From assembly GCF_003664325.1 (NCBI RefSeq), contig NZ_RCDA01000001.1, positions 1,490,866 through 1,554,865 of the forward strand: a stretch of 64,000 bases of DNA, written 5' to 3'. This DNA is from Alkalispirillum mobile (GTDB taxonomy: Bacteria > Pseudomonadota > Gammaproteobacteria > Nitrococcales > Halorhodospiraceae). Below are positions 1 to 64,000 of this stretch, in pieces (the stretch's first letter is position 1; every line of letters starts with the position of its first letter). The notes under the pieces were generated by a model, which saw only the letters and a list, made by a program, of their open reading frames with translations, did no database searches and was not told the DNA's origin. The position numbers and the translations under genes were made by a program.

Positions 1-867
1 ATGAACCTCAACGGTGACTACCTCTCCGACGCCGCCGCGGCCGAGGTGGGGGGCATCGGCATCGCCCCGGGCGCCAACATGGCCGACCACGTCTCGGTGT
101 TCGAGGCCACACACGGCACCGCGCCCAAGTACGCCGGCCAGGACAAGGTCAACCCCGGCTCGCTGCTGTTCTCCGGCGTCATGCTGCTGGAGCACATCGG
201 CTGGCAGGAGGCCGCGGACCTGATCACCGCCGCCTACCAGGACGTGGTCACCGCCCGCATCGTCACCTACGACTTCGCCCGCCAGCTCGAAGGCGCCACC
301 GAGGTCAAGACCAGCCAGTTCGCCGACGCCATCATCGACCAGATGCGCGGCAAGATTGACGTGGACAAGATCCGTCGCGAGCGCGAAGAGGCGGTGGAGC
401 GCGAGCGCAAGGCCCGCGAGCAGCGCCGCGTGGTGGCCCCGCTGGAGGAGATGATCGCCTCCGGCCGCACCCCGCACACCGTGGGCGACCTGATGAACCC
501 CAACCCGGTCACCGTGCCGGCGGAGACCACCGTCGAGGACGCCATGCACCTGATGCGCGAAAAGCGCATCTCCAGCGTGATCACCGAGCCGGGCAGTGAC
601 GGCGAGTGGGGCATCATGACCCAGCGCGACGTGCTCAGCCGCATTGTCTCCAAGAACCGCACGCCCTCCACGGTGAAGGTCGAGGAGATCGCCAGCCGGC
701 CGCTGGTCACCACCCCGGTGGACACCAGCCTGCACGACTGCGCCGAGATCATGTCGGAGTCCAACATCCGCCGCATGGTGGTCATGGACAACAACAACCA
801 GCCGGTGGGCATCATCTCCGACACCGACATCTTCGCCAGCGTGGAGCAGTTCGGCCTGCCGGAGTAA
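1..867 (+). CDS. icd: NADP-isocitrate dehydrogenase C-terminal part fused to a CBS-domain pair (5' truncated by window)
   Basis: Only the last 288 residues are in the window. Residues 1 to about 115 match the C-terminal third of NADP-dependent isocitrate dehydrogenase: [31 protein letters not shown] and a final FADAIIDQM block like the end of the E. coli enzyme. About 300 residues should lie upstream. Instead of stopping there, the frame continues through a charged linker (about 120-150) into two CBS motifs (about 165-285, each ending in a G(I)M/IS-D-x-D type loop). CBS pairs usually bind adenine nucleotides, so the fusion suggests allosteric control of the TCA-cycle step by energy charge; that is inference. 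The apparent first ATG is an internal methionine, not a start. Confidence 0.9.
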
Positions 868-910
868 GCGGCACGGCAAGGCGGGGCCCGGCCCCGCCGT
901 CAGCCATACC

Positions 911-944
911 AAACCCCGGAGCGGCCCGCCGCCCGGGGTTTTTT
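911..944 (+). terminator. Rho-independent terminator after icd
   Basis: The arms AAACCCCGG (911-919) and CCGGGGTTT (933-941) pair around a GC-rich loop, and the T run continues to 944. It sits 44 bp past the icd stop codon and before ppc, so the two genes are probably separate transcription units. Confidence 0.85.
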
Positions 945-1025
945 CATGCCCCCGCGTTACGCGGGTAGCACCGCGTCGGCAAACCTTTGTAAGCTGCGCA
1001 CATCCGAATCACCGAGGAGCAACCA

Positions 1026-3674
1026 ATGAGCAGCCAGGATTCCGATGCCCCCCTGCGCGACGATATCCGCCTGCTGGGCGAGATGCTGGGCGAGACCCTG
1101 AAGGAGCAGGAGGGCACGGCCCTGTTCGACACCGTGGAGCGCATTCGCGCCCTGGCCAAGCAGGCCCGTGCCGGCGAGGCCGAGGCCGCCGAGGCCCTGG
1201 AGCAGGAATTGGGCTCGCTGGACCCGGCGCAGATCATGCCCGTGGCCCGCGCCTTCTCCCAGTTCCTCAACTTGGCCAACATCGCCGAGCAGCACCACCG
1301 GGTGCGCCGCAGCCGAGAATGGGCCCGCACCCCCGAGGTGGACCCGCTGAAGGGCTCGCTGGAGGAGGCCTTCCCCCGCCTGCTGCGGAACGACAGCGAC
1401 CCCGAGGCGCTGCACGAGGCGGCCTGCAACCTCGACATCGAGCTGGTGCTCACCGCCCACCCCACCGAGACCCAGCGCCGCACCCTGCTACAGAAGTACA
1501 ACCGCATCGCCCGGCTGCTGGACAGCCGCGACCGGCTGGACCTGACCCCCGACGAGACCGAGGAGGTCACCTCCGGCCTGCGCCGCGAGATCATCGGCGC
1601 CTGGCAGAGCGACGAGATCCGCCGCCGGCGCCCCACCCCGGTGGACGAGGCGCGCTGGGGCCTGGCAGTGATGGAACAGGTACTGTGGGACGCCATCCCC
1701 CGCTACCTGCGCAACCTCGACCGCAGCCTGCAGGCCCACACCGGCCGGCCGCTGCCGCTGGACGCCGCCCCCATCCGCTTCGGCTCCTGGATGGGCGGCG
1801 ACCGCGACGGCAACCCCAACGTCACCGCCCGGGTGACCCGCGAGGTCTGCCTGATGAACCGCTGGATGGCCGCCCAGCTCTACGAGAAGGAGATCCAGAC
1901 CCTCATCAACACCCTGTCCATGACCCGCTGCGACCAGGCCCTGCGCGAGTTGGTGGGGGATGCCTGGGAGCCCTACCGGGTGCTGCTCAAGCGGCTGCGC
2001 GCCCGGCTGCGCCTGACCCAGCGCTGGGCCGAGGCGCGCCTGGGTGGCAAGAACCCGCCCGAGGGTGAAGTCCTGCTGGACAAGGACGAGCTGCTGCAAC
2101 CGCTGCTCACCTGCTACTACTCCCTGCGCCACTGCGGCGCCAGCCGGGTGGCCGACGGCGAGCTGCTGGACACCATCCGCCGGGTCTCCTGCTTCGGCCT
2201 CACCCTCACCCGGCTGGACATCCGCCAGCACGCCGACCGCCACGCCGATGCCCTGTCCGAGATCACCAGCGCCCTGGGCCTGGGCCGCTACGACCAGTGG
2301 GACGAAGAGGCCCGCCAGCGCTGGCTGCTGAGCGAGCTGGCCAGCCGCCGGCCGCTGATCCCGGACGACCTCTCCCCTGGCGACGACGCCGGCGAGGTGC
2401 TGGACACCTTCCACACCCTGGCGGAGCTGGGCAGCGACGGGCTGGGCGCCTACATCGTCTCCATGGCCGAGCACCCGTCGGACATCCTCGCCGTGGAGCT
2501 GCTGCAAAAGGCGTGCGGGGTGCGGCAGCCGCTGCGCACCGTGCCGCTGTTCGAGACCCGAGACACCCTGCAAAGCGCCGCCGAGACCATGCAGGCGCTG
2601 TTCGAGCAGCCCTGGTACCGGGGTCGCATCGACGACCACCAGGAGGTGATGATCGGCTACTCCGACTCCGGCAAGGACGCCGGCCACCTCACCGCCGCCT
2701 GGACCCTCTACCAGGCGCAGGAGGCCCTGGTGGCACTGGCCGAGGACAAGGGCATCAACCTCACCCTGTTCCACGGCCGGGGCGGCTCCATCGGCCGCGG
2801 CGGCGGCCCCACCCACGCCGCCATCCTCTCCCTGCCCCCGGGCTCGGTGAAGGGCACCCTGCGGGTCACCGAGCAGGGCGAGGTCATCCAGTCCAAGTTC
2901 GGGCTGCGCGGCATCGCCCTGCGCAACCTGGAGATCTACACCACCGCCGTGCTGGAGGCCACCCTGCAGCCGCCGGCGGAGCCCGAGCCCGAGTGGCGCG
3001 AGCTGATGGACCGGCTCAGCGACACCGCCTGCGGCGCCTACCGCGGGCTGGTCAAGGAGACGCCGGAGTTCATCGAGTACTTCCAGGCCGCCACCCCGGT
3101 GCGCGAGATCGGCCAGCTGGCCATCGGCAGCCGCCCGGCCAAGCGCAACCAGAAGGACCTGACCGTCGACAACCTCCGGGCCATACCGTGGATCTTCGCC
3201 TGGACCCAGACCCGGCTGATGCTGCCCGCCTGGCTGGGCGTGGGCGATGCGCTCAGCGAGGCACTGGAGGACGACCTGGGCGACACCCTGCGCGAGATGT
3301 TCCAGCGCTGGCCCTTCTTCGAGGCCTTCGTGGACATGGTGGAGATGGTACTGGCCAAGGGCGACCCCAGCGTCGCCGGGCTGTACGACCGCCGCCTGGT
3401 CCCGGAGCACCTCCACCCCATGGGCGAGCAGCTGCGCGGGCGCTACCGCAAGACCCTGGATGCGGTGCTCAGCGTCAGCGGCCACGAGCGCCCATTGACC
3501 GACTTCCCCGTGGTGCGCCGGGCCGTGGACGTGCGCAACCCCTACGTGGACCCGCTCAACCTGCTGCAGGCGGAACTGCTCCACCGCAGCCGCCTGTGCG
3601 ATGACGAGCAACTGCGCCAGGTGCTGATGGTGGCCATCAACGGCATCGCCGCCGGCATGCGCAACACCGGCTAG
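1026..3674 (+). CDS. ppc: Phosphoenolpyruvate carboxylase
   Basis: This 882-residue protein is full length for bacterial PEP carboxylase, which adds bicarbonate to PEP to make oxaloacetate and refill the TCA cycle. Visible signatures are VLTAHPTETQ with the catalytic histidine near residue 145, GSWMGGDRDGNPNV near 255, the glycine-rich FHGRGGSIGRGGGPT loop near 585, and the C-terminal NGIAAGMRNTG tail that forms the active-site end of the family. The ATG is preceded by a GAGGAG ribosome site. It follows icd after a terminator; both genes handle the oxaloacetate/2-oxoglutarate part of central metabolism. A C4-dependent anaplerotic role fits an autotroph, but that is inference. Confidence 0.97.
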   Translation: MSSQDSDAPLRDDIRLLGEMLGETLKEQEGTALFDTVERIRALAKQARAGEAEAAEALEQELGSLDPAQIMPVARAFSQFLNLANIAEQHHRVRRSREWARTPEVDPLKGSLEEAFPRLLRNDSDPEALHEAACNLDIELVLTAHPTETQRRTLLQKYNRIARLLDSRDRLDLTPDETEEVTSGLRREIIGAWQSDEIRRRRPTPVDEARWGLAVMEQVLWDAIPRYLRNLDRSLQAHTGRPLPLDAAPIRFGSWMGGDRDGNPNVTARVTREVCLMNRWMAAQLYEKEIQTLINTLSMTRCDQALRELVGDAWEPYRVLLKRLRARLRLTQRWAEARLGGKNPPEGEVLLDKDELLQPLLTCYYSLRHCGASRVADGELLDTIRRVSCFGLTLTRLDIRQHADRHADALSEITSALGLGRYDQWDEEARQRWLLSELASRRPLIPDDLSPGDDAGEVLDTFHTLAELGSDGLGAYIVSMAEHPSDILAVELLQKACGVRQPLRTVPLFETRDTLQSAAETMQALFEQPWYRGRIDDHQEVMIGYSDSGKDAGHLTAAWTLYQAQEALVALAEDKGINLTLFHGRGGSIGRGGGPTHAAILSLPPGSVKGTLRVTEQGEVIQSKFGLRGIALRNLEIYTTAVLEATLQPPAEPEPEWRELMDRLSDTACGAYRGLVKETPEFIEYFQAATPVREIGQLAIGSRPAKRNQKDLTVDNLRAIPWIFAWTQTRLMLPAWLGVGDALSEALEDDLGDTLREMFQRWPFFEAFVDMVEMVLAKGDPSVAGLYDRRLVPEHLHPMGEQLRGRYRKTLDAVLSVSGHERPLTDFPVVRRAVDVRNPYVDPLNLLQAELLHRSRLCDDEQLRQVLMVAINGIAAGMRNTG

Positions 3675-3707
3675 CCTTAACGGAAAGCGAGAACCAAGGA
3701 AATCACC

Positions 3708-4358
3708 GTGTCACAAGACCACAAGAGCCGCTTTATCGAGTTCGCCCTGGAGCGCGAGGTGCTGCGCTTCGGCGAGTTCACGCTGAAATCCGGCCGCCAG
3801 AGCCCCTACTTCTTCAACACCGGCCGCTTCAACACGGGCAAGGCCCTGGCCCGGCTGGGTCAGCACTACGCCCAGGCGCTGGTGGACTCCGGCCTGCCCT
3901 TCGACATGGTGTTCGGCCCGGCCTACAAGGGCATCCCCCTGGCCGCATCCCTGTCCATCGCCCTGGCCGAGCACCACGGCCGCGACATCCCCTACGCCTT
4001 CGACCGCAAGGAGCCCAAGACCCACGGCGAGGGCAACAACCTGGTGGGCGCGCCGCTGGAGGGCCGGGTGCTGATCATCGACGACGTCATCTCCTCCGGC
4101 ATGTCCGTGCGCGGCGCCGTGGAGCTGATCCGCGAGCACGGCGCCGAGCCGGCCGGTGTCGCCATCGCCCTGGACCGGCAGGAGCGGGGCGAGGGCGAGC
4201 AGTCCGCCGTGCAGGAGGTCACCAGCCGGCTGGGGCTGCCGGTGGTCAACATCATCTGCCTGGACGACCTGGTGGGCTGGCTGGAGACCCACGGCCAGGC
4301 GGACGAGCACCTGCAGCGCATCCGCGCCTACCGCGACGAGTACGGGGTATCGGGATGA
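3708..4358 (+). CDS. pyrE: Orotate phosphoribosyltransferase
   Basis: The 216-residue product matches PyrE, which joins orotate to PRPP in pyrimidine synthesis. The PRPP-binding signature [13 protein letters not shown] lies near residues 121-133, and the N-terminal [14 protein letters not shown] and [10 protein letters not shown] blocks are typical of the family. The start is GTG, supported by AAGGA seven bases upstream and by alignment with family N termini. Its stop overlaps the next gene by four bases (ATGA), so the small lipoprotein gene is translationally coupled. Confidence 0.96.
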
Positions 4359-4696
4359 AAGGCGTGAACCGACTGGGGCAGGTACTGGTGGTGGTCACCG
4401 GTGGCCTGCTCGCCGCAGCCTGCAGCGGCAACAGCGGCGGCGGTGACCCCGACGACCTGCCGCGCGCGCCGGAACCGCCGGACATCGGCGCCGAGGTGCG
4501 CATCCCCGAAGGGGCCGTGCAGGTGGAGGACGACCTCTACATGATGCCGGTGGGGGTCACCGACGATGGCTACCACCAGTACACCCCGCACAGCACCGAC
4601 CCCGACCGGGCGGTGATCACGCTGATCCACTACCCGGACGGCGAGGGCGGCTTCACGCCGGACAAGAGCGAGGCGGTGCGGGGCCCGGCCGAGTAA
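4355..4696 (+). CDS. Small predicted lipoprotein, unknown function
   Basis: I do not recognise a family. The 113-residue product begins with a lysine/arginine-containing n-region, a hydrophobic stretch and a lipobox ending AAAC at about residue 23, so it should be exported and lipidated. The mature part is short, acidic and proline-rich at its start, with the block [19 protein letters not shown] and a tail that includes [11 protein letters not shown]. The start codon overlaps the pyrE stop (ATGA), which suggests co-translation, though no functional link to pyrimidine synthesis is evident. Confidence 0.75.
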
Positions 4697-4702
4697 GGCC
4701 CC

Positions 4703-4717
4703 GCCCGCCGAGCGGGC
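4703..4717. terminator. Short hairpin between convergent genes
   Basis: GCCCGC and GCGGGC pair around a three-base loop in the 21-bp gap between two convergent genes. There is no T tract on either side, so it is at best a weak bidirectional terminator. Confidence 0.35.
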
Positions 4718-5893
4718 TCAGCAGAGCACCACCTTGTTGCGGCTGGCCCGGCGGGCGCGGGGCCGGGCCAGGCTGACCCGCTCCATGGCGTCGTCGAACC
4801 GCTCGTCCTCGCCCACGCGGGTGACCGCGGCCAACGGCTGCAGCCGGATCGGCTCGCCGCCCTCCGGTGCCGGCGAGGAGAGCGCCTCCAGCGCGGACTG
4901 CAGCTTCTCCGCCCGCACCACGGCGTCCATCACCTCGGTGCCCACCACCAGCGCGGCCAGCACCTGGCCGTCGTAGCGGCCCATCAGGGTCTCCTCGCCG
5001 AGTTCCCGGCCGAGCAGGCGCGTGGTCCGGCGCAGGATGGCGTCACTGGCGTGCTGCCCGTGCTGGCCGCGGATATCCTCCAGCTGGTCCAGCTCCAGGC
5101 TGAACAGCGCCACCGGCTGCCCCTGCTCCCGCGCCAGGGCCAGCTCGCGGTCGGCGGCGCGCTCCATCACCCGCCGGCTCAGCAGGCCGGTCACCGGGTC
5201 GTGGGCGGACTCGTCGTACAGCTGCAGCAGGATGGAGAGCTGCCCCGCCTGTACCCACATGACAATGCCGCCCACCACCACCAGCATCCACAGAAAGTTG
5301 GCCGTGCCGACGGTGAACAGGGTGCCCAGGTAGAACTCGACCGCCAGAAAGAGCGCGATGATCATCCCGATCAGCAGCGCACCGGCCACCAGGGTCGCCG
5401 GGAACAGGGCGCTGAGCACGATCAGCACGAAGGGGAGCGCCCGGTAGCCACCGATCAGCTCCGAGGTGCCGGCCTGCCCCAGGATCGCCATGGACACCGT
5501 GTAGAAGACAGCCACCGAGAGCATGGTGAGCGCCAGCAGCAGGGTGGTGCCCCGGTACTCGGTCTCGCGCCGGGTGCCGAACCAGAGGCCGAACAGCACG
5601 GCGGCCAGCACCACCCGGGCGATCATGATGCCGGTCGCCTCGCCCTGGCCCTCCAGCATCAGGTAGTCCAGCGGCGTCCAGGCGAGAAAGCCCACCGCGA
5701 ACAGCAGCTGCATGGTGGTCAGCCGCGCGCGAATGTACTCCGCCCGGGTGCTGGTGAAATCGCGGGTGTGATTGCGGATGGTGAGCAGCTGCGCGAGGTA
5801 GTCACGGACACTGCCCAGTGACCAGTCATGCGCGCCGTTGGCCGTGGCGGGCGTGTCCACCGCCTGCCCCGACTGCGTAGCGTCCAGCCCCAT
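4718..5893 (-). CDS. Six-TM membrane protein with a degenerate GGDEF domain
   Basis: The 391-residue protein has about 60 soluble N-terminal residues, six hydrophobic segments (about 62-80, 87-105, 115-137, 150-170, 172-190, 198-215), then a GGDEF-type domain that begins HDPVTGLLSRR (231-241). Where active diguanylate cyclases have GG(D/E)EF this one reads GRYDGQ (305-310), and the metal-binding aspartate block is altered (FSLELDQLEDI). It is therefore probably not a cyclase but a membrane sensor or a nucleotide-binding partner. The ATG has a GGAGG site five bases upstream. It is divergent from pilR and stands where one might expect PilS, but it has no histidine kinase core. Confidence 0.8.
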   Translation of the reverse strand: MGLDATQSGQAVDTPATANGAHDWSLGSVRDYLAQLLTIRNHTRDFTSTRAEYIRARLTTMQLLFAVGFLAWTPLDYLMLEGQGEATGIMIARVVLAAVLFGLWFGTRRETEYRGTTLLLALTMLSVAVFYTVSMAILGQAGTSELIGGYRALPFVLIVLSALFPATLVAGALLIGMIIALFLAVEFYLGTLFTVGTANFLWMLVVVGGIVMWVQAGQLSILLQLYDESAHDPVTGLLSRRVMERAADRELALAREQGQPVALFSLELDQLEDIRGQHGQHASDAILRRTTRLLGRELGEETLMGRYDGQVLAALVVGTEVMDAVVRAEKLQSALEALSSPAPEGGEPIRLQPLAAVTRVGEDERFDDAMERVSLARPRARRASRNKVVLC

Positions 5894-6073
5894 GGAGACC
5901 TCCCTTGTGACCGGGCCGGCAGGATTGCCTGGCCCCGGTCAGGATACCCCGACGGCAAACACTCGGGCAATCAATAACCTAGCGACACCGTCAGGTACTC
6001 GGCCCGCCCCGGTCGCCCCTCCCTCTGGCCTGGCCGTCACACCAGCGTGAGCCCGCGAATCCCGCTTGCTGCA

Positions 6074-6079
6074 TATAAT
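6074..6079 (+). promoter_or_regulatory. Possible -10 element upstream of pilR
   Basis: A consensus TATAAT preceded by TGC lies about 60 bp before the pilR start codon. No good -35 hexamer stands 16-18 bp upstream, so the assignment is tentative. Confidence 0.35.
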
Positions 6080-6137
6080 CTTGTACCATGGTGACAAATC
6101 ACGTCACCCGAACGGACGCCGCCGAGGGACTGGAACG

Positions 6138-7496
<1,359 letters not shown>

Positions 7497-7707
7497 CGGG
7501 TGGCATTAACCGACTCTCTGGCCGGTTGCCCCGACATGCGCCCAAGCAAAACCGATAAATCTGCCCGAAATTTATCAACTCGAATGGGGCTACTGGACTC
7601 ACGCCCTCTGGACAAGAAAACCCAAGGATTCGTTGCTCCACACGACCTGGAGCAACGCCTGACAAACCTACCCGGCTAAACAGCGTGCGGGGTCACCTGA
7701 ACCGTTA
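7497..7707. other. Intergenic stretch with two stem-loops
   Basis: No gene is supported. There is a 9-bp perfect hairpin (7631-7639 with 7649-7657, CGTTGCTCC arms) and a 7-bp one (7554-7560 with 7570-7576, GATAAAT arms). Neither has a clear T tract. The region is visibly richer in A+T than pilR and marks the start of the accessory stretch. Confidence 0.5.
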
Positions 7708-7971
7708 TCAGCCACGCCTGTAGACATGCCGCCGGTGGCCTACCTTGACGACCGTGACCACCAGAACATCATCTTCAATCTGATACAGGATGCGATAGCG
7801 CCCCTGCCGTATCCGGTATCGCGGCTGGCCAGAGAGTTTTTCGCTTCCCTGTGGGCGCGGGTCCGCGCGCAGCGCCTCTATCCGCTGAAGGATCCTGTTA
7901 ACGTCCCTGTTCGGGATAGACCGCAGATCCTTGGCGACGGATCGTCTGAAGACGAGTTTATAACTTGCCAT
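7708..7971 (-). CDS. RelE/ParE-superfamily toxin
   Basis: The 87-residue product fits the RelE/ParE toxin fold: MASYKLVFRRSVAKDLRSIP at the start, then a basic core (LSGQPRYRIRQGRYRILYQI) and the closing strand VVTVVKVGHRRHVYR. RelE members cleave ribosome-bound mRNA, while ParE members poison gyrase. Sequence alone does not choose between them, though the R-x-R-x-G-x-Y-R pattern and terminal YR are common in RelE types. Its start lies inside the upstream antitoxin gene (14-bp overlap), the usual antitoxin-first order. Confidence 0.88.
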   Translation of the reverse strand: MASYKLVFRRSVAKDLRSIPNRDVNRILQRIEALRADPRPQGSEKLSGQPRYRIRQGRYRILYQIEDDVLVVTVVKVGHRRHVYRRG

Positions 7972-8191
7972 GCGCCTTCAGGTCATCAAGCAGGGCCTCA
8001 TAACTGAGGGTCGGCTCCGCAACGCGCTCTTCAAACGCCGCCAGATCCTCCTGATCTTCTGCCAAGGCCTCCCTGACCGCTTGATTGACAATGTCAGAGA
8101 TCGTGCGATTGCTATGGGCTGCCTTTAGCTTGAGCGCCGCGTGCAGTTGGGCGTCAAGATAGATAGTCGAACGCTTGGATGCTTCAGTCAT
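7958..8191 (-). CDS. Ribbon-helix-helix antitoxin
   Basis: The 77-residue product starts with a ribbon-helix-helix DNA-binding segment (RSTIYLDAQLHAALKLKAAHSNRT is the strand plus helix A) and ends in an acidic tail that would wrap the toxin. It should bind DNA as a dimer, repress its own operon and neutralise the downstream RelE-like protein. Two inverted repeats directly upstream are plausible operators. The toxin gene overlaps its 3' end, so the two are co-translated. Confidence 0.87.
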   Translation of the reverse strand: MTEASKRSTIYLDAQLHAALKLKAAHSNRTISDIVNQAVREALAEDQEDLAAFEERVAEPTLSYEALLDDLKAHGKL

Positions 8192-8206
8192 GGTCTCACT
8201 ACCACG

Positions 8207-8250
8207 CTCCAGGATGTCATGACATTCTGGAGCCCAGACGTTATGACGTC
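8207..8250. promoter_or_regulatory. Probable operator of the toxin-antitoxin operon (two inverted repeats)
   Basis: Two palindromes sit 16-59 bp upstream of the antitoxin start. The first (8207-8232) has arms CTCCAG and CTGGAG around ATGTCATGACAT, a 26-bp near-perfect dyad. The second (8237-8250) is GACGTTATGACGTC with one mismatched pair. Ribbon-helix-helix antitoxins commonly autoregulate through such repeats; the assignment rests on position and symmetry. Confidence 0.6.
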
Positions 8251-8340
8251 AACGCTCGGCGGCCTAACCGGCTGACGCGATCTGACAGGTGTGACGCATG
8301 ACGGCACCGGCAAGCGTCACACGTCGCACCCGATGGATGG

Positions 8341-8823
8341 CTAACCACCCCCGCCCCCCGAGTCATCCGGCAGCTTGGGCAAGTCCTCGACCGTCTCGCA
8401 ACCGGTCGCATACCGTTGGCTGACCCCCGTCTCGCAGGACCAACTCCCGTCAGCGAAGTCGTAAACGTACTGGATCTGGTCACCATTAAGTCGACCATTC
8501 ACGGCCTGGCCATCCTTCCCGAATTCGTAGGCAAATCGCCAGATGCCCTCCTTGTCACCATCGAACTCGGCATCTACCAAACCCCCGAAACTACCCGCCA
8601 TCTGCATGCCCAGGTCATCCTCGAGGCTATCGAATGTCTGTCCCCGCTGCAGATGCTCCGTCACCGGCGTCTTGGCCATGCCGGCCAGGGTCAGCCCCTC
8701 ACTGAACTGCGCCCGCACCACGAACCCCTGGTAAGACGGAATGGCGATCGCCGCCAGAATACCGATGATCGCCACTACGATCATCAACTCGATCAGCGTG
8801 AATCCCTGCTGCTTTTGCTTCAT
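8341..8823 (-). CDS. pilA: Type IV pilin (PilA-like), copy 1
   Basis: The 160-residue product has a short positive leader cleaved after glycine 7 (KQKQQG before [19 protein letters not shown]), the invariant glutamate at mature position 5 and the hydrophobic N-terminal helix that assembles the pilus core. Two cysteines near the C terminus (WSCETG and TGCET) would form the D-region disulfide loop, and the tail ends in a run of glycines. A sigma-54 promoter precedes it and PilR is encoded upstream. It is one of two pilin genes in the window, and the two differ greatly after the first 40 residues, so each could give a distinct fibre surface. Confidence 0.93.
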
Positions 8824-8853
8824 ACCTGCCCCCAGTTTCTTGCCGGAAAGGCA

Positions 8854-8868
8854 GCAGGTTTCATGCCA
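8854..8868 (-). promoter_or_regulatory. Sigma-54 promoter of pilin copy 1
   Basis: Read on the minus strand the element is TGGCATGAAACCTGC followed by T: GG at -24 and GC at -12 with the exact 10-bp spacing. Transcription should start near 8842, 19 bp before the pilin ATG. The nearby PilR-type activator supports it. Confidence 0.8.
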
Positions 8869-8925
8869 AGGGATTAACCGACCTACTCACGACGGAATTG
8901 CCTTACGGCCCGACTCACCGTGGAA

Positions 8926-9210
8926 TTATGCACGCCGATGGGTGCGGTTGACGTGCTGGGTGTAGACGCCATTAAGGTGGCGCATGCCCTTGGCGAGATT
9001 GCCCTCCGGGGTCTCCACCACCAGATGGTAATGGTTGGTCATCTGGCAGTAGGCGTGGCAGCGCCAGTTGAAGCGTTCGCAGACCTCGCCGAGCAAATCC
9101 AGCCAGGCCCGCCGGTCTCCATCATCCAGGTAAATCGCCTCACGCCGGTCCCCGCGAGACGTCACGTGATACAGGCCACCGGCCAATTCAATCCGTAACG
9201 GACGCGCCAT
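8926..9210 (-). pseudogene. Truncated REP-associated tyrosine transposase (RAYT/Y1 type)
   Basis: The 94-residue product matches the N-terminal part of Y1 transposases of the REP-associated type: MARPLRIELAGGLYHVTSRG, then YCQMTNHYHLVVETP with the HUH metal site as HYH, and LNGVYTQHVNRTH. It stops at TAA just where the second half, including the catalytic tyrosine helix, should begin, so it is inactive. The ATG at 9210 has AGGAGG upstream, showing that the 5' end is intact and the 3' end was lost. It lies next to the 9265-9288 repeat, whose sequence I associate with such transposases. Confidence 0.8.
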
Positions 9211-9264
9211 GTCCGTATCCTCCTCCCTGAGCAATCCGTCAAGTCATCCATGTGGCAGTAAGAC

Positions 9265-9288
9265 TGGCAGTGCAAGACCTGACCCCTA
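9265..9288 (+). repeat. 24-bp direct repeat, left copy
   Basis: A 24-bp sequence beginning TGGCAGTGCAAGACCTGACC is identical at 11681-11704. The left copy is preceded by a partial duplication (GTGGCAGTAAGAC, 9252-9264). The two copies bound the peptidase/nucleotidyltransferase cassette, and a broken REP-type transposase lies just left of this one. Confidence 0.75.
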
Positions 9289-9391
9289 CGCCGTCGCTTG
9301 AAACAAAGCCCAACTTCGGCCACTCTTCCCGTCAACGTACACGAGTTGGACGAACCAGCGAACCAACTCGTTTTTCTGCCCGGAGGCCAAG

Positions 9392-9580
9392 ATGGAACGG
9401 CACAACCTCGCTCAGGCTGTCGCTCGTCTTCTGGAGACAGGCGAACAACAGGCGCTATCGAAAGAAGAGCTTCGCCATTTTCACGCCGAGTTCAGGGATG
9501 AGGTGGCGCCTGCCATTGATTCGCACCGTGAACACCAACGCAAGGCTTATGAACAGATGAAGGAGATCGCGGTCCGGTAA
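9392..9580 (+). CDS. Small helical protein of unknown function, first gene of accessory cassette
   Basis: I do not recognise this 62-residue protein. It is highly charged and predicted helical throughout (LAQAVARLLETGEQQALSKE, then a His/Glu/Arg-rich second half). A good GGAGG site lies seven bases before the ATG. It ends nine bases before the next gene on the same strand, so the two are probably co-transcribed and perhaps translationally coupled, because the next gene lacks a clear ribosome site of its own. Confidence 0.6.
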   Translation: MERHNLAQAVARLLETGEQQALSKEELRHFHAEFRDEVAPAIDSHREHQRKAYEQMKEIAVR

Positions 9581-9588
9581 CCGCGGCT

Positions 9589-11136
9589 ATGCTCATGGAT
9601 GAGCGCCTGCAACTCCACCCTGTTGAGAACATACCGCGGCTACGTCGGCTGATCGCAAGTGTCCTGGGCTCCTCAACAACCGAAAGCCTTGGCCCTTACC
9701 CGCAGCTCGAGCACGCCTGCTTACATCTTCATCGATCAGGCACCGTAGCAGCGGTGGTCCAGCGCCAGGTTCAAGACCCTGATTTCCTGGCCGAACACGG
9801 CACGTACTACTCCCGATGGGCTTATGCAGTGCCTCGATTCTGCACCCGCATCCACTTCTTTTCAGCGAAGCCGAAATCCGCGGATGTCCTCGAGGCAATA
9901 GACGGCTGGGCTGAAGCCGGAGAAGACGTTTACCTCGGGTTCATCACGTTACGGCCCGTCGCGAACAGTCCTGTCGCCGCCTCGTTTATGCGCAAGCCCA
10001 GCTCGGGATGGGGCCAGTTCATCCGCACATACGACAGATATCCCGTTAACCTCTCAGGTCGGCAGTTCCACGTTGACGCCACACCGTTTATGCAGCAGGA
10101 CAATGCGGTCGGCGCCTGCGCACAAGCCTCCATCTGGATGGCCTTACGCACGTTGCGCTGGAAGGAAGGGCGCTCCGCGTTCAACCCTGCCGACATCACC
10201 TCGGCCGCAACCCGGTTCATGGTTAGTGGCCGCACCTTACCCAATCGGGATGGCCTCCGAATAGAGCAAATCACCGAAGCCATCAGGACAGCAGGCTATT
10301 CTCCCCACGTAATCTACCTCAGAAAGCCAGGCGCTAACGGGAAAGAAGCATGGGAACCAGGAGAGTATGCCAAGGTATGTCGCACTCTCTACCCCTATAT
10401 TGAATCAGGCATTCCTGTCATCCTTGCCCTGCTCCATCCGTCAGGCGGTCATGCAGTAGTGGCTATCGGGCACGGCTGGAGCAGGCAAGACCCAGCGCAG
10501 GGACGTCGCCCTCAGCCTGTCCGCGAGAAGCTGGCAGGAGCTGCGTTGCTGGACGCTTCCCAGTGGGCACACCCCTATTACATCCATAATGACAACACGG
10601 GCCCTTATTTGGAATTGACCAGAGGACCAGGGAGCGGATACACGCTTGCAAACGCCTTCTGTGCAATTCCGTTACTGTCTTCTGATATTCTCGTGGATGC
10701 CGATGAGGCAAGAACAGCCACCATCAGCCTTCTTAATGACGTAATGAACATTGAGAAGGTTCGGAAAATGATTGACCTTCCATCAAGGTTGGTTACTCGA
10801 ACACTGTTGCTGGCTCGCACCAAGGTTCGGGAACAGGCGCTGGCCTCGAATCTGAACCCCGCAGTCAAGCGATACTACCGTACCAAGTGGTTACCGAGCC
10901 ACATCTGGTCATTAGAGCTTCACCCAGCGCATGATTATGGGAACTCACCCACAATTGGATTAAGCCCTATTGGAGAGGTGCTACTTGACCCCAGCGCTGA
11001 CCCATCTGAAGGCCACTTTTTGACCATCCGAATTAACGGCGCCATCCTCAAGAACCACCCGGAGACAACGGACTTGATTATTGATCGCAACGCGTTTGAC
11101 GGCAGTATCACGCTTGCGCTGCACAAGGCGGCATGA
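9589..11136 (+). CDS. Large protein with a papain/C39-like cysteine peptidase core
   Basis: This 515-residue protein belongs to no family I can name. Its centre carries a papain-fold pattern: a possible oxyanion Gln at 169-170, Cys177 in VGACAQASIWM at the start of a helix, His288 in GGHAVVAIGHGW, and Asp335 in HNDNTGPY. Spacing and surroundings resemble C39-like and bacteriocin-type peptidases. The N-terminal 160 residues (including GEDVYLGFITLRPVANSPV) and the C-terminal 160 are unassigned. No signal peptide or membrane segment is seen, so it is cytoplasmic. The ATG at 9595 is an alternative start. It sits between the 62-aa gene and an MNT nucleotidyltransferase, inside two direct repeats, which suggests a defence or conflict cassette (inference). 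Confidence 0.65.
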   Translation: MLMDERLQLHPVENIPRLRRLIASVLGSSTTESLGPYPQLEHACLHLHRSGTVAAVVQRQVQDPDFLAEHGTYYSRWAYAVPRFCTRIHFFSAKPKSADVLEAIDGWAEAGEDVYLGFITLRPVANSPVAASFMRKPSSGWGQFIRTYDRYPVNLSGRQFHVDATPFMQQDNAVGACAQASIWMALRTLRWKEGRSAFNPADITSAATRFMVSGRTLPNRDGLRIEQITEAIRTAGYSPHVIYLRKPGANGKEAWEPGEYAKVCRTLYPYIESGIPVILALLHPSGGHAVVAIGHGWSRQDPAQGRRPQPVREKLAGAALLDASQWAHPYYIHNDNTGPYLELTRGPGSGYTLANAFCAIPLLSSDILVDADEARTATISLLNDVMNIEKVRKMIDLPSRLVTRTLLLARTKVREQALASNLNPAVKRYYRTKWLPSHIWSLELHPAHDYGNSPTIGLSPIGEVLLDPSADPSEGHFLTIRINGAILKNHPETTDLIIDRNAFDGSITLALHKAA

Positions 11137-11154
11137 CCCAACCATCATAGCGCT

Positions 11155-11568
11155 ATGGAATCGTCAACGCGCAACCGAAATGCTCTGGTCAAAGCCGTCA
11201 CTCCACTGCTGGCCGCAGAGCCCCTCGTTGTTTGCGCTTATCTCTTCGGCAGCGTTGCTCGGGGTGATGCTGGCCCCCGAAGCGACGTCGATATTGCCGT
11301 ATTGACCTCAAATGACGTTAAGCCGGGGCTCCTGAGCCCGCTCACCCGACTAAAGCTGGATCTGGAAGATGCCCTCGGCCAGAGGGTAGATCTGATACAC
11401 CTGAACCATGCACCGCCAGATCTTGTTCACCGCGTCCTGCGCGATGGCCTTTTGCTGATCGACAAGGAGCCGAACAGGAGAATCTCATTCGAGGTGCAGG
11501 CGAGGAACGAGTATTGGGACCTGCTCCCAATCCTGAAAGAATACCGGCGCGCGCAAGGCAACCCCTAA
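11155..11568 (+). CDS. MNT-type minimal nucleotidyltransferase (MntA-like)
   Basis: The 137-residue product has the polymerase-beta nucleotidyltransferase motif GS-X10-DXD exactly as in MntA antitoxins (GSVARGDAGPRSDVD, residues 32-46), a third acidic position in VDLIHL, and the family's C-terminal block EYWDLLPILKEYRR. MntA proteins normally AMPylate a HEPN RNase (HepT) encoded beside them. No HEPN gene with an R-X4-H-X-Y motif lies on either side here. The neighbour 18 bp upstream is the peptidase-like gene instead, so this is either an orphan antitoxin or has been adopted by a different effector. Confidence 0.83.
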   Translation: MESSTRNRNALVKAVTPLLAAEPLVVCAYLFGSVARGDAGPRSDVDIAVLTSNDVKPGLLSPLTRLKLDLEDALGQRVDLIHLNHAPPDLVHRVLRDGLLLIDKEPNRRISFEVQARNEYWDLLPILKEYRRAQGNP

Positions 11569-11593
11569 CTCCATGAGCTCTCCGCCAATAGAA

Positions 11594-11621
11594 AAAGCCC
11601 CGGCTGTTACACCGAGGCTTT
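11594..11621 (+). terminator. Hairpin downstream of the MNT gene
   Basis: AAAGCCCCGG (11594-11603) pairs with CCGAGGCTTT (11612-11621) with one mismatch around an eight-base loop, 25 bp past the stop codon. The T run is short, so efficiency is uncertain. Confidence 0.5.
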
Positions 11622-11680
11622 CAAGGCCAGAGGCCGGAGCCAGACCACACACCACCAATCAACTCATCCCTAAACCAATG

Positions 11681-11704
11681 TGGCAGTGCAAGACCTGACC
11701 CCTA
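11681..11704 (+). repeat. 24-bp direct repeat, right copy
   Basis: Identical to 9265-9288 over 24 bp and in the same orientation, 13 bp from the end of the second pilin gene. With the left copy it delimits a segment of about 2.4 kb. Confidence 0.75.
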
Positions 11705-11717
11705 GCTCCAAATCAAA

Positions 11718-12236
11718 TCAATCAAGATCATCGACCGACTCACAATCCGAGACATACGCTTCATCAACGTCTGTCTGGCACTCCCAAGTACCCGCATCAC
11801 CATCGGCATCAGTAACAAAGTACCGGTACCTAACGGCGCCACCACCATCGGCAGTCAGCCGGGGACTCGCCTCGGTGTCATCAGCGCCAAAGGTGTAGGT
11901 CACGTCGAAAACACTGTCGCCATCACTCCAGCCCGAATGCGCCGTTATAGCGCCATGGGACCCCAAGACTTGGATCCCCAGTTGCTCGACAATATTGGAG
12001 TCTGACGCCAAACCATCAGAATCACTTTCTGAGTCTCCATCGTCACCGACCGAGCGCCCCCGGTTAATCCGCTCCTGCGCCCCAGTCCTCACACCACCCA
12101 ACAGGGTATGCGCCTCAGAAAACTGCGCCCGAGCGATGTAGTTCTGATACTGCGGAATCGCAATCGCTGCCAAAATACCAATGATCGCCACAACGATCAT
12201 CAGTTCGATCAAAGTAAAGCCCTGTTGCTTCTGCAT
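11718..12236 (-). CDS. Type IV pilin (PilA-like), copy 2
   Basis: The 172-residue prepilin begins MQKQQG before [19 protein letters not shown], a standard class III leader and N-terminal helix, and has a C-terminal disulfide pair (WECQTD and VSDCES). The rest is unlike copy 1, with an acidic, Ser/Asp-rich insert (about 64-82). I set the start at the ATG at 12236, which has AGGAGA upstream; the open frame runs 100 codons further but has no pilin features there. It carries its own sigma-54 promoter, so it is probably expressed under PilR like copy 1, 2.9 kb away. Confidence 0.92.
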
Positions 12237-12327
12237 GGTCGTTCTCCTGTCGAGTCGACTTTCAACCCATCGCCCGTCGCCGGGCCCACATAACCAAGGA
12301 GGTAGTATTCCTCCTGCCCCTACATAT

Positions 12328-12342
12328 GCAGAAGCAGTGCCA
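12328..12342 (-). promoter_or_regulatory. Sigma-54 promoter of pilin copy 2
   Basis: On the minus strand the element reads TGGCACTGCTTCTGC followed by AT, matching the -24/-12 consensus at nearly all conserved positions with correct spacing. Transcription should start near 12316, giving a leader of about 80 bases. Confidence 0.87.
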
Positions 12343-12534
12343 ACCTGCCCCACCCGGCCACCGCCAGCCAACACCCCACCTCCAAGTCCCTGATTAGAAT
12401 AAGTTAACCCGACACCGCAAACCCGCCGGTCACCAAACTGCCACCTCACCTTTTCCCTACCCCAGGCCCGGACACTGCCCCCACCCGTCGCCATCACCTG
12501 TCGAAAAACGTCAGTCTCCCCACAGTCCACTACC

Positions 12535-12564
12535 AAAAAAGGGGCCTGCTACCCGACAGACCCC
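12535..12564 (-). terminator. Rho-independent terminator after trxB
   Basis: On the minus strand GGGGTCTG pairs with CAGGCCCC (one G-U pair) and is followed by six T. It lies 28 bp past the trxB stop. Confidence 0.85.
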
Positions 12565-12591
12565 TCCATCACCGCGGGTCAGCCCAACCCC

Positions 12592-13910
<1,319 letters not shown>

Positions 13911-16241
13911 ATGTCCGACAACTTCCGCGACAACGCCCTCGAATACCACGAACAACCCCGCCCCGGTAAGCTGCAGGTCGTGCCCACCAAGCCGCTGGCC
14001 AACCAGCGGGACCTGGCGCTGGCCTACTCTCCCGGTGTCGCCGCCGCCTGCGAGGAGATCGTCAACGACCCGCAGGCCGCCTCCAAGTACACCGCCCGCG
14101 GCAACATGGTGGCGGTGATCACCAACGGCACGGCGGTGCTGGGGCTGGGCAACATCGGCCCGTTGGCCTCCAAGCCGGTCATGGAGGGCAAGGGCGTCCT
14201 GTTCAAGAAGTTCGCCGGCATCGATGTGTTCGACATCGAGATCAACGAGCAGGACCCGGACAAGCTGGTCGAGATCATTGCCAGCCTGGAGCCCACCTTC
14301 GGCGGCATCAACCTGGAGGACATCAAGGCCCCGGAGTGCTTCCAGGTGGAGGGGGCGCTGCGCAAGCGGATGAACATCCCGGTCTTCCACGATGACCAGC
14401 ACGGCACGGCCATCATCACAGCCGCGGCGGTGCTCAACGGCCTGCGGGTGGTGGACAAGAAGATCGAGGACGTGAAGCTCTGCTGCTCCGGCGCGGGGGC
14501 GGCGGCCATTGCCTGCCTGGACATCCTGGTGTCCATGGGCATGAAGAAGGAGAACATCTTCGTCGCCGACTCCAAGGGCATCGTGTTCAAGGGCCGCAAG
14601 GAGTACATGGACGAGCGCAAGGAGGGGTACGCCCGCGAGACCTCCGCCCGCACCATGAAGGAGGTGATCGACGGCGCCGACATCTTCCTGGGGCTGTCCG
14701 CCCCCGGGGTGCTCACCGAGGCGATGGTCAAGCAGATGGCCGACAGCCCGATCATCATGGCGCTCGCCAACCCGGTACCCGAGATCCTGCCCGAGGTGGC
14801 CAAGGAGGCGCGCCCGGACGCCATCATCGCCACCGGCCGGTCGGACTACCCCAACCAGGTCAACAACGTGCTCTGCTTCCCCTTCATCTTCCGGGGGGCG
14901 CTGGACGTGGGCGCCACCACCATCAACGAGGAGATGAAGCTGGCGGCGGTGTACGCCATTGCCGATCTGGCCATGGCCGAGTCCTCCGACATCGTGGCCG
15001 CGGCCTACGGCGGCAAGGCCCTGCGCTTCGGCCCGGAGTACCTGATCCCGCGGCCCTTCGACCCGCGGCTGATCACGAAGATCGCGCCGGCGGTGGCCCA
15101 GGCGGCCATGGACAGCGGCGTGGCCGCCCGGCCCATCACGGACTTCGACGCCTACCACATGGAGCTGTCGCAGTTCGTGTTCCAGTCCGGGCTGGTAATG
15201 AAGCCCATCTTCGAGCGGGCACGCAACAACCCCAAGCGGGTGGTCTACACCGACGGCGAGGAGGACCGCGTGCTGCGCGCCGTGCAGGTGGTGGTGGACG
15301 ACGGGCTGGCCAAACCCATCCTGGTCGGCCGCCGCAAGGTAGTGGAGATGCGCATCAAGCGCCTGGGCCTGCGCCTGGAGATCGGCAAGAACGTCGACCT
15401 GGCCGACCCGGAGGACGATCCGCGCTACCGCGAGTACTGGCAGCTTTACCACTCCATCATGGAGCGCCAGGGCGTGACCCCGGCGCGGGCCCGCACGGTG
15501 GTGCGCACCCGGACCACGGTGATCGGCGCACTGATGGTGCGGCGCGGCGAGGCGGACGCCCTGGTGGGCGGCAGCGTGGGCCGCTACCACCGGCAGATCA
15601 GCCACGTGCAGGACGTGATCGGTCGCCGGCCCGGCGTGCGGAACATGGCGGCGATGAACGTGCTGATCGTGCCCAAGGGCACCTTCTTCATCGTGGACAC
15701 CTACGTGAACCACGACCCCAACGCCCACCAGATCGCCGAGATGACCCGGCTGGCGGCGGACGAGGTGCGCCGGTTCGGGATCACGCCGAAGGTGGCGCTG
15801 CTCTCCCACTCCAGCTTTGGCACCTCCAATGCGGACAGCGCCCACAAGATGCGCGAGGCGCTGCAGCTGATCAAGGACGCGGACCCGTCGCTGGACGTGG
15901 AGGGCGAGATGCACGGCGATGCGGCCATCTCCGAGGATATCCGCAAGCGCATCTTCCCCAACAACGATCTGAAGGGGCAGGCCAACCTGCTGGTGATGCC
16001 GACGCTGGATGCGGCCAACATCGCCTTCAACCTGCTGAAGGTGATGAGCGAGGGCGTCTCGGTGGGCCCGATCCTGCTGGGCACGGCCCGCCCGGCGCAC
16101 ATCCTGACCCCCTCCTCCACGGTGCGCGCCATCGTGAACATGAGCGCGCTGGCAGCGGTGGAGTCGGCGATGATCGAGCCCTCCCCCTCCGGCGACGACG
16201 AACGGGACTACTCGGCTTACGAGGAGGAGGACGACGAGTAG
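13911..16241 (+). CDS. maeB: NADP-dependent malic enzyme with phosphotransacetylase-like domain
   Basis: The 776-residue protein has the two-part structure of large MaeB enzymes. Residues 1 to about 430 form the malic enzyme ([14 protein letters not shown] near the start, [12 protein letters not shown], the nucleotide-binding [14 protein letters not shown], and [13 protein letters not shown]). Residues about 440-760 form a phosphate acetyltransferase-like regulatory domain. It converts malate to pyruvate and CO2, making NADPH; the C-terminal domain usually confers control by acetyl-CoA. I set the start at 13911, where the family begins and GGAGA precedes the ATG. With ppc nearby it forms a PEP-oxaloacetate-malate-pyruvate node. 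Confidence 0.95.
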
Positions 16242-16269
16242 AGTCCCGGACGCGGGCCGAGACCCTATT

Positions 16270-16373
16270 GGTTGACCCCGCGTCTCCATCGCATGGGTCA
16301 ACCCCGCCCCGTCATTGCATGGGTTAACCCCGCCCCGTCATTGCAGTTGTTGACCCCGCCCCGTCATTGCGAA
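16270..16373 (+). repeat. Tandem repeat, four copies of a 26-bp unit
   Basis: Units start at 16270, 16296, 16322 and 16348. Each has the form GGTTAACCCCGCCCCGTCAT followed by TGCATG with variations, the first copy being the most divergent. The last unit runs into the hairpin repeat that follows. It lies between maeB and tolQ. Confidence 0.85.
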
Positions 16374-16433
16374 CGGAGTGAAGCAATCCACACAGGCCGT
16401 TGGATTGCTTCGCTCACGCTCGCAATGACGGGG
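16359..16433. repeat. Long hairpin repeat (intergenic palindromic element)
   Basis: Left arm 16359-16390 pairs imperfectly with right arm 16401-16433 around a 10-base loop: GTCATTGCGAACGGAGTGAA against TTCGCTCACGCTCGCAATGAC, closed by CCCCG/CGGGG and ATCCA/TGGAT. Repeats with the core GTCATTGCGA and GAAGCAATCC occur scattered in many bacterial genomes, so this is probably one copy of a dispersed family. It could also end maeB transcripts. Confidence 0.75.
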
Positions 16434-16616
16434 GGCGTTCGCGGCGACCCGCCACCGCCGCGCATGACGCCACGATTAACCCTGCTCCGGGGTGGTTGCC
16501 CCCGACCCCGCCTGCCGCTACATTAGTCCGCGTTGCAAACCATGGGCTTACACGCCCTTCCTTGAGCTGTCATTCAAGTCCAACCACTGGGCTGAACCCG
16601 TGGCCGGAGCACGCTG

Positions 16617-17324
16617 ATGTCGGGCGAACTATCCATTACCCACCTTATTCTCGAGGCCAGTCTGCTGGTGCAGCTGGTCATGCTGATCCTGGTGCTGGCG
16701 TCGGTCAGCTCCTGGGCGCTGATCTTTTTCAAGCGCGCCACCATCCGCAAGGCCCACTCCGGGGCAGTGCAGTTCGAGGAGCGCTTCTGGTCGGGCGGCA
16801 ACCTGGCGGAGATCTACCGCCACATGCGCGAGCCGCACCCGGACCACGGCGGGCTGGAGCGCATCTTCCGCGCCGGGTTCAAGGAGTTCACCCGGATGCG
16901 CAAGCAGACCGGCACGGCACCGGGCACCATGGTTGAGGCCTCCCACCGCGCCATGCGGGTGTCACTCTCCCGCGAGATGGACGACCTGGAGCGGCACCTG
17001 CCCTTCCTGGCCACGGTGGGCTCGGTGAGCCCCTACGTGGGGCTGTTTGGGACGGTCTGGGGCATCATGAACAGCTTCCGCGCCCTGGGCGAGATGCAGC
17101 AGGCTACCCTGGCCACGGTGGCCCCGGGCATCGCCGAGGCGCTGATCGCCACCGCGCTGGGCCTGTTCGCCGCCATCCCCGCGGTCATCGCCTACAACCA
17201 GTACGCCAACCAGGTGGAGCGGCTGATCAACCGCTACGAGACCTTCGTGGAGGAGTTCACCAGCATCCTGCAGCGCAACACCCACGGCCCCTCGGAATTC
17301 ACCGCCGGTCAGCCGGCGCAGTAA
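16617..17324 (+). CDS. tolQ: Tol-Pal system proton channel subunit
   Basis: The 235-residue MotA/TolQ/ExbB-family protein has three hydrophobic segments: one at about 15-38 (LLVQLVMLILVLASVSSWAL), and two later ones that flank ATVGSVSPYVGLFGTVWGIM and APGIAEALIATALGLFAAIPAVIAYN. With TolR it uses the proton gradient to energise TolA at the division site. It is the first gene of a complete tolQ-R-A-B-pal-cpoB run. GGAG precedes the ATG. No ybgC gene lies upstream; there is the repeat region instead. Confidence 0.95.
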   Translation: MSGELSITHLILEASLLVQLVMLILVLASVSSWALIFFKRATIRKAHSGAVQFEERFWSGGNLAEIYRHMREPHPDHGGLERIFRAGFKEFTRMRKQTGTAPGTMVEASHRAMRVSLSREMDDLERHLPFLATVGSVSPYVGLFGTVWGIMNSFRALGEMQQATLATVAPGIAEALIATALGLFAAIPAVIAYNQYANQVERLINRYETFVEEFTSILQRNTHGPSEFTAGQPAQ

Positions 17325-17337
17325 CGGAGGCGTCGCC

Positions 17338-17787
17338 GTGCCCTATTCCGCCAGTCCGATGGGCCACCGCAGCCGGCGGCGGCCGATGTCGGAGATCAAC
17401 GTGGTGCCCTACATCGACGTGATGCTGGTGCTGCTGGTGATCTTCATGGTCACCGCGCCGCTGCTTTACCAGGGGGTGGACGTGGACCTGCCCCAGGTGG
17501 ATGCGCAGGCGGAGCAGGACCCGCCGCAGGAGCCGGTGATCGTCTCGGTGGATGCCGATGGCCGCTACTACCTGAACATGGCCGACGACCCCGAGGCCGC
17601 CATGACCGCCGGTGAACTTTCCGACGCGGTGGCGGCCTTACTGGCGGACAACCCGGACAAGCGGGTGCTGGTAAACGGTGACAGTAACGTGCCCTACGGC
17701 GATGTGGTCTCGGTGATGGTCCGGTTGCGCGATGCGGGTGCGGCCGGCGTCGGGCTGATGACCCGCACGCCGGAGGGCGAGGGCTGA
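17338..17787 (+). CDS. tolR: Tol-Pal system protein TolR
   Basis: The 149-residue ExbD/TolR-family protein has one transmembrane helix (YIDVMLVLLVIFMVTAPLL) carrying the essential aspartate of YIDVMLV that works with TolQ in proton flow, followed by a periplasmic domain. The start is GTG with GGAGG nine bases upstream. It is 13 bp behind tolQ and one base before tolA. Confidence 0.95.
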   Translation: MPYSASPMGHRSRRRPMSEINVVPYIDVMLVLLVIFMVTAPLLYQGVDVDLPQVDAQAEQDPPQEPVIVSVDADGRYYLNMADDPEAAMTAGELSDAVAALLADNPDKRVLVNGDSNVPYGDVVSVMVRLRDAGAAGVGLMTRTPEGEG

Positions 17788-17788
17788 C

Positions 17789-18814
17789 ATGGCACTGCGT
17801 CGCCGCACCGGCACGCCTGATTCGGGTGGCGCCCGTCCGGTGCGCAGCACCCGACCGGGCCGCTACGTGCTGGTCTCGGTGGTGCTGCACGTGCTGGTCT
17901 TCGGGCTCTTCTTCGCGAACATCTCCTTCCTGCCCCAGACCACCGAGGAGCACGCCGGCGACGGCGATATCATCGAGGCGTTCGCGGTAGAGGAAGAGGT
18001 GGCCATGGCCCCCATCCGCGAGCGCGAGGCCGCCGAGGAGGAAGCGCGGCGTCAGGCGGAGGAAGAGGAACGCCGCCAGCGCGAGGAAGAGGAGCGCGAA
18101 CGCCAGGAGGCGGAGCGCCGCGAACAGGAGCGGCTCGAGGAGCAACGGCGTCAGGAAGAGGAAGAACAGGCGCGGCAGGAGGCCGAGGAAGAGGCGCGCC
18201 GCGAGGAGGAACGCCGGCAACAGGAGGAGGCCGAGCGCCTGGAACGCGAGGAAGAGGAGCGCCGCCAGCAGGAAGAGGAGGAGCGGCGTCAGGAAGAGGA
18301 ACGCCGTCGCCAGGAGGAGGAAGAGCGCCAGCGCGAGGAGGAGGAACGCCGCCGCCAGGAAGAGGAGGAGCGGCGGCAGCAGGAGGAAGAGCAGCGAAGG
18401 CAGGAAGAAGAGGAGCGCCGGCGTCAGGAAGAGGAAGAACGCCAGCGCCAGGAGGAAGAGGCACAACGCGAGGCCGAGGAGCGAGCCCGCCAGGAGGCCA
18501 TCGAGGCCGAACGCCGCGCCCGCGAGGTGCAGCAGATGGTGGGCAGCTACGCCGGCCGGATCAGCGCCGAGCTCCGCCGCGCCTGGGTCCGCCCCAGCGG
18601 CACACCCGCCGGCCTGGAGGCCCTGGTGCGCATCCGCTTGTCCCGCCACGGCGATGTGCAAAATGTGGAAATTACCCGCGGCAGCGGCAATGATGCCTTC
18701 GACGCCTCCGTCGTGCGCGCCGCCTACCGGGCCGCACCGCTGCCCATGCCCGACGAAGAGGACGCCAACCGCGAACTGCGCGAACGCACCTACCGCTTCG
18801 CGCCGGACCGTTGA
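17789..18814 (+). CDS. tolA: Tol-Pal system protein TolA
   Basis: The 341-residue product has a single N-terminal membrane anchor (VLVSVVLHVLVFGLFFANIS), a very long Glu/Arg/Gln-rich helical domain (about 70-245, repeats of the type EEERRRQEEEERQ) that would span the periplasm, and a C-terminal domain (about 250-341) with GRISAELRRAW and the VRIRLSRHGDVQNVEITRGSG block shared with TonB/TolA proteins. It links the TolQR motor to TolB and Pal. The coil is built almost wholly of E, R and Q, whereas the E. coli protein is rich in A and K. Confidence 0.94.
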   Translation: MALRRRTGTPDSGGARPVRSTRPGRYVLVSVVLHVLVFGLFFANISFLPQTTEEHAGDGDIIEAFAVEEEVAMAPIREREAAEEEARRQAEEEERRQREEEERERQEAERREQERLEEQRRQEEEEQARQEAEEEARREEERRQQEEAERLEREEEERRQQEEEERRQEEERRRQEEEERQREEEERRRQEEEERRQQEEEQRRQEEEERRRQEEEERQRQEEEAQREAEERARQEAIEAERRAREVQQMVGSYAGRISAELRRAWVRPSGTPAGLEALVRIRLSRHGDVQNVEITRGSGNDAFDASVVRAAYRAAPLPMPDEEDANRELRERTYRFAPDR

Positions 18815-18831
18815 TCAGAACAGGTAACGCC

Positions 18832-20118
18832 ATGCGCCGCCTATACAACAGCTTGTTCATCCTGGCCCTGATGGTGCTGGGCCTGCAGACCGCGCAGTCG
18901 GACGATGTCATCGACGTCATCGGCGGGCAGGAGGGCGCCATGCCGGTGGCGGTGATCCCCTTCGCCGTCTCCGGTGGCGTCAGCGCCCCGGACCAGGACA
19001 TCGCCCGCATCATCGGCGACAACCTGGCGCGCAGCGGCCGCTTCGAGGTGCTGTCCCGGGACGAACTGGTGGCCCGCCCCGCCGGCCTGGACGACACCCG
19101 GTTCTCCTCCTGGCGCGGGCTGGGCATGGACTACCTGGTCACCGGGCGCATGGAGATGGAGGACGACAACATTAGCGTCACCTTCGAGCTGCTGGATGTC
19201 TTTCGCGGCAACCGCATTGAGGGCCGCCGCTACCAGCTCGACCCGCGCAACCTGCGCAGCCTCGCCCACGCCATCAGCGACATCATCTTCGAGGAGGTGG
19301 TGGGCCTGCCCGGGGTGTTCAGCAGCCAGATCGCCTACGTGGAGGTGGAGGAGCGCGACGACCAGCGCCTGCACCGGCTGATGATCTCCGACGCCGACGG
19401 CCACCGCCCGCGCGAGGTGCTGGAGTCGCCGCAACCGATCATGTCCCCGGCCTGGTCGCCGAACCGCGACCGGCTGGCCTACGTCTCGTTCGAGGCCGGC
19501 CGGTCGGAGATCTACGTGCAGAACCTGCGCACCGGCGAGCGCGAGAAGATCGCCAGCTTCCGCGGCATCAACAGCGCCCCGGCCTGGTCGCCGGACGGCG
19601 AGCACCTGGCCGTGACCCTGTCCCGCGACGGGCGCGCCAACATCTACCTGCTGCGCGTGTCCGACGGCGACACCCGGCGGCTCACCGACCACTGGGCCAT
19701 CGACACCGAGCCCACCTTCTCGCCCGACGGCGAGCAGATCGCCTTCACCTCCGACCGGGGCGGCCGGCCGCAGGTCTACAAGATGGCGGTGAACGGTCCG
19801 GGCGGCGTGGAGCGCGTGACCTACGACGGCGACTACAACGCCCGCCCCAACTGGTCGCCGGACGGCCGCCGCCTGGCCATGGTCCACCGCCACGACGGCG
19901 ACTTCCGCATCGCGGTGCACGACCTGGAGAGCGAGCGCACCCGGGTGCTCACCGACGGGCCCTGGGACGAGTCCCCGGTCTTTGCACCCAATGGCGACAT
20001 GATCATGTATTCTGCCGGTGGCAGCGGCGACTCCCAGCTGCGCACGGTCTCCGTGCACGGCCGGGCCAACCAGACCCTGCCCCGCTCCGGCGGACTGACC
20101 CGAGAACCCGCCTGGTAA
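18832..20118 (+). CDS. tolB: Tol-Pal system protein TolB
   Basis: The 428-residue periplasmic protein has a signal peptide (MRRLYNSLFILALMVLGLQT), an N-terminal alpha/beta domain (about 35-170) and a six-bladed beta-propeller with repeated WSPDG-type motifs (SPAWSPNRDRLAYVS, APAWSPDGEHLAVTL, EPTFSPDGEQIAFTSDRGG, RPNWSPDGRRLAMV, SPVFAPNGDMIMY). It binds Pal and TolA. I prefer the ATG at 18832 to an in-frame TTG at 18811, because the signal peptide starts there. Confidence 0.95.
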   Translation: MRRLYNSLFILALMVLGLQTAQSDDVIDVIGGQEGAMPVAVIPFAVSGGVSAPDQDIARIIGDNLARSGRFEVLSRDELVARPAGLDDTRFSSWRGLGMDYLVTGRMEMEDDNISVTFELLDVFRGNRIEGRRYQLDPRNLRSLAHAISDIIFEEVVGLPGVFSSQIAYVEVEERDDQRLHRLMISDADGHRPREVLESPQPIMSPAWSPNRDRLAYVSFEAGRSEIYVQNLRTGEREKIASFRGINSAPAWSPDGEHLAVTLSRDGRANIYLLRVSDGDTRRLTDHWAIDTEPTFSPDGEQIAFTSDRGGRPQVYKMAVNGPGGVERVTYDGDYNARPNWSPDGRRLAMVHRHDGDFRIAVHDLESERTRVLTDGPWDESPVFAPNGDMIMYSAGGSGDSQLRTVSVHGRANQTLPRSGGLTREPAW

Positions 20119-20172
20119 GGGCCTGTCCCTTCACGGCATCCTTTGACCACTCATTCAGAGAGGGAGCGTTAG

Positions 20173-20730
20173 ATGAAGAAGTTGCACACCTGGCTCGTGC
20201 TGGCAGTGGCCGGCCTGTTCCTGAGCGCCTGCGCCACCGTCAGCGACGTGGAGACCGACGAGCGCCGCGCCGACCGCGACCGTGACCGCACCGCCGAAGC
20301 GGACTGGAGCGAGCGTCGCCTGGACGAGGCCCGCGCCCGCGGCCTGGACCCGGACGACCCCTTCATCAGCGCGCTGATGGACGACCCGGAGGGCCCGCTG
20401 GCCCAACAGACCGTGTACTTCGACTTTGACCGCAGCGAGATCCGCGACGAGGACATGCCGGTCATCGAGGCCCACGCCCGCTTCCTGACCGAGAACAGCA
20501 GCCGCCGCATGACCATCGAAGGCCACACCGACGAGCGCGGCAGCCGCGAGTACAACCTGGCCCTGGGCGAGCGTCGGGCCGAGTCGGTGAAGCGCGTCAT
20601 GGTGCTGAACGGCGTCGACGAGGACCAGCTGGAAATCGTCAGCTACGGCGAGGAAAACCCGGTGGCCCTGGGCTCCGACGAGGACGCCTGGGAGCAGAAC
20701 CGCCGTGCCGAGCTGATCTATCGTCAGTAA
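20173..20730 (+). CDS. pal: Peptidoglycan-associated lipoprotein
   Basis: The 185-residue lipoprotein has a lipobox ending LSAC (Cys near residue 19) and a C-terminal OmpA-like domain with VYFDFDRSEIRDEDMPVIEAH and the peptidoglycan-binding block IEGHTDERGSREYNLALGERRA. It tethers the outer membrane to the cell wall and is the outer-membrane end of the Tol-Pal bridge. A GGGAG site lies upstream of the ATG. Confidence 0.96.
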   Translation: MKKLHTWLVLAVAGLFLSACATVSDVETDERRADRDRDRTAEADWSERRLDEARARGLDPDDPFISALMDDPEGPLAQQTVYFDFDRSEIRDEDMPVIEAHARFLTENSSRRMTIEGHTDERGSREYNLALGERRAESVKRVMVLNGVDEDQLEIVSYGEENPVALGSDEDAWEQNRRAELIYRQ

Positions 20731-20746
20731 GACGGGAGCATTGACC

Positions 20747-21586
20747 ATGCACAAGGCCGGTAAGCGGCTGACGGGCATGTGCGTGGCGGCGGCCCTGGCG
20801 GCCGCCGTCCCGTTGCAGGCCCAGGCCCTGGAAGACCGCGTGGAGCGCCTGGAGCGCAGGCTCGAGAGCTCCACCCTGATCAACATGGCCAACGACCTGG
20901 AGCGCCTGAAGCAGGAGAACCAGGAACTTCGGGGCCAGACGGAGGAACTGGCCCGGGAGGTCCGGCAACTGCGCGAGCAGCAGCAGGACCACTACCTGGA
21001 CTTGGACCAGCGGATGCAGGAGTTGTCGCGCAGTGCCCCGGCGTCCGCACCGGCCGCCCCGGCCGCCCCGGCAGAAGAAGACCAGGTACCGGTCCCGGAC
21101 CTGGATGAAGAGGCCGCCCCGGACGACCCTGCCACGACCGTGCCTGTGCCCGAGCTGGAGGAAGAGGAGCGCGACACCAGCGCGGCGGTGGACGATGAGC
21201 GCAGCGAGGCCGACCGCTACCAGGCAGCCTTCCAGCTCATCACCGAGGGGCGCTTCCGTCAGGCCGGCGAGGCCTTCGACGCCCTGCTCAGCGACCACCC
21301 GGACGGCGAGTACGCGGCCAACGCCCGCTACTGGCTGGCCGAAACCTGGTACGCCGAGCGCGAGTTCGACCGGGCCGGCGAGGAGTTCGAACGCCTGCTG
21401 GACGACCACCCGGACAGCAACAAGGTGGCCGACGCCAAGCTCAAGCTGGGCTTTGTCCGCTTCGAGCAGGAACGCTATGACGAAGCGCGGGAGATCCTCC
21501 AGGCCACGCGCAACGAGCACCGCGGCACCACCGCCGCCAACCTCGCCGAGCAACGCCTGGAACTGATGCAGGACCGGGGGCTGTAA
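20747..21586 (+). CDS. cpoB: Tol-Pal associated coordinator CpoB (YbgF)
   Basis: The 279-residue periplasmic protein has a signal peptide cleaved after AQA (about 27), a trimerising coiled coil (LEDRVERLERRLESS onward to about 85), a Pro/Ala/acidic linker, and TPR-like repeats (YQAAFQLITEGRFRQAGEAF, YWLAETWYAEREFDRAGEEF and so on). CpoB couples outer-membrane constriction with peptidoglycan synthesis by PBP1B. I chose the ATG at 20747 over a TTG two codons earlier. Confidence 0.92.
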   Translation: MHKAGKRLTGMCVAAALAAAVPLQAQALEDRVERLERRLESSTLINMANDLERLKQENQELRGQTEELAREVRQLREQQQDHYLDLDQRMQELSRSAPASAPAAPAAPAEEDQVPVPDLDEEAAPDDPATTVPVPELEEEERDTSAAVDDERSEADRYQAAFQLITEGRFRQAGEAFDALLSDHPDGEYAANARYWLAETWYAEREFDRAGEEFERLLDDHPDSNKVADAKLKLGFVRFEQERYDEAREILQATRNEHRGTTAANLAEQRLELMQDRGL

Positions 21587-21592
21587 CGACCG

Positions 21593-21621
21593 TTGCCAAG
21601 CCTCCCCGGTTCGGCTAGAAT
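21593..21621 (+). promoter_or_regulatory. Sigma-70 promoter of tRNA-Lys
   Basis: TTGCCA (21593-21598) and TAGAAT (21616-21621) are separated by exactly 17 bp, and a GC-rich discriminator follows, as is common for stable RNA promoters. The start should fall near 21628, just before the tRNA. Confidence 0.75.
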
Positions 21622-21635
21622 CTGCGCCCTCATTT

Positions 21636-21711
21636 GGGTCGTTAGCTCAGCTGGTAGAGCATCGGGCTTTTAACCCGCTGGTCGTAGGTTCGAGTCCTAC
21701 ACGACCCACCA
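21636..21711 (+). tRNA. tRNA-Lys (anticodon UUU)
   Basis: The 76-base gene folds as a cloverleaf. The acceptor stem is GGGTCGT with ACGACCC, the D loop contains AGCTCAGCTGGTAGAGC, the anticodon loop is CTTTTAA with TTT at 21669-21671, the T arm contains GGTTCGAGTCC, and CCA is encoded at 21709-21711. It lies between the tol operon and the A+T-richer TRAP region. Confidence 0.97.
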
Positions 21712-21719
21712 ACAAAAAA

Positions 21720-21771
21720 GGCCGGCATACCGCCGGCCTGCATCAAAGCCCGCCACCCGGCGGGCTTTTTT
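21720..21771 (+). terminator. Terminator after tRNA-Lys (two hairpins)
   Basis: A GGCCGGC/GCCGGCC stem (21720-21738) is followed by AAAGCCCGCC (21745-21754) pairing with GGCGGGCTTT (21759-21768) and a T run. The second is a strong intrinsic terminator. On the opposite strand it also lies beyond the TRAP operon stop. Confidence 0.88.
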
Positions 21772-21789
21772 GTGTCCGGCCCGCCACTG

Positions 21790-23370
21790 TTAGCCGATCA
21801 GCTTCGGTAGCCACATCACGAGATCGGGGAACATCCAGACACCGGCCAGGCACAGCAGTTGAATCCCGACGAAGGGTACTATTCCCCTGTAGATATCGCC
21901 GGTCCTAACCTCTGGAGGCGCAACGCTCCGCAAGAAAAACAGCGAGAATCCGAACGGAGGTGTCAGGTAACTCGTCTGTAAAACGATGCCTACCATGATG
22001 GCAAGCCAGATCGGCTCGACTCCCATCATAAGCAGCGCAGGTGCCGCAGCCGGAATCACGATGAAGATGATTTCGAAAGGATCAAGAAAGAACCCGAGGA
22101 AAAACATAAGGAAAAGCACAACGAATATTGCACCCATCTGCCCCCCGGGCATGGCAGAGAGACCTGCCTGCACCAACTCCTCACCCCCGAGACGCGCGAA
22201 GACGAGAGAGAAAACACTGGCACCCAGGAAAAGCGTGAACACCATGCACGTGATAATCAGCGAAGAACCAGAAACTTCCCTGATAATCCCCAGTACGGTT
22301 GATCGTAGCCCTTTCATGACTGCGATGAAGGCAGAGCATGCAACCAGCGAAAACAACAACAGGTTCAGAACGCCAACACCGCCGACCGTATAACCCAGGA
22401 GCACCACTGCTCCAGCGAACGACAGCCAGAATATAAACAACCAGTGCTCTGCTTTTGCCTCATCCCGCCCGCGTGCCAAGTCCTCGTATATGACCTTCAC
22501 CATGGTCAGCACTATCGCTCCGACCGCTCCTACAGCGGCGGACTCGGTAGGAGTGGCGATTCCACCGATTATCGATCCTAAAACAGCGAATATCAGGAGC
22601 AGGGCCGGGGCGATGTTGTTTACCGCTCTTTTGTATACAACGCTGTCATACTGCAGCTCCGCCCGGGGCAGCGGAGGAGCCGCCTCCGGCCTGAAGAATG
22701 CAATGAAAGCCACCCACACACTATAAAGCCCGGCGATCAATAGGCTTGGAATCAGTGCACCAGCGAAGATATCCCCAACGGAAAAGGTGTCCGGCGCAAA
22801 ATTCCCCTGTGCCATCTGCGCCTCACTGTAGGCACCCTGGAGTATTACCGCCAAAAAAATGAGCACAGTAGACGGCGGTATCACCTGCGCAAGCGAGCCC
22901 GACGCGCAAATCAGTCCCGTTGACAGACGGTTGTCATATCCTGCTTTCATCATGGCCGGCAGGCTGATCAGTCCCATGGTAATAACGGTGGCCCCAACAA
23001 TCCCCGTCGAAGCCGCCAGCAAAGCGGCGACGAATATCGTGGACAGGGCAAGTCCCCCGGACCGACTGCCGAATAGCGAGCCCATCGTTTCCAGCAAGGC
23101 ATCAGCGATCTTAGAGCGCTGAAGCATCACTCCCATAAAGACGAAAAGAGGGACCGCAATAAGGATCTCGTTGGTCAGCACCCCCCAGTACCGGGTGGGT
23201 AGCGCGCCAAAGTAGCTTAGATCGAACAGACCGAACTGAGACGCCACCAACGCAAATATGATAGCCGTACCTGGCAGCGTCAGGGCTACCGGGTAACCAA
23301 GCATAGTGAGCACGATCACACCGACGAAAAGGCCCAGCGGCAAGAAAACTTCCAGAAGTGTAAATTCCAT
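21790..23370 (-). CDS. dctM: TRAP transporter large permease subunit (DctM type)
   Basis: The 526-residue protein has about a dozen hydrophobic segments and the DctM signatures FVFMGVMLQRSKIADALLETMGSLFGSRSGGLA, GIVGATVITMGLISLPAMMKAGYD, and the C-terminal FFLDPFEIIFIVIPAA and TSYLTPPFGFSLFFLRSVAPPEV. It is the Na+-driven translocating subunit that takes substrate from the DctP-like binding protein. At 526 aa it is longer than the usual 430 or so, with an extra membrane-rich insert near the middle, typical of the larger DctM group linked to organic or keto acids. Codon use is less GC-rich than in flanking genes. Confidence 0.94.
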   Translation of the reverse strand: MEFTLLEVFLPLGLFVGVIVLTMLGYPVALTLPGTAIIFALVASQFGLFDLSYFGALPTRYWGVLTNEILIAVPLFVFMGVMLQRSKIADALLETMGSLFGSRSGGLALSTIFVAALLAASTGIVGATVITMGLISLPAMMKAGYDNRLSTGLICASGSLAQVIPPSTVLIFLAVILQGAYSEAQMAQGNFAPDTFSVGDIFAGALIPSLLIAGLYSVWVAFIAFFRPEAAPPLPRAELQYDSVVYKRAVNNIAPALLLIFAVLGSIIGGIATPTESAAVGAVGAIVLTMVKVIYEDLARGRDEAKAEHWLFIFWLSFAGAVVLLGYTVGGVGVLNLLLFSLVACSAFIAVMKGLRSTVLGIIREVSGSSLIITCMVFTLFLGASVFSLVFARLGGEELVQAGLSAMPGGQMGAIFVVLFLMFFLGFFLDPFEIIFIVIPAAAPALLMMGVEPIWLAIMVGIVLQTSYLTPPFGFSLFFLRSVAPPEVRTGDIYRGIVPFVGIQLLCLAGVWMFPDLVMWLPKLIG

Positions 23371-23413
23371 CGCGACTAGATTCCTCTCGGGTTCGATTCG
23401 TGCTCAGGCTAGC

Positions 23414-23929
23414 CTAGCTGCCATTAGGCCGATTATCGGACAAGAAACTGATATTGCGCGCTAACATTGCAACGCCCTGGATAGCCAAAAGTACCGGGAA
23501 GATAATCAGCAAAGCTTTTAAGACAAACAGGGCGGGAAGCCCTCCCTCGGAGGAAGAGGCTTCCGCTATTTGCCATGACCTGTAAAAGAAGGGAAAACCG
23601 AAATAAAGCAAAGAACCCACAAAAGGGAAAAGAAAAGCGATAGTTCCGACAATCTCTACCCATGCCCGCTTGGCCTCACTCATACGATTCTGGAGCATAT
23701 CAACCCGTATAAAACCCCCGCTCAATAGCGCGAAAGCGGAACCAAGCAAGATTGCGGCGACATGTGTCCAAACGTACAAGTCTTGGAGCCAAATCAGCCC
23801 GATACCCATCGCATAGCGGAAATAAACCGTGGCGAACGTCACGAGGACCGTCGCCAACATTGCCCACGCGACCACCCTCCCTATTACGGTGTTGATGGAC
23901 TCGAGAACATGTGCCAAACGACCAAGCAT
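23414..23929 (-). CDS. dctQ: TRAP transporter small permease subunit (DctQ type)
   Basis: The 171-residue protein has four predicted membrane helices and the DctQ features LIWLQDLYVWTHVAAILLGSAFALLSGGFIRVDML. It joins DctM in the inner membrane. I set the start at the ATG at 23929, which has GGGAGAAG seven bases upstream. A longer frame reaches 24037 and would overlap the dctP end, but its extra 36 residues lack family features. Confidence 0.88.
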   Translation of the reverse strand: MLGRLAHVLESINTVIGRVVAWAMLATVLVTFATVYFRYAMGIGLIWLQDLYVWTHVAAILLGSAFALLSGGFIRVDMLQNRMSEAKRAWVEIVGTIAFLFPFVGSLLYFGFPFFYRSWQIAEASSSEGGLPALFVLKALLIIFPVLLAIQGVAMLARNISFLSDNRPNGS

Positions 23930-23978
23930 ATGAACTTCTCCCAGCAAGCGCATGATTCTGGGTATCGGACCGTGCATG

Positions 23979-25079
23979 TCAGGGATTCGGGTAGCTGAAA
24001 TCGGCACCGCGAGCATCGTAGAAAGCTTGATCGCCAAACTCCGTCAAGGCTTTCAGGTCCCTGCGCGCCCTGAAGTAGGACTCCCAGATTTCTTTTCCGA
24101 GGGAATCCAGGCTCTCATGCTCTTCCTCGAGAATCTCTCCAGCAGCGCGACCCAACGCAACCACCATGTCTTCCGGCAAGCGGTCAAATATGATGTCGTG
24201 CTCATCCCGCAAGGCCTTCGCCGCCTGGGCATTTATCCAGGTGTACTCCGCGAGCATATCTTCGTTGGCAGCCTGGCACGCAACATCCACAATGCGACGG
24301 AGGTCCTTCGGTAAGGAGTCGTACTCCTCTTTGTTGATGATGGCCTGTTGGACGGCGCCCGGCTTGTGTACGCCAGCCCAGTAGTAATACTTCGCGACGC
24401 GGTGAAAACCCAGTGCCATGTCATTCGCCGGTCCAGTGAAATCCGTAGCGTCTAAGGTTCCAGACTGCAGTGCCTGATACACATCCCCAGGAGCCATAAG
24501 CGTTGGCACTGCACCAAGCCGACGAATCATTTGCGCTCCCAACCCGGGCATTCTCATCGTAACGCCCTTCAAGTCATCAACGCTGTTCAAAGGCTTCTTG
24601 AACCAGCCAAAAGGCGGCGTACCAATATTACCGATAGCAAAACTCTTCAGCCCGAACTCCGCTGACAATTTATCCCAAAGGTCCTGCCCACCCCCATAAC
24701 GAAGCCATGCGGAGTGTTCGGCGAAACTCATGCCAAAGGGGGCCCCAAAGAAGTATGCGAAGGCGCGATGCTTGCCCAGATGGAAGCCGGGCGTGTCATG
24801 ACCGATCTGGGCGGTATTGCTTTGGACGGCATCGAAAGTCTCGAGGCCCGGGACAAGTTGGCCTGCCGCATACACCCTGACCGTGATTCGGCCATCTGAC
24901 ATATCCGTAATACGACGCGCCAGACTCTCTGCGCCCGTACCCAAGCCTGGCAGTCCAGACGGCCAAGCGGTGGCCATGCGCCACTCCCTACGGTTATTGC
25001 TGATAGCGGGGGCGGAATAGGCGGCAGCAGTAACTGCGCCGGCTGCGGCAGTTGCTTTTAAAAAAGCACGACGTTCCAT
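23979..25079 (-). CDS. dctP: TRAP transporter periplasmic solute-binding protein (DctP type)
   Basis: The 366-residue protein begins with a twin-arginine leader (ERRAFLK followed by a hydrophobic alanine-rich run ending near APAIS), so it is probably exported folded. The mature protein matches the DctP/TakP group: MATAWPSGLPGLGTGAESLA, TMRMPGLGAQMIRRLGA, and GTLDATDFTGPANDMALG, where the arginine of MRMPG normally binds the substrate carboxylate. TakP-like members bind 2-keto acids with a metal ion, so a keto or hydroxy acid is the best guess. It is the second gene of the operon, behind the YdhR-like gene. Confidence 0.93.
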   Translation of the reverse strand: MERRAFLKATAAAGAVTAAAYSAPAISNNRREWRMATAWPSGLPGLGTGAESLARRITDMSDGRITVRVYAAGQLVPGLETFDAVQSNTAQIGHDTPGFHLGKHRAFAYFFGAPFGMSFAEHSAWLRYGGGQDLWDKLSAEFGLKSFAIGNIGTPPFGWFKKPLNSVDDLKGVTMRMPGLGAQMIRRLGAVPTLMAPGDVYQALQSGTLDATDFTGPANDMALGFHRVAKYYYWAGVHKPGAVQQAIINKEEYDSLPKDLRRIVDVACQAANEDMLAEYTWINAQAAKALRDEHDIIFDRLPEDMVVALGRAAGEILEEEHESLDSLGKEIWESYFRARRDLKALTEFGDQAFYDARGADFSYPNP

Positions 25080-25132
25080 GATTATCTCTCCGATGGGCGT
25101 CCAGGGACATTACGTGAGGAAATCGGTGGGGA

Positions 25133-25444
25133 TCAGAGGTGGTCAATCTGACCCGAGACGTTGTCGGTGCGAGCGAAAACGTCGAGGTATTCGATATCGG
25201 GATACATGCCGTAACGATCAAATATCCCATCGCGCCAAGGACCTTTGTAGAACTTTGTGGCAGCCTCCGCTGACTCCCAAAAGTAGATCCCACCGGCCAC
25301 AACGCCGTCTTTGTCACATACGAAATGCTTACTTAACAAGCCTTGGACCCCGCAAAAATCCTCAGATATTTTGTAGAAATGAGCCCGACAATCCTCTCTG
25401 CTGATTGTCGGTGGCAGCCGATATTTTACGATTGCAGCTATCAA
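25133..25444 (-). CDS. YdhR-like dimeric alpha/beta barrel protein (putative monooxygenase family)
   Basis: The 103-residue protein fits small ferredoxin-like-fold monooxygenase-type proteins of the YdhR group (IAAIVKYRLPPTISREDCRA at the start, then GGIYFWESAEAATKFYKGPW in the middle). Biochemical roles in this group are poorly defined. The start is TTG at 25444, supported by GGAGA seven bases upstream and alignment of the first strand. It is the promoter-proximal gene of the TRAP operon, so it may act on the imported compound. Confidence 0.72.
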   Translation of the reverse strand: MIAAIVKYRLPPTISREDCRAHFYKISEDFCGVQGLLSKHFVCDKDGVVAGGIYFWESAEAATKFYKGPWRDGIFDRYGMYPDIEYLDVFARTDNVSGQIDHL

Positions 25445-25569
25445 AACTTATCTCCTTTTTACACGTTAAAAAGGGCCGTTCCAGTCACCGAGGCTGAGCG
25501 AGAAACACCCGGCAGATATGCCCAATCACGCTGGTCAGTGACGAGGGCCATCGCGGTAATAACTAATTA

Positions 25570-25584
25570 GCAAGCGGCGTGCCA
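25570..25584 (-). promoter_or_regulatory. Sigma-54 promoter of the TRAP operon
   Basis: The minus strand reads TTGGCACGCCGCTTGCT, a full match to the -24/-12 consensus including the G after the first block. Transcription should start near 25558, 114 bases before the YdhR-like start. C4-dicarboxylate TRAP operons are classically sigma-54 dependent, but no DctB/DctD pair lies nearby. Confidence 0.85.
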
Positions 25585-25641
25585 ACCGCCTCTGGTAGCG
25601 CTAACCCCATGATAAATCAGGATAAGCGAATAAATACAAAA

Positions 25642-25674
25642 TGGCAGCCCGCCCCAGAACAGTGCGGGTTGCCA
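25642..25674. promoter_or_regulatory. Possible enhancer site upstream of the TRAP promoter
   Basis: TGGCAGCCCGC (25642-25652) and GCGGGTTGCCA (25664-25674) form an 11-bp inverted repeat with one mismatch around an 11-base spacer, centred about 100 bp from the predicted start. That is where an NtrC-family activator would bind. Confidence 0.5.
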
Positions 25675-25900
25675 GATCAAATACACTCAGGGAGCGCGAA
25701 GAGGTTCTCCCTTTTTAGGGCTTCCGGCGCCTTTGTATCGGAATTCACCGAATGCAGGCACCGTTTGTAGGGCAGGACAGAGGGCTGCGATTCCAGTTGG
25801 AAACACTGCCTTGTTTTGGGGCGAGGGGAACAGTTTAGGGCGTGCGCAAGCGAGAGAGAATGCGGACAGGGTTAAGGTAACGAGAAGCGGCGATCAGAGG

Positions 25901-25931
25901 CATCGCCGCGCGATGGGGCTGCGCGGCGATG
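25901..25931 (-). terminator. Strong hairpin after the 130-aa gene
   Basis: CATCGCCGCGC and GCGCGGCGATG form a perfect 11-bp stem with a 9-base loop, ten bases past the stop of the minus-strand gene. No T tract follows, so it could be a 3' stabiliser and not a terminator. Confidence 0.5.
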
Positions 25932-25941
25932 ACCGCCGCAC

Positions 25942-26334
25942 TCAGCGGTTGCGGATACCCTTCGCCCAGGCCTCCATGGCGTTGTTGGCCACCGGCATCG
26001 GGGCCTCCATGAAGGCGATCACGAAGCGGTCCTCCAACTCGGTCACGCCGATGGAGCGCGGGCGCACCGCCATCACCTCCGGGTTCGGCAGCTTGATGCC
26101 GAAGCAGAAGACGATGTTCTTCGCGTCCTTGATCTCCGGGGCGATCTCGGCCTCCGGCAGGGCGCTGGTGTGACTGTAGTGGTCAAACTCGGCGATGAAC
26201 CGGCACTTGGGGTCGGCCTCGATCTGCGCCTTCAGGTAGGCCAGGATCTCATCCACGTTCTGGTAGGTGGTCTCGCTCTTCGCCACCTCCAGGGTGAAAA
26301 TCGGGTACTTCTCCTGGAACAGGGATTGTTTCAT
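25942..26334 (-). CDS. Conserved hypothetical protein (DUF6858-like)
   Basis: The 130-residue soluble protein starts MKQSLFQEKYPIFTLEV and includes FIAEFDHYSHTSALPEAEI and a hydrophobic NIVFCFGIKLPNPEVMAVRPRSIGV core. I recall similar proteins in sulfur- and iron-oxidising Proteobacteria annotated only as a domain of unknown function; that family name is from memory. It has no signal peptide. It stands alone between the TRAP operon control region and the ubiquinone hydroxylase gene, and its composition has returned to the high-GC norm. Confidence 0.75.
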   Translation of the reverse strand: MKQSLFQEKYPIFTLEVAKSETTYQNVDEILAYLKAQIEADPKCRFIAEFDHYSHTSALPEAEIAPEIKDAKNIVFCFGIKLPNPEVMAVRPRSIGVTELEDRFVIAFMEAPMPVANNAMEAWAKGIRNR

Positions 26335-26441
26335 GCGGCTAATCCTCCGGTTTTCGGGGCCTAAAACGCGAGAGGCTCACGCCCCGGTGGAGACGTGAGC
26401 CTCGGCAGCAAGCGCACCCGGGGGCAACCCCAGTGCACGAC

Positions 26442-27650
26442 TCAGGGATTCATGGTATCAGCGATCGCGGGCTTGCCGCCTGCGGCATATTGCACCACCC
26501 ACGACTTGGCCGGGCCGGCGTGATCGGCCAGCCACAAGCCGCCCCGGCGCAGGCGCTGCAGCAGCGGGCTGTCGTTGCAGAACACCCCCTTGAACAGGTC
26601 CATGCTGTGCATCATGGCCAGGTTGGCCGGCCGGCGCCGGGCCTCGTACCGCGCCAACAGACCGGCCGCATGCAACGGCCGGCCCGCGCCGTGGGCGCCG
26701 ATCAGCAGCTCGGCCAGGGTGGCGGCGTCCTGCAGGCCCAGGTTGACCCCCTGACCGGCGAGCGGGTGGATGGTGTGGGCGGCATCCCCCACCAGGGCGA
26801 TGCGGTGGGCCCGGTAGCTGCGGGCGTGGGTCCGCCGCAGGGGGAACGCGCCCCGGGAAAGCACCGTCTCCACCCCGCCCAGCTCCTCGGGGAATTCGGC
26901 CTCGATCTCCTGGCGCAGGGCCTCGTCGTCCAGCCCCAGGCGCACTTCGGTGGCGCGGGGGCTGTCGTACCAGACCAGGCAGGCGTGGTTGCCGGGCAGC
27001 GGCAGGAAGGCCTGGGGCCCGGCGGGGGTGAAGCGCTGCCAGGTGACGGTCTGGTGGGGCCGGACCGTGCGCACGTTAATCAGCATGGCCTGCTGGCCGT
27101 AGTCGTGGGCCTGGACGTCGATGCCGGCCATGGCGCGCACGGCGGAGCGCGCGCCGTCGGCGCCGATAACCAGGTCGGCGCGGATCAGCCCGCCGTCTTC
27201 CAGTTGCAGGCCCATGGCCTCCGGCTCCGGCAGCAGGGCCACCGGCCGGGCCGGGCAGTGCAGGCTGACGCTGTCCAGTTCGGCGAGCCGGTCCAGCAGG
27301 GCCAGCTGCATGATGCGGTTCTCCATGAACCAGCCCAGGTGGCTGCCCTGCGGCGCATCGAAGCGGGTGACCGCGCTGCTGCCCTGGTCCCAGACGCGGA
27401 CCCCATCGTAGACGCAGCCACGTCGCGCCACCATGCCGGCCCAGGCGCCGGCGGCGCGGTAGACGGCCTCGGAGTGGGTGTTAATGGCGGAGACGCGCAG
27501 GTCCAGCGGCTGTGCCGGGTCGAAGGGGGGCGGTGCCTGGGCCTCCAGCACCGCCACGCGGATACCCACCTGCCCCAGCAGGGCCGCCAGGGCCGATCCC
27601 ACCATGCCGCCGCCCACGACGGCGACGTTCACCCGGGTCATATCGGTCAT
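26442..27650 (-). CDS. Ubiquinone-biosynthesis FAD monooxygenase (UbiH/UbiF/VisC family)
   Basis: The 402-residue flavoprotein has the dinucleotide motif VAVVGGGMVGSALAALL (about 9-25), the family DG block LVIGADGARSAVR (about 170-182) and the second FAD motif IALVGDAAHTIHPLAGQGVNLGLQDA (about 290-315). Such enzymes hydroxylate the ubiquinone ring. The neighbouring DUF2788-like gene and overall match suggest the UbiF or UbiM branch, but the hydroxylation position cannot be told from sequence. A second ATG three codons in is an equally good start. Its start overlaps the upstream gene's stop by four bases. Confidence 0.9.
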   Translation of the reverse strand: MTDMTRVNVAVVGGGMVGSALAALLGQVGIRVAVLEAQAPPPFDPAQPLDLRVSAINTHSEAVYRAAGAWAGMVARRGCVYDGVRVWDQGSSAVTRFDAPQGSHLGWFMENRIMQLALLDRLAELDSVSLHCPARPVALLPEPEAMGLQLEDGGLIRADLVIGADGARSAVRAMAGIDVQAHDYGQQAMLINVRTVRPHQTVTWQRFTPAGPQAFLPLPGNHACLVWYDSPRATEVRLGLDDEALRQEIEAEFPEELGGVETVLSRGAFPLRRTHARSYRAHRIALVGDAAHTIHPLAGQGVNLGLQDAATLAELLIGAHGAGRPLHAAGLLARYEARRRPANLAMMHSMDLFKGVFCNDSPLLQRLRRGGLWLADHAGPAKSWVVQYAAGGKPAIADTMNP

Positions 27651-27853
27651 CCTATCCCCATTACCTCGACCAGTATGGTCTTGATCAGAAAGCCGAACAT
27701 GCCGAAGCCCAGCACGATGAACAGAATGACCATACCGAACTTGCCGGCCTTGGAGTCCTTGCCCAGCTTCCAGATGATGAAGAGCATATAGCCCATGAAA
27801 AAGGCCAGGCCCACGGGGAGAAAGTAGGTGGAGAGTATCTCGTCGGCGTGCAT
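27647..27853 (-). CDS. Small two-helix membrane protein (DUF2788-like)
   Basis: The 68-residue protein has two hydrophobic helices (about 10-28 and 41-63) separated by KLGKDSKAGKFG, as in the small DUF2788 membrane proteins. Its stop overlaps the start of the ubiquinone hydroxylase (ATGA), so the two are coupled. The function is unknown; it may help place the hydroxylase at the membrane. Confidence 0.72.
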   Translation of the reverse strand: MHADEILSTYFLPVGLAFFMGYMLFIIWKLGKDSKAGKFGMVILFIVLGFGMFGFLIKTILVEVMGIG

Positions 27854-28175
27854 AAGCGTCTACTGAGGTTCAGGTTTTACCTGCGGGGCGCCCACTATGC
27901 CCAAATTTGGCGCGGGGCGCCACGGCGATAGACCGGGCCCCTTGTACATCGGGCTTCCGATAGCCAGCGGCTTACGTTTCGGACAACGCCCGTGGGGCGC
28001 GGTTCACCGCTGGCGCACCGGACGCGGTGCGGGTATCCTCACCACGCACCCCGGGCCGTGCGCAAACCCGCCCGCGCCGTCCGGTCAGGGGCTTGGATTT
28101 CGGGGCCGTTGCCCCCATTTATGCCCGAGTCTTTATCTAAACAGTGGGTTGGGCCCAGTGGGGAGGAGAGTATCC
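27854..28175. other. Intergenic region before fmdB
   Basis: I see no gene, no clear promoter and no T-tract terminator in these 322 bases. A GGGGCGCC-type sequence occurs twice (27876 and 27916 areas) and could form a weak hairpin. Confidence 0.4.
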
Positions 28176-28490
28176 ATGCCCATTTACGAGTACCGATGCG
28201 AGCAGTGCGGCCACGAGTTGGAGGCCATCCAGTCCATGAGCGATGAGCCGCTCAGCGATTGCCCGGAGTGCAACACCGCCAGCCTGCAGCGCAAGATCTC
28301 CGCCGCCGGCTTCCGCCTGAAGGGCAGCGGCTGGTACGAGACCGATTTCAAGAGCGGGAACCGGCGCAACGTGGCCGAGAGCGGCGGCTCCGGCGAAAGC
28401 GGCAAGAGCGGTGACAGCGGCTCGGGCAGCAGTTCCAGCAGCAGCGCTAGCAGCGGTGGCAGTTGCAGCCACGGCAAGGCGAGCGCCTGA
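28176..28490 (+). CDS. FmdB-family zinc-ribbon protein
   Basis: The 104-residue protein has the FmdB zinc ribbon MPIYEYRCEQCGHELEAIQ with a second CPEC pair at about 30-33, the motif KISAAGFRLKGSGWYETDF, and a low-complexity Ser/Gly tail ending in SCSHGKASA. Members are often called regulatory proteins, but their biochemical role is unsettled. GGGAGGAG lies before the ATG. The tail is a disordered serine-glycine linker typical of the proteobacterial version. Confidence 0.9.
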   Translation: MPIYEYRCEQCGHELEAIQSMSDEPLSDCPECNTASLQRKISAAGFRLKGSGWYETDFKSGNRRNVAESGGSGESGKSGDSGSGSSSSSSASSGGSCSHGKASA

Positions 28491-28553
28491 GGCAACGCCC
28501 GTTCAGCAGTGACGGGGGCGGCCAGGAGGCTGCCCCCGCACCACCGGTGACGG

Positions 28554-29540
28554 TCAGACCCGCCCTTTCTCCCGCCGACAGGCCAGCAGGGCCGCCTCCA
28601 GCGCCTCCGCATCGGCATTGCCGATGACCTCCAACCGGCTATCCGCACGCCAGGTGCAGGTCTCGGCGCGGATGCCGTCACGGTCCCCGTTCACCAGCAG
28701 CCAATCCCGCCCGGTGCGGAACACGCCCTTGAGTCGTTGGGCCGGGCGAAGCTCGCCCAGGGTGCGCAGTAGCCGCTGACGATCGAACACGGTGGCGGCG
28801 GCGAACACCCAGCCCACCGAGCGTTGGCCAAGCCCCCGGCCGCAGGCGCGCCAGACGCCCTCGGTCACCGGCTCCGGCTCCCGAAGCTGGCCGCCATCGG
28901 TGGACGCGTGCGCGTCCGGGAACAACGGGGAACGGCCGGAATCACAGGGCTCATCCAGCCAGGACGGATTCAGCTGACCATCCCGGGTGATTTCCACCCG
29001 CGATTTGGGTGGAAAGAGATCCGCCGCCCAGCCCATGAAGGCGGCCAGGTCGCCGGAGGGAGCGAGATCGGCCTTGTTGGCGATAAGCACATCCGCCAGT
29101 TCGATCTGGTCCCACCAGGCCGGATGGTCCGCCAGCTCGCCGGAACGCCACTGGCGCGGATCCACCAGGGTTATGGTGGCCTTGAGGTCGACAGCCTTTG
29201 CCGAGCGGCCTTCGCGCAGCGTTTCCAGCACCCGCGCCGGATGCCCCAGTCCGGTGGGCTCGATGAGCAGCCGGTCGGGGCGCTCCTGGCGCAGGAGCCG
29301 CTCCACCGTCTGGTCGAAGGGTGCACCCAGGGTGCAGCACAGGCAGCCGCCGGGCAGATCGGCGACGACCACGTTGTCGTCCACCGACAGGGCGGCGTGG
29401 TCCACCGGGATCGCCCCCAGCTCGTTGACCAGCACGGCCCAGCGCTCACCGCGGGGCCGGTGGTGCTGGAGCAGGTAGCGGATCGCCGTTGACTTGCCGA
29501 CACCCAGGGCGCCGGTAATGACATTGCAGGGTACTGCCAT
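28554..29540 (-). CDS. CobW/COG0523-family GTPase, putative metallochaperone
   Basis: The 328-residue G3E-family GTPase has Walker A GALGVGKST (about 10-18), the metal-binding GGCLCC motif (about 64-69), the EPTGLG switch region and NKAD for guanine recognition. Members deliver zinc, cobalt or other metals to target enzymes at the cost of GTP. The C-terminal CobW_C domain (about 235-320) is present but short, and no His-rich tail is seen. No Zur-like operator or cobalamin riboswitch is evident upstream, so the metal cannot be assigned. Confidence 0.88.
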   Translation of the reverse strand: MAVPCNVITGALGVGKSTAIRYLLQHHRPRGERWAVLVNELGAIPVDHAALSVDDNVVVADLPGGCLCCTLGAPFDQTVERLLRQERPDRLLIEPTGLGHPARVLETLREGRSAKAVDLKATITLVDPRQWRSGELADHPAWWDQIELADVLIANKADLAPSGDLAAFMGWAADLFPPKSRVEITRDGQLNPSWLDEPCDSGRSPLFPDAHASTDGGQLREPEPVTEGVWRACGRGLGQRSVGWVFAAATVFDRQRLLRTLGELRPAQRLKGVFRTGRDWLLVNGDRDGIRAETCTWRADSRLEVIGNADAEALEAALLACRREKGRV

Positions 29541-29808
29541 GGGTACTCCGCGAAGATTAACCTAGGATTTGCCAATTCTATTAGCACAGGACGCAGGCGG
29601 GCGCCGGCCGTGAGCACCGCGACAAGTCGTCCCGATTGCTGAAACGTGAAGCGGGTGCATGACACCTGATCCCTGTGCCCGGATTTTTCGTTATGTTATC
29701 CGCACAGTATGACAGATCCGGGGCATATCGGTTCAATTTTCAATGCGACTGCCGATCCTCCAGGCACCTCTCCCGGAAGGGGTAGTGACAGGGGTGCGCC
29801 GGCCATTT
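29541..29808. other. Divergent region between the CobW GTPase and nnrS
   Basis: No gene is supported. Near 29654-29677 lies a sequence loosely like the 24-bp repeat at 9265 (GTGCATGACACCTGATCCCTG); it may be a decayed relative. Confidence 0.4.
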
Positions 29809-29831
29809 AAGATCTACTCGCAATACATCTT
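29809..29831. promoter_or_regulatory. Predicted NsrR box upstream of nnrS
   Basis: The 23-bp site has the arms AAGAT and ACATCTT and a full right half-site AATACATCTT, compared with the NsrR consensus AAGATGCATTT-N-AAATGCATCTT; the left half matches less well. It ends 14 bp before the preferred nnrS start. The NO-sensing repressor NsrR is encoded just downstream of nnrS. Confidence 0.6.
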
Positions 29832-29845
29832 TTATGAGGTCGGCC

Positions 29846-31018
29846 GTGACCCTGCTTTCCCAACCCTACCGCCCCTTTTTCCTGCTGGCCGCACTGTTCG
29901 GCGCCCTTTCGGTACTGCAGTGGCTCCTCTGGCTGGAAGGCAGCCCGGTGGCGGGCCCCGTCGGGGTAAACCCGCTGCTCTGGCACGGTCACGAGATGGT
30001 GTTCGGCTTTGCGGGGGCAATCATTACCGGCTTTCTGCTCACGGCGGCGCAGAACTGGACCGGCATGCGCACCGTGGGCCCCGGTCTGCTGGCCGCATTC
30101 GTGGCCCTGTGGCTGATCCCCCGGGTGGGTTTCGCCCTGCCCCAAATGCTGCCCATGGGGCTGTTGGCGGCGCTGGACTTTGCCCTTCTGCCGCTGGTGG
30201 CCATCGCCCTGGGCCGGGTACTGATTCTCACCGGCAACCGGCGGAATCTGCTCTTTCTGCCCATCCTGCTAGCCCTGGCCGGCTTCAACGGTGCGGTCCA
30301 CCTGGACATGCTGGGCATCGCGCCGGGCTGGGGGCGGCCGGCGCTGCTCGCCGCGATGCTAATGGTGGCCTTGCTGATGGTGGTGATGGGGGGTCGGGTG
30401 ATCCCCTTTTTCACCGGTCGGCGGCTGCCCCACGTGCCGCTCCGTAACCCCACGCCGTTGCACTGGGCCTCGGCGGCGCTGGCCCTGGCCGCCACCGTGG
30501 CCTGGCTGCTGCTCCCCGGCAGCCCGGTGACCGGCCTGTTGCTGGGCCTGACCAGCATGGCGCTGCTGCTGCGGCTGGCCGGCTGGCGGCCCTGGGCCAC
30601 GCGGGGTGAGCCGCTGCTTTGGGTACTGCACCTGGGTTATCTCTGGCTGGCCGTGGGCTACGCGCTGCTGGCCGCGTCCAGCTTTGACTGGGGCGTGGCG
30701 GCGACGGTGGGCGTACACGCACTGATGACCGGGGCACTGGGGGCGCTGGGCCTGGGGATGATCGCCCGGGTGGCGCTGGGCCACAGTGGCCGGCCGCTGG
30801 TGGTGAGTGGCGGCATGGTCGCCGCCTTTGCCCTGGTGAACCTGGCCGCGCTGGTCCGGGTGGCAACGGCCCTGGGGCTGGACTGGCCCGGCCTGCTGCA
30901 CCTGTCAGGCACGCTGTGGGCGCTGGCCTTTGCCCTCTACCTATTCCACTTCGCGCCCATCCTGCTGCGCCCCAGGGCGGATGCGCAGCCGATGCCCGGG
31001 CATCTACGACGGGGTTGA
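29846..31018 (+). CDS. nnrS: NnrS family membrane protein (nitric oxide stress)
   Basis: The 390-residue protein has about twelve hydrophobic segments and the NnrS signatures LLSQPYRPFFLLAALFGALS, LLWHGHEMVFGFAGAIITGFLLTAAQNWTG and RVIPFFTGRR. NnrS is a heme- and copper-containing inner-membrane protein that lessens nitrosative damage. I favour the GTG at 29846, which has GAGG at a proper distance. The ATG at 29834 has no ribosome site and lies three bases from the predicted NsrR box. The 3' end overlaps the convergent nsrR gene by 15 bp. Confidence 0.9.
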   Translation: MTLLSQPYRPFFLLAALFGALSVLQWLLWLEGSPVAGPVGVNPLLWHGHEMVFGFAGAIITGFLLTAAQNWTGMRTVGPGLLAAFVALWLIPRVGFALPQMLPMGLLAALDFALLPLVAIALGRVLILTGNRRNLLFLPILLALAGFNGAVHLDMLGIAPGWGRPALLAAMLMVALLMVVMGGRVIPFFTGRRLPHVPLRNPTPLHWASAALALAATVAWLLLPGSPVTGLLLGLTSMALLLRLAGWRPWATRGEPLLWVLHLGYLWLAVGYALLAASSFDWGVAATVGVHALMTGALGALGLGMIARVALGHSGRPLVVSGGMVAAFALVNLAALVRVATALGLDWPGLLHLSGTLWALAFALYLFHFAPILLRPRADAQPMPGHLRRG

Positions 31019-31501
31019 CCGACGGGCCGGCCCCCCGGCGGTGCCCTCCTCACCGCCGGCCCCCATGGGACCGTCCAGCAGCTGCTGGAGCGCAGTGCGG
31101 TTTTGTAGCAGGTCGGCCAGGGTGTACCGGTCCAGCACGGCCAGAAACGCCTGGGTAGCCTCGCCGAGTATGCCCTGCAACCGGCAACTGCCCTGGATGC
31201 GGCACTTGCCCCGCCCCTCGGGCCGCATGCACTCCACGAGGCCGAAACCTTCCTCGGTGTCGCGGAGAACGGCCCCGACGTTGATCCCCTCCGGGTCGCG
31301 CGTCAATTGCAGCCCGCCGCCTTTCCCGCGGACCGTCTCGATGTAGCCGCGCGCGCCCAGCTGGTGCACCACCTTGGTGAGGTGGTTGCGCGAGATGTCG
31401 TAGCACTCGGCGATCCCGCGGATGGTGGCGCGCTCGCCCTGCCGCGTGCCCAGATAGATCAGCACCCGGAAGGCGTAATCGCTGTAAACGGTCAAGCGCA
31501 T
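31004..31501 (-). CDS. nsrR: Rrf2-family nitric-oxide-sensing repressor NsrR
   Basis: The 165-residue protein matches NsrR: N-terminal winged helix MRLTVYSDYAFRVLIYL, recognition segment YDISRNHLTKVVHQL, wing GKGGG, three cysteines of the [Fe-S] site within CMRPEGRGKCRIQGSCRL (about 92-109) and YTLADLL near the end. NsrR represses NO-detoxification genes until NO attacks its iron-sulfur cluster. It is longer than usual by a Gly/Ala-rich tail of about 25 residues. It converges on nnrS, and NsrR-like dyads lie upstream of both genes. Confidence 0.9.
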   Translation of the reverse strand: MRLTVYSDYAFRVLIYLGTRQGERATIRGIAECYDISRNHLTKVVHQLGARGYIETVRGKGGGLQLTRDPEGINVGAVLRDTEEGFGLVECMRPEGRGKCRIQGSCRLQGILGEATQAFLAVLDRYTLADLLQNRTALQQLLDGPMGAGGEEGTAGGPARRSTPS

Positions 31502-31599
31502 GGTCGTATCTCCTGCTCGCCGGCCTAACCGCCGGACTGGACCGCCCGGCGTCGCCAGAGTAGGGCCGTAAGGGGACGGCCTCCCGGTCTCGCCGCCAT

Positions 31600-31622
31600 A
31601 ACATTCATTCTGAATGATATAT
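31600..31622. promoter_or_regulatory. Predicted NsrR box upstream of nsrR
   Basis: The dyad TCATTC-T-GAATGA (31605-31617) lies at the centre of an AT-rich 23-bp window whose left half, AACATTCATTC, resembles the NsrR half-site. It is about 100 bp before the nsrR start, where autoregulation would act. Confidence 0.5.
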
Positions 31623-31631
31623 TAGGTGCGT

Positions 31632-33719
31632 TCAAGAGCTGCCTCCGGACTGGTCCAGCACCTCGTCCAGGGCATCCAGCGTGCGCGCCGGCGGCCGACA
31701 GGTGCTGCCATGGCAAACCCAGGCCACCGGCGCACCCTCTTCGGCAACGCGTTCTGCCAATAGGCCCGGCGGGCGGGCTGCCGGCGGGAGGGTAAACACC
31801 AGCCGGTTCGGGGTGTAGTACTTGAGCGCCCGGGCGCGCCACGAGGCCGTGGCCTCCATATTGCCGCGGATGACGACGATCTCCGGCGGATAGAGGTGCT
31901 CCTCCAGCGCGGTGAGCAGGCTGGCGTGGGCCTCCGGCATCCGCGCCAGGGCACCGCTGGCCGCCTGCAGGCCGCGCTCGGCAGCCTCCAGGTAGCGCGT
32001 CTCGCCCAGCAGATGGCCCAGCCGCTGCAGCGCGCGCAGGGCCACGGCATTGCCGGAAGGCAGGCTATCGTCGGCCAGCGGCCGGGGCCGCTGAATGAGG
32101 GGCTCATGGTCGTCGGCGGTCATCCAGAAGCCGCCACTGTCCTCGTCCTGAAACCGCGCCAGCAGGGTATCGGCCAGACCCACGGCAAACCGCAGCCGGC
32201 TGTCCGACCAGTAGCTCTGCAGGCACTCCAGCACCCCTTCCAGCAGAAAGGCGTAGTCCTCCAGGCAGCCCTGGTGGGCGGCGCGCCCGCCCCGCCAACT
32301 GGCATGGAGCCGCCCCTCGCTGTCCACCAAGCGCTCGGTGACGAAGTCCAGCGCCTGCTCGGCGGAGCCCACCCAGGTGGGCTCGTCCAGCAGGCGGCCG
32401 GCGCGGGCCATGGCGGCGATCATCAGGCCGTTCCAGGCGGTGAGCACTTTGTCATCGCGACCCGGGCGCACCCGTTGCTCGCGGGCGCGATAGAGCTTGT
32501 CCCGGGCGCTCTCCCAGAGGGCCACCACCTGGTCCCGCGGCCGGCCGAGCCGCTTGGCCGACTCGGAGAAGCTGGCCTGCACGTGCAGGTGCCAGCGCCC
32601 CTCGAAGTTGGCCGGCTCGTCCAGGGCGAAGCGGTGCTCCACCAATGCCCATTCGTCGTCGTCCAGCAGGCCGCGGATTTCATCGGGGGTCCAGAGATAA
32701 TAGCGCCCCTCCTCGCCCTCGGAGTCGGCATCCAGGCTGGCGAAGTAGCCGCCCCGCGAGTGCTGCATCTCGGCCATGGTCCAGGCGGCGGTCTCCCGGA
32801 CGATGCGCCGGTAAAGCCCGTCGCCGGTGGCGTGCCAGGCGTCGGCGTACAGGCCGAGCAACAGGGCGTTGTCGTAGAGCATCTTCTCGAAGTGGGGGAT
32901 CATCCAGTACTCGTCCACCGAGTACCGGGCAAAGCCCCCACCCACCTGGTCGTACAGCCCGCCAAGGGCCATGCGGCGCAGGCTGTAGCAGGCCATGTGC
33001 AGGGCATCGCGGTCGGGCTCGTCATCGGTGGTGAGGGTCAGGGCGTAGTGGCGCAGCAGACGCTCGATGCCGCCGGGGTGGGGGAACTTCGGCGCGGCGC
33101 CGAAGCCGCCGTGAACCGTATCGAAGCTGGCCGCCAGGGCGTCGCGGCAGGTGCGCAGGGGCCCGTTGCCCAGGGCGGACGCCCCGCCCTCGTCGGGGGC
33201 CCGGGAAAGCTTACCCAGGGCGTGGCGCAGGGCCGCGTTCTGCTCGGCCACGGCCCCGGGCTGCTCGCGGATGGCCTCGTCCACCTGGCGCAGGATGTCG
33301 GCAAAACCCGGCATGCCGCCCCGCGGCCGGGGCGGGAAATAGGTGCCGGCAAACACCGGGGTCTGGTCCTCCGGGGTGAGCACCAGGGTGAGCGGCCAGC
33401 CACCGGGCCGCCGGGTGAGCAGCTGGTGGGCGGTCTGGTAGATGCGGTCCAGGTCCGGGCGCTCCTCGCGGTCCACCTTGATGTTGATGAAGCGCTCGTT
33501 CATCAGCCGGGCAATGTCCCGATCCTCGAAGGACTCGTGGGCCATCACGTGGCACCAGTGGCAGGCAGAGTAGCCGATGGACAGTAGAATAGGTTTGTTC
33601 TGCTCGCGCGCCAGCGCCAGGGCCCGGTCATCCCAGGGCTGCCAATCAACGGGGTTGTCGGCGTGCTGAAGCAGGTAGGGGCTGGTGGCATCACCCAGGC
33701 GGTTGCCGACTGCAGCCAT
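31632..33719 (-). CDS. YyaL-type protein: thioredoxin-like domain plus (alpha/alpha)6 barrel
   Basis: The 695-residue protein has an N-terminal DUF255 thioredoxin-like domain (about 1-165) with CHWC in [22 protein letters not shown] and [12 protein letters not shown], followed by a long helical barrel related to N-acylglucosamine 2-epimerases and glycoside hydrolases ([45 protein letters not shown]). Orthologues are widespread (YyaL, human SPATA20) without a firm function. No signal peptide is seen. It lies upstream of nsrR on the same strand with about 130 bp between. Confidence 0.93.
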
Positions 33720-33781
33720 CAGTGCACCTCCGCGATGAGTATAGAGAGCGTCCAGTTTAGCAACCCAAGGGGCCCGGCCAC

Positions 33782-34372
33782 ATGTCCAAGTTTTATTACC
33801 ACCGGGAAAGCGGCCTGATCAGCCCGGCGCGACTGGTGTTGTCCCCCAACCAGGATGAGCGCCCGCAGGGCACGCGGGTGGATGCCCTGATCATCCACGG
33901 CATCAGCCTGCCCCCGGGCGAGTTCGGCGGGCCGTGGATCGACCGGCTGTTCACGAACGAGTTGCCGGCGGCGGCCCACCCCTATTTTTCCGAGATCCAC
34001 CGGCTACGGGTCTCCAGCCACCTGCTGATCCGGCGCGACGGCGCGCTGGTGCAATACGTGCCGCTGCACCGGCGGGCCTGGCACGCCGGCCGCTCGGTGC
34101 TGGCCGGGCGGGAACGCTGCAATGATTTCTCGGTGGGGATTGAACTGGAGGGCACCGACGAGACGCCCTACACCGACGCCCAGTACCAGGTACTGGGCCC
34201 GCTGTGCCAGACGCTGATGGCGTCCTTTCCCGGGATCACCCCGGAGCGGGTGGTGGGCCACAGCGACGTGGCCCCGGGGCGCAAGACCGACCCGGGGCCG
34301 CTGTTCGACTGGGCCCGACTGCGGGCGGCGCTGCAGCCACCGGGTGCGGCGGGAGGCGCTACTTGGGCGTGA
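33782..34372 (+). CDS. ampD: 1,6-anhydro-N-acetylmuramyl-L-alanine amidase AmpD
   Basis: The 196-residue cytoplasmic amidase cleaves the peptide from anhydro-muropeptides during cell-wall recycling. It shows [20 protein letters not shown] with a zinc-ligand histidine near 39, [27 protein letters not shown], and [19 protein letters not shown] with the second histidine and the aspartate of the metal site. It has no signal peptide, as expected. It is 14 bp into convergent overlap with apaH. The amgK-murU recycling genes at the end of the window belong to the same pathway. Confidence 0.95.
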
Positions 34373-35198
34373 GAAAGGCCGGGCAAGGGCGGCTGATGAC
34401 CTCGCGCTCCGCGCTGTCCAGGCGCAGGGCGGTCAGCTCGCCGCCCCACAGGCAGCCGGTGTCGATGGCCACGTTGCCACCACGCTGGCACAGGCCCAGG
34501 GTGGACCAGTGGCCGGTAACGATGGTCAGCGGATCGGGCGCGGGGCGCAGGCGCTCGCGCATCTCATACCAGGGGTAGAGCCCGTCCGGCTGACTGCCCG
34601 GCGCGCTGCTGCAGCGCATGTCCAGGCGGCCTTCGGCGTCGACGTAGCGCATGCGGGTGAAGGCGTTGCAGATGTAGCGCAGGCGGTCCCAGCCGTCCAG
34701 GTCATCCTGCCAGCGGTCCGGCTGGTTGCCGTACATGTTGCGGAAAAAACCCAGGTAGTCATCGCTGCGCAGCACCGCCTCCAGCTCCCGGCCGTGCGCC
34801 TGCGCCTCGTGCAGGCTCCAGACCGGCGGCACGCCGGCGTGGACCATGAAGTAGCCCAGGGCGTCATCGCGCCAGGTCAGGTTGCGATGGCGCAGCCAGT
34901 GCAGCAGCTCCTCGCCATCCGGGGCCTCCAGCACCTGGTGGACGGTGTCCTTGCGCTTGACCTTCGCCGTGCCGGCCCAGACCGCCAGCAGGTGCAGGTC
35001 GTGGTTGCCCAGGGTGGTGATGGCGGCATCGCCCATGTCCCGCACATAGCGCAGGCAGGCCGCGGAGTCGGGCCCGCGGTTGACCAGATCGCCCACGAAC
35101 CAGATGCGGTCACTGGCGGGGTCGAAACGCAGCTGCTCGAGCAACGCCTCAAGGGGGGACAGACAGCCCTGCAGATCGCCGATCGCGTAGACAGCCAT
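34359..35198 (-). CDS. apaH: Diadenosine tetraphosphatase (symmetrical)
   Basis: The 279-residue metallophosphatase has the family start [17 protein letters not shown], then [15 protein letters not shown] and [12 protein letters not shown], the GD-x-x-G, GD-x-x-x-RG and GNHD motifs. It splits Ap4A into two ADP. It follows apaG on the same strand by 47 bp, as in many gammaproteobacteria, but here the pair follows tal and not ksgA. Confidence 0.96.
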
Positions 35199-35245
35199 CA
35201 GTGGTCTCCCGGAGGTTACTGGGGATAAGGCGCGGCTCGGCCAGC

Positions 35246-35632
35246 CTAATGCAGCGTGTGCGGCACTGCCAGGGTAAACGCGGGGATATCGGCGTTGAAG
35301 GCAGTGCCGTCCTCGGCCACCAGGCTGTAGCTGCCATGCATGCTGCCCACCGGGGTCTCGAGGATCGCGCCGCTGGTGTAGCGGAAGCCTTCACCCGGCT
35401 TGATGCGCGGCTGCTCGCCGACCACCCCCTCACCGCGGACCTCGCGCTCATGGCCGCTGCCGTCGGTGATCACCCAGTGACGGCTGACCACCTGAGCGGT
35501 AACCGCGCCCATGTTCTTGATGGTGACGGTGTAGGAGAAGACGTAACGACCCTCCGCCGGGTCGGACTGGTCCGCCACGTAGGCCGGGTCCACGTCCACC
35601 TCGACGCGGTAGCGCTCCTGGTCGTCGCTCAT
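35246..35632 (-). CDS. apaG: ApaG/CorD family protein
   Basis: The 128-residue beta-sandwich protein matches Apa[64 protein letters not shown] and [16 protein letters not shown]. The family is linked to divalent-ion tolerance and binds phosphate compounds in some cases, but its role is not settled. Its start overlaps the tal stop (ATGA), so tal, apaG and apaH probably form an operon. Confidence 0.95.
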
Positions 35633-36765
35633 GCACCCTCCTTGCGGCCACGGACGCCCAGGTCGGCAGCCTTGTTCTCCAGCGTGCCGAGCAGGTCGCG
35701 GAAGGAGTCCACGAAGGCCTGGACGCCCTCATCCTCAAGCTGGACGGTGATGGCGTCCATGTCCACGCCCTGCTCCGCCAGGGCGCTCAGGGTGGCGCTG
35801 CCGTCGTCGCCATCCTCGAGCACCGGGCTGGCGACACCGTGGTCACGGAACGCCTCCCAAGTGGCCGGCGGCAGGGTGGTGACGGTGTGGCGGCCGATGA
35901 GCTCGTCCACGTAGAGCACGTCGGAGTAGTCCGGGTTTTTGGTGCCGGTGCTGGCCCAGAGCAGCCGCTGCGGGCGCGCGCCCACGGCCGCCAGCTCCGG
36001 CCAGCGCGGGCCGCCGAGCCAGCGCTGCATCCGGCCGTAGGCGGCGCGGGCGTTGGCAATGGCGGCCTTGCCCAGCAGCTCGCGGGCGGCGTCACTGCCC
36101 GCCGCCTGCAGGATGGGGTCGGCCTTGTTGTCCACACGGCTGACAAAAAAGCTCGCCACCGACTGCACGGTATGTAGCGGCAGCCCCTGTTCGCGCCGGC
36201 GCTGCAGCCCGGTCAACCACGCCTCCACCACCTCGGCGTAGCGCGCGACGGAGAACAGCAGCGTGACGTTGACGCTGATCCCCTCGGCGATCAGCGTCTC
36301 GATGGCCGGCAGCCCCTCGCGGGTGGCGGGCACCTTGATCATCACATTGGGCCGATCGATGCGGGCATACAGGTCGCGGGCCTGGGCAATGGTGCCCTCG
36401 GTGTCCCGCGCCAGCTCCGGCGAGACCTCCATGCTGACGAAGCCGTCGGCCCCGTCCGTGCGCTCGAAGACCGGGCGCAGCACGTCGGCGGCGGCGCGGA
36501 TATCGGCCACGGCCAGGTGCATGAACAGCCCCTCGGCGCTCAACCCGGGCTCGGCGGCCAGGGCATCGGCGATGGCGGCGTCGTAGGCATCGCTGCCGCC
36601 GATGGCCTTCTGGAAGATGGTCGGGTTGGAAGTGACCCCGCGCAGGCCGTCCTCTTCCACCAGGCGCTGCAGCTCGCCATCCTCGAGCATGCGACGGTGG
36701 ATGTTGTCGAACCAGGGGCTCTGGCCCTGCTCAACGAGCTGCTTGAGGGGGTTATTGCGTGTCAC
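35629..36765 (-). CDS. tal: Transaldolase
   Basis: The 378-residue protein matches the longer transaldolase class (PLKQLVEQGQSPWFDNIHRRML, EDGLRGVTSNPTIFQKAIGGSDAYD) and has the Schiff-base lysine in NVMIKVPATREGLPAI. It exchanges dihydroxyacetone units in the non-oxidative pentose phosphate pathway. The start is GTG at 36765 with GGAGG before it; the open frame extends 37 codons further but without family residues or a ribosome site. Confidence 0.95.
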   Translation of the reverse strand: MTRNNPLKQLVEQGQSPWFDNIHRRMLEDGELQRLVEEDGLRGVTSNPTIFQKAIGGSDAYDAAIADALAAEPGLSAEGLFMHLAVADIRAAADVLRPVFERTDGADGFVSMEVSPELARDTEGTIAQARDLYARIDRPNVMIKVPATREGLPAIETLIAEGISVNVTLLFSVARYAEVVEAWLTGLQRRREQGLPLHTVQSVASFFVSRVDNKADPILQAAGSDAARELLGKAAIANARAAYGRMQRWLGGPRWPELAAVGARPQRLLWASTGTKNPDYSDVLYVDELIGRHTVTTLPPATWEAFRDHGVASPVLEDGDDGSATLSALAEQGVDMDAITVQLEDEGVQAFVDSFRDLLGTLENKAADLGVRGRKEGA

Positions 36766-36865
36766 CGTGCGCCTCCGCACATTCTTGATCGGGAACCCTG
36801 CAGTATAACGTTTGCGGGCTTTGCGGTGTAGGCGGGTGTCGCGATCCGCACCCACAACCCGACAG

Positions 36866-38184
<1,319 letters not shown>

Positions 38185-38188
<4 letters not shown>

Positions 38189-39639
38189 GGCATCACCTCC
38201 CGGCGTACGCCCAGCGGCAGCTGGATGAGGAACTCGGTGTCGTCGGGCCGGCTCTGCACCTCGATTCGTCCGCTCAGCTGCTCGATGATCTGATAGGTTA
38301 CCCACAAGCCGAGCCCATTGCCCACGGCACTGACCCCGGAGAAGGGCTCGAACAGGTGCTCCATCCGCTCGGCGGGGATGTGATCGCCGTCATTCCAGAC
38401 CCGGATGCGCAGCCAGTCGTCCCGCCGCTCCAACTGGCAGTGCACCTCGCCGCCCTGGCGCGCCGCCCGCACGGCGTTCAGCAGCAGGTTGATCAGCACC
38501 TGGCGCACCGGCGTGGAGGGCAGCGGCACCGGCCCCTGCAGGGCGTTGTCCCATTGCAGGGCCACCTGCTTGCGACGGATGTCCGGGGCCACCAGCGTGC
38601 GCACGTCCTCCAGGTCCTCCGCCCAGAGGTCCTCGCCCTTCAGGCGGGTCTCCACCAGCAGCGCACCGACGATATCGCGGATCTGCAGCAGCCCCCGCTC
38701 CACCAGCGAGAGGGTCTTGAGGGTGAAGGGATCGGGCGCGCCGTGGTGCTTGTAGGTGTTGAGGGCGTTGAGCATGCCCCCCAGCGGGTTGTTGATCTCA
38801 TGGGCAATGCCGGAGGTCAACCGGCCGATGGCCGCCAACCGGTCCGCCCGCACCATCTCCCGCTCCAGCGCCTCCTTTTCCTGCAATTCGCTCATCAAGG
38901 CGCGGAACTGGCGGTTGAGCCGGCCGATCTCATCCTTGCCGGAGCGCCGCAGGCGGCAGGTCACCTCCTCGGCCGGACCGCTGCCCAGCTTGTCCATGCA
39001 GTCGGACAGGGCCAGCAAAGGCTCTGCCACACGGCGACCCAGCCACCAGCCGGCCGGCACCAGCACCAGCAGAATCAGGAAGGTGGTGACCAAAACCTGC
39101 TGCGCCGCGCCCAGGAATCGGGGCAGAAAGCCATCGCGCGAATACCCGAGCACCACCGTACCGAGCACGCTGCCGTCCATCTCCACCGGCAACAGCACCA
39201 GAAACTCGTTGCCCTCAAGCTGCAGCCGCTCCGGGCCGTCGACGCCTTCGCCGGCCAGCAGGCGGCCCAGCGGGGCCAGGCGGGCATCGGCCTCGGCCGG
39301 ACGGTCGAGGATGGGCAGCCGGTCCGGATCGGTGGAGATGTAGATGCGGTCCTGCTCGTCCAGCACCATGATGCTCTCGGGCCGCAGGTGGGGCTCCATG
39401 TCCACGGTCATCGGCGCGCGGATGGTCTCGTAGGCGCCCCAGACGTCCTCCTGCAGCAGGGCCGGCGCCACCCCGTGCGCCAGCACTCGGGCAAGGCTCT
39501 GACCGTTCTGGTAGAGATCCCGCTCCAGGTCACGCCAGGCCTGGCCGAGTACCGTCGCCGCGATCACCGCCGCTGTCAGCACCACCACCAGGGTAATGTT
39601 GAGCGGTACCTTGTAGCGATAACTGATGTTCTCAATCAT
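38185..39639 (-). CDS. arxS: Sensor histidine kinase of the arx operon
   Basis: The 484-residue membrane kinase has a first helix (about 11-33), a periplasmic sensor domain (about 35-178), a second helix (180-200), a HAMP region, a dimerisation helix with phosphoacceptor His280 in SGIAHEINNPLGG, and an ATPase domain with N box QVLINLLLNAVRAA and G box NGLGLWVTYQIIEQL. With ArxX and ArxR it forms a three-part signalling system. Its ends overlap those of arxX and arxR by four bases each, so the three genes are translated together. Confidence 0.9.
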
Positions 39640-40526
39640 GGTTCGTAGCTATCCGGCGGCTCCGGGAAGCGACCGACATCCACCAGTCGCTTCAGTGCCC
39701 GGATGCCGTCGTACAGCTCATCGTCAGCGGCCCGGAACCCCTCGAGGTTAAGCTTCTCCAGCAACGCCTGCCCCTCTGTATCCTGGCCCATGCCGAACAG
39801 GGCCTCGCGCAGGGCGTTGCGCTCGTCCGCCGTCGCCCCGGGGGAGGCCACTAGCGGCGGGAAACCGAAGTGTTCGGAACGGTGCACCACGCGGGTCCGC
39901 TCGGTCAGGTCCGGCCGGGACCGGGCCAGGGTCTCCCAGACGTAACCGTCCACCAGCCCGCCATGGGCCACCCGCTCGGCTACGGCCTCCACCACCTTGC
40001 GGTGGCTGAAGGTAAAGAAGGTCCGGCGGAAAAACCGCTCAGGGTCCACACCCGCCTCATCCAGCAACTGCTGCCCGTAGAGCCAGCCCGAGTTGGAGTT
40101 GGGGTCGGAATAGGCAAATACCCTGCCGGCCAGATCGCTAATGGACTCCGTCTGATCATCGTCGGCGGGCACGATGAGGTAGGCCCGGTAGAGCGGCGCA
40201 CTCTCGAACAACGGCACGGCGAGCAGGTCCAGTCGGCCCTCGTGCTGCACGTAGGGGTAGCCGCAGAGCCAGGCGAAGTCGATGCGGCCGCGCAGGGCCA
40301 GGTCCACCACCTCGCCGTAGCTGTTCCGGCGCACGAAACGCACCTCGCGGCCCACCTTTTCCTCCAGGTAGACCTGCCACTCGTCCAGGAAGCTCAGCTG
40401 GTCCTCCAGGATCACCGGCGTGAGGCCGATCCGCAGGGGCGGCGCATCCTCGTCGGCCATCACGGGGCCGGCCAGCCCGGCCAGCCAGACAAGCACCACC
40501 CCGATCCAGATATACCCTTGGCGCAT
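39636..40526 (-). CDS. arxX: Periplasmic oxyanion-binding protein (PhnD-like), sensor partner
   Basis: The 296-residue protein has a signal peptide (about 1-24, ending PVMA) and matches phosphate/phosphonate-type binding proteins (PLRIGLTPVILEDQLSFLDEWQVYLEEKVG, GRIDFAWLCGYPYVQHEG, FAYSDPNSNSGWLYGQQLL). In aio and arx systems such proteins bind arsenite and present it to the kinase; here a transporter role is unlikely because no ABC permease or ATPase is present. The ATG at 40526 has GGGAGGT upstream and begins the signal peptide. Confidence 0.87.
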   Translation of the reverse strand: MRQGYIWIGVVLVWLAGLAGPVMADEDAPPLRIGLTPVILEDQLSFLDEWQVYLEEKVGREVRFVRRNSYGEVVDLALRGRIDFAWLCGYPYVQHEGRLDLLAVPLFESAPLYRAYLIVPADDDQTESISDLAGRVFAYSDPNSNSGWLYGQQLLDEAGVDPERFFRRTFFTFSHRKVVEAVAERVAHGGLVDGYVWETLARSRPDLTERTRVVHRSEHFGFPPLVASPGATADERNALREALFGMGQDTEGQALLEKLNLEGFRAADDELYDGIRALKRLVDVGRFPEPPDSYEP

Positions 40527-40546
40527 CAGCGCACCTCCCAATGTGG

Positions 40547-40562
40547 GTTACCAACCCGTAAC
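40547..40562. promoter_or_regulatory. Upstream palindrome 1, predicted ArxR site
   Basis: GTTACCAACCCGTAAC is a dyad with GTTAC/GTAAC arms, matching the second site in 15 of 16 positions. It is 21 bp before the arxX start and about 130 bp before the arxB' -24 element. Confidence 0.6.
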
Positions 40563-40589
40563 ACCCGGCCCGATCTCTGCCTGCGCGCT

Positions 40590-40605
40590 GTTACCAACCG
40601 GTAAC
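40590..40605. promoter_or_regulatory. Upstream palindrome 2, predicted ArxR site
   Basis: GTTACCAACCGGTAAC is a perfect 6-4-6 dyad. It starts 43 bp after the first one (about four helical turns) and ends 64 bp before the sigma-54 promoter, the distance range of NtrC-type enhancers. Both copies are followed by AC, extending the repeat to 18 bp. Confidence 0.65.
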
Positions 40606-40669
40606 ACGCTGGACGCGCTTCGCTGCGTCATCCTGCCGCGAACTGCGCCATTACGCCACACCCCAACGT

Positions 40670-40684
40670 TGGCAAGGCAATTGC
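40670..40684 (+). promoter_or_regulatory. Sigma-54 promoter of the arxB'ABCD operon
   Basis: TGGCAAGGCAATTGC followed by T matches the -24/-12 consensus with exact spacing. Transcription should start near 40696, about 97 bases before arxB'. It faces the operon and lies downstream of two matching palindromes; ArxR carries the GAFTGA loop needed to use such a promoter. Confidence 0.87.
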
Positions 40685-40792
40685 TTGCTCCCAGGCAACG
40701 AGTACAAAGCATGCGCCACGGCCCGCTCCTGTCGCACACCGGACAGGGCGACGACACCACGAACAGGGCCGGGTGCCGGAGGAGAAGCCACC

Positions 40793-42046
40793 TTGTCCCA
40801 GTCCGCCGAACAATCGGCCTGGCATCGCATGGACGATGCGCAGCCCTGGTTGCTGTGGCAGCAGAACGCGTGCCTGCCGGCGCGCTCACCGCTGTCCGAC
40901 TGCCGAGCATGCGTTGATGCCTGCCCGGCGGATGCGCTGGAGGCCACGCCCGAGGGCCCGCGGTTGACCGGCGACTGCGTGGCCTGCGGCCGCTGCAGTG
41001 CGGCCTGCCCCACCGGCGCCCTGAACGGCCCCGGGCTGGACACCGCACCCCGACCGGCCCCGGCTAACCAGCCCCTGAGCGTGGACTGCTGGCGCGTGCC
41101 GCCGGACCAGTCACCGGACGGGGCCCACCGGGTGCCCTGCCTGGGGGCCCTGAGCAGCGATCGGCTCCTGCAGCTGGTCCGGTCTGGCGAGGGGCGGCCC
41201 GTGGACCTGCTGGACCGGGGTTGGTGCGAGGGCTGCCCGGCCAGCGCCGGATGCACCCGCCCACCGGTGGAAAAGGCCCTTGCCGAGTGCCACGACGCCC
41301 TGGATGAATTGGGCCTCGCCGACCGGGCCCCGCGCCTGCGCCAGGCCCCCTTGAGCCGGCGCCTGCTCCGCCAGGAGACCCCCCAGTCGGCCGGTGAGCG
41401 CCGGGTCAGCCGGCGGGGCCTGTTCCGCCGGCTGGCAGGGCACGCCGCCGGGGCATCGGAGCGCCTGCGCGGCGAGACCGGCCCACCCCCCGAGCCGGTC
41501 CCCCTGGTGGCCAACCGGGTCCGGCCGGTGCCCCGGCTCAGGCAGATGGAGGCGCTGGCGGCCCTGGCCGAGCCGCAGGATCAGACGCTGCCCAACACCC
41601 TGTTCCCGGAGGCGAGTGTGTCGGAGGCCTGCAGCAACCACGGCATCTGCGCCTCATTGTGCCCCACCGGCGCGCTGCAGAAGCAAACCGACGCGGCGGG
41701 CGACGGCCTGGATTACGACCCCCTTTACTGCATCCGCTGCGGCCTGTGCCAGCGGGTCTGCCCGGAACAGGCCATCACCATCCATGCACGGGACCAGCAC
41801 CCCTACATGGGTCGCGTCTCGCTTACCCGGCACCGCCGGCAACGTTGCCAGCAGTGCCACACCGATTTTTCCGCAGGGAAAGAGCAGCCGCTCTGCCCCG
41901 GCTGCCGCAAGGACGCCGAGCTGGCCCAGGGCGCGGGCCGCGATCTGCTCTTCGGAGCGGGCTCAAGCTCCGGGGCCGCGGGCCCCACACAAGACCCGGG
42001 CAACCCACCCGGGGATCATGATGATCAGGAGGAAACAAGGCGATGA
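40793..42046 (+). CDS. arxB': Ferredoxin-type [4Fe-4S] protein of the arx operon
   Basis: The 417-residue soluble protein is rich in cysteine motifs. An N-terminal pair (CRACVDACPADALE, CVACGRCSAACPTGAL) and a C-terminal pair (CSNHGICASLCPTGAL, CIRCGLCQRVCPEQAI) are typical of two dicluster ferredoxin domains, and a CQQC...CPGC ribbon follows. The middle (about 80-260) holds isolated cysteines (LDRGWCEGCPASAGC). It is the first gene of the operon and is commonly seen beside arxA; electron transfer or cofactor delivery are both possible. The likely start is TTG at 40793, eight bases after GGAGGAG; ATG at 40829 is the alternative. Its end overlaps arxA by four bases. Confidence 0.85.
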   Translation: MSQSAEQSAWHRMDDAQPWLLWQQNACLPARSPLSDCRACVDACPADALEATPEGPRLTGDCVACGRCSAACPTGALNGPGLDTAPRPAPANQPLSVDCWRVPPDQSPDGAHRVPCLGALSSDRLLQLVRSGEGRPVDLLDRGWCEGCPASAGCTRPPVEKALAECHDALDELGLADRAPRLRQAPLSRRLLRQETPQSAGERRVSRRGLFRRLAGHAAGASERLRGETGPPPEPVPLVANRVRPVPRLRQMEALAALAEPQDQTLPNTLFPEASVSEACSNHGICASLCPTGALQKQTDAAGDGLDYDPLYCIRCGLCQRVCPEQAITIHARDQHPYMGRVSLTRHRRQRCQQCHTDFSAGKEQPLCPGCRKDAELAQGAGRDLLFGAGSSSGAAGPTQDPGNPPGDHDDQEETRR

Positions 42047-44556
42047 AAATGATCCTGGATACGCTGCTTAACCGGCGGCGGTTCCTCAAGGCCACCGGTG
42101 CCACAGGCGCTGCGGCCGCGACCACCGCCGGGGTCGGCAAGCTGGCCGGGTTTACCGCCGCCAGCACCAACTCCACCCATGCCAATGCCCGGCCGGGTGG
42201 CGAGACCCGCGTGACCAAGAACATCTGTCACCAGTGCCCGGCCCGCTGCGGCATCAACGTCTACACCACCAACGGGCGGGTGCACGCCATCTACGGCGAC
42301 CCGGGCAACCCCATCGCCAACGGCAAGCTCTGCCCCAAGGGCCACCTGGGCACCCAGCTGCTGTATGACCCGGACCGGTTCAAGGGCCCGATGAAGCGCA
42401 CCAACCCCAACAAGGGCCGCGACGAGGACCCGGAGTTCGTGCCGATCTCCTGGGATGAGGCCTTCGACATCGTCGCCGAGCGGCTCAACCGGCTGCGCGA
42501 GAACGGTGAATCCCACCGCTTCGCCCACTTCTACGGCCGCGGCTGGGGCTCCTCCGATGCCGGCCTGTACGGTGATTTCGGCAAGCTCTACGGCACCCCG
42601 AACTCCGCCATCGGTCACGCCTCGATCTGTGCCGAGGGCTCCAAGCGGGCCAAGCGCGCCACCGACGGCAACGACTCGTACAACAGCTACGACTACCGCA
42701 ACACCAACTACATCCTGAACTTCGGCGCCAGCTTCCTGGAGGCCTTCCGCCCCTACAACTACCTGATGCAGGTGTGGGGCCACATGCGGAGCAAAAGCCC
42801 GAAGACCCGCATCACCTCCATCGATGTGCGCATGAACCCCACCATGGCGGCCTCCGACCGCTACCTGATGATCAAGCCCGGCACCGACGGCGCCCTGGCC
42901 CTGGCCATCGCCCACGTGATCCTCACCGAGGGGCTGTGGGACAAGGAGTTCGTGGGCGACTTCGAGGACGGCCGCAACCATTTCCGCACCGGCGAGACCA
43001 TCGTCGCGGATGCCTTCGAGGAGAACTGGACTCACGGCATCGCCGAATGGTGGAACGGGGAACTGAAGGACCGCACCCCGGAGTGGGCCGAAGAGATCAC
43101 CACCATCCCGGCGGCGCAGATCTACCGCACCGCCCGGGAGTTCGCCACCACCAAGCCGGCCATGGCGATCATGGAACGCGGCCCGACCGCGCACTTCAAC
43201 GGCACCTACAACGGCATGGCCGTACACGCGCTGAACGCGCTGGTGGGCAGCATGTTCGCCGAGGGCGGGCTGTTCTACCAGATGGGCCCCTCCTACGGTT
43301 CGCTGCCGGTGAGCGCGGACGACTACATGGACGACCACGCCCGGGAAATGGACGGCAAGTACCCGCGCATCGACATGGCGGGCACCGAGAAGTGGCCCAT
43401 GACCAGCCACATGATGCAGGAGTGCGCCAAGCACCACCTGGCCGGCGACCCCTACAAGCTGGACACAGCCATGTTCTTCGTCACCAACCCCATCTGGTCG
43501 GCCCCGGACCCGACCCTGTGGGAGGAGGCGCTGAAGGATGTCTTCATCATCGACACCTCGCCCTACCCCGGCGAGACCGCCATGTACGCCGACATCATCA
43601 TGCCGGAGCACACCTACCTGGAGCGGCTGCAGGACTCGCCCACCTACCCCTTCGAGGGCTGGCCCATGACGGCGCTGCGCGTCCCGGCCGTCGACCCGGT
43701 GTACGACACCAAGCACTTCGGCGACATGATCATCGAGCTCGGCAAGCGCATTAACGGCCCGATGGCCGATTACTACGCCGAACTGGGTGACGTGGAGAAC
43801 ATGCTCCGCCACCGGGCCAAGGGCTTCGCCGATGACCCGGGCGACAACGGCGTCAACGACTTCGAAAGCTGGAAAGAGAAGGGCGTCTGGTACAAGAAGC
43901 CCTACCACTGGCGCTACTGGCGCGGGAAGTTCTGGGAGTGGGACGGCGAGGACTACAACATCGAGATGACCGAGACGGAGGTCAAGGACAAGCTCATGCC
44001 CACCGGCTCGGGCAAGTTCGAGTTCAAGTCCAGCTTCCTTGAGGACCACGCCAACTACATCGCTCAGGAGATGGACATCCCGGAGGACCGGGTGGGCCTG
44101 GTGCAGTGGGTGGAACCCCGCCATACCGGCGGCGGCGACCTGCACTTCGTCACCCCCAAGACCCCGCTGCACGCCGAGGGCCGCAGCGCCAACATCCCGC
44201 AGGCGCAGGCTTACATGCAGCCCATCGTGGGCGGCCGCGGCACTTGCTACCTGGAGGTGAACCCGCAGACGGCGCGCGAGCGGGGCATCAACGACGGTGA
44301 CACCGTGCGCATCTCCGCAGAGGTCCGGGGTGAGACCAAATCCATCAAGGCCAAGGCGCGCTACATGCCCGGCCACCGCCCGGACACCCTGGTGCTGCCC
44401 ATGGAGTACGGCCACTGGGCGCAGGGCCGCTGGGCCACCGCCGAGGGGCGCGATATCAAGCCGGGGCACTCGGGCGACATCACCGAGAACCTCTCCGACC
44501 CGATCTCCGGGCTCGCCAGCTATTACACCGGCAAGGTGCGGCTGGAAAAGGCCTGA
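42043..44556 (+). CDS. arxA: Anaerobic arsenite oxidase catalytic subunit ArxA (molybdopterin enzyme)
   Basis: The 837-residue protein belongs to the DMSO-reductase family, arsenate reductase/ArxA branch. It has a Tat leader (NRRRFLK at 10-16 plus an alanine-rich run), a [4Fe-4S] site C-X2-C-X3-C-X27-C (Cys62, 65, 69, 97), the motif YGRGWG (164-169) reported to separate ArxA from ArrA (which has RYDHT there), and Cys196 in GHASICAEG as the likely molybdenum ligand. It should oxidise arsenite to arsenate in the periplasm and pass electrons through ArxB to the ArxC anchor and quinone, linked to nitrate respiration or anoxygenic photosynthesis. It could work in reverse in vitro, as the family is reversible. 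Confidence 0.93.
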   Translation: MKMILDTLLNRRRFLKATGATGAAAATTAGVGKLAGFTAASTNSTHANARPGGETRVTKNICHQCPARCGINVYTTNGRVHAIYGDPGNPIANGKLCPKGHLGTQLLYDPDRFKGPMKRTNPNKGRDEDPEFVPISWDEAFDIVAERLNRLRENGESHRFAHFYGRGWGSSDAGLYGDFGKLYGTPNSAIGHASICAEGSKRAKRATDGNDSYNSYDYRNTNYILNFGASFLEAFRPYNYLMQVWGHMRSKSPKTRITSIDVRMNPTMAASDRYLMIKPGTDGALALAIAHVILTEGLWDKEFVGDFEDGRNHFRTGETIVADAFEENWTHGIAEWWNGELKDRTPEWAEEITTIPAAQIYRTAREFATTKPAMAIMERGPTAHFNGTYNGMAVHALNALVGSMFAEGGLFYQMGPSYGSLPVSADDYMDDHAREMDGKYPRIDMAGTEKWPMTSHMMQECAKHHLAGDPYKLDTAMFFVTNPIWSAPDPTLWEEALKDVFIIDTSPYPGETAMYADIIMPEHTYLERLQDSPTYPFEGWPMTALRVPAVDPVYDTKHFGDMIIELGKRINGPMADYYAELGDVENMLRHRAKGFADDPGDNGVNDFESWKEKGVWYKKPYHWRYWRGKFWEWDGEDYNIEMTETEVKDKLMPTGSGKFEFKSSFLEDHANYIAQEMDIPEDRVGLVQWVEPRHTGGGDLHFVTPKTPLHAEGRSANIPQAQAYMQPIVGGRGTCYLEVNPQTARERGINDGDTVRISAEVRGETKSIKAKARYMPGHRPDTLVLPMEYGHWAQGRWATAEGRDIKPGHSGDITENLSDPISGLASYYTGKVRLEKA

Positions 44557-44581
44557 ACCCGATTACTGGAGGAAATGAATA

Positions 44582-45331
44582 ATGGCTAAATGGGGAATGG
44601 TCATCGACCTGGACAAGTGCACCGGGTGCCAGGCGTGCACCACGGCTTGTTCCATGGAGAACAACACCCTGCCCGGCGAGAGCTGGCAGGACGTGCTCTA
44701 TTACAACGAGGGTGAATACCCGACCGCCCAGATGAAGTGGCTGCCGCGGCCCTGCATGCAGTGCGAGGACCCGTCCTGCGTGCACGTCTGCCCGACCCGG
44801 GCCACCTACAAGGACCCTGACGCCGGCGGCATCGTCTTCGTGGACTGGAACAAGTGCATCGGCTGCAAATACTGCATGATCGCCTGCCCCTACGGCGTGC
44901 GCTTCTACGCCGATGAGCAGCCGCTCATCGAGCCGGACATGCGCGACGTCTACCCGGGCGAGAACGGCCAGATGTGGAGCCCGCCCTACCAGAACCCGGA
45001 GCAGGACTGGCGCCGGGGCATCGGCATCCAGCCCAAGGGCGTGGTCTCCAAGTGCACCTTCTGCTACCACAAGATCAGCAAGGCCCCCGAGGGCGTGCCC
45101 GATCTGGACGAGGACGATCCGGATCTCGTCGAGTACGTGCCGGCCTGCGTGCGCACCTGCCCGCCCAAGGCCCGTTTCTTCGGCGACCTGGACAACCCGG
45201 AGTCCAACGTCAACCGCATCATCGGCGACAAGAAGGGTGTCCGGTTGCTGGACCACACGGGCAACCGCCCGCAGGTCTACTACCTGGGCGCCGGCGCCGG
45301 TGTACCCGCTTTCAGCCCGCGCAATTCCTGA
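44582..45331 (+). CDS. arxB: Arx electron-transfer subunit with four [4Fe-4S] clusters
   Basis: The 249-residue DmsB/NrfC-type protein has four cysteine groups: CTGCQACTTAC (13-23), CMQCEDPSCVHVC (58-70), CIGCKYCMIAC (92-102), then CTFC with the distant CVRTC pair. It has no signal peptide and probably rides with ArxA through the Tat pathway. It carries electrons between the molybdenum centre and ArxC. The ATG is preceded by GGAGG and lies 26 bp after arxA. Confidence 0.93.
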   Translation: MAKWGMVIDLDKCTGCQACTTACSMENNTLPGESWQDVLYYNEGEYPTAQMKWLPRPCMQCEDPSCVHVCPTRATYKDPDAGGIVFVDWNKCIGCKYCMIACPYGVRFYADEQPLIEPDMRDVYPGENGQMWSPPYQNPEQDWRRGIGIQPKGVVSKCTFCYHKISKAPEGVPDLDEDDPDLVEYVPACVRTCPPKARFFGDLDNPESNVNRIIGDKKGVRLLDHTGNRPQVYYLGAGAGVPAFSPRNS

Positions 45332-45339
45332 GGGGGTGA

Positions 45340-46539
45340 ATGACCATGTCAGATAACAACGTCATGAAAGGCGGGCTGGGCACCGGGCTGCTGGTGCTCT
45401 CCGCCCTGATCCTTATCGGCTCGTTCGGCTACGTCATGACCCAGCTCATGACGCACGGCCACGCGGCCTTCAACGTCAGTTCGCAGTTGCCCTGGGGGCA
45501 GCCGATCTCCACCTACCTGTACTTCGCCCTGGCGTCGTCCGGGCTGGGCCTGATCGCCTCGCTGCCCCTGGTATTCGGCTTCAAGCAGTACTACGGCATC
45601 GCCAAGCGGGCCATCTTCCTGGCCTTCATCATCCTGATCTCCGGTATGGCGGTGCTGGCGCTGGAGCTGGGCCACACCTTCCGCATGCTGTGGGCCATCC
45701 CCTTCAACATGCAAATCCAGTCCGCCATGTTCTGGATGGGTGTGTTCTACGCCGCCGACCTGCTTTTCCTGCTCTGGAAATTCCAGAAAATGGAGGCCGG
45801 CGACTGGGACAGCAAGAACACCAAGATGGTCGGCATCGCCTCCTTCCTGGGCGTGCTGCTGGCCAGCGGCAACCTGGCGCTGATCTTCGGCATGATGAGC
45901 ATGCGTCCGTTCTGGTTCGACGGCTCGCTGCCCATCTACTTCTACCTGACCGCCGTCACCAGCGGCATGGCCGCGCTGTTCTTCTTCAGCTATATGGCCT
46001 ACGGCTTCGACCGCAGCAAGATGCCGCAGAAACTGCAGAACGCCCTGAACAACGGTCTGCCCAAGCTGTTCGCGGCGGTACTGGGGCTGACCATCCTGTT
46101 CGTGGCGGTGCGCGCCATCACCGGCCTGTACGCCAACAACCCGGAGGTCTACCACGTCTGGGCGGACTACCTGTTCGCCTCGCCGGTCTACATCCTCTCG
46201 TTGCTGTTGGGCCTGGTCGTGCCCTTCGCCCTGATGATGTCCCGGACCCTGCGCGTCAACCCGCAGGTGCAGATCCTGGTCTCCGTGCTGACCTTCGGCG
46301 GCCTGTTCGCCGAGCGCTACTTCTTCGTGGTGGGCGGCCAGGTCATCCCGCTGTTCCAGGGCACCTGGGCGTGGAACATGATCCAGTACACCCCCTCGGC
46401 CACCGAGTGGGCACTGACCATCATGGGTTCCGCCATGATCTTCACGCTCTACGTACTTGGCGAGAAGTACTTCAACCTCTCCGCCGTGCCGGAGCAGCTG
46501 GAGGAGGCAGCGGAGGCCGAGGCCCGGGCCACGGCCTGA
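45340..46539 (+). CDS. arxC: Arx membrane anchor subunit, NrfD/PsrC type
   Basis: The 399-residue polytopic protein has about ten hydrophobic segments and matches the NrfD/PsrC family (GLLVLSALILIGSFGYVM near the start, LELGHTFRMLWAIPFNMQIQSAMFWMGVFYAADLLFLLW, then YLFASPVYILSLLLGLVVPFALMM). It anchors the ArxAB complex and exchanges electrons with quinone. A second ATG at 45346 is an alternative start. It ends before a long palindromic element that separates it from arxD. Confidence 0.92.
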   Translation: MTMSDNNVMKGGLGTGLLVLSALILIGSFGYVMTQLMTHGHAAFNVSSQLPWGQPISTYLYFALASSGLGLIASLPLVFGFKQYYGIAKRAIFLAFIILISGMAVLALELGHTFRMLWAIPFNMQIQSAMFWMGVFYAADLLFLLWKFQKMEAGDWDSKNTKMVGIASFLGVLLASGNLALIFGMMSMRPFWFDGSLPIYFYLTAVTSGMAALFFFSYMAYGFDRSKMPQKLQNALNNGLPKLFAAVLGLTILFVAVRAITGLYANNPEVYHVWADYLFASPVYILSLLLGLVVPFALMMSRTLRVNPQVQILVSVLTFGGLFAERYFFVVGGQVIPLFQGTWAWNMIQYTPSATEWALTIMGSAMIFTLYVLGEKYFNLSAVPEQLEEAAEAEARATA

Positions 46540-46877
46540 AGCCGGGGCAAGGAAGGCCGGGGCAGGGAAGCCCCGGCGCCCATTTATCGACCAGTTTCTG
46601 GTGAGTGCTGCCGGGAGCGGATGATCGCTGGAAGCGACTTTGCGCACCGAGCAACGCAGGGAAAATCGGAAAAAAGCGCGTGCATGTCCGAGCGAAGCGA
46701 GTTCACGCGCGCCGATTTTCCCGAGTAGCGCAGGGCACCCCGAAGGGGTGCGCAAGTGGAGCGCCCAGCGATCATCCGCTCCCGGCAGCACTCACCAGAA
46801 ACCCCTGAACAAAGCCGTGGCCGTCCAGAATGGCAGCCACGCCCTCCCGGACAATCGAATCAGGCCAAGCCAACGCC
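46540..46877. other. arxC-arxD gap
   Basis: No gene is supported in these 338 bases. Most is the long palindrome at 46594-46802. The remaining 75 bases before arxD contain no clear promoter, so arxD may depend on read-through from arxC. Confidence 0.6.
46594..46802. mobile_element. MITE-like long inverted-repeat element inside the arx operon
   Basis: The ends are a perfect 38-bp inverted repeat: left arm 46594-46631 begins GTTTCTGGTGAGTGCTGCCG and the right arm 46765-46802 is its exact reverse complement. The interior also pairs in part (TTTGCGCACC with GGTGCGCAA, GGGAAAATCGG with CCGATTTTCCC, GCGCGTG with CACGCGC), so the whole 209 bp could fold as one long hairpin with a small side stem CACCCCGAAGGGGTG. 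No transposase frame is inside and I see no target-site duplication. A non-autonomous element or a large regulatory hairpin are the two readings. Confidence 0.75.
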
Positions 46878-47777
46878 ATGCAAAACCTGCAACAACACGC
46901 CGAACACCTGATGACCCGCGCCGAGCTCTACCTCTGCCTCGGCCAGGCCCTCATCCCGCCGGTGCAGGCCGGCTACCACCAGGCCATGGGCGAGGCCTTG
47001 CCCGCCGACCTGGACGAACTGCTGCCAGACACCGGCGCCGGGCAACAACTGCGCGACGCCATGCAGCCCATCGCCGACCACGAAACCCTGCTGCGCGGCT
47101 ACAGCCGGCTGTTCCTGGTGCCCCCCTACCCGGCACCCTTGAACGCCGCCCTCTACATCGACAAGAGCATGATGGGCCCCAGCGTCGTAGAGATGGAAGG
47201 CTACTACCAGCGCCACGGCCTGGCCAAGGACGTCAGCTTCCGCGACACCCCCGACCACCTGGCGCTGCAGCTCCAGTTCCTGGCCCTGCTGCTCGCCTCC
47301 GCCGCCCAGGCCGAGGACGACGCCGCCACCCACTACCTGGAAGAAGCGCGCGACTTCCTCAACCGCTTCCTTCGCCCCTGGCCCAACGACTGGGTGCGCA
47401 AGATCGAACAGGAAGCCCGCGACGCCCCGCACGGCGCCCCCTACCTGGTGCTTGGCCGCATGATCCGCGACAGCCTCGACCAGGATGCCCGCTGGCTGCA
47501 GGCCCAGGTGCCTGCCCCCGAGTCCGAAACCCAACCGGAGGCCACCGAACTGGCAGAGGCCTCCGCCGCCGTGGCCGCCAGCGGTGCCGGCAACCAGACC
47601 GACTGCGCCCGCTGCGGCAAACCCTTCGCGGCCTCAGGCGACCTGGCCGGCATGATGGCCACCCTGCGGGAAAAGGGCCTGGACGCCAGTCACCTGGCCG
47701 TCTGTCCCGACTGCCGCGCCGGGGCGATGGGCATGCAGCACACCAACCCGCAGTTCAAGGAAATAAAGACGCCCTGA
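46878..47777 (+). CDS. arxD: TorD-family chaperone for ArxA
   Basis: The 299-residue cytoplasmic protein matches TorD/DmsD-type chaperones that bind Tat leaders of molybdoenzymes and help cofactor insertion: helical start RAELYLCLGQALIPP, YSRLFLVPPYPAPLNAALYIDKSMMG, and YYQRHGLAKDVSFRDTPDHLALQLQFLALLL. After residue 240 there is an added tail with two CxxC pairs (CARCGKPF and CPDCRAG), probably a zinc ribbon. I set the start at 46878; the open frame extends 16 codons further without family match. It follows the palindrome after arxC. Confidence 0.88.
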   Translation: MQNLQQHAEHLMTRAELYLCLGQALIPPVQAGYHQAMGEALPADLDELLPDTGAGQQLRDAMQPIADHETLLRGYSRLFLVPPYPAPLNAALYIDKSMMGPSVVEMEGYYQRHGLAKDVSFRDTPDHLALQLQFLALLLASAAQAEDDAATHYLEEARDFLNRFLRPWPNDWVRKIEQEARDAPHGAPYLVLGRMIRDSLDQDARWLQAQVPAPESETQPEATELAEASAAVAASGAGNQTDCARCGKPFAASGDLAGMMATLREKGLDASHLAVCPDCRAGAMGMQHTNPQFKEIKTP

Positions 47778-47799
47778 TGCATGGCGGGAGAAAGCACGC

Positions 47800-48297
47800 A
47801 TGAAGATTCGCAAGAACACCGTAGTCACCGTGGACTACCGCCTGAAAGACGAGGACGGCACGCTGCTGGATGACAGCCAGCAATCCGGCCCCATGGTCTA
47901 CCTGCACGGCTACAAGCACATCCTGCCGGCGCTGGAAGAGGCGCTGGAGGGCATCGAGGAAGGCATGCCCCACCGGGTCACGCTGGCGCCAGAGCAGGCC
48001 TACGGCCCGCGCCAGGAGAACCTCGTCTTCGAGGCCAACCGCGAATTTCTGCCCGAGGACCTGGAGCTGTACGAGGGCCAGCAGCTGACCAGCGGCTCCC
48101 ACGGCCGGCGCTTCACCCTCAAGGTGGTGCGCCTGACCGAAAATGGCGCCGTGCTGGACGGCAACCACCCGCTGGCCGGCCGCCAACTGACCTTCGAGGT
48201 GCAGATCCGCGAGGTGCGCCCGGCCACCAAGGACGAGGTGCGCGCCCAGTACGCCCGCGACGCCACCGCCAAGGGGCAGCACGCCGCGTCGTCCTGA
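47800..48297 (+). CDS. FKBP-type peptidyl-prolyl isomerase, SlyD-like
   Basis: The 165-residue protein has the SlyD layout: FKBP halves (VVTVDYRLKDEDGTLLDDSQ, LPALEEALEGIEEGMPHRVTLAPEQAYGPR) split by an insert-in-flap domain (about 70-125) and the closing GNHPLAGRQLTFEVQIREVR. The His/Cys-rich metal-binding tail of E. coli SlyD is absent. It lies 22 bp after arxD on the same strand and may be co-transcribed, giving a folding helper for the operon products, though such genes also occur alone. Confidence 0.88.
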   Translation: MKIRKNTVVTVDYRLKDEDGTLLDDSQQSGPMVYLHGYKHILPALEEALEGIEEGMPHRVTLAPEQAYGPRQENLVFEANREFLPEDLELYEGQQLTSGSHGRRFTLKVVRLTENGAVLDGNHPLAGRQLTFEVQIREVRPATKDEVRAQYARDATAKGQHAASS

Positions 48298-48310
48298 GGC
48301 GCTGAATGGC

Positions 48311-48991
48311 TCAGTCGGCCAGCACCCGGCTGAGCCAGTCGTCCACCAGGGTGATCTCCTCCATGCAGACCTGATGCTCCATGGGGTAGTCCTGCCACTC
48401 CACCCGGTAGCCCAGACCCGTCAGGGTGTCGCGGGCAGCGGACCCCAGTTGCAACGGCAGCACCGGGTCGTAGGTGCCGTGGGCCAGCAGCACCGGCGTG
48501 TCGGCATTGGCCGGGCTGCGCTCCTCCGCCAGCTGGTCGGCCAGCGGCAGATAGCAGGACAGCCCCATGAGGCCTGCCAGCCGCTCACCATGGCGCAACC
48601 CGCTGTACAGCGCCGTCGCCCCGCCCATGGAAAAACCTGCCAACACGATCCGCTCGGCCGGCACGCCGCGCGCCTTCTCCTCGTCGATCAGCCCCTGCAC
48701 CAGGCCCACCGCCTCCCGGATACCCTCCTCGTCCTCCTGAGCGCGGTTGATACCCAAGTCGTAGAGGTCGTACCAGGCGCGCATCACCGCACCACCATTC
48801 ACCGTCACCGGACGCTTGGGGGCGTGCGGAAAGATGTAGCGCACCTCACACTGCGCGGCGGTCTTGCGCAGCTCCGGGACGATGGGTTCAAAGTCGTGGC
48901 CGTCGGCACCCAGGCCGTGCAGCCAGATCACGCTGGCGGTGGGCTCCGGCCCGGTGGGCACTTCGACGCGGTCCAGACGCTGACTGTCCAT
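48311..48991 (-). CDS. Carboxylesterase/phospholipase-type alpha/beta hydrolase
   Basis: The 226-residue protein matches the small carboxylesterase family (ASVIWLHGLGADGHDFEPIVPEL at the start). The nucleophile serine lies in GFSMGG, the aspartate in GTYDPVLPLQLG and the histidine in YPMEHQVC near the end. No signal peptide is seen. Substrate is unknown; relatives hydrolyse short acyl esters or lysophospholipids. It is convergent with the FKBP gene. Confidence 0.92.
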   Translation of the reverse strand: MDSQRLDRVEVPTGPEPTASVIWLHGLGADGHDFEPIVPELRKTAAQCEVRYIFPHAPKRPVTVNGGAVMRAWYDLYDLGINRAQEDEEGIREAVGLVQGLIDEEKARGVPAERIVLAGFSMGGATALYSGLRHGERLAGLMGLSCYLPLADQLAEERSPANADTPVLLAHGTYDPVLPLQLGSAARDTLTGLGYRVEWQDYPMEHQVCMEEITLVDDWLSRVLAD

Positions 48992-49099
48992 TGATCCTCT
49001 CCTGAAGGGTTATTCTTTGATCCGCCCACAGCCTAGCGTTGCCGTCGGCTTAAAATCTTGCGCTGGGTCATGTTCGCTGGGATTTATGGCCGTCGAGGG

Positions 49100-49105
49100 T
49101 ATAAT
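49100..49105 (+). promoter_or_regulatory. Possible -10 element for lptM-lysA
   Basis: A perfect TATAAT lies 33 bp before the lptM start codon in a gap between divergent genes. The -35 region is not convincing. Confidence 0.45.
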
Positions 49106-49137
49106 GTCCGGTCCAAATTCATCCACCCGGCCTGTCC

Positions 49138-49251
49138 ATGCGCGCAACGTTACTGACCCTGCTGTTGCTGCTGACCCTTGCCGCCGCGCTGACCGGCTGC
49201 GGCCAGAAGGGGGATCTGTACATGCCGGAGGACGAGACCGAGCAGTCGTAA
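49138..49251 (+). CDS. lptM: LPS-assembly lipopeptide LptM (YifL-like)
   Basis: The 37-residue product has a hydrophobic signal (LLTLLLLLTLAAALTGC) with lipobox LTGC and the family hallmark CGQKGDLYMP right after the lipidated cysteine. LptM stabilises the LptD-LptE translocon, and lptD is also in this window. Placement directly before lysA is conserved in pseudomonads and relatives. The gap to lysA is 26 bp. Confidence 0.85.
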   Translation: MRATLLTLLLLLTLAAALTGCGQKGDLYMPEDETEQS

Positions 49252-49277
49252 CCCTCAGCCCGGAGTTCTGACCCCTT

Positions 49278-50525
49278 ATGCAAGCCTTCTCGCTGCAAGA
49301 CGGCCGGCTGTGCGCCGAGGCCGTGCCGCTGGACCGTATCGCCGAGCAGGTGGGCACCCCCGCCTACGTTTACTCCCGGGCCGCCATCGAGGCCGCCTGG
49401 CGCGGCTTCGACGAAGCGCTGGGTGAGCACCCGCATCTGGTCTGCTACGCGGTGAAGGCCAACTCCAACCTGGCGGTCCTGCAGCTGCTGGCCCGGCTGG
49501 GCTCGGGCTTCGACATCGTCTCCGGCGGCGAGCTGGAACGGGTGCTCGCTGCCGGCGGCGAGCCGCAGAAGATCGTGTTCTCCGGCGTCGGCAAGACCGC
49601 CGGGGAGATGCGCCGGGCGCTGGAGGTGGGCATCCGCTGTTTCAACGTGGAATCTGCCGCCGAGCTGACCCGGCTGAACGACGTGGCCGGCGAGCTCGGC
49701 GTGACCGCACCGGTCTCCCTGCGCGTGAACCCCGACGTGGACGCCGGCACCCACCCCTACATCTCCACCGGACTGCGCGAAAACAAGTTCGGCATCGACA
49801 TCCGCGAGGCCGAGGCCGTCTACCGGCAGGCAGCGGAGGCGCCGCACCTGAGCGTGGACGGGGTGGACTTCCACATCGGCTCCCAGCTCACCGACCTGTC
49901 GCCCATTGCCGATGCGCTGGCGCGCGTGCTGGAGCTGGTGGACCGGTTGGCCGAGCAGGGCATCACCATTCGCCACCTGGACGTGGGCGGCGGCCTGGGC
50001 ATCCGCTACCAGGACGAGACCCCACCGGCACCGGAGGACTACGCCCGGGTGCTGCTGGACGGCCTGGCCGACCGGGACCTCACCCTGTTCATGGAACCGG
50101 GCCGCGCCGTGGTGGGCAATGCCGGGGTGCTGATCACGCGGGTGGAATACCTCAAGGACGGCCCGGAGCAGCGCTTCGCCATTGTCGATGCCGCCATGAA
50201 CGACCTGCTGCGCCCGGCACTCTATGACGCCTGGCAGGCCATCACCCCGGTACGCCCCCGCCCGGACGGCGAGGCGCTGGCCTGGGACATCGTCGGCCCG
50301 GTCTGCGAGACCGGCGACTTCCTCGGCAAGCAACGGACCCTGGCCCTGGCCGAGGGCGATCTGCTGGCCGTGCACTCCGCCGGCGCCTACGGGTTCGTCA
50401 TGGCCTCCAACTACAACACCCGCCCCCGGCCGCCGGAGGTGCTGGTGGACGGGGACCAGTTCCACGTGGTGCGGGCCCGCGAGCCGCTGGCCGAGCTGTG
50501 GCGGGGGGAGCAGCTGCTCGACTGA
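49278..50525 (+). CDS. lysA: Diaminopimelate decarboxylase
   Basis: The 415-residue PLP enzyme makes L-lysine from meso-diaminopimelate. It has the PLP lysine K60 in CYAVKANSN, VDFHIGSQL, the glycine-rich phosphate loop DVGGGLGIRY, EPGRAVVGNAG, and GPVCETGDFLG with the partner-subunit active-site cysteine. It follows lptM in an apparent operon; dapF, which often comes next, is absent. Confidence 0.96.
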   Translation: MQAFSLQDGRLCAEAVPLDRIAEQVGTPAYVYSRAAIEAAWRGFDEALGEHPHLVCYAVKANSNLAVLQLLARLGSGFDIVSGGELERVLAAGGEPQKIVFSGVGKTAGEMRRALEVGIRCFNVESAAELTRLNDVAGELGVTAPVSLRVNPDVDAGTHPYISTGLRENKFGIDIREAEAVYRQAAEAPHLSVDGVDFHIGSQLTDLSPIADALARVLELVDRLAEQGITIRHLDVGGGLGIRYQDETPPAPEDYARVLLDGLADRDLTLFMEPGRAVVGNAGVLITRVEYLKDGPEQRFAIVDAAMNDLLRPALYDAWQAITPVRPRPDGEALAWDIVGPVCETGDFLGKQRTLALAEGDLLAVHSAGAYGFVMASNYNTRPRPPEVLVDGDQFHVVRAREPLAELWRGEQLLD

Positions 50526-50552
50526 AGGGCCGGTGCCCGCGCCCTGCCCGCC

Positions 50553-51347
50553 TCAACGCCTGAAGACGCGCTCCAGCAATTCCGAGCCGCGCTGCGCCGG
50601 GTTGGCGCGGATGGCGGCCTCTTCCTCTGCCATACGCAGAAAAAGGCCGTCCACTGCGTGGTGCACCACGTGATCGGTCAGGTCCAGGGAGAAGCCGGAC
50701 ACCAGCGGCAGGGCCTCCAGGCGCTCCTGCAGCTGCCCCCAGGTGCTGAAGGCACCCACCTGATCCAGGCGGTCCTCGACGATGGGCGCCATGGCCGCCT
50801 CCAGGTCATCGCCCGTCGCCTCACGGAAATACCGGGTGGCACTGTCCTCGGGGCCGGACAGGATGGCCCGGGCATCACTCACCGTCATGTCACGCAATGC
50901 GTCCAGAAACAGCGCTTCGGCCTCGGGCGCCGCCCGCTCCGCCGCGCGGTTGAGCTGCTCGTGGAGGGCATCCACCCGGCCTTCCTGGCCAACCCGCGCC
51001 AACTGCTCCCGCACCGATTGAAGCCGCGCCGGCAACGGGATGCGGACATCATCATGGGCATAGAAGCCGTCGGTGGCGCCCAACTGCGCCACCACCCGCT
51101 GGGTGGCCAGGCTCAAGGCCTCGCGCAGCCCGTCCTCCATGTCATCGGCGGTCACCGCCTGGCCATTTCCGCCGTTGCTGCCGGAGGCGGACTGAGCTGT
51201 CGGCTCAGCCCCCTGCGTCTGCGTGCCCCCGGGAACACACGCCATGAGCGCCCCGGACAGCGCCACAACGCAAAAGGCAGCACCATACCTGCGGAACACC
51301 GGCACTACCCGGACCCCCTGCAACAGTGATTTCATCAGTTCAGTCAT
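50553..51347 (-). CDS. DUF4197-type protein, predicted lipoprotein
   Basis: The 264-residue protein has a basic N terminus, a hydrophobic stretch and a possible lipobox ending LMAC (about 37), then a low-complexity Ser/Gly/Gln linker and a helical domain with the DUF4197 pattern DGLREALSLATQRVVAQLG, IPLPARLQSVREQL and the C-terminal VDGLFLRMAEEEAAIRANPAQRGSELLERVF. Function is unknown. The ATG at 51347 has AGGA upstream; a longer frame to 51422 lacks a ribosome site. It is convergent with lysA. Confidence 0.8.
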   Translation of the reverse strand: MTELMKSLLQGVRVVPVFRRYGAAFCVVALSGALMACVPGGTQTQGAEPTAQSASGSNGGNGQAVTADDMEDGLREALSLATQRVVAQLGATDGFYAHDDVRIPLPARLQSVREQLARVGQEGRVDALHEQLNRAAERAAPEAEALFLDALRDMTVSDARAILSGPEDSATRYFREATGDDLEAAMAPIVEDRLDQVGAFSTWGQLQERLEALPLVSGFSLDLTDHVVHHAVDGLFLRMAEEEAAIRANPAQRGSELLERVFRR

Positions 51348-51466
51348 AATGTTGATCCTAGCAGCGAAACGGAAGGCCTTGCTTACGCGGCGCAATGCGT
51401 AAGGCGTGACCGGGCGGCTCACTCCCTATCCGCCTTGACGCCACACCACAGTGGCGTAGGGTTACT

Positions 51467-51484
51467 GTAGACCAGTCAGTCTAC
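51467..51484. promoter_or_regulatory. Operator-like dyad upstream of the TetR gene
   Basis: GTAGACCAGTCAGTCTAC is an inverted repeat with 6-bp arms around six bases, ten bases before the TetR start. A close relative lies in front of the cupin gene. Confidence 0.65.
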
Positions 51485-51493
51485 AGGCACCCC

Positions 51494-52066
51494 ATGCGCA
51501 AGGACACCAAAGAGCACCTCCTGGAAACCGGCCTGGATCTGCTACTGGAACACGGCTACAACGATCTGGGCGTGCAGGCGCTGCTATCGGCCAGCGATGT
51601 ACCGAAAGGCTCCTTTTACCACCATTTCAGGAGCAAGCAGGACTTTGCCCTGGCCGTGGTGGACCGGTACATGCGGCAGGTCCATGCCGGCCTTGATGAC
51701 TGCCTGAACGACACCCGCCGTCCGCCGCTGGACCGCGTGCGCCGCTTCTTCGAGCTCTCCCGGGAAAAGTATGGCCGCGAGGGCTATCGCGGTTGCCTGC
51801 TCGGCAACCTCGGGCAGGAGTTGTCAGCCGTAAACGATGCCTTCCGGTACAAGATCGAGTGGTGCTTTGGCGAGATCACGGCTCGGCTGGCCGTCTGCCT
51901 GGAAGAGGCCAGGTTGCACGGTGACCTGCCGAAGGAAACCGACGTGCACCACATGGCAGACCTGCTGCTGGACTGCTGGGAAGGCGCCGCATTGCGAAGC
52001 CGCCTTCGACGGGACCCTGCCCCCCTGACCGCCATGCTCGACTTCTACTTCCGCACGGCGGCCTGA
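51494..52066 (+). CDS. TetR-family regulator (AcuR/NemR-like)
   Basis: The 190-residue protein has an N-terminal helix-turn-helix (LLETGLDLLLEHGYNDLGVQALLSASDVPKGSFYHHFRSKQDF, about 9-51) and the C-terminal TetR_C domain with GCLLGNLGQELSAVNDAFR, as in AcuR/NemR-type repressors that respond to electrophiles or acrylate. A dyad of the TAGACC...GGTCTA type stands in front of this gene and in front of the cupin gene, so it probably represses both. The inducer is not known. Confidence 0.88.
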   Translation: MRKDTKEHLLETGLDLLLEHGYNDLGVQALLSASDVPKGSFYHHFRSKQDFALAVVDRYMRQVHAGLDDCLNDTRRPPLDRVRRFFELSREKYGREGYRGCLLGNLGQELSAVNDAFRYKIEWCFGEITARLAVCLEEARLHGDLPKETDVHHMADLLLDCWEGAALRSRLRRDPAPLTAMLDFYFRTAA

Positions 52067-52164
52067 ACGGCTATCCCCGGCCGGCGTCGATGAATTCGCG
52101 CGACTGTTCACACCCCGAAGAACCCGCACCTTGACCGCCCCAGCCGCCTTTCTACACTCACGAT

Positions 52165-52180
52165 TAGACCGCTTGGTCTA
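52165..52180. promoter_or_regulatory. Operator-like dyad upstream of the cupin gene
   Basis: TAGACCGCTTGGTCTA is a perfect 6-4-6 dyad, 36 bp before the cupin start, and shares TAGACC/GTCTA with the site at 51467. This matches the operator style of NemR/AcuR-type TetR repressors. Confidence 0.7.
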
Positions 52181-52216
52181 GAGGGCGCATCCGCAGAGGA
52201 CGGAAGGAGGTGGATC

Positions 52217-52603
52217 ATGCGTATCGCGAAGACCGACGTACCGGAGGTGTTCAGCGCGCCGGGCGCCGTGGCCCGGCAGATTCTCGAGTTCGGCGATGCC
52301 AGCCAGTACGACAAGATGACCGGGGAGTATTTCTCGCTGGAGGCGGGCACTGATATCGGCCCCTTGTTGAAGGGGCTCGAAGAGGACCTGTGTCAGTCCC
52401 CCCACTGGGGCTACATGATCGAAGGCCGCCTGATCATGACCTACCGGGACGGCAGCGAAGAGACCGTATCCGCCGGGGACATCTTCTACTGGCCACCGGG
52501 CCACACGCTCCGGGTGGAAGACGACGCCGAGATCATCCTCTTCAGCCCGCAGCATGAGCATTGCGAAACCCTGGCACATCTCAAAAAGCAGCTGGACAGC
52601 TGA
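52217..52603 (+). CDS. Cupin-domain protein
   Basis: The 128-residue soluble protein has a single cupin barrel: HWGYMIEGRLIMTYRDGSEETVSAGDIFYWPPGHTLRVEDDAEIILFSP. The first motif has one histidine near 62 and the usual glutamate, and the second motif has GH; metal binding is plausible but incomplete. AAGGAGGTG lies upstream of the ATG. It is next to, and probably controlled by, the TetR regulator. Its substrate is unknown. Confidence 0.82.
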   Translation: MRIAKTDVPEVFSAPGAVARQILEFGDASQYDKMTGEYFSLEAGTDIGPLLKGLEEDLCQSPHWGYMIEGRLIMTYRDGSEETVSAGDIFYWPPGHTLRVEDDAEIILFSPQHEHCETLAHLKKQLDS

Positions 52604-52814
52604 AACCGACCGACGCGACCGCCGGGGCAGGCCGAACACCCCATCACCGGCCTGCCCCGGGACACGACCGCCCGTGTCATTAACCCGCGCTGTCATCGCG
52701 GGCCCCACTCCCCCCAAAGGAATCCCTCCCCCGACATTGGTCGGCGGCCACCGACCCGGTTACGCTATCCTCTTGGACAGAATCAACGCACCTTGAGGAG
52801 TGGGCCGGAAAACA

Positions 52815-53699
52815 ATGAGCGAGAAGATCAGCCTGGTAATTGTTCCCGTCGATGGTTCCCCGGCGGCCGGTGCAGCGGCCCGCCATGCCGGACTGCTGGC
52901 GCAGACGCTGCACGCGCGCCTGCAACTGGTGCACGTGATGCCCCCAATCCCGGCGGAACTCAGCGACCTGCCCGCCAACCGCAAACCGGAGAACGACCCG
53001 GACCGCGCCGACCAGTTACGCGCTGCGGAACGGGCCTTCGAGAAGGCGCGGGCCGCCATCGATCAGGGCCCCGAGGCCGAGTGCGTGACTCTGGAAGCCG
53101 ATGACGAGAGCCTGGTGCACCGCCCGGCACGGGTGGTGGTGGACCACGTGCGGCGCCAGTCCGACTGCCTGCTTGTGCTGGGTGCGCGCCACCTCAGTGA
53201 TCTGCTCAAGCTGGTGGAGGGCAGTGTCAGCAACCAGATCCTTCACCGCGTCCAGTGCCCTGTCACCGTGGTTCACGATGACGCCGTCAACGAGGGCAGC
53301 GCAGCCCTGCGCCGCATCCTGCTGCCGGTGGACGGCTCCGGGCACAGCCGCGCCGCGGCGGCCCTTGCCGGCGACATGGCACGCAACGTCGACGTACCGG
53401 TGGAACTGATCTTCTGCCAGCCGGTGGGCGGGGTCGACCCGGGCGACGACAAGCCCGAAGCCATCTTCGCCGCGGCCCGGGAAGCACTCGGCGAGGTCCC
53501 GGCCGGCATCGAAGAGACGCTGCTGAGCCACGCCCGCCCGGCCGAGGCCATCGTCCGGCAGGCGGCGGAACGCGCAGACCAGTCCCCCACGATCGTCATG
53601 GGGCGCCACGGGCGCGGCACGCTGACCGAGGCCCTGCTGGGCAGCGTCAGCCACCGCGTGGTGGAAACCGCGCCCTGCCCCGTCACCGTCGTGATCTGA
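52815..53699 (+). CDS. Universal stress protein, tandem UspA domains
   Basis: The 294-residue protein has two Usp domains, about 5-150 (VIVPVDGSPAAGAAARHAG ... LGARHLSDLLKLVEGSVSNQILHRVQCPVTVV) and about 165-294 (ILLPVDGSGHSRAAAALAG ... MGRHGRGTLTEALLGSVSHRVVETAPCPVTVV). The second has the G-x2-G-x9-G-S pattern of ATP-binding members; the first is degenerate there. I use the ATG at 52815; a GTG five codons upstream is possible but its ribosome site is too close. Confidence 0.92.
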   Translation: MSEKISLVIVPVDGSPAAGAAARHAGLLAQTLHARLQLVHVMPPIPAELSDLPANRKPENDPDRADQLRAAERAFEKARAAIDQGPEAECVTLEADDESLVHRPARVVVDHVRRQSDCLLVLGARHLSDLLKLVEGSVSNQILHRVQCPVTVVHDDAVNEGSAALRRILLPVDGSGHSRAAAALAGDMARNVDVPVELIFCQPVGGVDPGDDKPEAIFAAAREALGEVPAGIEETLLSHARPAEAIVRQAAERADQSPTIVMGRHGRGTLTEALLGSVSHRVVETAPCPVTVVI

Positions 53700-53721
53700 C
53701 GCATTGAACCTCGGAGCTACC

Positions 53722-54252
53722 ATGATCCGTAATTATCTGGGCCGCTACCCCGACATCGCCGACTCCGCCTGGATCGACGAAAGTGCGGTGGTCATCGGCG
53801 ACGTGTCGCTCGCGGAGGATGTCTCCATCTGGCCCATGGCCGTGCTGCGTGGGGATGTGCAGGCGATCCGCGTCGGCAAACGCAGCAACATCCAGGACGG
53901 CAGCGTGGTCCACGTGGCTCACGACGGCCCCTACAGCCCGGGTGGGTTCGCCACGCATATCGGTGCGGACGTCACCGTCGGCCACAAGGCCATCGTGCAC
54001 GCCTGCACCGTGGGCGACCGCTGCCTGATCGGCATGGGCGCGATCATCATGGACGGGGCCGAGATCGGCGATGAAAGCATCCTGGCAGCAGGGGCGCTGG
54101 TGCCGCCCGGCAAGAAGCTGGAAGGCGGCCACCTCTACGTGGGCAGCCCCGCCAAGGCCGCCCGCCCCCTCACCGACGAGGAGCGCGAAAAGCTGGTTTA
54201 CTCCGCCCGCCACTACGTGAAGGTCAAGAACCAGCACCGGGACGGCGAGTGA
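53722..54252 (+). CDS. Gamma-carbonic-anhydrase-family protein (YrdA-like)
   Basis: The 176-residue left-handed beta-helix protein has hexapeptide repeats and metal-ligand histidines in VVHVAHDG, IGADVTVGHKAIVHACTVGDRCLIGMG, as in YrdA/CaiE-type homologues of archaeal Cam. Activity in YrdA-type members is unproven. The start at 53722 is preceded by CGGAG. Its 3' end overlaps the next gene by four bases (GTGA). Confidence 0.92.
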   Translation: MIRNYLGRYPDIADSAWIDESAVVIGDVSLAEDVSIWPMAVLRGDVQAIRVGKRSNIQDGSVVHVAHDGPYSPGGFATHIGADVTVGHKAIVHACTVGDRCLIGMGAIIMDGAEIGDESILAAGALVPPGKKLEGGHLYVGSPAKAARPLTDEEREKLVYSARHYVKVKNQHRDGE

Positions 54253-55313
54253 GCATGGCGCGCCGGGCCCCCTTCCGCATCTTTGATGCCGAGGTCCAGC
54301 CCGGCCAGCGCATGACGGTGGATGTGCCGCTGGCCCAGCTCTACACCCATACCCAGCTGCACATGCCGGTACAGGTGGTGCACGGGCGCCGGGACGGCCC
54401 GGTGCTGCTGGTCAGCGCCGCCCTCCACGGCGACGAGATCAACGGGGTGGAGGTCATCCGCCGGCTGCTCAGGCTCTCCACCCTGCGCCACCTGGCGGGC
54501 ACCCTGGTGGCCGTGCCCATCGTCAACGTCTTCGGCTTCATCCACCGCTCCCGCTACCTGCCGGACCGCCGGGACCTCAACCGCTGCTTCCCGGGCACCG
54601 AGCGGGGCTCGCTGGGGGCGCGCACCGCCTACCTGTTCAAGACCGGAATCGTGGAGCGCTGCACCCACGTCATCGACCTGCACACCGCTGCCATCCACCG
54701 CGACAACCTCCCGCAGATCCGGGTCAACCTGGACAACGCCGATGCCGCGGAGATGGCACAGGCGTTCGGGGTGCCGCTGACCCTGAACAGCGGGCTGATC
54801 GAGGGCAGCCTGCGGGCGGCGGCGGACGAGGCCGGCATCCCGGTGATCACCTACGAGGCGGGCGAAGCGCTGCGCTTCCAGGAGCCGGCTATCAAGGCCG
54901 GTCTCGCCGGTACGGTGCGGGTAATGCGCCACCTGGGGATGCTGCCGCAACGCCCCACCCGCCGCCGCGACGCGCCCCAGAGTTACGTCGCCAACGCCTC
55001 GCAATGGGCGCGTGCCGAGCAGGACGGCATCTTCCGCACCGTCAGCCCGCTGGGCACCCACGTGAAACAGGGTCAGATACTGGGTTATATTGCGGACCCG
55101 TTCGGCGAACAGGAGCTGCCGGTACGCGCGCCCTTCGACGGCATTGTGGTGGGCCGCAACAACCTGCCCCTGGTGAATGAGGGCGAAGCGCTCTACCACG
55201 TGGCGCGCTACGAGCAGGCCGCCCGGGCGGAACGCGTCGCCGCCCAGTGGGCCGCCTACGAGGAGGGGCTGGAGGGGGAACTCCCGTCCTCCGAAGAGCC
55301 GCCCATCGTCTGA
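54249..55313 (+). CDS. Succinylglutamate desuccinylase/aspartoacylase-family hydrolase
   Basis: The 354-residue M14-type zinc hydrolase has the ligand motif SAALHGDEINGVEVI (about 56-70), the RRDLNRCFPGTERGS block and VIDLHTAAIHR with the third ligand. The C-terminal 90 residues form a beta-rich domain (HVKQGQILGYIADPFGEQELPVRAPFDGIVVGR) like a lipoyl-type carrier fold, seen in the AstE/AspA-like group. Substrate is likely an N-acyl amino acid or related compound. GTG at 54249 overlaps the previous stop; ATG at 54255 is an alternative. Confidence 0.88.
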   Translation: MSMARRAPFRIFDAEVQPGQRMTVDVPLAQLYTHTQLHMPVQVVHGRRDGPVLLVSAALHGDEINGVEVIRRLLRLSTLRHLAGTLVAVPIVNVFGFIHRSRYLPDRRDLNRCFPGTERGSLGARTAYLFKTGIVERCTHVIDLHTAAIHRDNLPQIRVNLDNADAAEMAQAFGVPLTLNSGLIEGSLRAAADEAGIPVITYEAGEALRFQEPAIKAGLAGTVRVMRHLGMLPQRPTRRRDAPQSYVANASQWARAEQDGIFRTVSPLGTHVKQGQILGYIADPFGEQELPVRAPFDGIVVGRNNLPLVNEGEALYHVARYEQAARAERVAAQWAAYEEGLEGELPSSEEPPIV

Positions 55314-55397
55314 GCGCACTACCGCGGCCGCGGGGCGGGGTACGGCCCCGGCAGCACCCGGGCCGACGATAATCATAAAATCCGCGGGAGACCCGAC

Positions 55398-56696
55398 TTG
55401 ACCGCTTTCGACCACCGACACTTCCAGCAGGTCCGCTGGACCATCTACGGCATCCTGATCCTGGCCTACATGCTGGTGTTCTTTCACCGCATGGCGCCCG
55501 GGTCAGTCTCCGGCGAACTCACCGAGGCCTTCGGCACCAGCGCGGCCGCCCTGGGCTCCCTGGCGGCGATGTACTACTACATCTACACCGCCATGCAGAT
55601 CCCCTCCGGCGTGCTCGCCGACACCCTGGGTGCCCGCTGGGCGGTGATGACCGGCAGCCTGGTGGCCGGGGTGGGCTCCATCCTGTTCGGGCTGGCCGAC
55701 ACCTTCACCATGGCCAGCGTGGGCCGCTTCCTGGTGGGGCTGGGCGTATCGACGGTGTTCGTGGGCCTGATGAAGAGCAACAGCGTCTGGTTCAGCGAGC
55801 GCCAGTACGGCTCCATCAGCGGGCTGACGCTCCTGCTGGGCAATGCCGGCGCCATCGCCGCCACCGGCCCACTGGCCCTGGTGCTGGACCACTACGACTG
55901 GCGCAGCGTGTTCGTGGCCCTGGGCGTCTTCTCCATCCTGCTGGCAGTGGCCACCTGGCTGAAGGTTTACAACAAGCCGGAGGACGCCGGCTTCCCATCG
56001 GTGCGGGAGATGGAGGGCAAGAGCGCCCACGCCGCCCGCGACCAGCACTGGGTGAAGGACCTGCGGGCCGTGTTCGCCAACCGCAAGCTCTGGCCGGGTG
56101 CGGTGTACGACTTCGGCATTACCGGCAGCTTCTTTGGCTTCGTCGGCCTATGGGCGGTGCCGCTGCTGCGCGACCTGCACGCGCTGGACCGCAGCGCCGC
56201 CTCGCTTTACCCCACGCTGGCCACGGTGGCCTTCGCCATCGGCTGCCTGGTGGCTGGCATGTACTCCGACCGAGTGGGCCGGCGCCGGCCGGTTCTGATC
56301 GGGGGTGCCGCGGCCTACCTGGTCGTCTGCCTGGGGCTGTGGCTGCTGCCCTGGGGGCCGGGCCCGCTGGCCATGGCGCTGTTCATGGCCCTGGGGCTGT
56401 CCGCTGGCTGCTTCGTGGTGGCTTACGCCCACGCCAAGGAGGTTACCGCCCCGGCGCTGGCGGGCATGGGCATCGCCCTGGTCAACACCGGGCTGTTTCT
56501 GGGCGCGGCGCTGTTCCAGCCCATCTTCGGCTGGATCATGGACCTGATCCTGGCGGCGTCCGGGGACACCGATTACGGCTTCGCGGCCTACCAGGGCGGG
56601 CTGGTGCTGCTGTGCGGCTTTGCCACGCTGGCGCTGGCCGCCTCATTGCTGCTGCATGAAACCCATTGCCGTAACATACATGTGAAACACGACTGA
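55398..56696 (+). CDS. Major facilitator superfamily transporter
   Basis: The 432-residue protein has about twelve hydrophobic segments and MFS signatures (LADTLGARWAVMTGSLVAGVGSILFG in the loop after helix 2 and YSDRVGRRRPVLIGG in the equivalent loop of the second half). The substrate is not evident; the family start YMLVFFHRMAPGSV is seen in uptake carriers of organic anions. The start is TTG at 55398 with GGGAG seven bases before it. The MoaD-like gene follows by 16 bp. Confidence 0.88.
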   Translation: MTAFDHRHFQQVRWTIYGILILAYMLVFFHRMAPGSVSGELTEAFGTSAAALGSLAAMYYYIYTAMQIPSGVLADTLGARWAVMTGSLVAGVGSILFGLADTFTMASVGRFLVGLGVSTVFVGLMKSNSVWFSERQYGSISGLTLLLGNAGAIAATGPLALVLDHYDWRSVFVALGVFSILLAVATWLKVYNKPEDAGFPSVREMEGKSAHAARDQHWVKDLRAVFANRKLWPGAVYDFGITGSFFGFVGLWAVPLLRDLHALDRSAASLYPTLATVAFAIGCLVAGMYSDRVGRRRPVLIGGAAAYLVVCLGLWLLPWGPGPLAMALFMALGLSAGCFVVAYAHAKEVTAPALAGMGIALVNTGLFLGAALFQPIFGWIMDLILAASGDTDYGFAAYQGGLVLLCGFATLALAASLLLHETHCRNIHVKHD

Positions 56697-56712
56697 AGCG
56701 GGTAAAGACAAC

Positions 56713-56952
56713 GTGCAAGTAGAGTTCTACGGCATTCTGGAAGAGGTGGTGGGCCAGCCGCGGATGACGCTGGAGCTGGCCGAGGGTGCGACCGTCGCCG
56801 ATGCACTGGAGGCGCTGGCCGGGCAACAGCCCGAGTTGGCACCGCACCTGGCCCGGGTCGCCTATGCGGTGGGTGACGAACTGGTTGGCAAAGACACCCG
56901 ATTGAAGGCGGACGACACTCTGGTACTACTGCCACCGGTCAGCGGCGGGTAA
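56713..56952 (+). CDS. MoaD/ThiS-type ubiquitin-fold sulfur carrier
   Basis: The 79-residue protein has a beta-grasp pattern and ends in the diglycine VSGG needed for adenylation and thiocarboxylate formation. The inner EVVGQPRMTLELAEGATVADALEALA and DDTLVLLPPVSGG fit MoaD more than ThiS. It has a GTG start. No moaE or moeB is adjacent. Given the molybdoenzyme ArxA in the window, a molybdopterin role is plausible; this is inference. Confidence 0.8.
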   Translation: MQVEFYGILEEVVGQPRMTLELAEGATVADALEALAGQQPELAPHLARVAYAVGDELVGKDTRLKADDTLVLLPPVSGG

Positions 56953-57030
56953 GTCCGGCGAGGTCGCCGGCGGCGTCCAGAGCAGGGAGATCGCCACGGG
57001 CCTCTCGGCCCTCGCGATGACTGCGGTGTC

Positions 57031-58023
57031 TTACGCGGGTGACTGGGTGGCAAGCGCCATTCGGCGGGCCTGCGCGATTGCCTCGAGCAGGCTGCCGGCT
57101 TCCGCCTGCCCGGTCCCGGCGAGGTCCAGCGCGGTGCCATGGTCCACCGACGTGCGGATGATGGGCAGCCCCAGGGTGATGTTCACCGCCCGGCCGAAAC
57201 CGGCGTGCTTGAGCACGGGCAGGCCCTGGTCGTGGTACATGGCCAGGATCGCGTCGGCACCGGCCAGGTGGCGCGGGGTGAACACCGTGTCCGCCGGTAG
57301 CGGGCCGTCCAGGTCCAGCCCCTGATCGCGCAGCCGGGCCAGCACCGGCTCGATCACCTCGATCTCCTCCCGCCCCAGATGGCCGCCCTCGCCCGCATGG
57401 GGGTTCAGGCCACAGACCCGGATGCAGGGCCGCTGGATGCCGAACCGTGCGCGCAGGTCCCGGTCCAGGGTGGTGATGACCCGCTCCAGCCGCTCGGCGG
57501 TGATGGCGTCGGCCACGGCCCGCAGCGGCAGGTGGGTGGTCACCAGCGCGACGCGCAGGGTGTCCGCCGCCAGCATCATCACCGGCAGCTGCCCGCCGGT
57601 CTGCTCGGCAAAGAATTCCGTGTGGCCGCTGAAGACGTGCCCGGCCTCGTTAATCACCCCCTTGTGCACCGGGGCGGTGACAACGGCGTCGAACTCACCC
57701 TGCAGGCAGCCACGGGCGGCGCCCTCCAGCAGGGCCAGCACGTGTGCGGCGTTGGCCGTGTCCAGTTGCCCGGGGGCACGGCTACCGGCGAGCGGGACGG
57801 GCAACACCGGCAGGGTGCCGGGTTGGTGGCGGCCGGTGGGGACGGCGGTCACCGGTTGCACCGCCACCGACAGCCCCAACTGCTCTGCCCGTTCGCGCAG
57901 CAGCTGCGGGTCACCCAGCACCACCACGGCGGCATCCAGCGGCTCGGCGGCGATCTTCAGGCAAAGATCGGGGCCGATGCCCGCCGGCTCGCCGGCGGTA
58001 AGCGCCAGTCGCGGCAGGCTCAC
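57031..58023 (-). CDS. pdxA: 4-hydroxythreonine-4-phosphate dehydrogenase
   Basis: The 330-residue enzyme acts in pyridoxal phosphate synthesis. It has LTAGEPAGIGPDL at the start, TAPVHKGVINEAGHVFSGHTEFFA with a metal-ligand histidine, CGLNPHAGEGGHLGREE and DAILAMYHDQGLPVLKHAGFGRAVNITLGLP. The start is GTG at 58023, which overlaps the surA stop (GTGA). The usual next gene, ksgA, is missing and the MoaD-like gene converges instead. Confidence 0.95.
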   Translation of the reverse strand: MSLPRLALTAGEPAGIGPDLCLKIAAEPLDAAVVVLGDPQLLRERAEQLGLSVAVQPVTAVPTGRHQPGTLPVLPVPLAGSRAPGQLDTANAAHVLALLEGAARGCLQGEFDAVVTAPVHKGVINEAGHVFSGHTEFFAEQTGGQLPVMMLAADTLRVALVTTHLPLRAVADAITAERLERVITTLDRDLRARFGIQRPCIRVCGLNPHAGEGGHLGREEIEVIEPVLARLRDQGLDLDGPLPADTVFTPRHLAGADAILAMYHDQGLPVLKHAGFGRAVNITLGLPIIRTSVDHGTALDLAGTGQAEAGSLLEAIAQARRMALATQSPA

Positions 58024-59321
58024 TGGTCGACCCTCACATCCACGTAGGCCTCGTCGCGCAGCCGGCGGATCCACTGCTCGAAGGCCTCCTCGGCCTTGCG
58101 CTGGTGGATCTGTTGCGCCAGCTGGTCGCGCAGCCGCTCGCGGGTGATGTCCCGCTCGCGCCGATCGGTGACCTGGACGATGTGCCACCCGAAGGGCGTG
58201 GCAAAGGGCATGCTGATCTCCCCCTCGTCGAGGGCATCCATGGCGCCCTGGAACTCCGGCACCAGCTGGCCGGGCCGGGTCCAGCCCAGGTCACCGCCGC
58301 GGGCGGCACTGCCCGTGTCCTCGGAGTACTCCTCGGCCAGCTCGGTGAAGGACTCGCCGTCCTCAACGCGCTCGCGCAGGGACTGCAGTCGGAGGCTGGC
58401 GTCCTCGTCGGTGATCACATCACCGTCGGTGCGGATCAGGATGTGGCGGGCGCGGGTCTCGGCCACGTGCTCGCCCCCCTGGGTACGCTGATCCATGAGC
58501 TTGACCAGGTGGAAGCCGCTGCTGTTCTGCAGCACCTCGCTCACCTCGCCCGTCTGCAGCCCGGCGTCGATGGCCTCGGCGAACAGGCTGGGCAGCTGGC
58601 CCTGCAGACGCCAGCCCAGATCACCCCCCTCCATGGCGGTGGCCGCGTCGGAGAAAGCGGTGGCCGCGCCCTCGAAGTCGGTCTCGCCGGCGACGATCTG
58701 CTCGCGCAGCTGCTCGGCCCGCTCACGGGCCTCTTCCAGTTGGTCGCTGGAGGCGGCCTCGGGGGTGGCGATGAGGATGTGGCCCAGGCGGTATTCCTGG
58801 TTCTCGTCATCCAGCGTCTCGAGCACCTCTTCCACCTCCTGCGGGGTGACGGTGACCTGCTCCTCCACCTGGGCCTGGCGCAGGCGGCTGATGGCGATCT
58901 CCTCGCGGATGCCCTCGCGGAAGTAGTTGAACTCGAAGCCCTCCTGCTCCACCGCCTGGCGGAACTGCCCCATGGTCATGTTGTTCTGCTGGGCCATGCG
59001 CTGCATGGCGGCATCCAGGGTGGCGTCGTCGATGTTGATGCCCACCCGCTGGGCGCGGGAGAGCTGCACCCGCTGGGTGATCAGCCGCTCCAGCACCTGG
59101 CGCTGGAAGGTGTCCTGCGGCGGTAGCTGCTGCCCGCGGCCCCGCAGCTGGTTGGCGATGGTGGCCATCTCCCGGTCCAGCTCGGAGGCCAGCACCACCT
59201 GGTCGTCCACCACCGCGATAATGCGGTCCAGCGATTCGGCGCGGGCGGGCTGCAGGGCCGCCAGCAGCAGGGCGACGGTAAGCAGCGTACCGGTCAGGAT
59301 AGTGCGGGTGATTGCAGTCAT
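58020..59321 (-). CDS. surA: Periplasmic chaperone and peptidyl-prolyl isomerase SurA
   Basis: The 433-residue protein has a signal peptide ending PARA (about 28), an N-terminal chaperone domain (LDRIIAVVDDQVVLASELDREM and so on), two parvulin domains (about 175-275 and 285-385; the second with RARHILIRTDGD, GSAARGGDLGWTRPGQLVPEF and ISMPFATPFGWHIVQV) and a C-terminal helix. It guards outer-membrane proteins such as LptD, encoded just upstream. Confidence 0.96.
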   Translation of the reverse strand: MTAITRTILTGTLLTVALLLAALQPARAESLDRIIAVVDDQVVLASELDREMATIANQLRGRGQQLPPQDTFQRQVLERLITQRVQLSRAQRVGINIDDATLDAAMQRMAQQNNMTMGQFRQAVEQEGFEFNYFREGIREEIAISRLRQAQVEEQVTVTPQEVEEVLETLDDENQEYRLGHILIATPEAASSDQLEEARERAEQLREQIVAGETDFEGAATAFSDAATAMEGGDLGWRLQGQLPSLFAEAIDAGLQTGEVSEVLQNSSGFHLVKLMDQRTQGGEHVAETRARHILIRTDGDVITDEDASLRLQSLRERVEDGESFTELAEEYSEDTGSAARGGDLGWTRPGQLVPEFQGAMDALDEGEISMPFATPFGWHIVQVTDRRERDITRERLRDQLAQQIHQRKAEEAFEQWIRRLRDEAYVDVRVDQ

Positions 59322-59341
59322 GGTTGTCTCATTCCCGGGCG

Positions 59342-61621
59342 TCAGAAGCGCTCGCCCTCATAGCCGTAGATGCTGTCTTGCAGGAAGTCGGTGCTGCCGG
59401 CGTCCACCTGGCCGAGGCCGGTGAACTCGAACTGCAGCATGACGGAAGTGTCGGGCTCGGCGCCCGAGCCCTCGAAACTGCGCCGGCCCAGCGCCTGCAC
59501 CCGCCAGCAACAGGTGCGGTACTCCAGCCCGCCGACGGTCTCCAGGCTGTTCTCGTCCGCCAGCGAGTAGAGCCACCGACCGATCAGGCTGAACCGGGGG
59601 CCCATCGGGATGACCGCTGCCAGGTCGGTTTGTTCCAGATCCCGCTCGTTGCTGCCGTAGCGCATGCGGTAGCCGGCGCCGACCACCAAGTCGGGCCTGG
59701 GGTTCCAGCCCAGCCGGAACGCCCCCTGCTCGGAGCGGTTGTCGTAAGGATTGTACCGGTACTCGCCCTGCGCCAGCACCCCGCCCGGCAGTTCGCTGCG
59801 CAGATCTGCCACGTAATCCGAGCGACCCCGGCGGTCCTCCTCCAGCACCTGCCCCGGGCTTAAGGTCACCTCGCGGTCGCGGCGGTAGTGGATCTGCCCC
59901 AGGCTGGCGCGCAGGTATTCGCGCCCTTCGGCCAGGTCGATGAAGCGGGTGGTCAAGGCCAGGGTGACCTGGTCGGCGTCCCCCACCCGGTCGGCCCCGG
60001 CGAACCGGTCCTCGCTGAACAGGCCGTCGAAACTGACATCGCGGCGGGAGGTGTCGAAATCGGGCAGGTCGTCCTGGTTGCGTTCCGGCGTGTACAGGTA
60101 GAAGACCCGGGGCTCGAGGGTCTGCATCAGCTGCCGGTCGCCGAGCTCGAAGGGGCGGTCGAAGTACACCCCGGAATCCAGGCTGAAGGTGGGCACCGTG
60201 CGACTGGGGCTGGTATCGGCGGCGTCCGTTACCGGCTCGTCCAGGCTGTACTGGGTGTGCCGGAGGCTGGCCGCCGGCGTCACGTAGCCCCAGGGCTGGC
60301 GGAAGCTCCACTCCACCCGGGGGGCGATATCCATGCGCTCGCCCTCCGGCCGGCCCGGGTCGTCCTGCGGCAGCGCAAAGCGCGTGTACTCGGTGTCCAG
60401 CTGGTAGAGCGGGCGGCCCATGCGGAACGGGGTCTGGTATTCGGCGCTCAGCCGCGGCTCCCGCCGGTAGGGGTTGCGCAGGTCCTCGCCCAGGGTCTGC
60501 CAGTGCTGGACCTCGGCCTCCACCGCCCATTCATTCCAGCTGTTGCGCAGCCGGCCGCGACTCTCCAGGTGGCTGGAGCTCGTCTCCAGCAGGCCGCTGC
60601 CGAAGTCGCGCAGGTAGTCGTCATCGCTGGCGCGGTTGATGTCGGCATCGTAGCGCCAGCCCAGCGGCAGCCGTCCATCGTGGTCCCAGCCAAAGAGCCA
60701 GCGGTCATCGCCGAACTGGTCGTCGTCGGGCAGGTACTCCCCGTACACCTCGCCGGAGAAGGTCTCGCGCAGGTAGCGGAACTCGCTGCCCAGCATGGTG
60801 CCCCGGCGCTCGATCCAGCGCGGCACCAGGGTGGCGTCGTAGTTGGGCGCGATGTTCCAGTAGAACGGCACCGTGATGTCGGTGCCGTCCCGGTCGGAGG
60901 TGGAGAAACTCGGGGCAAGCAACCCGGTGCGCCGCCGGTCGTCGATCGGGAAGGTGATCCACGGGGTGTAGAACATGGGCACGTTGAGGAAGGTGAACCA
61001 GGCGTGGCGCGCGGTGCCCAACCCCTCCTCCCGGTCCAACTCCAGGTCGCGCGCCTGCAGCCACCAGTCCTCGTTACCCGGTCGGCAGGTGGTGTACCCG
61101 ACCCGCTCGTAGCTGGAGCGCTGGGCATCCTGCAGGCGGATCAGCTCCGCCTCGCCCCGGATGTTCCGTTCATCCAGCATGAACTGGCCATCCACCACCT
61201 CGCCACGGTCCTCGCGCAGCAGCATCCAGCCACTCTTCCCGGTGAGAGCCAGGCCCGCCTCCTCGTACTCGAAGGGGAAGTCCAAATCGACCCGCCCGCT
61301 CTCCTGGTCGTAGCGGACCTCCTCGCTGCGCAACGTCTGATCCAGCCGCTGCATGAAGACATCGCCGCGGAAGCGGTAGCGACCGGCCCTGCCATCGTAG
61401 TAGACCGCATCGGCGTCCACGGTGGCGGGGGTCTCGGGGGCCTGGCGCAGGGCGATATCCACGTCGTCCAGCGGGCGGACCAGCGGCGGACCGCACAGCA
61501 TGCGCTGGCGCTCGGCAAAGTAGTCCTCGCGCTCGGCCGCACTGGGTCCCTGGGCCTGGGCGGCGGCGCCCCCGAACAGGGCCAGTATTATGGTGGTGGG
61601 TACGAGACGTTTCACGGGCAT
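59342..61621 (-). CDS. lptD: LPS-assembly outer-membrane protein LptD
   Basis: The 759-residue protein has a signal peptide ending AQAQ, an N-terminal OstA/jellyroll domain (about 40-185, YYDGRAGRYRFRGDVFMQ and GKSGWMLLREDRGEVVDGQF), and a long beta-barrel region (for example TPWITFPIDDRRRTGLLAPSF) that ends in a terminal phenylalanine. Cysteines are present at the N-terminal and C-terminal pairs (RTCCWRVQ), as needed for the disulfide. It inserts LPS in the outer leaflet. I set the start at the ATG of MPVKRLV; a longer frame adds five residues. Confidence 0.95.
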   Translation of the reverse strand: MPVKRLVPTTIILALFGGAAAQAQGPSAAEREDYFAERQRMLCGPPLVRPLDDVDIALRQAPETPATVDADAVYYDGRAGRYRFRGDVFMQRLDQTLRSEEVRYDQESGRVDLDFPFEYEEAGLALTGKSGWMLLREDRGEVVDGQFMLDERNIRGEAELIRLQDAQRSSYERVGYTTCRPGNEDWWLQARDLELDREEGLGTARHAWFTFLNVPMFYTPWITFPIDDRRRTGLLAPSFSTSDRDGTDITVPFYWNIAPNYDATLVPRWIERRGTMLGSEFRYLRETFSGEVYGEYLPDDDQFGDDRWLFGWDHDGRLPLGWRYDADINRASDDDYLRDFGSGLLETSSSHLESRGRLRNSWNEWAVEAEVQHWQTLGEDLRNPYRREPRLSAEYQTPFRMGRPLYQLDTEYTRFALPQDDPGRPEGERMDIAPRVEWSFRQPWGYVTPAASLRHTQYSLDEPVTDAADTSPSRTVPTFSLDSGVYFDRPFELGDRQLMQTLEPRVFYLYTPERNQDDLPDFDTSRRDVSFDGLFSEDRFAGADRVGDADQVTLALTTRFIDLAEGREYLRASLGQIHYRRDREVTLSPGQVLEEDRRGRSDYVADLRSELPGGVLAQGEYRYNPYDNRSEQGAFRLGWNPRPDLVVGAGYRMRYGSNERDLEQTDLAAVIPMGPRFSLIGRWLYSLADENSLETVGGLEYRTCCWRVQALGRRSFEGSGAEPDTSVMLQFEFTGLGQVDAGSTDFLQDSIYGYEGERF

Positions 61622-61763
61622 GCATCCAGGCTGCAAGCCCGCATTGTAACCGCTAATTCCAGCCTGTCATGCGTATTGCAGGCACCGATTTACCGCTGGC
61701 AGGCTTGCATTTTGCCAGGCGATAGCGCCGAATAGGCTCAGCCCGGACAGCACACAGGAACAA

Positions 61764-63469
<1,706 letters not shown>

Positions 63470-63504
63470 GGCGCGCGGACCCCGCACCGGCAACAGGAGC
63501 GAGC

Positions 63505-64000
63505 ATGGGCCAGGAGATCGACGAGACCCGCTTCACCCAGGAGCACTTCCACACCTTCTCCCGCCGGCTGAAGGAGGAGACGGCGCTGCTCAAGCAGTGG
63601 CTTCAGGAGGGGCGCTTCCCGGACGAGCCGGCCCGCATCGGCCTGGAGCTGGAGGCGTGGCTAGTGGACGGGCAGGGGCGACCGGCGCCGCGCAACGCCG
63701 AGGTCATCTCCCGCTGCGACGACTCGCACCTGGAAACCGAACTCGCCCGCTACAACCTGGAACTGAACACCGACCCCATGGCGCTGCCCGGACGGCCCTT
63801 CAGCGAGTTAGCCGGGGTGCTGGAGCAGCGCTGGGCGGCACTGCACCGCGCTGCCCAGGCCGAGCAATGCCAACCGGCCCTGGTCGGCATTTTGCCCACC
63901 GTGCGGGAATCGGACCTCTCCGTGGCGGCCATGTCCGGCCAGAAGCGTTACCAGGCGCTCAACGAACAGGTACTGGCCCTGCGTAACCGCCGGCCCATCC
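63505..64000 (+). CDS. Glutamate-cysteine ligase-like (GCS2/YbdK) protein, 3' truncated by window
   Basis: Only the first 165 residues are present. They begin MGQEIDETRFTQEHFHTFSRRL and include ARIGLELEAWLVDG and LARYNLELNTDP, the Glu-x-Glu metal-binding and substrate patterns of the GCS2 (YbdK-like, COG2170) carboxylate-amine ligases. AGGAG lies before the ATG. The frame runs off the window end. It is 36 bp after murU on the same strand. Confidence 0.8.
   Translation, partial: MGQEIDETRFTQEHFHTFSRRLKEETALLKQWLQEGRFPDEPARIGLELEAWLVDGQGRPAPRNAEVISRCDDSHLETELARYNLELNTDPMALPGRPFSELAGVLEQRWAALHRAAQAEQCQPALVGILPTVRESDLSVAAMSGQKRYQALNEQVLALRNRRPI

Follow-up and report, generated by a model that had tools for sequence, protein, structure and literature searches.

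The analysed window, a 64,000-nucleotide stretch of Alkalispirillum mobile DNA, contained a complete arx cluster (genes of anaerobic arsenite oxidation), with arxXSR on the minus strand and arxB'ABCD on the plus strand from about position 40793. The controlled operon begins with arxB' (arxB2; 40793-42046), which encodes a 4Fe-4S protein, and continues with arxA (42043-44556, molybdopterin catalytic subunit), arxB (44582-45331, 4Fe-4S subunit), arxC (45340-46539, NrfD-type membrane subunit) and arxD (46830-47777, TorD-type chaperone). A probable arxB' ribosome site (GGAGGAG), together with a TTG start at 40793, was recognised by eye at 40778-40795 on the plus strand, and the GGAGGAG was kept in four of five aligned relatives. 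On the minus strand, arxX (39636-40526, start read as ATG at 40526) encodes a periplasmic binding protein of the arsenite-sensing kind (PF12974), arxS (38185-39639) a sensor histidine kinase, and arxR (36866-38188) a response regulator with a sigma-54 activator domain; the GTG start of arxR at 38188 is our own reading, and the searches took 36866-38230. ArxR has the makeup of a bacterial enhancer-binding protein, i.e., a receiver, a sigma-54 AAA+ domain with GAFTGA and a Fis-type helix (ISRKNLW), and rpoN is present in the genome.

The sequence-only reading had assigned to this locus two 16-bp dyads 43 bp apart, a near-consensus -24/-12 element at 40670-40684 facing arxB' and a divergent ArxR with the GAFTGA loop, and each of these was confirmed: the loop in the ArxR sequence, the dyads by reading of 40547-40562 and 40590-40605, and the promoter element as a single mismatch from the consensus. 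Both dyads lie between arxX and arxB' and are spaced 43 bp start to start, with no strand assigned to either. Dyad 1 (GTTACCAACCCGTAAC, 40547-40562), the proposed distal ArxR box, starts 21 bp upstream of the arxX ATG and is centred at about -141 from the predicted arxB' start; it has one mismatch in the outer 6+6 arrangement, yet is perfect over GTTAC/GTAAC. Dyad 2 (GTTACCAACCGGTAAC, 40590-40605), the proposed proximal box with its centre at about -98, is a perfect 6+6 dyad. Both fit the published AioR box GTTN10AAC, and the longer published AioR expression was matched by eye at 15 of 16 positions. When GTTACCN4GGTAAC was sought across the whole window with up to two mismatches, only these two dyads were found (0.60 expected; two were obtained in 10 of 100 shuffles). 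Across the 2.95-Mb genome, exact GTTAC-N6-GTAAC likewise occurs at these two places alone. A count of two per genome is not odd, because composition alone predicts about 0.8; what is odd is that both share a single intergenic stretch at a distance of 43 bp. The search for a wider ArxR regulon revealed no third exact GTTACN6GTAAC site in the genome, and the 22 additional one-mismatch sites were not in excess of the reversed-pattern control (24 versus 33 in all).

The -24/-12 promoter element TTGGCAAGGCAATTGCT (40669-40685, plus strand; core TGGCAAGGCAATTGC at 40670-40684) differs by one mismatch from YTGGCACGN4TTGCW, with correctly spaced GG and GC doublets. None of 200 shuffles of the 100 bp following dyad 2 reached its score. 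Weaker matches were common, as 56 sites with up to three mismatches were found in the 64 kb versus 66 expected. A transcript start of arxB' is predicted near 40696 from the usual -24/-12 spacing. In the alignment of the window with five relatives, which were picked by us without the two loci nearest on the regulator tree (L095, L096) and had a mean column identity of 49%, 29 of the 39 invariant columns fell in the two dyads and the -24/-12 element. Elsewhere in the window, a consensus-perfect match (TTGGCACGCCGCTTGCT) was noted at 25569-25585 on the minus strand, in front of a small frame (25133-25444) and of one that by eye resembles a TRAP-type binding protein (23979-25079).

The sequence-only reading had suggested a search of other arx loci for the same dyad, and the layout was found to recur before many related operons with ArxR alongside. 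A scan for ArxA relatives yielded 66 loci, on which ArxX, ArxS, ArxR and ArxB' were placed by tblastn. Further loci came from stretches of other relatives and from plasmids. Of 30 plasmid records containing a relative of ArxX, 19 were retrieved and 16 used; L128, L129 and L133 were dropped because an intact regulator frame was not read. The comparison of helix, half-site and loop comprised 66 loci with a linked ArxR/AioR-type regulator, with near copies among them (L117/L131, L027/L028). The weights and the cut-off of 12 (of 14) for the -24/-12 score were our choice.

A dyad was found in 45 of the 46 entries with a sigma-54-type or unseen regulator, and two or more in 41 of them. Of 43 pairs of neighbouring dyads, 29 were spaced by 42-44 bp and 10 by 32-34 bp, the others by 30 (two), 60 and 182 bp. 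For the 41 entries with a promoter score of at least 11.75, the distance from the last dyad to the TGG of the -24 element fell at 58-60, 69-71, 79-83 and 92-94 bp and, beyond these, at 102-138 bp; the offset of 80 in the window fits these clusters. L021 and L114, which are the same DNA, are both in the spacing list and belong to one cluster. Across 27 DNA-similarity clusters, the best period of the offsets was 11.25 bp (R 0.78, reached in 0 of 5000 random sets), which is longer than 10.5 bp, where R was 0.57. Nine other, held-out loci showed the same lean without significance (V 0.33-0.36, p 0.08-0.10). Both the dyad spacings and the dyad-to-promoter distances thus look helically quantised in the compared sequences, and activation over a DNA loop from one helix face would give such phased spacing.

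The type of the box followed the regulator. Helix and half-site could be called in 63 of the 66 loci, using dyads with at most one mismatch (7 of the 63 have one). Lys after Arg in the recognition helix accompanied the GTTAC half-site in all 45 called loci, and Thr or Ser at that place accompanied GTTCG or GTCCG in all 18. The uncalled loci were L064, where the regulator is present and the dyad absent, L095, with the helix off frame, and L126, with no dyad in the scored stretch; in the latter, a GTTCG dyad lies 49 bp past the regulator, and an IS separates it from aioB. On a quick tree computed from the regulator sequences minus helix and loop, the helix residue and the half-site changed once each. 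Two loci set the enzyme apart from the regulator. L097 (G025; 5052-12008) combines an aioBA operon, an ArxXSR-type module and two GTTAC dyads 33 bp apart; its AioA exceeds the TIGR02693 cut-off, and its genome has no ArxA match at E 1e-150. In L118 (Azoarcus sp. KH32C plasmid, 1391-9636), an ArxXSR-type module and one GTTAC dyad are divergent from a DMSO-reductase-family molybdoenzyme that reaches no NCBIfam cut-off, and arsenic efflux genes come after it. The dyads of these two loci therefore indicate that it is the regulator, rather than the enzyme, that the box accompanies. The same follows for the GTTAC/GTTCG split, since the beta- and gammaproteobacterial aio loci L097, L120, L121 and L127 share the GTTAC type. 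In L095, an exact site at 13643 lies inside a 439-aa lysA-like frame and was taken as a chance match rather than an ArxR box. Two related genomes have one-mismatch dyads some 450 bp past arxR, inside open frames (L113, 10231; L114, 10405).

In the aioBA operons described previously, two palindromes and a -24/-12 element were reported in all 12 cases with aioXSR and were absent from those without it (PMC3834237). The arx locus, with its XSR genes, likewise had two palindromes and a -24/-12 element. Among nine arx loci without a linked arxX (L008, L010, L011, L020, L033, L050, L060, L066 and L110/L115; linkage judged at the locus only), GTTAC dyads with at most one mismatch were found in none, and a -24/-12 score of at least 12 was reached in one. 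This was L008, at 12.5, with the best scores of the others between 9.75 and 11.25. L008 and L020, which contain one-mismatch GTCCG/GTTCG matches, were initially scored for -24/-12 over a shortened stretch, and later all nine were scored whole. The count excludes loci truncated by a contig end (L004/L101, L005, L006, L015, L032, L056, L059, L103, L107). It also excludes L031, which lacks a dyad, has arxB2 downstream and scores no higher than 11.75 for -24/-12.

The promoter type followed the sigma-54 loop of the regulator. A -24/-12 score of at least 12 was obtained for 43 of 52 loci with the loop versus none of 14 without it (Fisher p 1e-8, kinship ignored), counting among the former L130, in which GSFSGA replaces GAFTGA and which was placed in this group after its loop was read. 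The loop-bearing loci that scored below 12 were L025, L026, L065, L027, L028, L043, L049 (13.5 over a wider stretch), L064 and L097, and the loop-less loci closest to the cut-off were L051 (11.75) and L017 (11.25). On the regulator tree, the loop was lost twice, as against six changes of the -24/-12 call at the cut-off of 12, which makes the promoter call the noisier of the two; one or two independent pairs do not suffice for a test. One loss is that of L044, which comes from a metagenome, sits on a very long branch and kept the Lys helix and GTTAC dyads.

In 13 of 13 Rhodobacterales loci examined, a TAnnnT hexamer began 97-100 bp downstream of where the last dyad starts; among 2000 shuffled sets, the highest count was 5 of 13. 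The TAnnnT form had been chosen after the sequences were seen. Seven of 37 loop-bearing loci had TAnnnT in their best window. The set consisted of 12 loci in which a loop-less regulator was seen (L017, L018, L041, L047, L051, L062, L063, L068, L122, L123, L124, L134) and L057, whose regulator is mostly off the contig; L044 and L126 were left out, and for L068 the second dyad, 32 bp further on, was set manually. We interpret TAnnnT as a putative -10 element of a sigma-70 promoter, in which case the spacing would be rigid with sigma-70 and flexible but phased with sigma-54. The pattern may represent a single event, because the Rhodobacterales loci are related. An inverted repeat, GGTATG...CATACC or near, was observed by eye just upstream of the hexamer in L047, L051, L062, L063 and L068. 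The NtrC proteins of Rhodobacter capsulatus and Caulobacter, which are without GAFTGA, were reported to be active at sigma-70 promoters (PMC10274813). All four combinations of helix and loop type occurred, the loop-less state with Lys only in L044. We put even odds on ArxR and AioR forming one family with a readable code, in which Lys versus Thr/Ser sets the half-site and a separate loss of GAFTGA shifts the promoter from sigma-54 to sigma-70, with a -10-like TAnnnT at a rigid 97-100 bp and the dyads kept.

We interpret 40547-40696, at a probability of roughly 0.88, as a predicted sigma-54 promoter whose upstream activating sequence is a pair of ArxR sites. On binding arsenite in the periplasm, ArxX would lead ArxS to phosphorylate ArxR, and ArxR dimers would occupy both dyads, about four helical turns apart, and assemble into an ATPase ring. 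Looping of the DNA would then bring the GAFTGA loop into contact with sigma-54 RNA polymerase at 40669-40685, and the arxB'ABCD promoter would be melted near the predicted start at 40696. The sequence-only reading had viewed the dyads as ArxR sites that activate arxB' over a DNA loop, and the predicted activation of arxB'ABCD by ArxR via sigma-54 is well supported by the comparison. Its further suggestion, that dyad 1 serves arxX-S-R, was not supported as a kept role.

According to the latter suggestion, the dyads would also, or mainly, control arxX-S-R, with ArxR at dyad 1 repressing or activating its own operon. Dyad 1 does sit where an arxX promoter or leader is expected, the dyads of L112 overlap the arxX start region, and an AioR site was predicted in print upstream of aioX in NT-26 (PMC6011840). 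In the NT-26 record, however, the sole GTTN10AAC before aioX is weak, overlaps the aioX start and misfits the printed expression. In seven loci, arxX is detached, standing either downstream of arxB' or over 1 kb away from it. Five of these seven, with arxXSR downstream on the same strand (L013, L014, L036) or arxX more than 1 kb away (L026, L065), lacked any dyad with up to two mismatches within 500 bp upstream of arxX; at arxB', each of the five retains one or two. The remaining two are of no help here: L055 has one two-mismatch site at -68 from arxX, plus an exact dyad some 0.8 kb away, and L064 has a dyad at neither arxX nor arxB'. A box with at most one mismatch before X was absent from all 18 loci (11 aio and 7 arx) in which XSR precedes the oxidase genes on the same strand, with only 268 bp readable in L041. 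A dyad therefore does not stand upstream of arxX wherever arxX lies, the gap between arxX and the first dyad varies widely among loci, and the detached and same-strand loci give no support to autoregulation of arxX as a kept role. Control of arxX-S-R through the dyads is thus unlikely, but in the compact locus of the window ArxR on dyad 1 may hinder arxX transcription by promoter occlusion.

The other explanations are less probable still. Binding of the GTTAC dyads by another transcription factor, with ArxR acting elsewhere, could be argued on the grounds that ArxR binding is a prediction and that the analysis of Alkalilimnicola ehrlichii named another 14-mer (PMC5908839), but we deem it very unlikely: both the presence and the half-site type of the box track the regulator gene, whether the enzyme beside it is arx, aio or, at one locus, unassigned, and the published 14-mer occurred in none of the loci assembled before the plasmid records were added, a set that did not include MLHE-1. 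It is harder still to credit that an ordinary sigma-70 promoter drives arxB' and that the -24/-12 match arose by chance. Chance matches do occur, as the perfect one at 25569-25585 and the score of 12.5 of 14 in L008, without a linked regulator, demonstrate; nevertheless, the element at arxB' is conserved and lies at a quantised distance, its score was not reached by shuffling, and a simple scan of 40400-40900 returned no sigma-70 promoter-like site. The possibility that the dyads act as RNA hairpins in the arxX leader, as an attenuator or processing site, we regard as the least credible of all. GTTACC-AACC-GGTAAC can form a stem-loop and dyad 1 is close to arxX, but in loci with arxX elsewhere the dyads stay with arxB' and precede its predicted start, and no terminator-like site was found in 40400-40900; this reading was rejected on both grounds.

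The preferred interpretation, a sigma-54 promoter activated by ArxR from paired dyads, adds to a literature in which, as of 2019, arxXSR had yet to be shown to act in arx expression, according to the accessible portions of two reports (PMC6683785, PMC6549141). Among open-access papers, none was found that names ArxR dyads in its title or abstract. For A. ehrlichii MLHE-1, an RpoN element and a 14-mer ArxR site were predicted for arx (PMC5908839). That RpoN element is one base off the one in the window; in contrast, the 14-mer is not a dyad, and paired dyads are not mentioned in the available text of the report. With the box, its pairing and its spacing now defined, the role of arxXSR becomes directly testable and ArxR targets become predictable. 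Moreover, the compared loci form a natural series in which the reading of DNA and the contact with the sigma factor seem to change separately.

At glnA, NtrC uses two activator sites that lie whole helical turns apart, about 100-140 bp upstream of the -24/-12 element. The window is alike in layout, whereas the signal and the box differ. The closest likeness is to AioXSR/aioBA of Agrobacterium, Rhizobium NT-26 and Herminiimonas, which shares the three-component regulator family, the GTTN10AAC box and the combination of two palindromes with a -24/-12 element (PMC3834237, PMC5335332, PMC2848651); the AioR footprint was reported on GTTCGGATTTCCGAAC, with GTTN10AAC as the consensus (PMC5335332). 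Because paired palindromes are already in print for aioBA, the proposed arx switch is a further case of a known switch type, and the family description given here is broader than that in the accessible text of the cited papers. Unlike these aio systems, the window has an ARX enzyme, an inner half-site of GTTAC instead of GTTCG, and a divergent operon.
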